This document shows, piece by piece, positions 1-47,299 of a DNA stretch of 47,299 nucleotides. Below the pieces are notes generated by a model. The model was not told the origin of the DNA. It did no database searches and saw only the letters and a list, made by a program, of their open reading frames with translations. The first letter of the stretch is position 1. The number at the start of each line of letters is the position of its first letter. Source of the stretch: a virus; the IMG/VR virus record IMGVR_UViG_3300008624_000021, positions 1 through 47,299 of that record; one strand, 5' to 3'. A program made the position numbers and the translations under genes.

Positions 1-2190
1 TGTTCCCAACGTAGCATTAACAGTTGCATCTATTGCACCATCATTAGCATCATCATAAGCAAAAGAAATACCAGTATGCGAACCATTAGTTACTATTTGA
101 CCACCAACGACATCTTGTACTCTTTCGGTTGTATGCCATAAATTGGTAGGTGAACCATCTTCAGCAATATCATCTGTAACCAATGTTCTGGTTCCACCTA
201 AAGAAACTGAAGAACCATTGATTGTTATTGCACTATTTGCTAAATTAGAATTTGCAATAGAACCAGCAAGCATTGCATTTGTAACACCACTTGCTTTAAT
301 TCTTAGCACATCAGAATTGGTTTCTATTGAACTATCATCAACCCCAACAGCAAGTGATACTGAACCACCGAGAGAAACTACACCGCCACCAGAAAGACCA
401 TCACCAGCAGTTACGGTAACAGAAGAATTTGCTAAATTGGCATTCGCAATTGCAGTACCATTCCAAACACCAGTTGTAATAGTGCCTACAGTTGCTAGAT
501 TAGAAGCAGATGTGATACTATTTTGAGTTGCTGTTCCTATAGTACCGTAAATAGTTCCAAATTCTGCATTACCCAATGTTCCACTAAAAACTTCTGAAGT
601 ATTTGTTGCATCAGCAATGAACATAAACCGACTATTACTATCATTATAACCAAAAAATCCTAATTTGGCACTACCATCATAATATCTAAATTCCACACCC
701 CTATCTTTATTGTCATCTGAACTAGGAGCAGTATCACCACCTAATGTAAAAATTGGATCGTCTATTGTAACAACAGTTGAATTGACTTGAGTTGTTGTGC
801 CATTAACGGTAAGATTTCCTGTAATAGTAACATCATCAGGTAGACCTATTGTAACCGTTGCACCCTCAGAGCCAGAACCACTAACTTCTATTTCATTTGC
901 AGTTCCTGATATTCCAGCAACATAATTCCCAGAAGTATCCGTTCCTAGAGCAATTGCTAAATCACTTTTAACTTCTGATACACTTCTACCTTCAAGCCCA
1001 CTAGCAGTAAATTTAGCATAATCATTATCAGCAACCGAAGCATGGTCTATTGTAACTGTATTTGTATTAGCAATACCAAATGTTAATGCATTTTGCTTTG
1101 CATTCCAAGTGGCCGCAGAAGCAATATACCCATCTGCAATAGCAGTTCCTTGCCAAACACCAGTTCCAATAGTTCCAAGACCAGTAATCTGTGTTTGAGA
1201 TGCATCTACACTCAATGAATGAGCAATACCTTCACCAGATGTTGCACCAGTAGAAGTCAATCCTGTTCCAGCAGTTACGGTTGAAACATAATTTCCAGAA
1301 GTGTGTGTTCCTAATGTTAATGCATCTCTAGTAATTGTAACTGTATTTCCAGTTACAGCAGTTGTAATTCCAGTTCCACCCGTAAAAGTTAAGGTTTCAC
1401 CTGTATTGACTACATCAGTAGCAGAACCATCAGAAATTGTGAAACTTGTAGAAATTGAATTTGTTGAAAGTGCCGTAATATGACCCTGTGCATCAACTGT
1501 AATTGCTGGTATTGCAGTCGCACTACCATAAGAACCAGCAGTTACACCACTATTATCGTGGTTTATGGTAATTGTATTTCCACTACCCACACTGGTAAGA
1601 TATACTCCACCAGCAACAGTTAATGTTTCTGAATCTAAATCAATTGCAATTGTGCCACTATCACCCGTTGCATCAACATCCTGTGCCGTTACGCAAGTAT
1701 CAACATATAATTTAGTGGCAAAATTACCCCAAGTTGATCCATCATAACCCTCAAAACAAGATGTTGATGTGTTATAACGAACCTTACCTTGTGTAGCAGT
1801 TCCTCTTTGTGCCGTAGTTCCTACAGGTATTACTATACCACCAGTACCAGAAATGTGCAACTCTGATGTTGGTGCATTAGTATTGATACCCATTCTATCA
1901 GTAGCACTATCCCAGAACAACCCATTTCCACCAGAATCATCAGTAGTACTAAGAACCTTTCCATTAGACGCAAAAAATGGTATCGACTTAGTTGTACCGT
2001 CATTGATTGAACCAGAAGAAATTGGTGAGGTTAGATTTACAATACATCCTTCACTGGATTTGGTATACAGAATTGCTCCGCATCCAGAACTATCCATCAC
2101 ATTGACTGCAAGTTCCCCTATACTTAAATCACCCGTTGCTGGTGCAGACGTATTAGTGATGTTCCTTTTTGCTAGAAATAAGGTTGCCAT
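1..2190 (-). CDS. Fibre-like virion protein, 3' part outside window
   Basis: An uninterrupted minus-strand frame of 730 codons runs from an ATG at 2190 to the window edge, so the C-terminus is missing. An AGGA Shine-Dalgarno sits 8 nt upstream of the ATG. The protein starts MATLFLAKRNITNTSAPATG and continues with GELAV, the same kind of N-terminus as the two other large fibre proteins here, which suggests a shared virion-docking module. Around residues 100-125 it has an MGINTNAPTSELHISG stretch, a pattern common in phage fibre proteins that end in an S74 chaperone. The rest is low-complexity Gly/Thr/Ser/Asn beta-repeat sequence with recurring TLGTDTSGNYV and ITTGVWNGTAIA units. There are almost no charged clusters and no enzymatic motif. 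It is last in the minus-strand series inside the window. Fibre identity is inferred from composition and context. Confidence 0.8.
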   Translation of the reverse strand, partial: MATLFLAKRNITNTSAPATGDLSIGELAVNVMDSSGCGAILYTKSSEGCIVNLTSPISSGSINDGTTKSIPFFASNGKVLSTTDDSGGNGLFWDSATDRMGINTNAPTSELHISGTGGIVIPVGTTAQRGTATQGKVRYNTSTSCFEGYDGSTWGNFATKLYVDTCVTAQDVDATGDSGTIAIDLDSETLTVAGGVYLTSVGSGNTITINHDNSGVTAGSYGSATAIPAITVDAQGHITALSTNSISTSFTISDGSATDVVNTGETLTFTGGTGITTAVTGNTVTITRDALTLGTHTSGNYVSTVTAGTGLTSTGATSGEGIAHSLSVDASQTQITGLGTIGTGVWQGTAIADGYIASAATWNAKQNALTFGIANTNTVTIDHASVADNDYAKFTASGLEGRSVSEVKSDLAIALGTDTSGNYVAGISGTANEIEVSGSGSEGATVTIGLPDDVTITGNLTVNGTTTQVNSTVVTIDDPIFTLGGDTAPSSDDNKDRGVEFRYYDGSAKLGFFGYNDSNSRFMFIADATNTSEVFSGTLGNAEFGTIYGTIGTATQNSITSASNLATVGTITTGVWNGTAIANANLANSSVTVTAGDGLSGGGVVSLGGSVSLAVGVDDSSIETNSDVLRIKASGVTNAMLAGSIANSNLANSAITINGSSVSLGGTRTLVTDDIAEDGSPTNLWHTTERVQDVVGGQIVTNGSHTGISFAYDDANDGAIDATVNATLGT

Positions 2191-2199
2191 GTATTAGTC

Positions 2200-2613
2200 C
2201 TATTTTTTCGGTATGTTTTTCTTATCCTCTGGAATCAACTTTTGTAATTCAGCAACCTTCCCTTCCAACTCTCTGATCTTTGGTTTATAGAAAGTATCAA
2301 TCTTATTTGTCATATTCTGCATATCCGTAGTTGCATGTTCCAGCTCTGCTGTAGATTTGACCTGTTCATCTTTCAACTTGGAAATATCCGTTTTATTCTT
2401 TCTGGAAAATTCATCAATGGTCTTTTGAAGTTGTTCGTTTTCTGCAATAAGGTCTGGCATTTGAACCCGTTCTGCAAGCACCACTTGATAGTTTGCTTGC
2501 AGAATCAGATTCTGTTGCGATAACTCTGTAACTTTTTGTTGAGCAATTGCAATCAATGCATCCTTGACCTTAGACTCATCAATAGTAAATTCATCTTCTC
2601 TCTGTTGGTTCAT
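2200..2613 (-). CDS. Small coiled-coil protein
   Basis: This 137-residue protein is almost wholly helical and heptad-like: Leu/Ile/Val recur every three to four positions between Glu, Lys and Gln from residue 15 to 125, ending in a Lys/Pro tail. It has no membrane segment and no catalytic motif. A GAGGTG ribosome-binding site lies about 7 nt before the ATG. The gene sits between two fibre-like genes, so a trimerising or chaperone-like accessory role for fibres is possible, but nothing in the sequence proves it. A near-consensus late promoter (AATAAATA, 2630-2637) lies just upstream, which could give this gene and the next fibre gene their own late transcript. Confidence 0.75.
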   Translation of the reverse strand: MNQQREDEFTIDESKVKDALIAIAQQKVTELSQQNLILQANYQVVLAERVQMPDLIAENEQLQKTIDEFSRKNKTDISKLKDEQVKSTAELEHATTDMQNMTNKIDTFYKPKIRELEGKVAELQKLIPEDKKNIPKK

Positions 2614-2629
2614 CTAATCACCTCAGTTG

Positions 2630-2637
2630 TATTTATT
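2630..2637 (-). promoter_or_regulatory. Near-consensus T4-type late promoter
   Basis: The minus strand reads AATAAATA, one mismatch from the T4 late octamer TATAAATA. The expected start about six bases downstream is near 2624. That would give an 11-nt leader holding exactly the GAGG ribosome-binding site of the coiled-coil gene. It lies in the short gap after the 717-aa fibre gene. Confidence 0.45.
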
Positions 2638-4791
2638 TTACGATGCCGATCCCCATGTACCACCATCAATTGTAAAATTATCGAGATATGGCTTCTTTGA
2701 TGTAAAATTGGAATCAGTTGGCATCGTGTATGAAGTCTCACCAGCACCAGTTTCAACATAATGCCCTTCAGCACCACCATCCAGAATAGTGAATTTCTTA
2801 AAAGTATCTACAAAGAATTGAAGTTCACCATCATTCGCACCACCAAGAGTACTAGCAGTATCAAATTTTATACTATTAAGTTTTTGCTCATTTCCACTGA
2901 CATCATCATAAACGGCAGTTATTTTTAGAGCATCACTGGCATCTTTACCCATTGAAAAAGTAGGATCACCATTGTTTGTTGCATCAAATAAAGTAATATC
3001 AGCACCAAATGAGGCCAATCCTGTAACACCTAGTGTACCACTGGTCACAACATTACCCGTAGTATCAGCAACGGTAAAAACACCATCAACATCAATACCA
3101 GCATCTAATGATGCCAAACCACTAGCATTTATTACACCCAGAGTAGAAACACCTGTAACACCTAGTGTACCAGAAGTGGCAACATTTCCTGTGGAATCAG
3201 CAACGGTAAAAACACCATCAACATCAATACCAGCATCTAATGATGCCAAACCACTAGCATTTATTACACCTAGAGTGGAAGTGCCTGTAACACCCAGTGT
3301 ACCACCTATAGTCGTATTACCTGTACCATCTGCAACATCAAAATTTTCTGCGTCAATCCCACCTGTTAATGTAACTAAACCAGTAACATTTAATGTACCA
3401 GCAGTCGAAACATTACCCGATGTATCAGCAACTGTAAACGCAGTACCATCCATTGTCAATCCACCATTTAGTACAGTTGCACCAGAAACGGTAAGTGCTG
3501 TTAGTGTACCAACATTTGTCAATGATGAATTTACAACATTACTACCCAATGTAGTGGCATTCAAAACTGATACGTTAGTGATTTTGTAATCTGTTGCTCT
3601 TGTGCCATCCAAGTTTAGACCACCAGTACCTGTACCTGTATCAAAAGTCCAGTTATTGTTAGCATCATCCCATACGATTGTCTTATCCGATGCACCTTTC
3701 AGTGTAATACCACCACCATCAGCAGTCGTATCAGTAGGTGTATCAACAGAACCCAATTCTATATTTTTGTCATCAACAGTTACTGTCGTGGAATCAATAG
3801 TTGTAGTAGTTCCTTCAACGACCAAGTTACCCCAAACCGTTAAGTCTTTTGCTGTACCATTAACCCCGATGTCCACATTACCTTTGAAAGTAGTTTTCTG
3901 GTCAGAAGCAATAGATATTGCTTCAGTTGCAGATGAACTAGATGCATCAGTGGCAGTTGAACCTGTAAAAATCTTCAATTGCCCTTTTGCGTCATTTGAA
4001 GTACCTTCATGAGATGCAACAATTTTACCCAATTCATTATTTTTATGGTCTGTCATTTTGATGAATGTATCTGCCTGTTCATTGGCATTTTCATCGGTAT
4101 TATTCTTAATAGTTATTGTTGCATTATCTTCGGTGAAAGTTCCACTAGCCGCACTTATGTCACCTGTCATCGAAAGTGTGTTTGAACCAATATCTAGGTT
4201 TTGACCGACAGTAACTGTATCACTACCAAAAGTCAAATAAGTTTTCGGTGAACCCGCTTGGTCTTTGATGTTTAATGTAGTATTAAAAGTTAAATTTGAT
4301 GTTGCATCATTCATAGCAATATCACCCTTAACTTTAGAGTTTAATGCTACGGTATTAGCAGAACTATCAATAGATAAGTGAGTATCAGTACCATCAGTGA
4401 TTGTCAAAGCAGAAGTATTAGAATTTGGTATAACCAAACTACCTGTCTGCGTCATCGTTATAGTAGATGTAGTAGTTTCCCCTACTTGCGAACCAGCACT
4501 ACCAGTTACAGTACCAATATCAATAGTAGATGATTTATATTGTTTAACCTTACTAGCTGCATCTAAAACAACTGCATTTGATGCAATAATTTCACCAGCA
4601 GTATGATCCAACATCTTGACAAAGTGATCTCCACCAATAACACGAGCCGCATTTGCACTATCAGCAACCCATATGTAACCACCACCAGTATCACCAGTTG
4701 CAGTCGTCCGAGTACTATATGCCAATTCACCATATGTAATGGTTGGCACAACATCGGCAGTTGACCTTTTAATTTGTAATTGAGTAGCCAT
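2638..4791 (-). CDS. Tail-fibre-like protein with beta-repeats
   Basis: This 717-residue protein starts MATQLQIKRSTADVV and then GELAYST, matching the docking-type N-terminus of the other fibres in this window. Residues about 170-350 carry TVDDKNIELGSV and VVEGTTTTID segments, typical of structural fibre proteins in marine T4-like phages. Residues about 400-610 are repeats of the form TLGVTG.STLGVINASGLA with AGIDVDGVFTVADSTGNV. One 44-residue unit is duplicated nearly perfectly at DNA level. The C-terminus (about 610-717) is a unique domain with FFVDTFKKFTI and TIDGGTWGSAS. No S74 motif is visible. The ribosome-binding site AGGAG is 8 nt from the ATG. A role as a fibre or virion decoration protein is inferred; its receptor is unknown. 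Confidence 0.8.
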   Translation of the reverse strand: MATQLQIKRSTADVVPTITYGELAYSTRTTATGDTGGGYIWVADSANAARVIGGDHFVKMLDHTAGEIIASNAVVLDAASKVKQYKSSTIDIGTVTGSAGSQVGETTTSTITMTQTGSLVIPNSNTSALTITDGTDTHLSIDSSANTVALNSKVKGDIAMNDATSNLTFNTTLNIKDQAGSPKTYLTFGSDTVTVGQNLDIGSNTLSMTGDISAASGTFTEDNATITIKNNTDENANEQADTFIKMTDHKNNELGKIVASHEGTSNDAKGQLKIFTGSTATDASSSSATEAISIASDQKTTFKGNVDIGVNGTAKDLTVWGNLVVEGTTTTIDSTTVTVDDKNIELGSVDTPTDTTADGGGITLKGASDKTIVWDDANNNWTFDTGTGTGGLNLDGTRATDYKITNVSVLNATTLGSNVVNSSLTNVGTLTALTVSGATVLNGGLTMDGTAFTVADTSGNVSTAGTLNVTGLVTLTGGIDAENFDVADGTGNTTIGGTLGVTGTSTLGVINASGLASLDAGIDVDGVFTVADSTGNVATSGTLGVTGVSTLGVINASGLASLDAGIDVDGVFTVADTTGNVVTSGTLGVTGLASFGADITLFDATNNGDPTFSMGKDASDALKITAVYDDVSGNEQKLNSIKFDTASTLGGANDGELQFFVDTFKKFTILDGGAEGHYVETGAGETSYTMPTDSNFTSKKPYLDNFTIDGGTWGSAS
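3064..3270. repeat. 132-bp direct repeat inside a fibre gene
   Basis: A 75-bp block at 3064-3138 is repeated without a mismatch at 3196-3270, at a distance of 132 bp (44 codons, in frame). Flanking sequence on both sides is similar but diverged. The unit encodes the GIDVDGVFTVAD...GVINASGLASLDA motif. It could expand or contract by recombination without breaking the frame. Confidence 0.9.
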
Positions 4792-4802
4792 TTAAAATTC
4801 TC

Positions 4803-5234
4803 CTATTCTGTGGAAAAAACGTAGTTAGTAACAGTACCACTACTATTCTTAGACCTTAATTTTAATTTTCCATCTGCATTATCTACAAACAAAAATGCAC
4901 TGGAATTTGCCTGAGTACTAGGCAAATTGGAATCTGTTGTGAATGGCAATGTTGCTATAATTCCACCACCAGATAATTCAGATAATGCCAAAACATGTGT
5001 TGTTGCTGTTCCACCACTATCCTTTGATTGAACTTTTAATTTGCCATCGGACGCAGTGTACAAAACAGAAGTCGAATTCGTCTGTGATGCTGAACTTGGT
5101 GCAGTAGACGAAAATCCCATAGTCAAAGTCGATGCGTCTGCCGTTATTGTATTTAGTTTACTTATAAGTCCATTCACCCTTGTCATAAAAGTGTTGAATG
5201 TGTCTGTAAGAACCAAACTAGTTATGGTTGCCAT
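4803..5234 (-). CDS. Small structural-type protein with internal duplication
   Basis: This 143-residue protein has a helical N-terminus (about 1-35, NTFMTRVNGLISKLNTI) and then two related units at about 50-85 and 105-143. Each contains a DGKLK-V/L-Q/R-SK-D/N-S-G/S-GT core followed by a beta-strand (THVLALS, TNYVFST). It lacks enzymatic motifs. An AGGAG ribosome-binding site precedes the ATG by 7 nt. It sits between the glycan genes and the 717-aa fibre gene. I read it as a small virion or fibre-associated protein of unknown function. The internal duplication is seen directly; the role is inference. Confidence 0.7.
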   Translation of the reverse strand: MATITSLVLTDTFNTFMTRVNGLISKLNTITADASTLTMGFSSTAPSSASQTNSTSVLYTASDGKLKVQSKDSGGTATTHVLALSELSGGGIIATLPFTTDSNLPSTQANSSAFLFVDNADGKLKLRSKNSSGTVTNYVFSTE

Positions 5235-5248
5235 TTGTTATCTCCTAA

Positions 5249-6091
5249 TTAGTCATTTCTTCGTAACATCTTATGAGTGATATTCATTAGATTATTTACG
5301 TTTATGTGTTTTATTTCTAAATATTTTCTCAAAAGTCTTTCTGGCATATATGGAACATCTGAATTTCTCAAAACCATATCGAAATTCTCTCCTGCTTTGG
5401 CATGTACATCCATTACTTTACTTTTCCCAAACAAAAACCCATCATTAACATAATATGTTCTATGTCTAATCTGTGAATCCATGTCTGAATATCTATAAAC
5501 GTTGTTGTATAATGTTCCATGAAACATTAGAGGCAATTGTTCAAAGGTGTAAATTGTATTTTTCTTTAATATATTATATTTGAAATTTATCTTCTTACTT
5601 ATCCAACTATCAAATCTAGCTCTAATTACTACATCATAAATAATCTGTTCAGACCTTTCAATCTTCCGTTTTATCTCATTACACTTATTTATAGAATAAT
5701 ACATACTATCAGCATTGTAAAAATATCTTTCAGTCCAATCCTTATACATATCAATCGGAGCTCTTTCCCGTCTTAATTTATAATCACTTTGAGGAAAGGA
5801 TTCAATTGGTTCTTCCACACACATCTCTCTTGGGTTGTATAGATTTTCAATGACTTCAATTGTATCTTCTTCTACAATTGAACTCATTATTCCTTCCACT
5901 TGAGGCCCATCGGTCTTATTCAAACTCTCTGCATATGCATTCTCAAATGTAGTACCGACATAAGATTCATCCCACCAAGTATGAACAAAAATATCTAAGT
6001 TACTATTTTCCTGTATGATTGTTGAATTTAAATTATCCCACCCTGCTCTAACATTTCTGGGCTGTCCTGACAAACATAATGCAATTCTCAT
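5249..6091 (-). CDS. Putative glycosyltransferase-like protein
   Basis: This 280-residue cytosolic protein begins with MRIALCLSGQPRNVRAGW, an N-terminal signature (SGQ.R after a hydrophobic strand) that I associate with poorly characterised sugar-transferase-like proteins in phages, giant viruses and polysaccharide loci. It is followed by DIFVHTWWDES. Residues 152-163 (YDVVIRARFDSW) resemble the strand plus R.R.D motif of GT-A-like surface-glycan enzymes such as the WavE group. There is no signal peptide. The ATG lies one base after the stop of the preceding GDPD-like gene, so the two are translationally coupled. It is the last gene of the glycan island before the fibre genes resume. Its family is assigned from motif memory only; donor and acceptor are unknown. 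Confidence 0.5.
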   Translation of the reverse strand: MRIALCLSGQPRNVRAGWDNLNSTIIQENSNLDIFVHTWWDESYVGTTFENAYAESLNKTDGPQVEGIMSSIVEEDTIEVIENLYNPREMCVEEPIESFPQSDYKLRRERAPIDMYKDWTERYFYNADSMYYSINKCNEIKRKIERSEQIIYDVVIRARFDSWISKKINFKYNILKKNTIYTFEQLPLMFHGTLYNNVYRYSDMDSQIRHRTYYVNDGFLFGKSKVMDVHAKAGENFDMVLRNSDVPYMPERLLRKYLEIKHINVNNLMNITHKMLRRND

Positions 6092-6092
6092 C

Positions 6093-6557
6093 TCAAAAAC
6101 CCCTATTGGATCTATACCTCTCCCATCCTTCTGGAATTAAAAAATCACTACACACCCCTGCGTATCTATGAACATTAATTATTTTACTAGAAGCAAGTTC
6201 TGGCAAAACACATATCGACTTGGATGTTAATGGTTTATCACGATAAGTCCATATATATCCTCTGTTGGTGAGACTACAATCATCTTCCTGATGCCAGAAA
6301 CAATGAATATCATTTTCTAACATATATTCCAGAGCATCAATATTCTTTGCATGACACCACATTCTATCGTCTAAAAAAGATTCTTCAACATCATATAATG
6401 GTGAATCATGTCCTAACACTACCGTACCATCAATATACCAAACGTCAACTTCTACTTCCACTTCTTTTAGTGCATTACTAATATAATCTGGATGATTTTC
6501 TTTCAATTCATTTGGGCCATCCAAATTTCCACGATGTGAAATGATTTTCATTTCCAT
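6093..6557 (-). CDS. GDPD-like phosphodiesterase, short
   Basis: The frame opens upstream at 6605, but the best start is the ATG at 6557, preceded by GGAGGG with a 7-nt gap and lying two bases after the stop of the methyltransferase gene. From there the protein has 154 residues. It shows the glycerophosphodiester phosphodiesterase core: HRG at residues 8-10, E36-x-D38 in VEVDVWYIDG, and H50-D51 in VVLGHDSPLY. These are the expected acid/base histidines and metal ligands. Typical GDPD enzymes are about 250 residues, so this is a minimal or trimmed TIM-barrel. It may act on a glycerophosphoryl or other phosphodiester substituent of a glycan; this is inferred from the neighbours (methyltransferase, cupin, nucleotidyltransferase). 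Confidence 0.65.
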   Translation of the reverse strand: MEMKIISHRGNLDGPNELKENHPDYISNALKEVEVEVDVWYIDGTVVLGHDSPLYDVEESFLDDRMWCHAKNIDALEYMLENDIHCFWHQEDDCSLTNRGYIWTYRDKPLTSKSICVLPELASSKIINVHRYAGVCSDFLIPEGWERYRSNRGF

Positions 6558-6559
6558 TA

Positions 6560-7177
6560 TTATACCCTCCGTTCCACAAACCCAATCCCATAATCCCTGA
6601 TGCATTTATTCCCACTAAAAATCCATAAATCAGGTCTTAAATTATTTACAAACTTTTGTGGGCCTGGATGGGATGTTATATCATGAAACCCCACTACACC
6701 AAAATTTGATAGTAATCTGGTATATTCCCAATCATCTAAAACCTGATTGATGCTGTGCCAACCATCAATAAAAATAAAATCTAATTTCTCCACTCCTTTG
6801 GATTTAATAAAATTTACTACAGTACCAAAATTTGATGAGTTCTCTTTTACTGTGAATATATTCCGAGATTTATTGTCTAGGAATGATTTATCTTCAATAT
6901 CAACACCAAAATAAAAAACGTCATCACCCTTTTCTTTCAAAAAACAATGAGTTGATGAATTTTCACCATTTCTATACACCCCAATTTCCAAAATGGATTT
7001 CCATTTAGATTTAATTTTAGAAATTTCATTCAATAAACTAACTTTATTGCATTCAGTAAATTCTACTTCCAAACCACAAAAAGGAACCTTCCAGCCTAGT
7101 AGGATAGGATCATCAACATCATCCCGAACATCACCAAATCTTATATCCTCGATCAAATCATCTTCCCATTTTAGCAT
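6560..7177 (-). CDS. Class I SAM-dependent methyltransferase
   Basis: Counting from the ATG at 7177, the protein has 205 residues. That start has TGAGG six to seven nt upstream and sits one base after the stop of the cupin gene; an in-frame ATG at 7189 and a TTG at 7201 are weaker options. The Rossmann motifs are clear: ILEIGVYRNG (62-71, SAM-binding loop), FGVDIED (90-96, acidic residue for the ribose) and DFIFIDGWHS (133-142, strand 4), then a conserved GVVGFHDI. The pattern fits the Methyltransf_24 type found in glycan clusters, which O- or N-methylate sugars. The substrate is unknown; context suggests capping or modification of the sugar made by the neighbouring genes. Confidence 0.75.
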   Translation of the reverse strand: MLKWEDDLIEDIRFGDVRDDVDDPILLGWKVPFCGLEVEFTECNKVSLLNEISKIKSKWKSILEIGVYRNGENSSTHCFLKEKGDDVFYFGVDIEDKSFLDNKSRNIFTVKENSSNFGTVVNFIKSKGVEKLDFIFIDGWHSINQVLDDWEYTRLLSNFGVVGFHDITSHPGPQKFVNNLRPDLWIFSGNKCIRDYGIGFVERRV

Positions 7178-7178
7178 T

Positions 7179-7499
7179 TCAAACCTCATACTTATCACCA
7201 ATCACAGATGGTACTTTTACCACAACAACTGTACAATCTTCTAAAAATTCTGGTTCTGCTATTTCATTTTTTCTAATAACAAAAACATCACCAGAGGATA
7301 GTTTTTGGTCACAGATAATCATTTTACCAGCAATTAGTAAATTGTACTCATCCGATTCACGGTGGAAGTGTCGTGGCCAATCTTCTCCTTTTTTATGTAC
7401 TACTGAACCTATCTCAAAATCTTTTGTTCTCAGAACAGATGGTTCAAAATCACCAATAAACCATCCTCTCCAGAAATCACTCAACTTATAAACTTCCAT
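7179..7499 (-). CDS. Small cupin protein
   Basis: This 106-residue single-domain cupin has motif 1 at about 38-58 (H44-F-H46, D50/E51, then G58) and motif 2 around GDVFVI (69-74) and the following strand. The His-x-His and acidic residue suggest a bound metal. It starts at an ATG with GGAGG six nt upstream and overlaps the end of the nucleotidyltransferase gene by 14 nt. Small cupins next to sugar nucleotidyltransferases are often isomerases, epimerases or sugar-binding accessories in nucleotide-sugar synthesis. Which applies here cannot be told. A second cupin (25442-25780) pairs with a second nucleotidyltransferase on the other side of the giant fibre gene. Confidence 0.75.
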   Translation of the reverse strand: MEVYKLSDFWRGWFIGDFEPSVLRTKDFEIGSVVHKKGEDWPRHFHRESDEYNLLIAGKMIICDQKLSSGDVFVIRKNEIAEPEFLEDCTVVVVKVPSVIGDKYEV

Positions 7500-8205
7500 T
7501 ATATACCTCCAAAAATCTATTCAAATCATCAGGTGTTCCAACTGCATGATGTTGCTCTCTTGCAATATGATATACACCAATATGCAAACTGTCCACCAGA
7601 TAGTTATATGTAGGGCCAACATAATACTCACCATTTGGTGCAGTATCTTTATTTTCAATCATCATTTTTGCGGAATTAACAAAATCACTACCTCTTTTCC
7701 AATAATGAACTCCATTGAGAGATACATTACTAATAACTTCCTTTTCTCTGATCTCTAATACCCTACCACTTCGGTCAAGCCTGGCATAACTATTTTTAGG
7801 AGTATCAGATTCATAGGTAACAATGACACCATCCATTTTAGGGTTTCTGGCATAATACAAAAAATCATTGAAATCCCAAAATAATATTTGGTCACAATTT
7901 GCAATTAACAATTCTTCATTGAAATTTATATATTCCTTTGCCAATAAACATGAAGATGTAGGGCCATTAGTTACATTAATAATATCTATTATAATTGGAT
8001 TGTCACAAACGTTTCCTAAGACATTTCTGGTATCAGTATCAAGTTTTCGTGTTATAAAAATAAATTGGACATCCGTTATATTAAAGGATTCTATAGCCCT
8101 TTCAATCATAGTTTTCCCAGATACATTTATAAGAAATTTTGGAATATCATATCCTTCGTTCTTGAATCTTTGCCCTAACCCTGCCATTGGTATTAATATA
8201 TTCAT
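7486..8205 (-). CDS. Sugar-phosphate nucleotidyltransferase
   Basis: This 239-residue protein belongs to the NTP_transferase (RfbA/GlmU-like) superfamily. Residues 1-25 hold the nucleotide-binding signature IPMAGLGQRF...IPKFLI, with the lysine of PKF at 23, and residues 103-106 (NCDQ) give the metal-binding aspartate. It lacks the long C-terminal left-handed helix of bifunctional enzymes, so it is a stand-alone pyrophosphorylase. Such enzymes activate a sugar 1-phosphate with an NTP; the sugar and nucleotide are not deducible. GAGG lies six nt from the ATG. The gene is followed by overlapping cupin, methyltransferase and GDPD-like genes, which suggests one pathway. Confidence 0.8.
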   Translation of the reverse strand: MNILIPMAGLGQRFKNEGYDIPKFLINVSGKTMIERAIESFNITDVQFIFITRKLDTDTRNVLGNVCDNPIIIDIINVTNGPTSSCLLAKEYINFNEELLIANCDQILFWDFNDFLYYARNPKMDGVIVTYESDTPKNSYARLDRSGRVLEIREKEVISNVSLNGVHYWKRGSDFVNSAKMMIENKDTAPNGEYYVGPTYNYLVDSLHIGVYHIAREQHHAVGTPDDLNRFLEVYNGSL

Positions 8206-8222
8206 AAACCACCTCTACATTT

Positions 8223-9464
8223 CTAAGAATAATAATCAACATTGAATAAAATAGAACTCCTTTCCTTTGATGCACACTCTATAAGTTCATCATTCACATA
8301 AACATGGTATCCCATCCAACTATCCGTTATAGGAACAGAAAATGTAATCGAACCATCAACTTCATAATTGTCATATTCATAAATCTGATCTGCAAAAACC
8401 TTCCACTTGAAATTATATGCTTCAACCTTTGTCATAGTACAATATAATTTATCCTCACAAGAAATAACACGAACCAGATCCTGTGTTGGTCGCCTTATAT
8501 AATAATCATTTTCTGGTTTCTTTAGTAGAATAGAATATTCAATAATTCTAATTATCTCATCAATTTCCCTATCGTTCAGTATATTATTATAAAGGGTGAA
8601 TATGTTACATGAAGTATAATCTCTGTTATACATTGGATATATATCTGAATGACAATCTTTCAATTGCCCCATTTCAGTATAAACTCTTGCCCATTTCTCG
8701 AAATAATCAACATCATTTTGACTTCCATGACTTTCATAATAACTACTACCATATGCATTATGACTATATATGGCAATCAATCTTGGTATCTTGCATAAAC
8801 TGGCAAAGTGCATAAAACCAGATTGTCCACCAATAAAAAGAGATGAATTTCCAACAACATAAAGTGCATCATACAGATTATCAGAAGTATATGTTCTGAC
8901 AGAAGCATTAGTAATCAATTCTGGCTTATCGGTGACAATCAACAATCTATCTCCACAAATATCAAAAAGTCTATCAATTAAATTATTGACAAATTCTTCA
9001 CCGTGATACCGAGTAACATTGTAGAAAAAATCATCTGTTAAAAACAATGGTGAAAAGACAAAATAACTACCCCAATCAAATTCTGGGCCACCATACAAAT
9101 CTTTATCTAACCTGATGTTAGGGATTACTATATCACCATATTTGTCTCTGACATATGTAGATGCTACATCAACATGCCCCGAATCATACATCCAAATATC
9201 ATCTTCAATTTCTATATCTGAGAATTCATCAAAGCATTCTTCAAATAAAATATGTGCCTTCATGTTACGATGTAATTCTTCAGTATATTCAAAATGTACA
9301 TATTTATGTTCAATTATTCGTTTATATTTCGCACAAACTGCCGTTCTGCATATATCACCAATTCGCATTGGGTATTTAATGATCTTATTATCATATGGTT
9401 TATTATCATTTTGTATATCCAACACATGATAATAGGGTTTTATTTGAATTTCATGTTTTTTCAT
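8223..9464 (-). CDS. Putative GT-B glycosyltransferase
   Basis: The open frame extends to a TTG at 9500, but a late promoter at 9504-9511 would start RNA at about 9498, so the ATG at 9464 (413 residues) is preferred; the ribosome-binding site is weak. The protein is soluble. Residues 212-223 (GGQSGFMHFASL), with the following IPRLIAIYSHN, match the sugar-nucleotide-binding C-lobe loop of GT9-like and related GT-B enzymes (G.SG..H.A). The N-lobe has YPMRIGDICRTAV (near 32-44), like the G.GD loop of heptosyltransferases. The last 80 residues look like an added beta-rich domain. It lies directly after the 385-aa BAHT-like gene and before the nucleotidyltransferase. The acceptor is unknown. Confidence 0.6.
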   Translation of the reverse strand: MKKHEIQIKPYYHVLDIQNDNKPYDNKIIKYPMRIGDICRTAVCAKYKRIIEHKYVHFEYTEELHRNMKAHILFEECFDEFSDIEIEDDIWMYDSGHVDVASTYVRDKYGDIVIPNIRLDKDLYGGPEFDWGSYFVFSPLFLTDDFFYNVTRYHGEEFVNNLIDRLFDICGDRLLIVTDKPELITNASVRTYTSDNLYDALYVVGNSSLFIGGQSGFMHFASLCKIPRLIAIYSHNAYGSSYYESHGSQNDVDYFEKWARVYTEMGQLKDCHSDIYPMYNRDYTSCNIFTLYNNILNDREIDEIIRIIEYSILLKKPENDYYIRRPTQDLVRVISCEDKLYCTMTKVEAYNFKWKVFADQIYEYDNYEVDGSITFSVPITDSWMGYHVYVNDELIECASKERSSILFNVDYYS

Positions 9465-9480
9465 CGTAAAAATCACTATC

Positions 9481-10638
9481 CTATATTTCGGTTTCCTCAA
9501 TCTTATTTATAACCATCTCTGGTGTTATCAAACGAGTACATTCAAAATCCTTTCGGTAGAAACACCCTGCCTGTAACTCGTAATTCCTCAATATGTTAGT
9601 ATCTTCAAGACACCCCCTACAGTAATTATCAGCAGAAAGACCAATTCTAGTCACATTATCTTGAAATGAAAATTCTTCTTCTACACTGCCAACTATTAAA
9701 AAGCAATACTTGTCTATAAAATTTGCCATCCATGAAAGACCGCTATCTAGCCCTACATAAAAATCAGAATTCTTCAGTGTGCCAAGTCTATGTAAAAATG
9801 AATACGATTCACCAGATAAATCAAATGTGTTACTAAGGTTAGACTTTTCCTGTGAAATAGAAACCATTGTATACCCCCTACCTACAAAATAATCAACCAA
9901 TTCTTGCCAACCATTTTCATGATGCCATTGTTTGCTAACCATAGATGCGAACTCGGAGAAACAAATATATGGTCTGGGTATACTTTCTTCTATATCTGGT
10001 ATCTCTTTGAGAGTAGGTTTCAATAGATGATTATCTGAGATCCCCAATAAATCCAACCACCGCTGAGTGTAAGGTTTTCTTCTGATAGTATTATTTCCGT
10101 GATCTACCCAAGTTGTGAAATGATAATCAATATTGGAAATGAAATCGTTTCCATCTTCTGACAAGTACAAAGTATCTTCATACTCCTTTGCGTGTGGAAT
10201 GATAGTAATAAAGGATAACTCATCTGTGATGGAATTGAAGAAATCATTCATCTTGTGTGTACTAACAAAAACATTCTTACATCCATGAACTTCTTTGAAC
10301 CTTCTAATTACGCTTACAATATTAAAAACATCACCAAACCCACCAGAATGAATATTTTGTTCGATACTAAATGCTACATTTTTATTAGTGAACGATACTT
10401 CATGAGTTTCATATAGAACACCATTTTCATACGATTTTACTACAACCTGTTCTTGTAATAAATTGAACACACGATATGATGCTAAAAAAGTTTTATCCTT
10501 TTTACTAGACCAAAAATGTTTCTTGGTAGAAAACTCAGACCCCTCTATCTCTAATGTGAAAAGTCTTTCTTCCCCATCATCTGGAACTAAATCGGCTACT
10601 AAAAATATACAATCTCTTTGAAATTTTAGTCTATACAT
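9481..10638 (-). CDS. BAHT-like protein O-heptosyltransferase, copy 2
   Basis: This 385-residue protein resembles autotransporter O-heptosyltransferases (TibC/BAHT, GT9 fold). Visible marks: an N-terminal beta domain (1-90), a SGGFGDVFN loop near 98-106, a WQELVDYFVGRGYTMVSIS segment, SGLSWMAN at 299-306, and the cysteine finger C340-x2-C343-x15-C359-x7-C367, comparable with the iron-binding finger of TibC. Known family members transfer heptose from ADP-heptose to serines of repetitive adhesins. The ATG overlaps the stop of the 3745-aa fibre gene by 8 nt, so the enzyme is translated together with its likely substrate. Its last codons contain a late promoter for the next gene. Family membership is fairly secure from motifs; donor and acceptor are inferred. 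Confidence 0.72.
   Translation of the reverse strand: MYRLKFQRDCIFLVADLVPDDGEERLFTLEIEGSEFSTKKHFWSSKKDKTFLASYRVFNLLQEQVVVKSYENGVLYETHEVSFTNKNVAFSIEQNIHSGGFGDVFNIVSVIRRFKEVHGCKNVFVSTHKMNDFFNSITDELSFITIIPHAKEYEDTLYLSEDGNDFISNIDYHFTTWVDHGNNTIRRKPYTQRWLDLLGISDNHLLKPTLKEIPDIEESIPRPYICFSEFASMVSKQWHHENGWQELVDYFVGRGYTMVSISQEKSNLSNTFDLSGESYSFLHRLGTLKNSDFYVGLDSGLSWMANFIDKYCFLIVGSVEEEFSFQDNVTRIGLSADNYCRGCLEDTNILRNYELQAGCFYRKDFECTRLITPEMVINKIEETEI
9504..9511 (-). promoter_or_regulatory. T4-type late promoter within coding sequence
   Basis: The minus strand reads a perfect TATAAATA, overlapping Val-Ile-Asn codons near the end of the 385-aa transferase gene. The predicted start near 9498 gives a 34-nt leader to the ATG at 9464. 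It can drive the glycosyltransferase, nucleotidyltransferase, cupin, methyltransferase and GDPD-like genes independently of the fibre. Confidence 0.6.
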
Positions 10639-13600
10639 TTCTTGGTTTCCCTAATATATCATATAAATTTTGAATTTCATTATCCAATGTATGCAAACCA
10701 GATAGTAAAACAGATATTAGTGCTAATCCCCTAACCTTCTTATAACCATCCACTCCATCATAAACCAATTCTGGATAGATCTGTTCGATTTGCTGTGCAA
10801 TAACTCCAAGTTGCTTTCCATGATATTCTGGTAGACCACCTTCAATTGCATCATGACCTAAATCCCAATTAAAAGCACTTGGAGCCAGTTTTCTTAATTT
10901 TTCTAAAGTTCCCGTCCAACCACTGATATTACTTTTCAATCTCTCGTCGGAAGTACCACCACCTTCACCAGACGAACCTGTTTGGCCTGATGCACCCGAT
11001 TGACCAGACGAACCTGTTTGGCCTGATGCACCCGATTGACCTGACGAACCTGTTTGTCCTGATGTACCTACTTGACCTGACGAACCTGTTTGTCCTGATG
11101 TACCTACTTGACCTGATGTACCTGTAATACCAGATGCACCAGAAGTACCTGTGATACCTGATTTACCTGTAATACCAGATGCACCAGAAGTACCTGTTTT
11201 ACCAGAAGTACCTGTGATACCTGACTGTCCTGTAACACCAGATAATCCTGTAACTCCAGAAACACCTCTGGGTGCTTTAGTAACAGCCACAGATGCTTCA
11301 ACAATTACAGTATCAGATGTATTATCAACTAGTCCATATTGTCTTGCCAACTGATTTAGAATTTTTGCCTTTAACGTAAATGAAGTAAAAGAAGATGACC
11401 AAGAACCACCACTAAAACTGTATACACCACTTGTATCAATAGAAACCGTAAGACCACTCGATGAACCAGATGCTGTTGCCCCAAAAGAACCACTACCAAC
11501 AGCAAATTGTACATCTGATTGTGTTCGTAAATCTGTTTTTCCTACAGTTACTAACATGAAACCACCAGAACCACCATAGGTCAAATCATTTGCACCACTT
11601 TCCGAACCATCCATACCAGTTCCATCTTCGTTAGTAGCTACTGTAGATTTAGGATTTGTTAGATATGCAACCGCATTACCTATGCCCTTTTTAGACTTGG
11701 CAATGGTAAATTTAGAACTAACTGATACTGTTTCTGAACTGGTTTCTGCCACTAACCCATATTTCTTAGCAGTCACATTCCCAATAACACAAATCAATTC
11801 AAATTCTTCTTTATCTGTATTCCAAGTATCACCTGATCCATTATCTTCTTTTATTCTATAAATTCCATTATCCCAAATCTCAATTCTCAAATCATTTTGA
11901 ACATGATTTACTGGACTATTACCTGTTGGTTCACCTATCAATGGTTTTGGATCTTCAGTAGAAGATGTTAATGATGTATAGGTAGGAGTAGCAGCGGTCT
12001 TTATCTTAAAATGTGTATCAGTTTCGAGACTAACAATAACATCACCAACAGTGGCAATCATCTGCCCCTGACTTGCATAACTACCTCTAAAATCAAAAGT
12101 AGTTCCATCTGGATCTCTATCACCATATGGATTAGTTGAGACTATTGTACTATCATTAGTCAAACGACCAACAGCAACACTCGCACCCTGTTTTGCTTTA
12201 CTGATCGTAAACTTTGCAGATACTGTAACTGTATCAGAACTACTTTGAGCCACTAACCCATATTTTTTGGCAGTGGTATTTCCAACTATTGCATTCAATT
12301 GAAATTCAGTTTCATCTTGATTCCACGCACTATCTTCTTTGATCTTATAGACACCATCATCATCTATCTGTAACGATAATCCATCTATCGTATGTTCAAT
12401 TGGATTTCCAGTAGCAGTTGTTTCATTTTGTGCATCATCTGTAATCTTAAAATGAACATCATTGGTTGTACTGATGGTAGTTTCACCAGCAACAACAGTC
12501 ATTGTACCCTGTTCTACATATGCAGATTTGAATGCCAAAGCAGTACCATCTGGTTGTAAAGTACCAGCACGATTTGTTGTTATTACAGTTGTATCATTGG
12601 TCAATCTACCATGAACAGTACTCGCACCCTGTTTACCTTTACTAATGGTAAATACTTTATCAATATATACTGAACCCTCAGCCCCACTATAATCGGAATC
12701 TACAATACTTTTAGTTATTGCGAAAGAATTAGGAATAGTTGCCCTTATTGTAAATTCTTCTGCATCTGAAGTCCAACTATTATATGTGTTGAGTCCATAT
12801 CCACCATTAGTCTGATGAATTTGTAATTTTAAACCATTTTTATCAGCAGAAACATGATAATCACCATCTGTACTTCCACCAACTATGGTATATGTAATAC
12901 CATTTGAATCATCATCCACCGAACCAGCAAAATAGACATTCATAGCACCATCAGCACTATCTTTCCATGTATCACCACCACCATTAAACGCAACACCATC
13001 AAATTGGGTAGTACCTGTAACATCCGTTGGCATTACCACACCATCATTAGTTAATTTTGCTTCGTATGTCTTTGCACCTTCTCTTGCTCTGGTAACATCA
13101 AGTACCTTTGATACTGAAAAATCTGCTGAACCTAATCCGTATTTTTGTGCTTCAGTTGCTTTAATGGTTGCAGTAATAATAAATTCTGTGTGGTCAACGG
13201 TAGTCGTCCAATTATTAGTACCAGTATGGGATATTAGATAGTATTGTTTTCCGTTATTACCAGCAACATAATTGGTATCTGCAACACCATTAGCACCACC
13301 ACTAGTAGTAAACAATAACTTCAAATTATCATTGTTAGTATTAACTGCAAATTTAACAACAGAACTAGGAACTAATGTGATTTCTCCACTATCACCCCTA
13401 ATAGAAATCTCTGCCTTACCCGAATATGACTCACCTGTTTCAGTGAAGTCAATTGGTGTTGAACCATCTATTTTATAATTACCCTTTCTGTTAGTAGAAA
13501 CTATAACTGGATCACGGGTAAGTCGTAAATCAACTCTTGCACCTACTTTATTTTTGCTGATGGTAAATTTCTTATCTATGGTTATAGCACTACTACCAGT

Positions 13601-16600
13601 AGTCAGACCCCAAAGTTTTGCCTGTGCATTTGTTATTGATGCTGTTAATGTAAATTCTTCTGTATCTGAATTCCAAATCTTATTGGTATTATTTTCATTG
13701 GCAAGAGAATATGCACCACTAGCACCATTTATTGTAATCGTCAATTGGCTATCTGATGTTGTTGTACCTGTAAATGTAACATCAGCATGACTTGATTGAT
13801 TCACTCCATTGACCAATACTCTAAAATCACCACCAGCAACATTATAATCTATATGACCTCCATTCAATGATTTCGTACCTTCTGGCCCTGTTACTACTGT
13901 CACTGGATCATTGGTCAATAAACCCTCAACAGTACTTTCACCTTTCTTAGATTTTGTTATAGTGTAGATTTTTTGTGCAAGAACATCTGAACCATCATTT
14001 GACAAACCCCAAATATTTGCTTGTGAACCAGCAATTTTAGCATAAAGGGTAAATTCTTCTGAATCGGTATTCCAAGTTGCACCAGAAAGGGTATATGCAC
14101 CAGTTGCAGCGTTAAGTGTAATGGTTAAATTATTATCAGTAGATGTTAAATCTCCAGAAGTTGCATAGGTAGTTCCATCCAATGAATAACTAACATTAGA
14201 ATCGGTATTTACTACACCATCCGTTCCAAACCCAGCTACAATGACATTAAACTTCCCACCAGCATTAGTATAATCTAGTGCCGATGTTCCATCTGGTGCT
14301 TTATCACCATTACTATTAGTTGGTATACTAACTGGATCATTAGTCAATGTAACTTCAAATGGTGCTTGACCTTCTCTTGCCTTACTAATAGTATAAGTCA
14401 AATCGACATTAACTGCACTACCATCAGAAGAAATTCCTTGTGATTCAGCATACGAACCAGCAATTATTGCCCGTACTATAAAATCAACTGAAGAACTTGA
14501 AGATGCCCATCCACCATTTTCTTCTAAGATGTAATTTCCATCAGTATCAGTAAAATCAAATTTCAACCCTGATATTGTTCTGTTATCTACATCATAGTCA
14601 TCATCACTCTGTTTGACTGCAAATGTCACACTAGCATTATCTTGTACTTCAACACCATCAATTACTACTTTGAATTGCCCAACTGCACTAGTTAAATCTA
14701 TTGCAGTTGTACCACCGCCAGGTGCTAGAGTACCAGCCGCATTAGTAGGTATTGAGACATTAGCATTAGTTAAATGACCACCAACTGTACCCAACCCCAT
14801 TTTTGCCTTTGCTACATCCAGAACCATATCCAAATTAACTGCACTGCTATCGTCATTTAATCCCAGAGTTTTTGCTTTAGCACCAGAAATAGTTGCTCTC
14901 AGTATGAATTCTTCAGTATCAGATGTCCATGCACTATTTTCCGTTAAAGTGTATACACCAGATGCTTCAACAATTGCAAGTTGCAATCCACTGATAGTTC
15001 TAGTTGCCCCGAATGAACCATTTGCTTGCTTAACTTTATAAGTAACATCACTAGTTATTTCAATTCCACCATAATAGGTTTTCATTTCACCTGTGCCAAT
15101 TGTACCAAGTGCTGTACCATTTGGTCTTTTTGCACCATCATTGGTAGTAGCAATTGCAATTGGATCTTTGGTTAATCGAACTACTGGAGTATTAAATCCC
15201 TTCCCTGCTTTAGTTAGAACCTGTGCTACCTTTCTAGTAGAAACTACACCTTTCAAATCGCAAATTTTGAGATTAAATTCAACTTTAACCGTATTGATAG
15301 TATTACTAATGGCACTGAAATCTCTCATTACTATAGAATCATTTCCTGTAACTGATGTATCTCTATCTTGGAAAGAACTTACGATATTAAGATTTTGTGT
15401 ATTGTTTGCCGAAACATGAGGGTCTAAAGCAGTTCCAACTTTCAACCCATGTGATGCTGTAATGGTAAGGGTATCCAGATAATACTGACCAGCAGTTAAT
15501 GTAGTTGTGGTTGTACCAGCAACGGTTGTATACTTATTTTTTGGTTCGAGATAAGTTGGCCCTTGTCTAACTGTGAGTTCTGTTGCTGTACCAGTTAGTT
15601 CACTAGTCTGTACAACATTATCATCCCCTGCCTTGATAGTAAAGGTTGGTGTGGTAAGTTGAATCTCCATACCATCTTCACCCTCAATCAGTTTAGTCAA
15701 TGCAATCTGAGATGATGCCTTTTCTTGATTATCAGACGTATCACCAGAATCTAATGTTATCTGTGCATCCCCACCACTAATATTGGAACCATGAATTTTT
15801 AATACATCACCATCATCATAACCAGCACCACCTTGATTGACAGTAATACCTGTAATTGCACCGCTAGAATTAACTGCGGTAATATTAACGGTCAGACCTG
15901 TTCCATTTCCTGTACCACTAACCTCAGAAGTTTCTACATCAGATTTTACCCTATAACCAGAACCAGCAGTTGAAATAGATGGTGTTCCAGTTACTACCCC
16001 ATCATCAATCTGTTTTGCCGTAATAACAGCAGATGCTCGATAATTTCCAGCAGAAATATTTGAGGATTCGGTAAATTTATCTCGATGGGCCCATGCTTTG
16101 ATGACATTTCCACCAGATTTATAATCTGTGGTATGAGTAGTGCCATCACCAGTATAATATGATATTGTACCAGTTGGTTGTGATGTACCAAATGCCAAAC
16201 CAATACCAGTAGAACTACCAGTTAATGCCGTTCCTGTTTGATCTTCTGATGTGGTTGACCACTGCACCCTAGTTTTACTAGAACTTGCAGCTGCTTCGTC
16301 TGTTGTTGAAATTATCTTAGGTGTAATTGCAATCCATTCTGGTGTAACTGCATCATTTGAACCTGTAGTATCTTTTTTCTCAGTGTAAACAAGTGCTTCT
16401 GCACTTAGTGAAATATCAGTTGCATCTGAACCTAAACGAGATTTGGTATAGGAAAGAGATCTGGAAAGAGATTCGATTGCCGTGTCTTCTCCAAATTTCC
16501 TGACTTTAATAGTCATTGGTACAGACGCACTATCAGCAGACATCGTAACTTTTCCACCAGAAGTTGCTGGTGTTATAGTAACTATATTGGTATTGTTAGC

Positions 16601-19600
16601 ATTACCCTTTACCGACATATCATCAAATTGAGTTGTTACATCAGCATTTACACTAGCAATACTTGCAGTCTTACCACTCTGAACTATTGTATATGAACCA
16701 TTTTTAGTTGTTGTATTGAGTGGATTTCCACTTCCATCAGGAACAACATAAGTTAATTCCCTAGCACCCTGTAAAACTTTAATAGTTGATTGCCCTGCCG
16801 ATGCCTCTGAATCATCAACCTTTCCATTTGCATCCGATTGGAAAGTATGTGCTTCATTTGATATGATGGCTGTGATAGCATCCGAACCTTCTGTTACATT
16901 GTAAATGGTGTAATCATCAGAAAAGGTTTCTCCACCACTGGTAACTGTTGCTGTTATAGTTGCTGTTTTTAGAAATTTGGAATCTGCACCCGAACCATGA
17001 GTGAATTCCTTCATAGGTACATAAACAACTTTTGTGCTATTTGAACCTAATGCTGGATATGCATTCTGTGTAACAGGAGTACCAGATGCACCCGAACTTG
17101 GATACAAAGAAACAAAATCATCGCCTGGGTCAGTGTTTGTCAATGTTCTGCCATCAGTATCCCATTTAATCTTAGCATCATCAACTGCCGAAATTTTTAT
17201 TTGTCCACCACCATCACCAGCAGTTGGAATGGAAACTATATCATTAGCAGTATATCCACTACCCTCTTTTCCAGCAACTAATGCCACTGTCTCTAAAGCA
17301 TTATTACTACTAGAATCAACTGCCGAAATCGTAACATGCATACCCGTTCCAGTACCACCCGAAACTGCATATTCTGTCGCACCTGTACTATATTCAGACC
17401 CTGCCTGAGTATGTACAACCAAAGTCTTGGGTACACCATCTAAATTCTGAGTATTAACTGTTAATTGTATTTCTTGAGTAGACGTACTGGCATCTGGATT
17501 GTCAGTTTCATCTGGAACATCATTAGGTTTTTTCGTACTAGCAAATACAAAAGTTTGATGATCTCCCGTCAAACGAACTGTCTGTGAAAGAATACCAACA
17601 TCACCTTTAATAGATTTAGTAAAGGATTGAATTCGATTAATGGTTTTGGTTTCACCATTACCCCTTGTGATGACAATAGGATAGGTGATAGATGCAAAAT
17701 CAGCCACCATTGCTGATGGTGTACCAGAAACATATTTAACTGCACCATTGGTAGCAGTAGGTGAACCACTTTTAGTTATATTGGTATCAATAATATCACC
17801 AATCTTCCATGTACCAGCAGTATCGGTAATTTTAACTTGTCCACCACCAGCACCTACATCAATAATATCACCAACTTTATAACCACTACCCTTAGTGTGT
17901 ACTGTTGCGGTTGCTGTAATAGTGGTCTGACCAGAACCCAAACTTATAGTAAATAAATCATCATCTGTTCTGGAAGTATCAACATTTTCAGTTGAGATGT
18001 TAGTTTGCCCCGAACTATAACCCGAACCAGCAGCCAATACCTCAAAATCATACACTCGACCTGATATAGCAGTGGCATTATATTCTACCTGTACATTACC
18101 CTCGTATACTTCGATGTCTGTACTACCACCGTTATAAGTTGTTACATTACCATTTTCCCCTGCTCGGAATGTGTGATTCTCATTAGTCAGTACAGTAGTT
18201 ATTGCATCTTTGGCATCTGTTGTACCAATAACTGTAATAGAATCAGTAGCAATAACTGGATTTCCTGTCACAAGAGCAATTTGTGCAGTTCCACCAGTAA
18301 TAGTAACATTTTCACCATTGACATAATCAATACCAGCATTATTAACTGTCACCTCTGTAATAGCACCTGTACTTGAATTTGTAGTCAAATTAACCGTTAG
18401 TCCAGTACCAGTACCACCCGTAACACTAACATTGGTTCCGTTCTTATATCCTGTATTGGTTCCAGTGATAGAACCAAACCCTGTTACTACATCATTCTGA
18501 TAACTATCATAAACATTGACGGCGAAAACCCGTTTAATAAATCTAGTTGCCTTTGAAGTAACAGATTCGGTAATAGTATCACCATCAGTCTCACTAATAT
18601 CAAATATTTTTCCAACTGCCAATGTCGCAACATCTGATTCTGTACCATCTTCCGTCTGTGTTATTTCGTAATAGGCATCTTTAACTAAATTAGTTGCCTT
18701 TGCTGTTAGTGTAACCGAACTCGGTGTTGGTTTATTATTGGCCGAATCATAGGCAATTTGATAGTCATCCGAGGTCAACTTAACTGTAACAGGTGCTTTG
18801 GCAGTAGTTGCCTTTGAATAGGTAATTGTTCGTTGGAAATTGGTATTACTTTCACCATCACTAGACTGAACTGTAATGTCAATATCTACTGAAGCATTAT
18901 CTGCAAATATATTGAGTCTATCACCACCATCTTTAGGTTTAATTGAAATTTTGTCATTAGCATAATCAAAAACTAACGTTTCAATCTCCATATTATTTAA
19001 ATTGGATGCAGTTGGTTGGGCAATATACCATGAACCTTTGGTCAAAGAACCAGCACTAGCAACATCCAATTTAGTTATACCCTCATAGACAGTTACATCA
19101 CAAGTACCCGCTGCCTGTTGTTGGTCATCAACCTTACCCGTAGAATCAACAGGGAATGTATGATTTTCGTTGGATAGTAATATAGTATATGCGTCTTTAC
19201 CTTCCTTCAGTTTATATAAAGTATAGGTATCATCTAAGGTACTAGTTCCACCATCAGCATCAGTAGCAAATTCTGCTTCGACACTAACAGTAGCAGTTTT
19301 TAAGAAATCCAACCCAATCGTTAGTGTAGCATTTCCACCACCACCAGAAATGGTAACTGTTTCACCATGAACATATCCTGTTCCTTTATTACTTGGGTCA
19401 ACAGTAACATTTTTTACCACACCATCATCAGTAATATTAACTAAAACCTTCAAACCAGTACCAGTACCACCCGTAGCATTAACTGATGTTGTAGATGAAC
19501 TATATCCAGTACCAGCATTTAAAATAGTAACTTTATCAACTGCATGGTCGGGAACAAAATTCCTGACATCTAATACTCTCTTGTTATCATTAGCAATTGT

Positions 19601-21868
19601 ATTGTTAGGATCGGCCAACCTACTTAAACCAGAAACAGTTGCTACATTAGTACCATCATCCTTCTTGCCAGAAAGACTCCAAGTTAGTTTAGGTGCAGTA
19701 GAATCAGCAACAGCATTTATTGTTTTTCCATCAACTACATCATTTGCTTGGAAACTGGTAGCAGTGAAAACATTTGACCCCGTAGGTGTTGCATACCATG
19801 ACGTACCAGAACCTTGATAAACCTCAAATGTTGTAGTATTAGTTCCACTTCTTGTAGTAGTAAAAGTATCACCATCTGCCCATGTTGCAGATGCACTCAA
19901 AGTCAATACTTTTAATTTTTTCTTATTGGAAAACTTACCTAAATTATCATGAAATGCCGTAATCTGTATTTCTTGGGATGTCGGTGTCGGAAGTTCCTTT
20001 TTATCAAAAGTGTAAATCTGAGAATCTGATGCTACGGTAAACACTTTACCCGTAGAACCAGCCATCAATCTAGTCAAAGATTGAAATTTCTCCAGAACTG
20101 TCTGACGACCATCTGTTCTTTGAACGGTAATAGTAAAATTGACATTTGCCAAATCTGCCGACATCGCAGTAGCATCATTAAGTTTTGCTCTATCAACTGC
20201 ACCACTATCATCAACTTCTAACGTACCAGAAGTTAGACCCGTATCCGTCTTGGAAATGGTATATTTCCCATCGGCAATCGTACCATCAGTAAATGCTAAT
20301 TGGTCATTTCCTTCATAAATTTCTATAAATGTACCAGAACCTGTGAAGGAATGAACAGAACCATTTTCATCTGCTTGAAAGGCATGATTTTCATTAGTAA
20401 CTATAACAGTTAAACTATCTGTACCACCAAGTGTACCAAATACACTTATGGAATCTCTAGCCAATATATCAGTATCAGTTTCACCTTCGTATACCTTTGA
20501 GGTATAAGTTCTGCGTAAGAATCTATTGGTAGGTGAAGTTATTGATTGGGTATGTGTAGTATTTTTTGCTTTAACTGATTTGGTATGGGTTGATAAAGCA
20601 CCAAGACTGACCCGTGTTCCAGAATTAGTGCCATCCGTAATAGTACCTGTTAAAGTACCTACTAGGTCAGTAATCTTAAAGGTATTGCTATCTGTTCTAA
20701 CATAAACAACAGCAGAATTAGTACCACTAGTAATCTTTGTACCTTCTGCCCAATTCGGGCCACCCGAAACAACTAAATCTCTTATTGGTGCAGTTTCATC
20801 AAATTGACTATATGCACTTTCAAATCCATGATTAGTTGCGGTTAAAATGAAAGTGGATGGATCTGCCGATAAACCAGCTGGGTCGTACCCAATCTGATAA
20901 TCATCGACTTCAAGAATTGTATTTCGTGAGACTTTAGTTTTTGTGTAGGTTACGGAACGGTCAAGTGGAATGCTACTACCATCTGCTTTATAAACTGTGA
21001 TAGGAAAGGATACAACAGCAGAATCATATGCCTTTGCCATTGCTGTAGGTGTAAAAACACGTTGGTCACTAACAGTAGATGCTGATAAAGTAATTGCACC
21101 AGCAGGGGAAATTACTGGATCACCAACAGTATACGTATTATCTACACCACCAGTAGTGGCAAATTTTGCTTGTGTGGCTCCAACATACAAACGAACTTCA
21201 GTTGAACCATCGGCAAGAGTATCGGTGACTGTACCTTCAGAAGTGGCAAGAAAGGAATGGTTGCCTTTGGTGAGAAATACACTAATAGCATCTTCACCAG
21301 CAGAAACGTAAGAGATTACTATTTCATCATCATCAACAAGAGTTAGGTTAGATGCTAATTCTTCAACTTCAAAACGATAGTGTGTTCCAGAATGACCCCC
21401 ACCTGTAACTTTAGTAGAATCGGTGATAGAAAATATTTTAAATTTGCTGGCATCATCCTTTTTGTATACTCGGAATTGTCCAATAATAGTAGCAGAAACA
21501 GTCGAAATTTTATCAAGAAAATTACTAAGATCTACGTTGTATCTATCTTCTTGGTCTAAATACAGATAATGCGTACCACCAAATGCTAAGTCACTTGTAC
21601 CAAGACTTGCATCTGTTGGATAAGTATCACTACCACCCGAACTTATGGCCGTACCATGCCAAAAATATTCAAATGTTACCCCACCTAGAGGTATCTTAAC
21701 GTTTTTTAGATCTGCTCTACCTAGTTCAAAACCACCATCTGTCGAACCATCATGTATCCTAACAGATTCTTCACCAGAATCCGTTTGCATTGTCAATTCA
21801 CCTTCTTGACCAGTATAAGCAAGGTTCTGCTGTTTTGTACCTCGTTTGATCTTAAAGGTTATTGCCAT
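10631..21868 (-). CDS. Giant tail fibre with collagen stalk and S74 chaperone
   Basis: The protein has 3745 residues, among the largest expected in any T4-like genome. Residues 1-60 (FKIKRGT, GELTMQTD, RIHDGSTDGG) match the Mtd_N-type fibre-docking domain. About 60-2220 is a series of long beta units with recurring TNENHTF, VYEG, MSAD and SLTYTK segments, interspersed with GSGY..GD/SGGTGTGL motifs. About 2220-3534 holds nine related units with LTND-V, TEEF and YGL-landmarks. Residues 3535-3639 are 35 Gly-X-Y triplets without proline. Residues 3640-3745 are an S74 intramolecular chaperone: SDERLKSNI at the self-cleavage site, then LGVIAQQIEQIYPELV. Ser3640 and Lys3645 are the predicted dyad. 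Mature fibre would therefore end in the collagen stalk. BAHT-like genes abut both ends. Confidence 0.9.
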   Translation of the reverse strand: MAITFKIKRGTKQQNLAYTGQEGELTMQTDSGEESVRIHDGSTDGGFELGRADLKNVKIPLGGVTFEYFWHGTAISSGGSDTYPTDASLGTSDLAFGGTHYLYLDQEDRYNVDLSNFLDKISTVSATIIGQFRVYKKDDASKFKIFSITDSTKVTGGGHSGTHYRFEVEELASNLTLVDDDEIVISYVSAGEDAISVFLTKGNHSFLATSEGTVTDTLADGSTEVRLYVGATQAKFATTGGVDNTYTVGDPVISPAGAITLSASTVSDQRVFTPTAMAKAYDSAVVSFPITVYKADGSSIPLDRSVTYTKTKVSRNTILEVDDYQIGYDPAGLSADPSTFILTATNHGFESAYSQFDETAPIRDLVVSGGPNWAEGTKITSGTNSAVVYVRTDSNTFKITDLVGTLTGTITDGTNSGTRVSLGALSTHTKSVKAKNTTHTQSITSPTNRFLRRTYTSKVYEGETDTDILARDSISVFGTLGGTDSLTVIVTNENHAFQADENGSVHSFTGSGTFIEIYEGNDQLAFTDGTIADGKYTISKTDTGLTSGTLEVDDSGAVDRAKLNDATAMSADLANVNFTITVQRTDGRQTVLEKFQSLTRLMAGSTGKVFTVASDSQIYTFDKKELPTPTSQEIQITAFHDNLGKFSNKKKLKVLTLSASATWADGDTFTTTRSGTNTTTFEVYQGSGTSWYATPTGSNVFTATSFQANDVVDGKTINAVADSTAPKLTWSLSGKKDDGTNVATVSGLSRLADPNNTIANDNKRVLDVRNFVPDHAVDKVTILNAGTGYSSSTTSVNATGGTGTGLKVLVNITDDGVVKNVTVDPSNKGTGYVHGETVTISGGGGNATLTIGLDFLKTATVSVEAEFATDADGGTSTLDDTYTLYKLKEGKDAYTILLSNENHTFPVDSTGKVDDQQQAAGTCDVTVYEGITKLDVASAGSLTKGSWYIAQPTASNLNNMEIETLVFDYANDKISIKPKDGGDRLNIFADNASVDIDITVQSSDGESNTNFQRTITYSKATTAKAPVTVKLTSDDYQIAYDSANNKPTPSSVTLTAKATNLVKDAYYEITQTEDGTESDVATLAVGKIFDISETDGDTITESVTSKATRFIKRVFAVNVYDSYQNDVVTGFGSITGTNTGYKNGTNVSVTGGTGTGLTVNLTTNSSTGAITEVTVNNAGIDYVNGENVTITGGTAQIALVTGNPVIATDSITVIGTTDAKDAITTVLTNENHTFRAGENGNVTTYNGGSTDIEVYEGNVQVEYNATAISGRVYDFEVLAAGSGYSSGQTNISTENVDTSRTDDDLFTISLGSGQTTITATATVHTKGSGYKVGDIIDVGAGGGQVKITDTAGTWKIGDIIDTNITKSGSPTATNGAVKYVSGTPSAMVADFASITYPIVITRGNGETKTINRIQSFTKSIKGDVGILSQTVRLTGDHQTFVFASTKKPNDVPDETDNPDASTSTQEIQLTVNTQNLDGVPKTLVVHTQAGSEYSTGATEYAVSGGTGTGMHVTISAVDSSSNNALETVALVAGKEGSGYTANDIVSIPTAGDGGGQIKISAVDDAKIKWDTDGRTLTNTDPGDDFVSLYPSSGASGTPVTQNAYPALGSNSTKVVYVPMKEFTHGSGADSKFLKTATITATVTSGGETFSDDYTIYNVTEGSDAITAIISNEAHTFQSDANGKVDDSEASAGQSTIKVLQGARELTYVVPDGSGNPLNTTTKNGSYTIVQSGKTASIASVNADVTTQFDDMSVKGNANNTNIVTITPATSGGKVTMSADSASVPMTIKVRKFGEDTAIESLSRSLSYTKSRLGSDATDISLSAEALVYTEKKDTTGSNDAVTPEWIAITPKIISTTDEAAASSSKTRVQWSTTSEDQTGTALTGSSTGIGLAFGTSQPTGTISYYTGDGTTHTTDYKSGGNVIKAWAHRDKFTESSNISAGNYRASAVITAKQIDDGVVTGTPSISTAGSGYRVKSDVETSEVSGTGNGTGLTVNITAVNSSGAITGITVNQGGAGYDDGDVLKIHGSNISGGDAQITLDSGDTSDNQEKASSQIALTKLIEGEDGMEIQLTTPTFTIKAGDDNVVQTSELTGTATELTVRQGPTYLEPKNKYTTVAGTTTTTLTAGQYYLDTLTITASHGLKVGTALDPHVSANNTQNLNIVSSFQDRDTSVTGNDSIVMRDFSAISNTINTVKVEFNLKICDLKGVVSTRKVAQVLTKAGKGFNTPVVRLTKDPIAIATTNDGAKRPNGTALGTIGTGEMKTYYGGIEITSDVTYKVKQANGSFGATRTISGLQLAIVEASGVYTLTENSAWTSDTEEFILRATISGAKAKTLGLNDDSSAVNLDMVLDVAKAKMGLGTVGGHLTNANVSIPTNAAGTLAPGGGTTAIDLTSAVGQFKVVIDGVEVQDNASVTFAVKQSDDDYDVDNRTISGLKFDFTDTDGNYILEENGGWASSSSSVDFIVRAIIAGSYAESQGISSDGSAVNVDLTYTISKAREGQAPFEVTLTNDPVSIPTNSNGDKAPDGTSALDYTNAGGKFNVIVAGFGTDGVVNTDSNVSYSLDGTTYATSGDLTSTDNNLTITLNAATGAYTLSGATWNTDSEEFTLYAKIAGSQANIWGLSNDGSDVLAQKIYTITKSKKGESTVEGLLTNDPVTVVTGPEGTKSLNGGHIDYNVAGGDFRVLVNGVNQSSHADVTFTGTTTSDSQLTITINGASGAYSLANENNTNKIWNSDTEEFTLTASITNAQAKLWGLTTGSSAITIDKKFTISKNKVGARVDLRLTRDPVIVSTNRKGNYKIDGSTPIDFTETGESYSGKAEISIRGDSGEITLVPSSVVKFAVNTNNDNLKLLFTTSGGANGVADTNYVAGNNGKQYYLISHTGTNNWTTTVDHTEFIITATIKATEAQKYGLGSADFSVSKVLDVTRAREGAKTYEAKLTNDGVVMPTDVTGTTQFDGVAFNGGGDTWKDSADGAMNVYFAGSVDDDSNGITYTIVGGSTDGDYHVSADKNGLKLQIHQTNGGYGLNTYNSWTSDAEEFTIRATIPNSFAITKSIVDSDYSGAEGSVYIDKVFTISKGKQGASTVHGRLTNDTTVITTNRAGTLQPDGTALAFKSAYVEQGTMTVVAGETTISTTNDVHFKITDDAQNETTATGNPIEHTIDGLSLQIDDDGVYKIKEDSAWNQDETEFQLNAIVGNTTAKKYGLVAQSSSDTVTVSAKFTISKAKQGASVAVGRLTNDSTIVSTNPYGDRDPDGTTFDFRGSYASQGQMIATVGDVIVSLETDTHFKIKTAATPTYTSLTSSTEDPKPLIGEPTGNSPVNHVQNDLRIEIWDNGIYRIKEDNGSGDTWNTDKEEFELICVIGNVTAKKYGLVAETSSETVSVSSKFTIAKSKKGIGNAVAYLTNPKSTVATNEDGTGMDGSESGANDLTYGGSGGFMLVTVGKTDLRTQSDVQFAVGSGSFGATASGSSSGLTVSIDTSGVYSFSGGSWSSSFTSFTLKAKILNQLARQYGLVDNTSDTVIVEASVAVTKAPRGVSGVTGLSGVTGQSGITGTSGKTGTSGASGITGKSGITGTSGASGITGTSGQVGTSGQTGSSGQVGTSGQTGSSGQSGASGQTGSSGQSGASGQTGSSGEGGGTSDERLKSNISGWTGTLEKLRKLAPSAFNWDLGHDAIEGGLPEYHGKQLGVIAQQIEQIYPELVYDGVDGYKKVRGLALISVLLSGLHTLDNEIQNLYDILGKPRNV
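10952..11266 (-). repeat. Gly-X-Y collagen-like stalk, 35 triplets
   Basis: Every third residue is Gly from residue 3535 to 3639 of the giant fibre. The Y position is almost always Ser or Thr and proline is absent. Triplets include GVT, GIT, GTS, GAS, GQT and GSS. The stalk ends immediately before the predicted S74 cleavage serine. Confidence 0.92.
10977..11120. repeat. 36-bp tandem repeats in the collagen stalk
   Basis: Four copies start at 10977, 11013, 11049 and 11085, each 36 bp (12 residues). The first two differ at one base. The third and fourth are identical except at their last four bases. A second, 45-bp spaced repeat (11121 and 11166) follows. The period is a multiple of nine, so copy-number change would keep both frame and Gly-X-Y register. 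Confidence 0.9.
11270..15205 (-). repeat. Nine tandem beta-domains of the giant fibre
   Basis: Nine consecutive protein-level units of about 120-150 residues share an opening LTND-V-PTN-G-PDG segment, a central V-F-K stretch, then W-SDTEEFTL-A-I, A-YGL and FTISK-K-G. DNA identity between units is low, so they are old duplications. Spacing and landmarks suggest strung Ig-like domains. The unit borders given are approximate. Confidence 0.8.
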
Positions 21869-21877
21869 GTATTATTC

Positions 21878-23110
21878 CTATATTTTTTTCATTTCCTTAT
21901 CTTCACCAATATAATTCTCGATTGAATCTATAACTTGACTAACGGAAATTGATTTACTACAAATAAAATCCATTTGTCTAGGACAATACTCATAGTGAAA
22001 TTCGGCCTTATCTAAACTTCCATCGTTAAAACATCCCCTACAACCAGCATTATTATTTTCAATAATAGTTGTATTTTCTTTAAATTCTGTCCAACCCCAA
22101 CTCCAAGAATTTATACGAAAAACATGAACTCCACAAGCATTTGCTAACCAAGAAAGACCACTAGCAACAGTTACAACAAATTCACACCCCAATATTTGCT
22201 CTATTCTATTCTCAATTGAATAATCATCCCCAGAAAGGTCAACAATATTCTCTAAATTGCATTCTTCTTTACTTATCCACCAAACTTCATAACCAATATT
22301 AACTAAATAATCAACCAAAGTTTGCCATTTATCTATTTCACAATCATAACTAATCCACATTTTTGCCTTCATTGTTCCACATGGTGCAATACATACATAT
22401 TTACTTTGATGATCTATTGCTTCATAATAATTTTCCAATTTTAATCTCGAATACGGTTTATATTCCATATTCAATTGATTTAGGATATTTATTCCCTGTG
22501 GGTGTACAAAATCCTTAAACTCCATGAGTCCTATTCCAATTGATATATCAAAAGAAATATCTGATATTTCATCATCAACATCCCTTATTATATATTTCCC
22601 CCCTTCCAGAACAATACTTTCCAACTCCCCTGTGTCTGGATTATAGATAGGTATTGGATTATACTCAGAAAAAACGTTCAACCACAAACTATATAATCTA
22701 GCCTGTATAGTAATAGTAGAAAATAAATGACCCTTCTGACCAAGAAAATCCAAAACATATGACTGAAAATTGATAGCATCCCCCAACTGACCGTTGGAGA
22801 AACGAATTAACAGATTCTTATCGGAATTTTCAAGATCTATAGAAGTTTCAAAAATATTATTTTCAATCAATGAAGTATTAACTAATCTTCCATCAGGTGC
22901 GAATTGATGTTCAATGGAAGAAACTGTTATGTGACCGATCTCCGACCTATCCCAAATGTCAGAATATACAATATAGTAGCTTCCTTCTTCAATCAATTGC
23001 ACCAAAGAAGTTCCATCATCAGAAAAAATTTCTATCATTAAATCATCATCGTGTAATTTGGTAATCTTTATCCCACAGTATGTATAAGTTACATCATAAT
23101 ACTCACCCAT
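21878..23110 (-). CDS. BAHT-like protein O-heptosyltransferase, copy 1
   Basis: This 410-residue paralogue of the 385-aa enzyme has an N-terminal beta domain (1-95), FSNGQLGDAINFQ near 105 (G.GD loop), VCIAPCGTMKAKMW, WQTLVDYLVNIGYEVWWIS, VDLSGDDYSIENRI, SGLSWLAN at 317-324 and the finger C357-x2-C360-x15-C376-x7-C384. This ordered set is diagnostic for the autotransporter heptosyltransferase type, whose members add heptose to adhesin serines. It is closer to that pattern than the second copy. It ends nine bases before the ATG of the giant fibre, which uses an AGGA overlapping this gene's stop. Its own ribosome-binding site is AGAGGG. Co-expression with the fibre is thus built in. Confidence 0.78.
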   Translation of the reverse strand: MGEYYDVTYTYCGIKITKLHDDDLMIEIFSDDGTSLVQLIEEGSYYIVYSDIWDRSEIGHITVSSIEHQFAPDGRLVNTSLIENNIFETSIDLENSDKNLLIRFSNGQLGDAINFQSYVLDFLGQKGHLFSTITIQARLYSLWLNVFSEYNPIPIYNPDTGELESIVLEGGKYIIRDVDDEISDISFDISIGIGLMEFKDFVHPQGINILNQLNMEYKPYSRLKLENYYEAIDHQSKYVCIAPCGTMKAKMWISYDCEIDKWQTLVDYLVNIGYEVWWISKEECNLENIVDLSGDDYSIENRIEQILGCEFVVTVASGLSWLANACGVHVFRINSWSWGWTEFKENTTIIENNNAGCRGCFNDGSLDKAEFHYEYCPRQMDFICSKSISVSQVIDSIENYIGEDKEMKKI

Positions 23111-23123
23111 AATAAAGACCCTC

Positions 23124-23312
23124 TTAGACTACATCTTTGAATTGTATTTCATCTATTTTGGTAATTTTTTTGACCTCATCCGATTCTGAATATTCAGATA
23201 TTACAACTCCTGTATCATCAGAACCTAACAATTTTGCTGATTCTTCATTCTCAGACTCTATTATAACAACTCTATCGTGTGACCATGTATATTTGATTAT
23301 AAATGTTGCCAT
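23124..23312 (-). CDS. Small acidic hypothetical protein
   Basis: This 62-residue protein starts at an ATG with AGGAG seven nt upstream, so it is likely translated. It is beta-rich at the start (ATFIIKYTWSHDRVVIIES) and acidic afterwards, with no cysteine and no membrane segment. I do not recognise a family. It lies between a GT-A glycosyltransferase and the first BAHT-like gene, so an accessory role in glycosylation is possible but unsupported by sequence. Confidence 0.6.
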   Translation of the reverse strand: MATFIIKYTWSHDRVVIIESENEESAKLLGSDDTGVVISEYSESDEVKKITKIDEIQFKDVV

Positions 23313-23322
23313 TTTATTTCTC

Positions 23323-24036
23323 CTAATTTTTACCTTTTAGTAAAGTTAATGCGTTAAAATTCTCCCCCACGAAATACTTTGCTTCATGAAAAGGAGCTCC
23401 TTCTTTCGATTCATTTCCTATATGTTGCACCAAACTAGGTGCATGTACACATAATGTATTGCTACCTCTACCCCTCTTAACAATTCCTTTCTCGTACCAC
23501 CCACATTCCAAACTCATTGCAATATCAAATGGTTCATTAGTTATATGTTTACACTTATTTATCTTCTCCACCACCCCACGTCTAAATGCCACCAAACAAA
23601 TACCATAATGAGTTTCCCATCCCTTTCTATACACATTATTTATGTTGGTATCTTTAATCAAATTGGGAGATTCTTCTGCATTATAGAAATTTATTGCTTC
23701 CCAACTTTCTAATGAGTTCATGATTACGACAACATATGGATACCAATTTTTACAAACCAAAATATCATCCTCTAACCTAATAAAATCCTCACCTAAAACA
23801 GCATCCATCTTTGCAATTCCTTCATGTAATTGTAACCTACCAGTATTAGATTTATGTAATCTCAAACCATAACTTAGACATAAATATTCAACTTGGGCCA
23901 ATGATTCCTTGGTACTACCACAATCAAAAACATGTATCTTACTACACCAATCAAACACCCCCGACTTCTCTAATGATTTAAGTGTTCTAAGTAAATATTC
24001 TGGTCTATCTAAAGTCTGTATTGCAATAGGTATCAC
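23323..24036 (-). CDS. GT-A (GT2-like) glycosyltransferase
   Basis: This 237-residue protein begins with MIPIAIQTLDRPEYLLRTLKSL, the classic opening of GT2-like enzymes, then HVFDCGS and a metal-binding acidic cluster E89-D90-D91 in RLEDDILVCKNWYP. A GWETHYGICLVAFRR segment and a late His (LVQHIGNES) fit the acceptor half. There is no membrane helix, so it is soluble. The start is a GTG whose GTGA overlaps the stop of the nucleotidyltransferase-kinase fusion by four bases. It probably uses the activated sugar made there, or extends the first sugar laid down by the BAHT-like enzymes. Donor and acceptor are unknown. Confidence 0.75.
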   Translation of the reverse strand: MIPIAIQTLDRPEYLLRTLKSLEKSGVFDWCSKIHVFDCGSTKESLAQVEYLCLSYGLRLHKSNTGRLQLHEGIAKMDAVLGEDFIRLEDDILVCKNWYPYVVVIMNSLESWEAINFYNAEESPNLIKDTNINNVYRKGWETHYGICLVAFRRGVVEKINKCKHITNEPFDIAMSLECGWYEKGIVKRGRGSNTLCVHAPSLVQHIGNESKEGAPFHEAKYFVGENFNALTLLKGKN

Positions 24037-25445
24037 GTTTCCATTCCTTTGATATAAAAGGCCAATACCAACATTGGATTATATAAAAAATACCCTGTTG
24101 CCGATAACCAAATGGTTTTTAACATGGCATTCATGCAGTCTTTGCTAATATCATATCTCTCCAATGCCCAATCCATAAACCATAATACCTTTGTAGTATT
24201 ATCATATCTTCCATGTTCAATTTCCCACACACCACCATTCTTTGAAATTTTGAACTCCCCTCGTTTAATATGCTCAAAACCCATTATAGAATAAAACATC
24301 TTAGCAATATCATATCTAGGATCACCATAAAAAACACCTTTGGGATCTATCACATATATATTATTCCCCAAAAACATATTAGACAAAGTTAAATCATGAT
24401 GAACCCATGTATAATATTTAGGAAAACCGATACGACCATAAATCCCATTGAAGAAATCGGATATGTTAAAATCTACAATACTATTGATAACCTGTTCTGA
24501 ATCCAAAACCCGTTTAACTGGTTTACTATAATACATATCATAAATTTCTGACTTTACTATTGGACGTTCACCAACATGTAGATCATCTAAGAAATTCGGA
24601 AGTTGCTTATCCCAAAAATCATCATACCAAGTTCCTATCGTAAGTGGCCATCCTTTACACTTCCCCATTATAAGAGAATTTCCCGTCCATTGCACTGGAT
24701 CTGGTAAATATGGTTTCAAACTTTCTGGTGCATTTCTATACCAATTATATTCGTCCTCAACCGATTCCTTTACTATCATCGGTGATTTAATCACCACATC
24801 TTCTATTATCTTAACATCATATTTAAGGGTTGTTAGATCATCATTAGCACCATTATCCAAAAAATCCTGTTCTGTTCCCAATGAAATCACATCAGCCCGA
24901 ATGATATTAACCACTTCATTAGAAAAATTCTCTAATATACCTTCGTGCGTTTCATCCAATTCTGGCATTTCGTCGAAATAATAAAACCCAAACAATCCAT
25001 CCTTATCACTATCACCCTTCATAATCTTGCCGTCAATCACTGAATATCTACAATCAATATCTGCAATCGCAAAGGTAGTGCCATCTAAAGATTCATAAAC
25101 ATCTTTAAAATTAGATTCATAAATGAAATCTGCCCAACTAACACAAACCTGTTCACCAACTAAACCAGCACTACGCAAAAGGTGTGCCGTACCTCTTGGA
25201 TGATCCTGTATGTGAAAACTCAACCAATCAGGATTTTTATAATAATCCTCCAACCACCCCTTTAATAACATTCCACGTCTGCAATCATTAACTGCTACCA
25301 CAATATTATTACTATATTTATTGTAAGTTTCAAGTAAATGACCAATTATGGGAAAACCCTTATAAGGATATAGTGGTTTGGGCAATAAATCAAAATGATT
25401 GTTCATTCTCGTACCAAAACCAGCAGCTGCTATAAAAAACTTCAT
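24033..25445 (-). CDS. Nucleotidyltransferase fused to APH-fold kinase
   Basis: This 470-residue protein carries two enzymes. Residues 1 to about 200 are an NTP_transferase domain (IAAAGFGTRM, then LPKPLYPYKGFPIIGH; WADFIY supplies the acidic residue). Residues about 230-470 are an aminoglycoside-phosphotransferase/choline-kinase-like domain with the catalytic loop HHDLTLSN (349-356) and the metal-binding D367 of VIDPKG, then YDIAKMF. The order kinase plus pyrophosphorylase recalls AmgK/MurU and LicA/LicC partnerships, here in one chain. The predicted product is an NDP-activated sugar or CDP-alcohol from an unphosphorylated precursor. It overlaps its cupin neighbour by ATGA. The residue boundaries are approximate and the substrate is open. 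Confidence 0.78.
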   Translation of the reverse strand: MKFFIAAAGFGTRMNNHFDLLPKPLYPYKGFPIIGHLLETYNKYSNNIVVAVNDCRRGMLLKGWLEDYYKNPDWLSFHIQDHPRGTAHLLRSAGLVGEQVCVSWADFIYESNFKDVYESLDGTTFAIADIDCRYSVIDGKIMKGDSDKDGLFGFYYFDEMPELDETHEGILENFSNEVVNIIRADVISLGTEQDFLDNGANDDLTTLKYDVKIIEDVVIKSPMIVKESVEDEYNWYRNAPESLKPYLPDPVQWTGNSLIMGKCKGWPLTIGTWYDDFWDKQLPNFLDDLHVGERPIVKSEIYDMYYSKPVKRVLDSEQVINSIVDFNISDFFNGIYGRIGFPKYYTWVHHDLTLSNMFLGNNIYVIDPKGVFYGDPRYDIAKMFYSIMGFEHIKRGEFKISKNGGVWEIEHGRYDNTTKVLWFMDWALERYDISKDCMNAMLKTIWLSATGYFLYNPMLVLAFYIKGMET

Positions 25446-25780
25446 TTCACTCCACCTTTCATCACCCTCTGTATATCATTCTCTGGTATTTGCACCCAAT
25501 AAATCTCATAACAAACAACATTGCTCAATGCATCAAACTTATGTGGAACATTTGGTTCTACTTGTAAATAATCACCATCCGACAAAATCGTATTCTGAAC
25601 TAAATCATTATCCCATGTAGTAATCTTCATTTTTCCAGACTCTACGAAAAATCCATTATACTTGTACTGGTGCTTATGCTCAGAACAATAACCACCCTCA
25701 ACTATCTCTATTCTATTTACCTCAAACATTTCCTTTGAGATTATATTTTTTACCCTACCCCATACCTTAGCTTCAATCAT
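25442..25780 (-). CDS. Small cupin protein
   Basis: This 112-residue cupin has motif 1 as G30...H35-K-H37...E47 and motif 2 as GDYLQVEPNVPH ending at H80, giving a complete three-His/one-Glu metal site. The fold matches cupins attached to mannose-6-phosphate isomerase or nucleotidyltransferase genes. Its stop overlaps the start of the nucleotidyltransferase-kinase by four bases, and its start overlaps the GT9 gene by eight, so all three are co-translated. A role in isomerising or handling the sugar precursor is inferred. It is only distantly like the 106-aa cupin on the other side of the fibre gene. Confidence 0.78.
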   Translation of the reverse strand: MIEAKVWGRVKNIISKEMFEVNRIEIVEGGYCSEHKHQYKYNGFFVESGKMKITTWDNDLVQNTILSDGDYLQVEPNVPHKFDALSNVVCYEIYWVQIPENDIQRVMKGGVK

Positions 25781-26819
25781 CCAACCTTCCTATAGTCACT
25801 TTAATGATTTCCAACAATTCTATGTTCGTCATACATGGCATAAATTTATCAAATGTATCACAAATATCATACCAACATGGTTGTAAATCATATGGACAAC
25901 CCCCAACCAAATCAATAGAATCATACATTCCAGTTCTAAATTTTGGATTAACAGATCCAAACAATGTTACTAACTTCTTATCCAATGCCCCTGCTACATG
26001 CAACCAACCAGTATCTGGTGTAACAATTACTTCTAATGCATTCACAACAGAGCAAATTTCTCGGATTGACATACCATTAGTAGATCTGTAATTATTTATA
26101 TTGATCGTATCATCAATTACAATAGGTTCTATTCCTCTGGCATCTAACCCCAAAATAAGATCAGTCATTTGTGGATAATCACGCCATTTTGCCGATGACC
26201 TATAGACTATTCCAACCCTCAAATCCCCAACAAAACTATTTCCAATTTTTATCTCATCTTCGGTCAGATATATTTTAGGTTTGGTATTACTATTACCCAA
26301 CCCTGTTGCCAACTTAAATAATTCAATCCTATCCTTATCCACATCTGGAACAGTCTGACCCTCATATTGGGATGCTGGACATGGATTTCCAAATTTTATG
26401 ACAGGATATTCAGTTTCGGTAAGTTCCCATACTTGCAAAATTCTATCTATGGCAGGGTGATGTTTAAACACATCTGAAATTGGTTTTCTGGCAATATAAG
26501 TCTTTCTGGCATTAGGATATTTTTCATGTACGTTTTGCACCGCACCTAATGTAGTTACTAAATCACCAAGACCAGCCTCATCTCTGTAAAATATTATTTC
26601 TTCGGTATCTAATGTCAACCCCAAGTCACTAGATTCCAACTTCTCACGAAATATGGGTTGTCCATCTCTGACTGCAACTAAGTCATCAACATCAAAATCG
26701 TGATCTACATATACAACACGCAGACCACGATTTATTAAACTATCACTATCCCTAATAACCGTATTTTTGACTACACTATCTATTTCACCTGTCTTAACAT
26801 CAAATATTACACTTATCAT
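25773..26819 (-). CDS. GT9 heptosyltransferase-family protein
   Basis: This 348-residue protein has a short N-terminal extension (1-70) and then both GT9 lobes: IIFYRDEAGLGDLVTTLGAV (75-94) with YPNARKTYIA and HPAIDRI, and in the C-lobe RVGIVYRSSAKWRDYP, followed by VTPDTGWLHVAGALDKK (266-282) and VTLFGSVNP. These are the ADP-heptose-binding hallmarks. A terminal cysteine set (308, 315, 320, 329) may bind a metal. The gene follows the DUF4815-type gene by three bases. It may act on LPS core or, as I favour from context, on the same fibre-linked glycan as the BAHT-like enzymes. Family assignment is strong; function in the phage is inferred. Confidence 0.82.
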   Translation of the reverse strand: MISVIFDVKTGEIDSVVKNTVIRDSDSLINRGLRVVYVDHDFDVDDLVAVRDGQPIFREKLESSDLGLTLDTEEIIFYRDEAGLGDLVTTLGAVQNVHEKYPNARKTYIARKPISDVFKHHPAIDRILQVWELTETEYPVIKFGNPCPASQYEGQTVPDVDKDRIELFKLATGLGNSNTKPKIYLTEDEIKIGNSFVGDLRVGIVYRSSAKWRDYPQMTDLILGLDARGIEPIVIDDTININNYRSTNGMSIREICSVVNALEVIVTPDTGWLHVAGALDKKLVTLFGSVNPKFRTGMYDSIDLVGGCPYDLQPCWYDICDTFDKFMPCMTNIELLEIIKVTIGRLDD

Positions 26820-26822
26820 ACA

Positions 26823-29800
26823 TTATAATCTTCTCCCAAATAATGTTACTATAGCACTAATGTTTATACTTGTACCGTTTACAGATTTGAACCTAACTGT
26901 ACAACCTGTATTCGTACCCGTTTCCAATGGTGTAACCTTACCATCTGCTCCACGTAACAACTCAACAGCACCTTCACCAGATGATATAACTGCACTAGTA
27001 GCCGCATTAACTGCATCCGTTATATAGACTATTGCCGTTTCTACCACAAAATCTGTAGTGATTTCAGTAATTGTAGTAGTATTGAATGAAGTTGCACTAA
27101 CTGCGTTCTTAGATAATACCAACGATAATGTCTGTAATGGTAACAATGATGGGTCTTTATAGTTTGGAATCACTTTCAGATTTTTAATTCGTGATGGACG
27201 TGCCGTATTACTACCTTTCAACACAATCTTGGTGGTAACGATAGAAAAGTCTGTCATACCATCTTTGCTGTACACATATTCGGTAAATTCTGCCGAATCC
27301 CCATCAGTAGTTGCCGTTTGTTGTGTTAGTTGAACCCAACTTTCTGTATCAAAATTGGCATTTCCAGCAGAGGTCAAAGTCTTAACATAGACATCAATAC
27401 CACTACCTTTGGAAGTTTTGGCATCAAATACAACTGTAACCGAATTGGCACTTTCTTCCAATTCTAGTTTTCTTGAGATATAAGCAGAAGTTCCAGCAGA
27501 ATCAACCGCATTAGCAATCACAATAGCATTCAGAGAGCTGACATCAATTGCTGGTGAAACTCTATCGTTATTACTATCTCCAGTGAATGATGCCTTCAAG
27601 AATTTCTGTATAAACTGTGATGAAACAGAATAATCCACATTAGAATTCAATCCAACGTTAGTTGCCCCAAACATATTATTACCAACTGCTTCCTGATATG
27701 AGATACTAGTACCACTCGGAATTATTTCTTCACCTGTGTAATTTATCAAATCTGCTCTACGTCTTGGACTATCGACCACAACTAAAGTTTCCCCCTGCGG
27801 ATACCCATCCTGATAAACTGTAAATGCAGTTGTATCATTTTTGATAACATAACTATCTGCTGTAACAGAATCAATAGTAAAAGTATCATCATTCATACCT
27901 GTAATACCATTAATTTGAAATGTAGCATCCCCATTACCACCAGAAACAGTAATCACTTCATTATCAGCATAACCAGATCCAGCAAAGGCTATTGTTGCAT
28001 TTGTAACTCCACCACTACCATTGACAGTTGTATTAACACGCAACCCTGTTCCACTACCAGCAGAAGATGTTGCCACACCAACAGAAGTACTATCAGCACT
28101 ATACCCACTGCCATTGACATAATTATCAAAACCAGATGGAACACCTATCCCAACACCATGCAAACGTTTCACTGTATTAACAGCACCAGCAGTACTAGAA
28201 ACAGTTCTTGAAGTTCCACTAGACACACCTGTAATCTGATTCGCAGAAGCAAATGTACCAGAGATGGAAGCAACTTTCAAGATAAACTTGGAAGAATCCC
28301 ATGATATTACTTTACCCCATGCACTTCCATAATTGAACGAACCAGAACCATAAAATACAACTTCACCCACTGTATAATTTCCACTACCACTATTCATCAA
28401 AACATCTTGTTCATTACTACCCTTAACTCCACTAAAACTCAATGTAGTACCAACAACATATCCATGTCCTGGCTGTGTAACCGTAATTCGATTTTCTGAT
28501 GATGTTGTAGTATAAAACGGATTATCAATCAATGCTTTAGCAGTATTTTTAGTTTGTAAAATAATATTATTTGTTCCACCACTCAAATCAAATTTTGCCC
28601 GATTAAGTGTAAACTTCAGAATCTTATTATTGACTTTATCCGTACCCAAATACATACTATCAACACCAAGTGCATTTGAACCCTTTTGTGTTTCAACATC
28701 CAATGCTTTAACTGTGTACTCAGTTGCTGGTGTGATAATCGTAATGGCATATTTTCCTTTTTTGAGATAAACTGGATTGCTAAATGTAAATTTAGTTTCT
28801 GTACCATCAACATCAATACCTGTTGCTAACGCAGACTTTGTAGAATATGGTAATACATTATTACTGACTTTTCCATCTTCAATAGTTCTCAACTGAACAA
28901 TAACTGGTCTAGTAAAATCAGCATCTTCTGCCGAAAAATACAAATCCAAACTAGTTACAAAACATTCGGAAAAAACCTCTATGCCCTGTGATACTGTTTC
29001 AATAGTTTGTGCATCCCACGAACTATCAAAAGGTCTTGTGGCCAAACCATCAGTGTCTACATGACCAACTGCATGATAATAACCTTCAGCATAGGATTGA
29101 TTTGCTTCAATTATAATCTGCTTGCTACCTGTTTGAAATTTAGTTGAACCAACATCTTCATCGACATTAGGAATAACATATGAATTAGTCCATTTTCCAT
29201 TAACATCTGTTTTCGGTGTAGTGAATGAACTGGTTATGTCGATTCCATCGAATTTAACTGTAGAAATACTGGTCAGTGGTTTCATACCTTCAACTATAAT
29301 CGTTATAGTCTGTGATCTAATGTATGGTACATAATGTGTGCCTAACTCACTATCACCGATTTTCTTGCTCAATAAACTAGCACTATTAGGTAGGGCTGGT
29401 GATTTAGGTAACTCGTTGTATGACATACCGAAACTTGGATCTTGAAAATCACTATTCTTAGCACCTGACCAATGAGTTTCCCACTCATTCCAAACTGTTC
29501 CTTGTGTTTTAGTAGAATCATCCAAATATTTTATAGAATCCCATGCTCCATTACGATTATATCTAACATTCTCCCTAGAATCAGTAGACTTCCATTTATC
29601 ATATCCAACCGATACCACACCCTGATAAGTAGAAACTTCAGATGTCCTCACTTTCTGATCTAAACTGGAATCCAAATTCTGAACTTCGGGTGTCTCGGTA
29701 TAAGGAAATGTCACTAAATTACTATTATGTACCAAATCAGTTTGTGCATTAGAAGAAAATACTTCCATTGCCAAACCATCTTCATGGAAATGTGGCCTCA

Positions 29801-32609
29801 ATTCATTGTTGATAGGATCAACTGAAATCTTATGATCTGCATCTGTTGAATCACCAAACCCATGACCTACAAATGGATCAACAAATACATTCCTTCGCAA
29901 TCTGCCAACACCGATATTATAATTTTCTGCCGAATTCTCCAGTGCAGATAATGCACTAAAATAAGCAAAATCATCGTATTCAGAAACACCAAATTTCTGA
30001 ACTACAATATCATCCGTTCCGTATGTGTAAGGCATAAACTTAACAATATACAATGGCACACCAGAATATGGTGCATTTGGTGGTGATGGATTACTACTTG
30101 CAACACCCTCAACCACTCTTAAAGTTCCTTCGGTATCCAAATAGACAATATCAATTCTACCCAAATAGAAATCAGAACCATCACCACTAACAACAGCCCT
30201 TTCTGGTGGATGTATAGCAGTTGCACCAGATCCAGAAAATGCTGAATTACTGACACCATTATCATTCTTATAACTTCTCAAATCTATACAATCACCCAAT
30301 CGGTACTTTCTGCCTGTCGTATCACTGGTATAGGTTGGAATATCACCATTCTTGAATTCCTGTACACCATCATGCAAAGATGCCCAAACCCATGTACCAT
30401 AAGAATCAGTTACACTGTAATTAGAATTTGCTGTAGTATTATTGTCTGTGGTTGTAGGGTAAGATGATGCCGAAATGTAATCCCCTGCTGATATTACAAA
30501 ATACCAATAAGCAACAGTTATTCTACCCGTAGGATAGGATTTTCCACTTTTTAGTTTCAATGCACCTAATGCATAAAAATTATCTCGTTGCCCCGTATCC
30601 ATTGCATACCGATCTGAAATATCAGTATGACTAGACAATGCAGCCGTTCCGAAATCTGGTGACATGTATACTTTCCATTGAGTTGGAAGAACATCTGCTT
30701 TAGTTAATGCCAACGTAGAAACTTCTACCGATGTCTTGGTAGTAAAGACATCAGATTGATGTGACAATGATTTATTTGCTTGTGTTGATGTATTTTTAGA
30801 AACCGTAGCAAAAACAGCATAATTTTCTCCCGTTTGAAAGGATGCTCCTACAATACTTGCCGATGTTTTTGCTCCATTCAAAGTGGTTGTCATTTCACTA
30901 TCAGCAAATATTTTATTTTTCGTTCCATCATTCCCATAAACCAAAATCTTAGTAGTATCGGCATCAAATGTGCTATTTGCATTTGCGGCTACTGTTAATG
31001 TAGTACCCGATGCCGTTACGACTGAAGTTTGTCGTGTGGCACTAACAACAACTGTAGTATCAAATTCTGTTATCCCTTTACCGATTTGATATAGTAATGT
31101 ATTCTTGCCCGTATCTTTCAGTGATGTCAAGGTATCATCAACACCATGTGTAGTCACAGTTGCTGTTGACTGTTCAGTTTTCAAATCACAAAGTTTATTA
31201 GTTGCTGATGGTGTAGACGATGATGTCCATACATGTAACTCATTGACATTAACCAAATTCTTACCCGAATTCATGCTAATATCAAATAGATAGACCTTGA
31301 ATTCATTACCCAATCGTTCTATATTTCGGATTCGTGCTGTACCAATAAATGCCGATGAATCTTTCATATTTACCAAAGGGAATGGTACACCCGAACTTGC
31401 TGGTGAGAAATTCAATACTGCTCGTTGATTATCTGCTGATGCAAAATTTCCTACTATCCCACCATCAGTGACAACATAATTTCCAATGTCTGCGGCGGCA
31501 GAAACATCAGCAGTAGATTCTTCGATAGTCCTTGCCTTACTTAGTGCCAAAAACGTTTTTTGCTCTAATTTAGTCCTTACCCCATCTATGTTTGCGACAC
31601 CTGTATTAACTCCAAAGGAAACTTTGTCACTACTTCCACTGGCATCTGTACCTAACAATCCGTTAGCATCGGTCATGGTAGACTTATTTTCACGCAACTC
31701 ATAGTCAAATCCAGAAATGACTTTATACCCTTTACTGCGTTCAATACCCTCTGCTTTCTTGTGTAACTTTCCATTTACAACTTCTGCAATCTCGATGAAT
31801 TTTGCACTGGTAGTAGCCGTTAAGGATTTCTTTGCTAATGTAAGTGAAATTTTAAATCGGTCTGCACCATCTGCCTGATAATTGGTAGATGAAACTGCAT
31901 TATCAGTTAGGGTACTATCTTCGGTAGTGGTTATTATGCTTTCTGCAACATCAAATCCTATCTTATATGAAGGTGTAGTAGTATATTTGTCTAGGATTAA
32001 TGTTTGATCGGCAACTTCAACCGCATAACCGTTGATATAGTAAACCCCTGCTTTAACATGCACAGCAGAACCAGAACCAATGACAGTAGTTGGATCACCA
32101 GCAGATACATTTCTGCCCACTGTATTCCACGCACTAGATGCTAAATTCGTACCAGTAGTCTGTTTATATAAAGAATCTGCACTGGCAAAGGTAGTATTAG
32201 TAGATCCACCTTTAAGATATGAAACCCAAATAGTTAATGTATCAGCATCTGTTATTTGCAAAACTTCTCTATCTGATGCCGCTATAATTTTAGCATAGAC
32301 ATCACCAGTGGTTCCATCCTTAGAACCAATAACAGTGCCTACAATATTAGTAGTTGTATCAGTTCCTGATAAATCATCCACCAATGCCACATATGAAAGA
32401 TCGGTATCAAGTATTATCTCGCCTGGAACTAATGACTTTCCATTCCTGACATCTGTTGCTTGTTTTAATTGATTCTGTAATATAGTTTGCAGTTGAGTTA
32501 ATTCTCTTGCCTGTACTGCAAAACTGGGTCTGAATAATACCCTATGATAGCCCTTAGATGAATCATAATCATCGTAATACGGACTTATGTTGAAATCTTT
32601 AGTTGCCAT
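26823..32609 (-). CDS. DUF4815-type large baseplate/tail protein
   Basis: This 1928-residue protein begins DFNISPYYDDYD...YHRVLFRPSFAVQAREL followed by TQLQTILQNQLKQ, the hallmark N-terminus of the DUF4815 structural proteins of marine T4-like phages. Residues about 930-1130 (YTETPEVQNLDSSLDQKV, YDKWKSTDSRENV, GAWDSIKYLDDST) belong to the conserved second half. Around 1490-1570 it holds GSGY/SGGNG repeats shared with the giant fibre. It comes straight after gp8, the position of T4 gp9-gp10. A role as baseplate periphery or fibre-attachment protein is therefore inferred. GGTGG precedes the ATG by six nt. No enzymatic motif is visible. Confidence 0.82.
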   Translation of the reverse strand: MATKDFNISPYYDDYDSSKGYHRVLFRPSFAVQARELTQLQTILQNQLKQATDVRNGKSLVPGEIILDTDLSYVALVDDLSGTDTTTNIVGTVIGSKDGTTGDVYAKIIAASDREVLQITDADTLTIWVSYLKGGSTNTTFASADSLYKQTTGTNLASSAWNTVGRNVSAGDPTTVIGSGSAVHVKAGVYYINGYAVEVADQTLILDKYTTTPSYKIGFDVAESIITTTEDSTLTDNAVSSTNYQADGADRFKISLTLAKKSLTATTSAKFIEIAEVVNGKLHKKAEGIERSKGYKVISGFDYELRENKSTMTDANGLLGTDASGSSDKVSFGVNTGVANIDGVRTKLEQKTFLALSKARTIEESTADVSAAADIGNYVVTDGGIVGNFASADNQRAVLNFSPASSGVPFPLVNMKDSSAFIGTARIRNIERLGNEFKVYLFDISMNSGKNLVNVNELHVWTSSSTPSATNKLCDLKTEQSTATVTTHGVDDTLTSLKDTGKNTLLYQIGKGITEFDTTVVVSATRQTSVVTASGTTLTVAANANSTFDADTTKILVYGNDGTKNKIFADSEMTTTLNGAKTSASIVGASFQTGENYAVFATVSKNTSTQANKSLSHQSDVFTTKTSVEVSTLALTKADVLPTQWKVYMSPDFGTAALSSHTDISDRYAMDTGQRDNFYALGALKLKSGKSYPTGRITVAYWYFVISAGDYISASSYPTTTDNNTTANSNYSVTDSYGTWVWASLHDGVQEFKNGDIPTYTSDTTGRKYRLGDCIDLRSYKNDNGVSNSAFSGSGATAIHPPERAVVSGDGSDFYLGRIDIVYLDTEGTLRVVEGVASSNPSPPNAPYSGVPLYIVKFMPYTYGTDDIVVQKFGVSEYDDFAYFSALSALENSAENYNIGVGRLRRNVFVDPFVGHGFGDSTDADHKISVDPINNELRPHFHEDGLAMEVFSSNAQTDLVHNSNLVTFPYTETPEVQNLDSSLDQKVRTSEVSTYQGVVSVGYDKWKSTDSRENVRYNRNGAWDSIKYLDDSTKTQGTVWNEWETHWSGAKNSDFQDPSFGMSYNELPKSPALPNSASLLSKKIGDSELGTHYVPYIRSQTITIIVEGMKPLTSISTVKFDGIDITSSFTTPKTDVNGKWTNSYVIPNVDEDVGSTKFQTGSKQIIIEANQSYAEGYYHAVGHVDTDGLATRPFDSSWDAQTIETVSQGIEVFSECFVTSLDLYFSAEDADFTRPVIVQLRTIEDGKVSNNVLPYSTKSALATGIDVDGTETKFTFSNPVYLKKGKYAITIITPATEYTVKALDVETQKGSNALGVDSMYLGTDKVNNKILKFTLNRAKFDLSGGTNNIILQTKNTAKALIDNPFYTTTSSENRITVTQPGHGYVVGTTLSFSGVKGSNEQDVLMNSGSGNYTVGEVVFYGSGSFNYGSAWGKVISWDSSKFILKVASISGTFASANQITGVSSGTSRTVSSTAGAVNTVKRLHGVGIGVPSGFDNYVNGSGYSADSTSVGVATSSAGSGTGLRVNTTVNGSGGVTNATIAFAGSGYADNEVITVSGGNGDATFQINGITGMNDDTFTIDSVTADSYVIKNDTTAFTVYQDGYPQGETLVVVDSPRRRADLINYTGEEIIPSGTSISYQEAVGNNMFGATNVGLNSNVDYSVSSQFIQKFLKASFTGDSNNDRVSPAIDVSSLNAIVIANAVDSAGTSAYISRKLELEESANSVTVVFDAKTSKGSGIDVYVKTLTSAGNANFDTESWVQLTQQTATTDGDSAEFTEYVYSKDGMTDFSIVTTKIVLKGSNTARPSRIKNLKVIPNYKDPSLLPLQTLSLVLSKNAVSATSFNTTTITEITTDFVVETAIVYITDAVNAATSAVISSGEGAVELLRGADGKVTPLETGTNTGCTVRFKSVNGTSINISAIVTLFGRRL

Positions 32610-32622
32610 TTCTATCCACCTT

Positions 32623-33807
32623 CTAAAATTGAATGACTAGTCTTATTAAATCTGTATTAGAGTCATTTGTTCTTGCTACAGTTGCTCTCTGATCCACATA
32701 CAGAATCTGCCCAGAGTATTTTAGTAACCCTGCTTGTAAGTATGAAGTATCACTTGCTCTAGTACCCGATGCTATACTTGTACCCGATGTTGTTATATCA
32801 TCCTGTGAACTACCTGTAATTATTGGATCTAAAATTAATGCTACTGTAGCATATTGCGTGACTGTTGCCCTAGCAATATCAGAATTAGTTATCTGACACG
32901 TTACCATTAAATCCTTTGCCCCAACTTCTCTTTCTACATCAAACCCATGCCCACTAATTGGTGAAATCATTGCCGTTAAACTGGCATCAGCAGAACCATT
33001 AACATTAACAGCAGTTACATTTCGATAACCAGCACCAGCATTAGTAATATTCACATATTGTTTTGAATTTGCAGTTGCGATTTCACCAGCAAAAACAGTT
33101 GTGTTAGTTCCTGACAATGTAACCGCATGTCCATTTGTATACCCCGTAAGATTAGAACTATGGATGATAGAATTCACTGCCCCATCTACCGCAGCTGCTT
33201 GTACATTCCACTGTTTCAGAAGTTCAGCATTTGATGGTTTGAGTTGCAATGATTCAACTGGCATCCACTTAAAATTGGTATCATTAACATTAAAAACACT
33301 ATTTTTCGCAAAAGAATATAAATATTTCCAATGATACCCATCCGATTGTATAAAAACACCCGTATTGCTATCATCATTTCCCGATGGTGAAGAATCAGAG
33401 GATGCTGGTACATCAGATACAGTTGCACCAGAACCATTGAACAAACATTTCCAGACCCTAATATAGGTAGTTCCTTCAGTATAACCCAAAAATTCAGTTG
33501 GTGAACCAAATAAATCTAATGTATGGTTATATGGTGTAAACCCAATTCCAGAATCCAATTCCTTCAATGAAGAACCAGACCCATGTTTGACTACCATAGA
33601 AACATCAGCACTCGTAATCCTCTTTATTCCCGCCACTTTATCCCAAAACGAAATATCACTAGAAAGACTTTCCGTTGGAGTTGATTCCGATTGACTATTC
33701 GTAGTATTTCCAATCACAGCATAAATTCGATGTGAATTGCTGGAAAACAACTCTTTAAACTGTTTTGCTGTTCTATAACTATGATTTCTCGTTAAAAGTG
33801 TTCCCAT
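32623..33807 (-). CDS. 8: Baseplate wedge subunit gp8
   Basis: This 394-residue protein follows the T4 gp8 plan. The N-terminus has YRTAKQFKELF and RIYAVIGN; the middle has SFWDKVAGIKRITSADVSMVV; then comes RVWKCLFN with a Pro/Ser/Asp loop and DGYHWKYLYSF; the end has SGQILYVDQRATV and LIRLVIQF, matching gp8's SGEMIYMENRPPI and terminal strand. T4 gp8 has 334 residues; the extra length is a GAGYRNVTAVNVNG insert near 250-275 of the kind also found in neighbouring tail proteins. gp8 dimers hold the wedge periphery with gp6, gp7 and gp10. The order gp6, large protein, gp8 agrees with T4. Confidence 0.85.
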   Translation of the reverse strand: MGTLLTRNHSYRTAKQFKELFSSNSHRIYAVIGNTTNSQSESTPTESLSSDISFWDKVAGIKRITSADVSMVVKHGSGSSLKELDSGIGFTPYNHTLDLFGSPTEFLGYTEGTTYIRVWKCLFNGSGATVSDVPASSDSSPSGNDDSNTGVFIQSDGYHWKYLYSFAKNSVFNVNDTNFKWMPVESLQLKPSNAELLKQWNVQAAAVDGAVNSIIHSSNLTGYTNGHAVTLSGTNTTVFAGEIATANSKQYVNITNAGAGYRNVTAVNVNGSADASLTAMISPISGHGFDVEREVGAKDLMVTCQITNSDIARATVTQYATVALILDPIITGSSQDDITTSGTSIASGTRASDTSYLQAGLLKYSGQILYVDQRATVARTNDSNTDLIRLVIQF

Positions 33808-33817
33808 TTTTTTATTC

Positions 33818-35581
33818 CTATGATATTAGTGTATTACAAACAGCAGATGTCACCGTTTGATTAACCTGTGTTGGATTATCTATGGTAAATTCTGTAAATA
33901 TTTTCATCCCTGCTGGATGTGCAAATTTATTTAGTTGTCCTCTCCACTTATTAGGATCTTCTGAAGCCCTAACTTTATATGACCACCATTGATAATAATC
34001 CAAATCTTGAACATACGATTCCGAATCACTGACATTTGATTTCAACGAATATCCAGAACCACCATGATCTACTAATGCACCATATATGACTGTACCTGTT
34101 GCCCGATGTAATGGTGAACTTGGATCGTGACTTCTAAATGTAACAGTTGATGCACTATCTGCAAGACCTTTAGTAATTACTTTAACTTCCTCGATACCAC
34201 CAGCAGTTGCACTATATGACAATAATTTATCAGTAGAAACATTTGTATTAGAATCTACATATGCTCTAGGTAACGATGTGTAATTCACACCACCCGAATT
34301 AACATCAATTTTATTGGAAGCCATAACAGTAGCAGAAGCAGACACATCACAAATTGTAATCATCCTGTCTGCCCTCAATCTATTTGTACTACTAGTAATT
34401 TCTTCACCCAAATATTCCCCCTCGACACTTTCATCCGTTGTAAATGTACCAGAGATGGTATCAATCCAATACCTATTCCCCTCAATATATCTCAATTTTG
34501 CTGTCGCACCACTGTTAGAACCAGTTAGTGTATCATTTACAGCAAATGTTCCCTCTACTCCATAAACTTCCAAATAATCATTAACAAAACTAACTTGCTC
34601 ACCCACTAAACCAGATAGATGAGTTTGAATGGAAGTCGGTATATAAAATTCACTCACAACACCAGTTGCCAATTTTGTAATAACCATTGTAGTTTCTTGA
34701 ACGTTTGCCAATGTAACTGTATCATCCAAATAATAACCCGATCCTTTATTAGTAACTGCTATCCCCTGTGCCGATGGTGTTATCTTGGCCTGCAATTGAT
34801 CTGATGTGCCAGATTTATTAACAACATACCCTTCATTAGTTTGCACCACTATCACTTCATCGGACTGAAACGCACCAGTTATACCAGTTTCCAAATCAAG
34901 ATATAAATCAGTAACGAATTCTGTACCAATATTCCGAACCAACGCACTCTCAACCACTGCCTTTGCACCAGATGCCATTCCAACGATATAATACCCCTTG
35001 AATGATTCATGGTCATCAGTTGTTGTAGAACCAGAAGTTTTTACTCTAATAGATTTTTGTTGTTTCCAATCACTGTCACTTACCGTAAACACTTGCTCTT
35101 TTGGATATATAGTAACTGGAATTTTCTGATAAAGAATTCTGAAAAATATACTAAATACCGATTCCGTTCCCCTTGCCCGATAGATTTCCTTAACTCGTTT
35201 GATTAATTTTCTATCATCTGCATATGTATTGCTAGGCAAATCTGGATTATATTCTGACTTGATATATTGTAGTAACTTATATATGGTATTATCAACATCC
35301 CTAAAGGATTCTAACCGCACCAGGCGATCATAAACATTCCCATTCTCCGAATGTAGATCGGATATGGCCATGTCACTAACTTGCTGAATGGACTGAAATT
35401 TGAAATCATCAATAGTAGCATCATATGACGTTTCCAACCATTCATAATACAACTGCATAAATCGACCAAACACAGAAATTGACCCATCTGCAACCTTGTC
35501 ATAGTGCAGATCTAGGTATAAAGGCAGTTGTGAATGTATAAACGGTGATATTTTCCGTTGTATTTTATCCTTATGTAACAT
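33818..35581 (-). CDS. Baseplate wedge protein in gp7 position
   Basis: This 587-residue protein opens with FIHSQLPLYLDLHYDKVADG and RFMQLYYEWLE, then KLIKRVKEIYRARGTESV, SIFFRILYQKIPVTIYP and VSDSDWKQQKSIRV. I recognise this as a conserved virion protein of marine T4-like phages found next to gp6. The middle is beta-rich with NKGSGYYLDDTV and GGSGYSL motifs. The C-terminus (YYQWWSYKVRAS, WRGQLNKFAHPAGM) is also conserved in the group. It lies between gp6 and gp8, where T4 has gp7 (1032 residues), so it probably fills part of the gp7 wedge role; this is by synteny only. The ATG lies within the end of gp6 (11-nt overlap). Confidence 0.75.
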   Translation of the reverse strand: MLHKDKIQRKISPFIHSQLPLYLDLHYDKVADGSISVFGRFMQLYYEWLETSYDATIDDFKFQSIQQVSDMAISDLHSENGNVYDRLVRLESFRDVDNTIYKLLQYIKSEYNPDLPSNTYADDRKLIKRVKEIYRARGTESVFSIFFRILYQKIPVTIYPKEQVFTVSDSDWKQQKSIRVKTSGSTTTDDHESFKGYYIVGMASGAKAVVESALVRNIGTEFVTDLYLDLETGITGAFQSDEVIVVQTNEGYVVNKSGTSDQLQAKITPSAQGIAVTNKGSGYYLDDTVTLANVQETTMVITKLATGVVSEFYIPTSIQTHLSGLVGEQVSFVNDYLEVYGVEGTFAVNDTLTGSNSGATAKLRYIEGNRYWIDTISGTFTTDESVEGEYLGEEITSSTNRLRADRMITICDVSASATVMASNKIDVNSGGVNYTSLPRAYVDSNTNVSTDKLLSYSATAGGIEEVKVITKGLADSASTVTFRSHDPSSPLHRATGTVIYGALVDHGGSGYSLKSNVSDSESYVQDLDYYQWWSYKVRASEDPNKWRGQLNKFAHPAGMKIFTEFTIDNPTQVNQTVTSAVCNTLIS

Positions 35582-37409
35582 CTTCCACCATCGTTACCGT
35601 TATATCGGCATCTTGAATAGTAATTACTTGTCTTGCTACTGGTTTGACATCTGCTTCATCGACATCTGCCGTGATATAAACATAGTCTGTACCGCCCGCA
35701 ATGACATCAACCGCAACACCAGAAATAGTTATTTTTCCTGTTGTATAATCAACTGTACCTATATCGGCAAATATGATCGTTCCACCAGATGTCAAATTGA
35801 TTACACCATTGCTATCATCAGTGAAAATCACATTCCCACCATAGGATATATTATTGCAAACTGTAAATTCGTCGGATGTAACTGATCCCTTGACTATAGC
35901 ACTTCCATATTTTAATGTGTCCTTACCAACCCAACCTTGAAGTTTGCCTAATGTGGGTTTAATTCGTTTTTTCAATTTGATTTTAGTAACATTACTCCGT
36001 ATTGGATCATCAGTATCATCAATCAAACCTACAAGTTGAGAATGTCGAAATATCGTACCAAATTTATTCAAAGTGCTGTTGTTGTAGTCTTTTATAGTTG
36101 TAGTAACATTCTCTTTCATAGTTTCTGCTGGAATCAGTGATGTAGTTGAATTGTAATTGACTATAGTATCAACAATCACAAAAGTATAATCTGGATCACA
36201 CACAACTGGTGTGATTGCCAATACCTTATACTTATTCAAAATAGTTTTAACATCTTCCTTTGATACATCAGTCAAAGTCAAACCTGTAACTGGTCTAATT
36301 GCAATATAGACCTTTCCATAATCAGGTGGATCGTTATCCTCTCCACCCCAAACAGAAACTGAACTGGCATTTGTATACTTATTAATTACTATTGACTTAT
36401 AATCTTCAAGTGTAACTGCTCGATCTTGAGTTTTGAATGCTTTTGGTGCATTATACTTAATGGAATCAATAGTTTCAGCAACTGTACCACCCGTTGCGGC
36501 TGATGTTGCTTCTATAGTAGGTGTGACTGTACCCGTTGTACCAGCATCTGGTCTACTGTAAGATAATGCTGTTGCAATTGTAAATGGATTTGCCGTATCA
36601 TTCCCTGCACCATTTGCCACTGCACCTTCACTGGTCAAATACTCGACTGTAATTACATTACCCTGTGTTAATTTTGCCCCAAGAACACCATCACCAAAAT
36701 AGATCTCGTATTTTCCATCTTCAACTTCCTGTAAAAAATAATTCTTGGATGTGCTGGTTAGGTTGGTTACATTTTCGTATAACGTCCAGAGATCATATGT
36801 TCCATCACTGGCTGCATCTTTAATCTTGACGATCAAAGTCGATGTATCTAAATTATCAACAGGTATAATGTATTTTTCCTCAAACCCTGTTTGGTTGACC
36901 ACAAAATCTATCGTACCCTGCTTACCCTGTTTCAACTTAACACCAGTTGCCGTATAAGTTCGATTTGCACCCGTATCTGTTGTAGTGGCCGTATAAGACT
37001 TTAGAGTGTAGAATATATATGATACATCATCCAGTTTTATAGTAAACTTGGTATATTGAGGTATGGTTATAGTTGCTGGACTGTCTATTGAAGTTTCAGC
37101 AGTAACACATTTTAATGTTACAGTTGCTTCTGCCCCCGTTGTGGACTGCGTAACATATCCCAAATGTTTTGCTATGGATACTGCCGATGAACGTTGCGAA
37201 ACACTATCCAAAAACATTTCATTAGCAACCATATTCAAATAATAAGACATGTAGTGTGTGTTATAAGCAAGCACATCGGTCAAGACGGATAAACCAGCAC
37301 CTTCAAAATCATAGTCTGAAAATTCAGACTGTTTCTTCATGAAATCAACTATGTTGGTTTTGATCTTGTCAAAATCTAATTCAGTGATTCGTAATTTACT
37401 ATTTTGCAT
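35571..37409 (-). CDS. 6: Baseplate wedge subunit gp6
   Basis: This 612-residue protein starts KLRITELDFDKIKTNIVDFM and DYDFEGAGLSVLTDVLAYNT, then YYLNMVANEMFLDSV, the well-conserved N-terminal half of gp6 (Baseplate J-like). QDRAVTLEDYKSIVINKY near 330 and VYIAIRPVTGL belong to the core domain; the last 100 residues form a beta-rich tail. T4 gp6 has 660 residues. It forms the inner ring of wedges with gp25 and gp53 and drives baseplate opening. The ATG follows the gp25 stop by one base, with a GAGAT site just before it. Confidence 0.93.
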   Translation of the reverse strand: MQNSKLRITELDFDKIKTNIVDFMKKQSEFSDYDFEGAGLSVLTDVLAYNTHYMSYYLNMVANEMFLDSVSQRSSAVSIAKHLGYVTQSTTGAEATVTLKCVTAETSIDSPATITIPQYTKFTIKLDDVSYIFYTLKSYTATTTDTGANRTYTATGVKLKQGKQGTIDFVVNQTGFEEKYIIPVDNLDTSTLIVKIKDAASDGTYDLWTLYENVTNLTSTSKNYFLQEVEDGKYEIYFGDGVLGAKLTQGNVITVEYLTSEGAVANGAGNDTANPFTIATALSYSRPDAGTTGTVTPTIEATSAATGGTVAETIDSIKYNAPKAFKTQDRAVTLEDYKSIVINKYTNASSVSVWGGEDNDPPDYGKVYIAIRPVTGLTLTDVSKEDVKTILNKYKVLAITPVVCDPDYTFVIVDTIVNYNSTTSLIPAETMKENVTTTIKDYNNSTLNKFGTIFRHSQLVGLIDDTDDPIRSNVTKIKLKKRIKPTLGKLQGWVGKDTLKYGSAIVKGSVTSDEFTVCNNISYGGNVIFTDDSNGVINLTSGGTIIFADIGTVDYTTGKITISGVAVDVIAGGTDYVYITADVDEADVKPVARQVITIQDADITVTMVEDVT

Positions 37410-37410
37410 A

Positions 37411-37833
37411 TTATCTCAACCGTTCTAAAAAGAATTCTACTGCTGTTGGTTCTGGTAAATTGACAAAGGATACAATTAATGTAATTAAGTATCCATTGTT
37501 ATCTGGATCTGGATCAACCAATACTTGATTAACCAATGCTCTTGGTTCATAAGTATTTATAACATCTTCAATGCTGGTTTGTAATGCAATGGTAGTCTCT
37601 GGTACAATGTTATCAAATAGCAAATTGTAGACATACGATCCAACCAATGGATTAAACAACTTTTCACCAATCCGAGTTAAGACTAAATTCTTTATACTCT
37701 GTTTTATTGCATTCTGGCCCTTTTTGGATACAACATCATTAGTAATCGGATTTCTTTTGAAATTCAAATCCAGATCTACAAATTGCCTGTTCTGAAATTT
37801 AGTGGTATTCTTTTCTGTAACTGAATAGTTCAT
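37411..37833 (-). CDS. 25: Baseplate wedge subunit gp25
   Basis: This 140-residue member of the gp25/lysozyme-like baseplate family shows FVDLDLNFKRNP near the start, then KQSIKNLVLTRIGEKLFNP and a final EP-V-FFLERLR. It is a bit longer than T4 gp25 (132). It connects the sheath-like tail to gp6 in the wedge core and is essential for contraction in every contractile injection system. Order PAAR-gp25-gp6 and tight spacing support the call. Despite its name the family has no lysozyme catalytic residues. Confidence 0.94.
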   Translation of the reverse strand: MNYSVTEKNTTKFQNRQFVDLDLNFKRNPITNDVVSKKGQNAIKQSIKNLVLTRIGEKLFNPLVGSYVYNLLFDNIVPETTIALQTSIEDVINTYEPRALVNQVLVDPDPDNNGYLITLIVSFVNLPEPTAVEFFLERLR

Positions 37834-37836
37834 ATC

Positions 37837-38259
37837 CTATGCTCCAATTTTAACTGATCCTACCCCTGTCATGATTTTCGATGAACAAATGACAGGTGAT
37901 CCCACCCTCGCAGTCTCAACACCATTTGTTTTAACCGTTTTACTACCACTCTTAGTATGGGGCATTAAACCACCATTATATGCCCCTGCATTAATAAATA
38001 ACTCTGGTGAATATGGTGGTGATGCTTGAATGTGTGGTACTCTAACATCAAATTGCCTATGTACCCCCAAATTCTTATGTTTACATCCTATCTTAACATT
38101 TCCTGACGCAGAAAACATGTTTTTTGCATCTCCAGTTGTATACCCCAAAGGTGCAGATGGAAGCACTGCTGGGCCTGGAAGAAAAGCACCATGTGGGCTA
38201 TCAATATTTCCCCAAACTGCTATTGGTCTTGTATCTGGTTTTTCAACTTTTTCTGTCAT
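37837..38259 (-). CDS. PAAR-like spike tip protein
   Basis: This 140-residue protein ends with a PAAR-like pattern: SGSKTVKTNGVETARVGSPV, then CSSKIMTGVGSVKIG, i.e. G-V-NG...AR-GD/S-P spaced as in spike-tip proteins, which cap the membrane-piercing beta-helix and bind a metal. N-terminal residues 20-40 (DSPHGAFLPGPA) are Pro/Gly rich. The start overlaps the stop of the 416-aa gene by ATGA. The gene lies between gp5 and gp25. In T4 the tip is gp5.4, so this is probably its equivalent. I rate the family call as likely but not certain because the metal-binding His pattern is not obvious. Confidence 0.62.
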   Translation of the reverse strand: MTEKVEKPDTRPIAVWGNIDSPHGAFLPGPAVLPSAPLGYTTGDAKNMFSASGNVKIGCKHKNLGVHRQFDVRVPHIQASPPYSPELFINAGAYNGGLMPHTKSGSKTVKTNGVETARVGSPVICSSKIMTGVGSVKIGA

Positions 38260-39506
38260 CCTAGTAACTCTATTTCCCTTATAACACCTGTATTGGTTCT
38301 CAACTGAAACCCCAACCTAGCATCTATTTTAGTTTCACCGTATTTCATAAATCCCGATACTAATGGTATATTTGCCGAATCCCCACTAGTTTTTCTGAAT
38401 GGCATATACCAAGTTGCGGCTGGTACAAATTTCTCAGTATCACCAAAATAGTAAACATAAGAATCACCCGTAACCGCATCAAATTCTGTCTGTATTGGTA
38501 ATTCTTCTACTGGAATTAACTTATCCCGTACACCATCAAAATTCTGCCTAACATTCAAAGTGTAATCATTGGTATCTGTATATTCAGTAGAATCTGGTGT
38601 TCTCAATCCCAATGTGAAATTAAAGTCTTTCTCAAATTTGGATGATACCTCTACTGGCATAACTTGCTTCACATCATCAAATGAAACCGCAATTTGCCCA
38701 TTAGTAGATACGAAAGATCCTCTCCAATCTTCTTTGATCGTAGGATTCATATCATCATCAAAAGTCACCCTTCCATTATAGTAATCAAATTGACTAGGAA
38801 CCTCTACTTCATAATCACCAAAAGTTAAAGTTTCCATTTCGGCCGAAAACTCATTTACAACAAATTTTGTTCGAGATTCTTCACCAACATTATAAGTCTC
38901 AATTTTTGCAATAGTTGAAAAACTATTTGTTGCTTGGTCGATAACCAAATCACCAACTTTGAAAACAGAACCACTATCCAAACTTTTGGTATACTTTATA
39001 TTCATGAATTCAAGTTGCCTTTGCATGTGCAACTTTTCAACTTCTTCCAATGTCGTATGGTCAAAGTTATCTTCACTGGCATATCCTTCAATTTTGTATG
39101 TATCTCCATCCTTTACCAGAGATATGCCTTTGGGCAAACTTCCACTTACCAACTCAATAATTTCATCAGAACGACCACGAATATTATATTCAAGAGTCTT
39201 GCTAAATTTTAACTTATTTAATGCTCTATCATCAGCATAAAACGGAGCAACCATCGCACCATTGCTACGATACCCCATCTCACGCATCACATTATCATTA
39301 TTCATATTAGCAGTAATAAGTGCTGTCAGTATTTCTGCTAATGAAGATTCCACACCCGTACTTAATTGTAAGAATCTTAATGGCACTTGTAAAACAGTAC
39401 CATCTTCCATGTACAGATCTATGTATAATATATTTGCCAATACTGAAAGATCCAGTATTTGCGACGAACCATCCTTGAGTGTAAACTCTAACGTATTAGT
39501 GGCCAT
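38256..39506 (-). CDS. Putative baseplate structural protein, unknown
   Basis: This 416-residue protein of unknown family starts ATNTLEFTLKDGSSQILDLS and has a helical part at about 45-90 and a mostly beta C-terminal two thirds. Residues 90-135 (LKFSKTLEYNIRGRSDEIIEL, SGSLPKGISLVKDGD) and 290-330 (FNFTLGLRTPDSTEY, YTLNVRQNFDGV) look like Ig-like cadherin-type strands seen in phage structural proteins (putative Ig fold with LP-G-). It overlaps neighbours on both sides (19 nt and 4 nt), inside the gp5-PAAR-gp25 block. A part in the central spike or hub is inferred from this position. No catalytic motif is visible. Confidence 0.65.
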   Translation of the reverse strand: MATNTLEFTLKDGSSQILDLSVLANILYIDLYMEDGTVLQVPLRFLQLSTGVESSLAEILTALITANMNNDNVMREMGYRSNGAMVAPFYADDRALNKLKFSKTLEYNIRGRSDEIIELVSGSLPKGISLVKDGDTYKIEGYASEDNFDHTTLEEVEKLHMQRQLEFMNIKYTKSLDSGSVFKVGDLVIDQATNSFSTIAKIETYNVGEESRTKFVVNEFSAEMETLTFGDYEVEVPSQFDYYNGRVTFDDDMNPTIKEDWRGSFVSTNGQIAVSFDDVKQVMPVEVSSKFEKDFNFTLGLRTPDSTEYTDTNDYTLNVRQNFDGVRDKLIPVEELPIQTEFDAVTGDSYVYYFGDTEKFVPAATWYMPFRKTSGDSANIPLVSGFMKYGETKIDARLGFQLRTNTGVIREIELLG

Positions 39507-39802
39507 TCAATTTCACTCTGTTCTATGTATTCCTCATCACCAACCACAATCTCACCTTTACTATCTACAACTGGATTCAACCAAATGGAAAATTGTTCTT
39601 TCAACTCAGGATCAATACCCTTGCCACTATTTAGTACCATATGTTCCTCGCAATCAACTTGAAATTTACCCCTAACTTTGAGGTTGAGATCCATATTGAT
39701 AACAATTTCATTCTTTTCTGCATCATATTCTATAATTTTCTTTTCTGCAAGAACACTTAACGCATTCAAAACATCTTTATCCAACTTCATTAACTGGTGC
39801 AT
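39488..39802 (-). CDS. Small hypothetical protein in baseplate cluster
   Basis: The best start is the ATG at 39802 (104 residues), with GAGAGG about ten nt upstream; an ATG at 39823 is also in frame but has no site. The protein has a helical N-terminus (HQLMKLDKDVLNALSVLAEKK) that looks like a small winged-helix or coiled unit, and a beta-rich, acidic rest (VDCEEHMVLNSGKG, GDEEYIEQSEIEWP). It starts inside the Cys-rich end of gp5. I do not recognise a family. An assembly chaperone of the hub would fit the site but is a guess. Confidence 0.6.
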   Translation of the reverse strand: MHQLMKLDKDVLNALSVLAEKKIIEYDAEKNEIVINMDLNLKVRGKFQVDCEEHMVLNSGKGIDPELKEQFSIWLNPVVDSKGEIVVGDEEYIEQSEIEWPLIR

Positions 39803-41349
39803 ACGCAAGTTACCTCTCCACATGTCTCACAGCAATTTGTCATTTTTGGTGTCTCCGTTGAAACAGGTATAACATTATCAACTGGTTCTGGTTCTGGTTC
39901 ATCATCTTTGAAATAACTTAACACCTTGCCACTTTCCACTAAAGTTATGGCATCATCCAACGATGTAACAGTATGTGTCACACCATCATCATCAACCACC
40001 TCTAAACTTCCACCTTCAGATTCCAATGCATCTTTCAATTCAACATCAACATTCACCTTTTCCTTTTTTAATACAGTTTCAATTTCAGTTTTCATACCAG
40101 CATATTCAGGCCCAACCGTAGAACCAGTTCTTTCCAAAAATTCCTTAAAATCTTCTTTCAGACCTAATTTCTCTGGAAGTTCGATATTAGTTGTCTGTGA
40201 TGTATTTTTACCTACCAAATTGAATATCTTAGTTAGTAATTTTAACATATCCAATGCATTAAAATTTGCTTTCAACTCATCAAGCATATCCGTACCACAT
40301 TCAGCAGGGCCAAGAAACATAGTTTTCTTTGCATTAAATCCACCTAAGATGGTTGCCCTTAAAAGTGCCAATGAATTGACAGGTGGATTTTCCCGAACAA
40401 CAACAGAATCACTTTTAGAACTTGGTACATCAACCATCAATGCATCTGGTGATATTCCAGCTGGAGCCACAAACGGTGAACCAATTGCCCCATGCAAAAT
40501 TGCACCACCCAATTTAGGATCTGTACTCAAAAATGGTGCTGATACAAATGCACCAACAGGTGATTCTACTAACACACCCAAATCACCCTTGATTCTCACT
40601 TGCTGTCCTTCTAATCTTATAATCCTACCTTTAATATTAACATCATTATCAGCAGTGATATTAACCGAACCCTTAGTGTAAATGTTATTATTCTTTACTA
40701 CAATAGAATAATTATCACCCATGACCTTTGCGACTCTATCACCCGTAGAACCCATAACATCAACTGTACCAGATTTATGTGCAACTGCGATCCTTTCTTT
40801 TCCTTCTGTATCATCTATCTCATGTACATGCCCTGATTGACTTTCTTCCACTCTATTATAGGGATATTCAGCACCATATTCCAACTCTTTGAGTTCCCAT
40901 GATTCATTTAATGACCCTGCAACCGCAATCTTACCCATTGATTCATAATTATCTACATAGGTATCTGTTTTATCACCTCTTGCTAACCTATTGACATTTA
41001 CTTCACCCGTTGATATTTTAGATTTACCCCAACTAGGTTCTGGTGTAATCGTTGGATCATCTGCCGTTTTATAACCAGCATCAATAACATGTGTCATTAT
41101 CGGTTGCTGTGCATTTTCACCATCGGCAAAGAACCCCATCACCCACGTACCCTCTACGGGGCCAATAGGTGAATCACTCGGTCTAGTATTAATAGGCATT
41201 GCTGGATAGGCAAAGGGAAGATCTTCTGTCGGAATTTCCGATTTGTCATCTGTATGGTATCCAAGTATACGTACCTTACACCTGCCCAACTTCAACGGAT
41301 CTTTCCGATCTTCAACCTTCCCCTTCCACCAGACGAAAGTAGGATTCAT
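39790..41349 (-). CDS. 5: Baseplate central spike gp5, without lysozyme domain
   Basis: This 519-residue protein has the gp5 OB-fold N-terminus (FVWWKGKVEDRKDPLKLGRC, VRILGYHT; residues 6-95, ending GTWVMGFFADGENAQQP), then a linker and a beta-helix-like strand region (VVKNNNIYTKGSVNITADND, NIKGRIIRLEGQQVRIKGD; about 215-265). T4 gp5 (575) has a lysozyme domain between these, but no Glu-Asp lysozyme motif is seen here. The C-terminal part (280-505) is helical and acidic, and the last residues hold six cysteines (CCETCGEVTCVC). gp5 and the PAAR-like tip should form the cell-puncturing needle, seated on the gp27-like hub encoded two genes upstream. The ATG overlaps the small basic gene by four bases. 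Confidence 0.8.
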   Translation of the reverse strand: MNPTFVWWKGKVEDRKDPLKLGRCKVRILGYHTDDKSEIPTEDLPFAYPAMPINTRPSDSPIGPVEGTWVMGFFADGENAQQPIMTHVIDAGYKTADDPTITPEPSWGKSKISTGEVNVNRLARGDKTDTYVDNYESMGKIAVAGSLNESWELKELEYGAEYPYNRVEESQSGHVHEIDDTEGKERIAVAHKSGTVDVMGSTGDRVAKVMGDNYSIVVKNNNIYTKGSVNITADNDVNIKGRIIRLEGQQVRIKGDLGVLVESPVGAFVSAPFLSTDPKLGGAILHGAIGSPFVAPAGISPDALMVDVPSSKSDSVVVRENPPVNSLALLRATILGGFNAKKTMFLGPAECGTDMLDELKANFNALDMLKLLTKIFNLVGKNTSQTTNIELPEKLGLKEDFKEFLERTGSTVGPEYAGMKTEIETVLKKEKVNVDVELKDALESEGGSLEVVDDDGVTHTVTSLDDAITLVESGKVLSYFKDDEPEPEPVDNVIPVSTETPKMTNCCETCGEVTCVCTS

Positions 41350-41504
41350 TTACTATTTTTCCTACCCCTTTTTCTATTGGCTATATAACCAGTTGTAGAT
41401 AACTTCTTGCGACGATCATACCTTTTATAATCGGCATGGTCTTTCAAGTGTGGATATTTCTTATCAAATTCCTTTGCCGTTAGTGTTTTTTTAGTTTTGT
41501 CCAC
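41346..41504 (-). CDS. Small basic protein
   Basis: I prefer a GTG at 41504 (52 residues), with GGGGAG upstream at a suitable distance, over an upstream ATG at 41546 and a TTG at 41567 that lack a site. The protein is very basic in its last third (YKRYDRRKKLSTTGYIANRK) and ends RGRKNSK, with TAKEFDKKYPHLKDHADYKRY before. It might bind nucleic acid or the acidic gp5 C-terminus. It overlaps the kinase-like gene by 14 nt and gp5 by 4 nt. I recognise no family. Confidence 0.5.
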   Translation of the reverse strand: MDKTKKTLTAKEFDKKYPHLKDHADYKRYDRRKKLSTTGYIANRKRGRKNSK

Positions 41505-42543
41505 GTTGCCAATCTCCCCTTGTTGTTTCCATATCACCAACATCATCTTTGTCTTTTGGGTAATCAATACCTACCACTTTTGGTGGATTGCTCCACAACC
41601 CCTTGGTGGCATCACTTCTTGGTACATTATCCTTAATCCAATCCAATACCTGTTGATTAACTTCACCCTGATCGTTCCAACCTTTACCTTCTGGTTTTAA
41701 GGTAAGATAAGTAAAGTCTTTTATTGTACTGGTCTTAGTTCCATCTGGTCTTTCCCAAAATATAGTATTTTCTCGATTTGCCAAAATAACATGAACTCCA
41801 CCACCAAGACTAGGAACACCCTTGCTCTTGATTAGACCATACATGGTATTCGCAGCTCCTTCATGAGTTTGCAAAAGTATATCATCAGGAACAACCCTTT
41901 CACGTTCTGCATTTGCCTTAACTGCTACATGGTAGTTGGCCAGTACCCACACCAAATGAATGTTCCTTGCTTCGTATCCGACACCCGTAAGTTTAGGTAT
42001 AACTTCTGTAATATCTTCGGTTTCTTTAAGTGTGATGTCAAATAGAATATTAGGCAAATGTCTCTTGTTGAGATCTTGTAATAGCAATTTCAAACTCTTA
42101 TCCTTAACCCCAATCTTCTTGACTGCCATATGAAGTGCAAAAACATGCTCTGGATTTTTCAAATCCAAATCACCCAACAACCTACCCTTTTTATCCATAT
42201 ATTTTGGATTTATATTGCCTTCCCAATCAGTTGAATCTTTTTGAATCCTAGAAATGGCCATAAATGCCTTTTTCCATTCATCAACATCTCTGATCTTAAA
42301 TTTTTCACCTTCCATGAAATTCTTAGTGGCAAATCCCTTACCAGAACCAGCACCACCAGCAAGAAAAACTGCTTGCCCGTACTTCTTACCCTGATTGAAC
42401 TGAATCAACTTTTCGTCAATCTGTTCCTGATTCCCATTCATATGGGCAATCACTAAATCCATTGTTGTTTTGAAATGCTGTGATCTATCCAACAGCACAT
42501 CTGCTGATGTTTCCACCAACTTTGAAAATTCTTTCGATAGCAT
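41491..42543 (-). CDS. Zeta-toxin-like P-loop kinase in baseplate cluster
   Basis: This 350-residue protein has a Walker A loop FLAGGAGSGKGFATKNF (60-76) after a helical N-terminus; K69 is followed by Gly, as in adenylate kinase, rather than Ser/Thr. Then come RDVDEWKK, a long helical region, NILFDITLKE (Walker B-like strand), and VKANAERERVVPDDILLQTH, whose R-x-R and VP..L..TH resemble zeta-toxin/AAA_33 kinases. An enzymatic domain is unexpected between hub and spike genes. AGGAG lies six nt from the ATG. It could be a virion-carried or assembly-time kinase, or an injected effector. The fold call is fairly safe; the function is not. Confidence 0.65.
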   Translation of the reverse strand: MLSKEFSKLVETSADVLLDRSQHFKTTMDLVIAHMNGNQEQIDEKLIQFNQGKKYGQAVFLAGGAGSGKGFATKNFMEGEKFKIRDVDEWKKAFMAISRIQKDSTDWEGNINPKYMDKKGRLLGDLDLKNPEHVFALHMAVKKIGVKDKSLKLLLQDLNKRHLPNILFDITLKETEDITEVIPKLTGVGYEARNIHLVWVLANYHVAVKANAERERVVPDDILLQTHEGAANTMYGLIKSKGVPSLGGGVHVILANRENTIFWERPDGTKTSTIKDFTYLTLKPEGKGWNDQGEVNQQVLDWIKDNVPRSDATKGLWSNPPKVVGIDYPKDKDDVGDMETTRGDWQRGQN

Positions 42544-42552
42544 TTTAATCTC

Positions 42553-43860
42553 CTATTCTGTCGGTAATGAACTAAAATATGAATCTTTGACAACTTCCAT
42601 CACCATCAGATGGCTGGCATTGTCTATTTTATGTCGTAACGCTGTAACCAAATATCTTCCATTATATAATTTATCCATTGGAACCGTACCATCTATAACT
42701 GGTTCAACTGATGGTAATTCTAAATCCAATACATCCCCAACCTTTCTGGTGGTGTCACCTGATATGGTAATATTTAGTTTGATGTTATTTAATTGTTGCA
42801 TCTGTGAAATTCTATTCTGCAATGTCTTTTCGTAATAAGTATTGGTATCATTGAACCGACTAACCAGAGTTTGTTTGCTTAATGGGCTGGAAGTTAATTC
42901 ATCAGCAGTTTCATGTACCATCATACTTGAGCCCTGCCCACTCATATTTTGAGTATCTGATAATCTCCAATTATTTGTTTTCTTATTATCTTCCAAGTGT
43001 GTCATCTTGGAATACTCTTTGCCATAATCATAATCCAACGTTTCTGTTTTTCGATTTATCATATCATGAATGACCAATCTATTGGCATACATTCCATTGG
43101 GTATATTAGCCACCATATCAAATGAATTGACAATCTCTATTCGATTCACAATCCTATACTGTTCTTCGTCTGGATTACCATCACTAACATTTGCTGGTTT
43201 CCGTGTGTACACACCAACACTTTCTTCTTCGGCAAGTGATTCTAACGACCTAAAATGAAAACCATCTCTGGTTTCATAAAACATATAATTAGCCCCATCT
43301 CGGTGTTCTGCCATAGATCTCTTTGCTAACCAATTCATAGCATCAAAAGGTTTCCAATTGGGTATCACTATATCATAAACATTTTGAGTTTCTTCGATGT
43401 CAAGGTTCTTATCTGATTCCAAGTCTGTTCTAAATATCTTTTCGGCAATAGTTGATGTAGTACTTTTTGGAAATGATCGACTGACTGCACCCTTTAAGTT
43501 CATAAAAAATTCATCAGATAGCAAATGTATATTGTACCTTCTCATGCCTATATTCGGGCTATTGACACCTGTAACTTTATAAATTCTGAATTTCTTTATT
43601 TGCACCCTCTCTATATTAGGTGTTCCCATAGTTATATGCACTTCTTCATGCCCAACAATTGGAAAATTGGAAATCAAATTCCCAGTATCACCAATACTCA
43701 TATTCCCTGTTAAAGTATTAGTAAATATATCCTCAAACAAATTAAAAGAATCCACCATGTTGCTAATATCCATAGTTCGATCTACACTTACCGACTTCAA
43801 CATTATCTCACTAAGTGTTATCCTACCACCAACAATGGTATCTGGCCTATTACTAAGCAT
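42553..43860 (-). CDS. Baseplate hub protein, gp27-like
   Basis: This 435-residue protein has the hub beta-barrel pattern: SVDRTMDISNMVDSFNLFED and GNMSIGDTGNLISNFPIVG early on, then an intermediate domain IVIPNWKPFDAMNWLAKRSM, ANYMFYETRDGFHFRSLESL (about 170-210) and a late second barrel (KVGDVLDLELPS, YNGRYLVTALRHKIDN). This is the layout of T4 gp27 (391 residues) and the VgrG/tail-hub superfamily, where a trimer forms the torus holding gp5. The start lies in the end of gp53 (eight-nt overlap). Confidence 0.75.
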   Translation of the reverse strand: MLSNRPDTIVGGRITLSEIMLKSVSVDRTMDISNMVDSFNLFEDIFTNTLTGNMSIGDTGNLISNFPIVGHEEVHITMGTPNIERVQIKKFRIYKVTGVNSPNIGMRRYNIHLLSDEFFMNLKGAVSRSFPKSTTSTIAEKIFRTDLESDKNLDIEETQNVYDIVIPNWKPFDAMNWLAKRSMAEHRDGANYMFYETRDGFHFRSLESLAEEESVGVYTRKPANVSDGNPDEEQYRIVNRIEIVNSFDMVANIPNGMYANRLVIHDMINRKTETLDYDYGKEYSKMTHLEDNKKTNNWRLSDTQNMSGQGSSMMVHETADELTSSPLSKQTLVSRFNDTNTYYEKTLQNRISQMQQLNNIKLNITISGDTTRKVGDVLDLELPSVEPVIDGTVPMDKLYNGRYLVTALRHKIDNASHLMVMEVVKDSYFSSLPTE

Positions 43861-44626
43861 TCATCAATTCCTCAAAGTTCTGTTCAAACTGCTGTAAATA
43901 TATTCCATCCAACACCATAACTTCTCGTTTCTTTTCGTTCTCGTTATTTTCAAAGGTTTCGTTGGTTATTTCCGATGCACCTGTATGGGATCTTCCAACA
44001 ATAATACCATCTGCACTTTCATAATGATGTACTCCAGCACGTTCAGTAGTAACTCCACCTGTGGCAATCTTTCCAACTGCACCACTATCATCACCCTTTA
44101 CAAATGCACCAGTATCAAACGCATTGTCAGTCAACTTATAAGTCAATTGAATTAGGGTAGCATCAAAATCCACCACAGTTCCTGTTCCATTTAACAACGT
44201 ACCATCTGCCAGATATTCTTTTATAACTTCACCCTTGACAAAAAACCTCTTTGCTGATGGATCAACATCTCCATATGTAGTATCAGAATGATGTGTCGAT
44301 TCCAATAGTAAATTACTATCTGGATATTTCAAATCTATAAATTCATTCAATGTCCTTTCTTCTACCACCCAATCATGATATGGATCAATAATGGTATTCA
44401 TGTGCAACATAATCCAATGTGAGAGTATATCACCATAAGCAGAATATGCCGAAAATTCTGGTCGTTCACTGGCAGAAAGAATACTCTTATAGTAAGTTGG
44501 TAATAATTTCTTAAAATCACCACGAATACCAATCCGTTTCAAAAGATTAGTAATTTCTCTGGTCTTACTATCCTTACCAATATCATAGTCCACCTTCGGA
44601 AATGTACCAAAATAGTCTATTGCCAT
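43853..44626 (-). CDS. 53: Baseplate wedge subunit gp53
   Basis: This 257-residue protein begins DYFGTFPKVDYDIGKDSKTR, then TNLLKRIGIRGDFKKLLPTY, SASERPEFSAYSAYGDILSH and WIMLHMNTIIDPYHDWVVEE. ERPE-A-YGD-HW...N-I-DP-W is the gp53 signature, so residues 1-110 are the LysM-like wedge domain. Residues 110-235 form an acidic insertion with beta strands, and the last part is helical. T4 gp53 has 196 residues. gp53 surrounds the gp6-gp25 junction and clamps the wedges. AGGAG lies before the ATG. Confidence 0.88.
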   Translation of the reverse strand: MAIDYFGTFPKVDYDIGKDSKTREITNLLKRIGIRGDFKKLLPTYYKSILSASERPEFSAYSAYGDILSHWIMLHMNTIIDPYHDWVVEERTLNEFIDLKYPDSNLLLESTHHSDTTYGDVDPSAKRFFVKGEVIKEYLADGTLLNGTGTVVDFDATLIQLTYKLTDNAFDTGAFVKGDDSGAVGKIATGGVTTERAGVHHYESADGIIVGRSHTGASEITNETFENNENEKKREVMVLDGIYLQQFEQNFEELMNA

Positions 44627-44637
44627 GATTTCTCCTA

Positions 44638-45681
44638 TTAATTCTCCCAGACAGGTTGTGTTTCATTTTCAATACTTTGCTTTGTAACATATTCCATCTC
44701 TCTAAATGAAAGAGTTATTTCAATATCAACTGGTGCTAGGTTACTGTGATATGAAGGTGTATTTGATGCAAAATGATTAACATCTACTTTCTCCAACACA
44801 CATCTTTTTACTGTAGGAAGCCATTCCGATTCATAAACTTGCCCATCACGATTGGGATCTGCTTGGAAAAATCTAATTCTCCAAGTTGATGGATACCTAT
44901 ACATCAAGGCATGATCTGTTGCAAGGCCAGGTGAAGAATGCCACCTAAACGTTTTAATTATTTTATTAATGGTAATAGTATCCTTTTTCTCAAATGCAAT
45001 CAACTTATGCTTAAATGAAAAAGTCCTGTACTCTACCCCTTGGAAAAACTGAGACTCAAAGGGTCTGAGAGCATGTCCATGTTGCCTATCCCAACTCTTT
45101 CTTAGATTTTCGGGAGTTATCAAACCCTTAGTAAGTAATTCTGCTACTTCACCTACTACCTTTGTTGAAATGTTTTTCGTGGCTTCGGAAGCTATACCAG
45201 ATAAAGCTTTATCCACACCTATCTCACTTGCTTTAGCAACAATATCCTCACCTGTATCCCATTTTGCTGAAACAGAATCAGTTAAATCACTTGGCATATG
45301 TAAATTTACTTGGAGTGGATTTGGAACCACCGACCCCAACGACATAGAAGATGACCCATATGCACCACCACGACCATGTGTATCATTCATCCCTGCCTGT
45401 GGTTTTCCATGAGCATAAGGCATGTAATTAACGAATCCTAATGGATCTCCTGTAATAGAATTAGGATAACTATGAGCTCCAGATAGATTTGTAACATTTG
45501 TATTCTTACCATCTGGATTTCTAGGATAACCAGATCGAGTTGGGGTTGACGTATCAACTTGATTTGTCACTCGGTTTTTCAAATCAGTCGCAACGGCATC
45601 CGTATAATTCTTCGCAGAATCATACACTCCTACGACTGTATCCACAGCCCCTTGGTAAAATGCCTTTTCATTTGCACTCAT
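44638..45681 (-). CDS. 48: Baseplate tail-tube cap protein gp48/gp54 family
   Basis: This 347-residue protein has a low-complexity N-terminal half (20-140, Gly/Asn/Pro-rich) and a C-terminal tail-tube fold: VEYRTFSFKHKLIAFEKKD, INKIIKTFRWHSSPG, YPSTWRIRFF, WLPTVKRCVLEKVDVN and APVDIEITLSFREMEYVTKQ. These match T4 gp48/gp54, which cap the hub and start tube growth. I favour gp48 because of length (364 in T4) and because a shorter tube-fold protein is encoded on the other strand. It is first in the minus-strand run, with a late promoter at 45712-45719 and GGAGG eight nt from the ATG. Confidence 0.75.
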   Translation of the reverse strand: MSANEKAFYQGAVDTVVGVYDSAKNYTDAVATDLKNRVTNQVDTSTPTRSGYPRNPDGKNTNVTNLSGAHSYPNSITGDPLGFVNYMPYAHGKPQAGMNDTHGRGGAYGSSSMSLGSVVPNPLQVNLHMPSDLTDSVSAKWDTGEDIVAKASEIGVDKALSGIASEATKNISTKVVGEVAELLTKGLITPENLRKSWDRQHGHALRPFESQFFQGVEYRTFSFKHKLIAFEKKDTITINKIIKTFRWHSSPGLATDHALMYRYPSTWRIRFFQADPNRDGQVYESEWLPTVKRCVLEKVDVNHFASNTPSYHSNLAPVDIEITLSFREMEYVTKQSIENETQPVWEN

Positions 45682-45711
45682 AACATTATCCTCCTTTATT
45701 CTATTTATAAG

Positions 45712-45719
45712 TATCGTGA
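45712..45719 (-). promoter_or_regulatory. T4-type late promoter for the baseplate run
   Basis: A perfect TATAAATA on the minus strand. The expected start near 45706 gives a 25-nt leader with AAAGGAGG before the gp48-like ATG at 45681. It is separated by only three bases from the + strand promoter at 45723, so the two cannot both be fully occupied at once if each needs the usual footprint. Confidence 0.75.
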
Positions 45720-45722
45720 ACT

Positions 45723-45730
45723 TATAAATA
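45723..45730 (+). promoter_or_regulatory. T4-type late promoter for gp4, leaderless layout
   Basis: A perfect TATAAATA on the + strand. The start expected about six bases after its last A is 45736, the A of the ATG of gp4. No Shine-Dalgarno is found upstream of that ATG. Confidence 0.7.
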
Positions 45731-45735
45731 TGATT

Positions 45736-46176
45736 ATGGCATACAGTGGAAAATACCCCGTTATCAACAGAGATAAGTACATCGGAAATCCCAACAAGGT
45801 AATATATCGTTCCTCTTGGGAAAAGGATTTCATGCAGTACTGTGATCGGAATAAGAATGTGCTAAATTGGTGCAGTGAAAATCCCATCATCAAGTACTTT
45901 TGCCCCACTGACAAAAAATGGCACAGATATTTTCCAGACTTCTATATTAGAGTTAAACAATCGGATGGGAACATAAAAGAATTCATTATTGAAGTAAAAC
46001 CAATACGTCAAACCAGACCACCGAAACAAGGCAAAAGCAGACGTAGATATTTATACGAGCAATTTGCATGGACAAAGAATAAAGCAAAATGGGAAGCCGC
46101 AACACGATATTGTGAAAAACGAAAATGGGAATTTAAGATACTAACCGAGAAGGAACTCAAAATAGGATATAAATAG
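45736..46176 (+). CDS. 4: Head completion nuclease gp4
   Basis: The frame is open from 45559, but the start must be at 45736 (MAYSGKYP, 146 residues) or the ATG at 45730; T4 gp4 has 150 residues. The body shows RSSWEKDFMQYCD, WCSENPIIKYFCPTDKKWHR, YFPDFYIRV and FIIEVKPI, i.e. the PD...E-x-K core of a PD-(D/E)XK nuclease fold, then KAKWEAATRYCEKRKWEFKI. gp4 acts with gp2 in completing filled heads before tail joining. It heads the + strand run and carries a late promoter overlapping its start. No ribosome-binding site is visible. Confidence 0.85.
   Translation: MAYSGKYPVINRDKYIGNPNKVIYRSSWEKDFMQYCDRNKNVLNWCSENPIIKYFCPTDKKWHRYFPDFYIRVKQSDGNIKEFIIEVKPIRQTRPPKQGKSRRRYLYEQFAWTKNKAKWEAATRYCEKRKWEFKILTEKELKIGYK
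46168..46175 (+). promoter_or_regulatory. T4-type late promoter, leaderless layout
   Basis: TATAAATA lies over the last codons and stop of gp4 (TAT AAA TAG). The predicted start, six bases past the last A, is 46181, exactly the A of the next gene's ATG. An AGGA exists but at 13 nt it is too far and inside the promoter. Confidence 0.6.
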
Positions 46177-46180
46177 TCAT

Positions 46181-46738
46181 ATGGCAACTATATTCGACAA
46201 TCTAAAAAAAGCGGGGCAAAATGCAATCACATGGTTAAGGCAGAATGCCGCCAAACTGAGTTCAGTTACACCAGCAGAATTAATGCGTGATGCCGACAAC
46301 AAGACCAATAACATACAAATGGGAAAAATGTATATGTTTCATTACGATCCCAAGCACAAAACTAGATTGCCCTACTATGATACATTCCCATTAGTCATAC
46401 CCATAGAAAAATACTCCAACGGGTTTCTCGGTCTAAATTTGCACTACCTTGCACCCAAACTAAGAATGGATCTCTTAGCAGGTCTGACGACAATTACTAA
46501 TAACGAAAGTATGAATGAAAATACTAGAATGATGGTAACATATAATTTACTGGAGTCAACCAAAAGACATCGGTACTTCAAACCAACAGTAAAACGATAT
46601 TTGGCAACTCACATCCAAAGTAGTTTTCTCAACATCAAAGCAAGTGAATGGGAAACAGCAATTTTTTTGCCAGTTGAACAATTTGTCAAAAAAAATAAAA
46701 AGGCAGTGTGGAAACTCTCAGAGGAATTACTATCATGA
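46181..46738 (+). CDS. Conserved T4-like phage protein, function unknown
   Basis: This 185-residue protein has a helical N-terminus (NLKKAGQNAITWLRQNAAKL) and a central motif MGKMYMFHYDPKHKTRLPYY, DTFPLVIPIEK, GFLGLNLHYLAPKLRMDLL that I remember as conserved in T4-like phages but without a settled function. The last 60 residues are basic and helical (RYFKPTVKRYLATHIQ). There are no membrane or catalytic motifs. It lies between gp4 and a tube-fold gene, so a head- or tail-completion role is plausible. Its ATG follows the promoter at 46168 directly; its stop overlaps the next ATG. Confidence 0.7.
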   Translation: MATIFDNLKKAGQNAITWLRQNAAKLSSVTPAELMRDADNKTNNIQMGKMYMFHYDPKHKTRLPYYDTFPLVIPIEKYSNGFLGLNLHYLAPKLRMDLLAGLTTITNNESMNENTRMMVTYNLLESTKRHRYFKPTVKRYLATHIQSSFLNIKASEWETAIFLPVEQFVKKNKKAVWKLSEELLS

Positions 46739-47299
46739 ACAACATCAATCAAACAATTAATGGATTGTCAAATTATATTGCAAGTCAAGGTGGCATACCA
46801 CATCTAAACCGATTTGCAGTGGAAATACCCTATCCCGAATCAATGAAGGTAAGATATGGTGATGATGAAAGATATAAAAACGTACTGAAGTTTCTACACT
46901 TCAGTGCCAGATCTGTAGGTCTGCCATCTAAATCAATTAGTACCAATGCAGTACTAGCTGCAGGCCCAGAACAAAAATACCCATATACAGACGTTTATGA
47001 CGATCTAACAGTTACTTTCATGCCAACTAAAGGGAAAGGGGAATTTGGATTACCCGAAAGAAAATTCTTTGAAGATTGGATTTCTACTGTGGTAGATCAA
47101 AATAATATGCTAGTTGGATTTTCTGAAGGAGAAGGTGCTTATAGTGTTCCATTGAAACTGTCTGTATTATCAGACCAAAGAGGGAGTCCATCAAGGTTGG
47201 TACAATACAATTTTTCTAGGGCTTATCCTATCGCCATTAGTGAAATTCAATTTGCAGCTGCAGCTCACGAACTCATGATATTTAAGGTGACATTCTCAT
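46735..47299 (+). CDS. Tail-tube-fold protein (gp19/gp54-like), partial
   Basis: The frame opens at the ATG at 46735 (ATGA overlap with the preceding stop; GAGGA nine nt upstream) and is still open at the window edge after 188 codons. It reads HLNRFAVEIPYP, FLHFSARSVGLPSKSIST, AGPEQKYPYTDVYDDLTVTF, ERKFFEDWI and, near the edge, AYPIAISEIQFAAAAHELMI then FKVTFS. The order (ARS-LPS, tube strand, DW, P-I-E-Q, F-VTF) is that of the gp19 fold, which in T4 is used by gp19 (tube), gp48 and gp54 (initiators). The position next to gp48 argues for gp54. The C-terminus is outside the window. Confidence 0.72.
   Translation, partial: MNNINQTINGLSNYIASQGGIPHLNRFAVEIPYPESMKVRYGDDERYKNVLKFLHFSARSVGLPSKSISTNAVLAAGPEQKYPYTDVYDDLTVTFMPTKGKGEFGLPERKFFEDWISTVVDQNNMLVGFSEGEGAYSVPLKLSVLSDQRGSPSRLVQYNFSRAYPIAISEIQFAAAAHELMIFKVTFS

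What the first reader, a model, noticed from the sequence alone, without database searches (positions are those of the whole stretch)
9481..23110. Two BAHT-type protein O-heptosyltransferases flank a giant phage fibre
Genes at 9481-10638 and 21878-23110 share the ordered motif set of autotransporter O-heptosyltransferases (WxxLVDYL--GY-V--IS, SGLSW, Cys-x2-Cys-x15-Cys-x7-Cys) and abut both ends of the 3745-aa fibre gene, one overlapping its stop by 8 nt. Known members glycosylate serines of repetitive adhesins of their own bacterium. A phage pair wrapped around its own adhesin-like fibre suggests a self-glycosylation system for virions. I do not know of a described phage example with this gene layout.
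Basis: partly seen in the sequence, partly recalled or inferred. Interest (0 to 1): 0.9.

Follow-up and report, generated by a model that had tools for sequence, protein, structure and literature searches.

The report
Phage enzymes that sugar-coat collagen-like fibres
A marine virus of bacteria carries two enzymes related to those that attach heptose sugars to bacterial adhesins, one on each side of its giant fibre gene; hundreds of other aquatic phages, and some bacteria, carry the same kind of enzyme next to serine/threonine-rich collagen-like proteins, so phages probably glycosylate their own fibres this way, although nobody has yet tested it.

Summary
The ORFs at 9481-10638 and 21878-23110 abut a 3745-aa fibre. 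Both match TIGR04414 (E 1e-29, 1e-25), and TibC is their best PDB match by sequence and by predicted fold. The catalytic Asp, Lys, Arg and Trp and four finger cysteines are kept. They are divergent: 104 and 90 bits against a cut-off of 200, with the last finger loop 4 residues shorter than in TibC. At least 568 IMG/VR contigs encode relatives, and 30 of 30 records checked exceed the TIGR04414 cut-off, yet only 4 of 50,697 deposited phages have one. Phage enzymes group with a bacterial clade separate from the autotransporter-linked clade. This second clade travels with proline-free (Gly-Ser/Thr-Ser)n proteins: 20/42 viral records with such collagen carry the enzyme against 0/35 with proline/charged collagen; in 7 bacterial genomes every (G-[ST]-S)5 repeat lies within about 6 kb of the enzyme gene. 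The window fibre has such a segment (residues 3535-3633). Best reading: TibC-like O-glycosyltransferases acting on the phage's own fibre, probably its collagen-like part. Heptose as donor is unproven. The published rival is host surface modification.

The parts
9481..10638 (-). BAHT-A: TibC-like protein O-glycosyltransferase (385 aa), start overlaps the fibre stop by 8 nt
   Evidence: TIGR04414 E 1e-29; TibC best PDB match by sequence and by fold, E 4e-19, TM 0.70
10631..21868 (-). Giant fibre, 3745 aa: Mtd_N N-terminus, long repetitive shaft, collagen-like segment (residues 3535-3633), Peptidase_S74 chaperone (3640-3703)
   Evidence: Pfam PF18454, PF01391 and PF13884, all over cut-off; composition
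10970..11266 (-). Collagen-like segment of the fibre (residues 3535-3633): 33 G-x-y triplets, y is Ser/Thr in 31 of 33, no proline; candidate acceptor
   Evidence: PF01391 E 4.5e-13
21878..23110 (-). BAHT-B: second TibC-like protein O-glycosyltransferase (410 aa), ends 9 nt before the fibre start
   Evidence: TIGR04414 E 1.1e-25; TibC best PDB match by sequence and by fold, E 2.6e-13
8223..9500 (-). Weak glycosyltransferase-like protein directly after BAHT-A
   Evidence: TIGR04372 E 0.025 only; no Pfam match
7486..8205 (-). Sugar-phosphate nucleotidyltransferase-like protein
   Evidence: NTP_transf_3 over cut-off; phrog_3980 E 1e-62
7179..7499 (-). Cupin-like protein
   Evidence: Cupin_2 E 0.013, weak
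6560..7201 (-). Methyltransferase-like protein
   Evidence: Methyltransf_24 E 1.5e-4
23323..24036 (-). Possible GT-A glycosyltransferase
   Evidence: Weak MGAT4 match E 0.11 and sequence inspection
24033..25445 (-). Nucleotidyltransferase fused to an APH-like kinase
   Evidence: PF12804 and PF01636; phrog_4098 E 5e-28; weak HddC similarity
25442..25780 (-). Cupin
   Evidence: Cupin_2 E 4e-10
25773..26819 (-). Canonical GT9 (WaaC-like) glycosyltransferase
   Evidence: PF01075 40.1 bits; heptosyltransferase I E 6e-13
26823..32609 (-). VrlC-position structural protein marking the start of the host-recognition cluster
   Evidence: DUF4815 E 2e-36; same position after gp6 and wedge genes as VrlC in HTVC008M

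Best explanation
BAHT-A and BAHT-B are TibC-like, iron-finger GT-B enzymes that O-glycosylate serines/threonines of the phage's own giant fibre while it is made in the infected cell. The most likely acceptor is the proline-free collagen-like segment (G-x-S/T)33 before the C-terminal chaperone, possibly also the Ser/Thr-rich shaft. Neighbouring genes (nucleotidyltransferase/kinase, GT9, GT-A-like, cupins, methyltransferase) would supply or extend the glycan. The glycan would stiffen or protect the fibre or alter its binding; with no proline to stabilise a triple helix, O-glycosylated Y-position Thr/Ser could do so, as described for Riftia cuticle collagen. Shown here: gene layout, family, conserved residues, fold, and genomic linkage of this enzyme clade to (G-S/T-S)n proteins. 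Inferred: activity, acceptor, donor (ADP-heptose), oligomer and benefit.
For: Family and fold. Catalytic and finger residues kept. Gene coupling to the fibre. Fibre is a collagen-like, S74-type protein with Ser/Thr at Y positions. Relatives: 30/30 viral records over the TIGR04414 cut-off; 27/30 of them have collagen repeats against 0/16 gp6-anchored T4-like records. In 11 long records the enzyme is always within 10.5 kb of a collagen repeat, combined P 7e-4. Records found by collagen type, without regard to the enzyme: Ser/Thr type 20/42, Pro/charged type 0/35, Fisher P 5e-7, holding in both size strata; GT2 shows no such contrast, 9/42 against 4/35. In 7 bacterial genomes of the same clade all (G-[ST]-S)5 matches lie next to or about 6 kb from the enzyme. 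Tree separates this clade from the autotransporter-linked one. Glycosylated Thr stabilising proline-poor collagen: Mann 1996 and Bann 2000 as cited in PMC10141479.
Against: The window pair sits on very long branches and its place in the tree is unsure; it may have other acceptors. It is below the TIGR04414 cut-off and has a shorter finger loop. The collagen-like part is only 99 of 3745 residues. The P300-equivalent donor-selectivity residue is Asp/Ala, and HldE-like genes are absent or weak in relatives, so the sugar may not be heptose. The finger region has pLDDT below 50. The T/P collagen contrast may partly reflect host type, because Gram-positive hosts lack ADP-heptose (own knowledge), and records are not independent.
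Confidence: 0.62

Rival explanations
1. The enzymes modify the host's surface glycans (LPS O-chain or core) during infection, for example to block superinfection, as proposed for glycosyltransferases in the host-recognition cluster of pelagimyophages.
For: The island sits where the pelagimyophage host-recognition cluster lies, and PMC7029224 reads its glycosyltransferases as O-chain modifiers. A canonical WaaC-like GT9 is in the same island.
Against: Both proteins match the protein O-heptosyltransferase TibC far better than LPS heptosyltransferases. Their clade is linked to (G-S/T-S)n proteins in phages and, independently, in bacteria. GT2 enzymes show no such link.
Confidence: 0.15
2. The acceptor is the fibre, but its long repetitive shaft (TNDPV...TN..G..DGT repeats) and not the collagen-like segment; each enzyme may serve a different part.
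For: The shaft makes up most of the 3745 residues; the whole fibre is 24% Ser+Thr. Two diverged enzymes bracket the one fibre. TibC itself acts on repetitive beta structures (PMC4358343).
Against: No AIDA or strand-loop-strand repeat matched. Relatives track collagen-like repeats. Other structural proteins of the window have a similar Ser+Thr content (20-27%).
Confidence: 0.17
3. The pair are fast-evolving or decaying passengers of the hypervariable island without a specific virion substrate.
For: Very long branches; islands of this kind turn over quickly (PMC7029224).
Against: Open reading frames with catalytic and finger residues intact in both copies and translational coupling to the fibre.
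Confidence: 0.06

Closest known systems
TibC / AAH bacterial autotransporter heptosyltransferases (BAHT, TIGR04414; PDB 4RAP, 4RB4; PMC4358343)
   Same: GT-B fold, catalytic Asp, sugar-site Lys/Arg/Trp, four-cysteine finger, enzyme gene next to a large repetitive surface protein
   Different: Phage-encoded; below the curated cut-off; finger loop x7 instead of x11; neighbour is a collagen-like phage fibre, not an autotransporter; two diverged copies bracket one fibre
Mimivirus collagen glycosylation (lysyl hydroxylase/glycosyltransferase, PMC3243560 as cited in PMC8968730)
   Same: A virus glycosylating its own collagen-like protein
   Different: Different enzyme family and acceptor (hydroxylysine), eukaryotic host
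BclA-type bacterial collagen glycosylation (reviewed in PMC8968730)
   Same: O-glycans on a prokaryotic collagen-like surface protein
   Different: Spore proteins of Bacillus; no TibC-type enzyme noted in the passages of that review that were read
Pelagimyophage host-recognition cluster glycosyltransferases (PMC7029224)
   Same: Same genome position (after VrlC), tail fibres mixed with glycosyltransferases
   Different: There interpreted as host O-chain modifiers; no protein O-glycosyltransferase recognised

Membership tests
BAHT / TIGR04414 | Match over the curated equivalog cut-off (200 bits) | tested here: not met
   103.7 and 90.5 bits; 30/30 related viral records do pass
BAHT / TIGR04414 | Catalytic Asp110 and sugar-site Thr226, Lys230, Arg286, Trp305 of TibC | tested here: met
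   All present; Thr226 is Ser in A
BAHT / TIGR04414 | Four-cysteine iron finger | tested here: inconclusive
   Four Cys present with spacing x2, x15, x7, TibC x2, x15, x11; 3D finger not resolved, pLDDT below 50
BAHT / TIGR04414 | TibC fold with N-terminal beta-barrel | tested here: inconclusive
   A: TibC best match, TM 0.70 over the full length, N-terminus low confidence; B: catalytic part only
BAHT / TIGR04414 | Autotransporter strand-loop-strand substrate next door | tested here: not met
   No AIDA/TIGR04415 match in the fibre or other structural proteins searched
BAHT / TIGR04414 | Transfer of heptose from ADP-heptose to Ser/Thr; dodecamer | not testable with these tools
   Needs biochemistry
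GT9 (PF01075) | Pfam gathering score | tested here: inconclusive
   B 22.8 bits passes 22; A 18.8 does not
Collagen-like protein (PF01391), for the fibre | Pfam match over cut-off with G-x-y repeat | tested here: met
   49.2 bits, cut-off 27.2; 33 triplets

The most novel reading that the evidence does not exclude
There is a clade of iron-finger O-glycosyltransferases, shared by phages and some bacteria, that is dedicated to proline-free (Gly-Ser/Thr-Ser)n collagen-like proteins: the sugar takes the part of proline/hydroxyproline in stiffening collagen-like fibres of virions (and lipoproteins on cells). The window's enzyme pair bracketing its fibre is a diverged form of it.
Probability: 0.45. 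Interest if true: 0.87.

Novelty: new variant of a known kind. Interest (0 to 1): 0.76.

Why it matters
Collagen-like fibres are common in phages, and nothing I found says how proline-free ones would be made stable or what modifies them. A linked enzyme and substrate in hundreds of phages and in bacteria would give phages a dedicated protein O-glycosylation system, recast part of the glycosyltransferase genes in phage host-recognition islands (so far read as host LPS modifiers), and supply genetically simple glycosylated collagen. One deposited phage with a named host, Microcystis phage Mel-JY01, makes it directly testable.

Tried and rejected
Plain GT9/LPS heptosyltransferase: rejected, TibC is the better match by sequence and fold. 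AIDA-like acceptor repeats in the fibre: none. Close viral relatives of BAHT-B by single-sequence search: none; of BAHT-A: only two 29% hits. Phage-made ADP-heptose: HldE domain II only weak in 4 of 30 relatives. FkbM as a control query: too few hits. GT9 as a control: many of its loci also hold the enzyme, so it is not a clean control. Placing A and B in the tree: unsure, long branches. Literature: no paper on this enzyme in phages or on collagen was found in the open library.

Full report
WHAT IS THERE. The window is a 47,299-base IMG/VR record of a T4-like phage. Its gp6 is closest among the deposited phages to those of Pelagibacter phage HTVC008M (38%) and Methylophilales phage Melnitz (37%). 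After the wedge genes and a VrlC-position structural protein (26823-32609) comes an island of same-strand genes: canonical GT9, cupin, nucleotidyltransferase-kinase, possible GT-A, a 62-aa ORF, BAHT-B, giant fibre, BAHT-A, weak GT, nucleotidyltransferase, cupin-like, methyltransferase-like and others. This is the position of the host-recognition cluster described for pelagimyophages, which mixes fibres and glycosyltransferases (PMC7029224).

OBSERVATION. The two ORFs, the 8-nt overlap with the fibre stop and the shared motifs are as reported. TIGR04414 matches at E 1e-29 and 1.1e-25, but at 104 and 90 bits against a cut-off of 200. The only proteins matched in the PDB by sequence are the TibC chains. 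Predicted structures (mean pLDDT 73 and 61) match TibC best (E 4e-19, TM 0.70; E 2.6e-13, TM about 0.55), ahead of GT9/WaaC. Residues equivalent to D110, K230, R286 and W305 of TibC, which PMC4358343 reports as needed for activity, are kept, as are the four cysteines that hold the ferric ion, although the last spacing is x7 and not x11.

THE FIBRE. It has an Mtd_N start, a collagen segment over the Pfam cut-off and an S74 chaperone. The collagen run (residues 3535-3633) has 33 triplets, 62% Ser/Thr at x and y, Ser/Thr at 31 of 33 y positions and no proline. Ser+Thr of the whole fibre (24%) is not unusual for this phage. No strand-loop-strand adhesin repeat was found.

RELATIVES. All 30 records tested whole have a TIGR04414 match over the curated cut-off, up to 333 bits. 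Among 50,697 deposited phages only four have one: three uncultured huge phages and Microcystis phage Mel-JY01. Some relatives carry the enzyme as a domain of larger glycosyltransferase proteins, and some have two copies. Neighbours are rich in other glycosyltransferases, FkbM methyltransferases and sugar-modifying enzymes.

LINK TO SER/THR COLLAGEN. (i) Collagen repeats occur in 27 of 30 of these records and in 0 of 16 gp6-anchored T4-like records; by ORF, in 50 of 84 enzyme loci against 0 of 80 gp6 loci; by 70%-identity clusters, 23 of 31. (ii) In 11 long records the enzyme is always within 10.5 kb of a collagen repeat (combined P 7e-4). (iii) Independent ascertainment: viral records were fetched by DNA patterns for two collagen types and kept if a true in-frame G-x-y run of 8 or more and at least 20 kb were present. 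The Ser/Thr type is nearly proline-free. The enzyme is in 20 of 42 Ser/Thr-type records and 0 of 35 Pro/charged-type records (Fisher P 5e-7; at least 60 kb 13/15 against 0/5, below 60 kb 7/27 against 0/30). GT2 does not differ (9/42 against 4/35). Caveats: the pattern was chosen after seeing enzyme loci, two of the 42 contigs were already known, records are related, and host type may differ between the sets.

BACTERIA. The closest bacterial relatives (gammaproteobacterial MAGs) lie beside small lipoproteins with (GTSGSSG)n and acidic tails. In six of these seven genomes (2-6 Mb) every (G-[ST]-S)5 match of the whole genome is next to the enzyme gene, in one case on both sides of it; the seventh (L438) has only interrupted repeats beside its enzyme gene and gave no match. 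A further clade member from another phylum (Schekmanbacteria, L475) has its only such repeat 5.8 kb from the enzyme in a 9.2-Mb genome. The 22 other control genomes, nearly all of the autotransporter-linked clade, have none, or mostly pattern matches that are DNA micro-repeats; those checked were not in the enzyme loci. Methylomagnum L504, inside the phage clade, had none: an exception. The tree puts the autotransporter-linked enzymes in one clade (support 100) and the phage plus (GSS)n-lipoprotein enzymes in another (97). Invariance of the finger cysteines and Trp305 among the phage rows is partly by construction, because those motifs selected the rows; Asp110 and Lys230 were not used for selection.

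MECHANISM. I infer that BAHT-A/B O-glycosylate the fibre. By analogy with TibC the donor would be ADP-heptose from the host, but relatives rarely carry HldE-like genes and the donor-selectivity position differs, so the sugar is open. Threonine-linked sugars stabilise proline-poor collagen in Riftia (Mann 1996, Bann 2000, cited in PMC10141479); a proline-free phage collagen would need such help. This last step is a hypothesis.

LIMITS. The window pair is far from the main phage clade, so what holds for that clade is only a strong lead for the pair. No activity, acceptor or donor is shown. Enzyme class: about 0.93 likely. Own-fibre acceptor of some kind: about 0.75. Collagen segment as main acceptor, as stated in the best explanation: 0.62. 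Heptose as the sugar: about 0.5.

Noticed in passing
L007 (Microcystis phage Mel-JY01, PP395634.1) 1-3052 and record end 187678-190001: Annotated minus-strand CDSs (1-651, 739-2298) overlie an uncalled plus-strand ORF of about 1788 codons running over the record ends with (GTSGSSG)n repeats; the enzyme is the C-terminal part of the CDS named methyltransferase FkbM.
   Followed up: partly
L438, L439, L441, L444, L446, L451, L453: Gammaproteobacterial lipoproteins made of (GTSGSSG)n with acidic tails beside a BAHT-like gene; function unknown.
   Followed up: partly
L005 9719-11786; L034 9608-12391: Two BAHT-like genes close together, the second shorter and without the N-terminal part.
   Followed up: no
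window 24033-25445 and 7486-8205: Nucleotidyltransferase plus cupin sets lie on both sides of the fibre, as if two activated-sugar pathways were present.
   Followed up: no
window 41491-42543: Weak Zeta_toxin (kinase-like) match, E 5e-5, between baseplate genes.
   Followed up: no
window 6093-6605: N-terminus reads like a glycerophosphodiester phosphodiesterase fragment (ISHRGN...); no Pfam support.
   Followed up: no
position equivalent to TibC Pro300 in phage and bacterial relatives: Gly in the (GSS)n-linked bacterial enzymes and most phage enzymes, Ser in the autotransporter clade, Asp/Ala in the window: possible donor switch.
   Followed up: no
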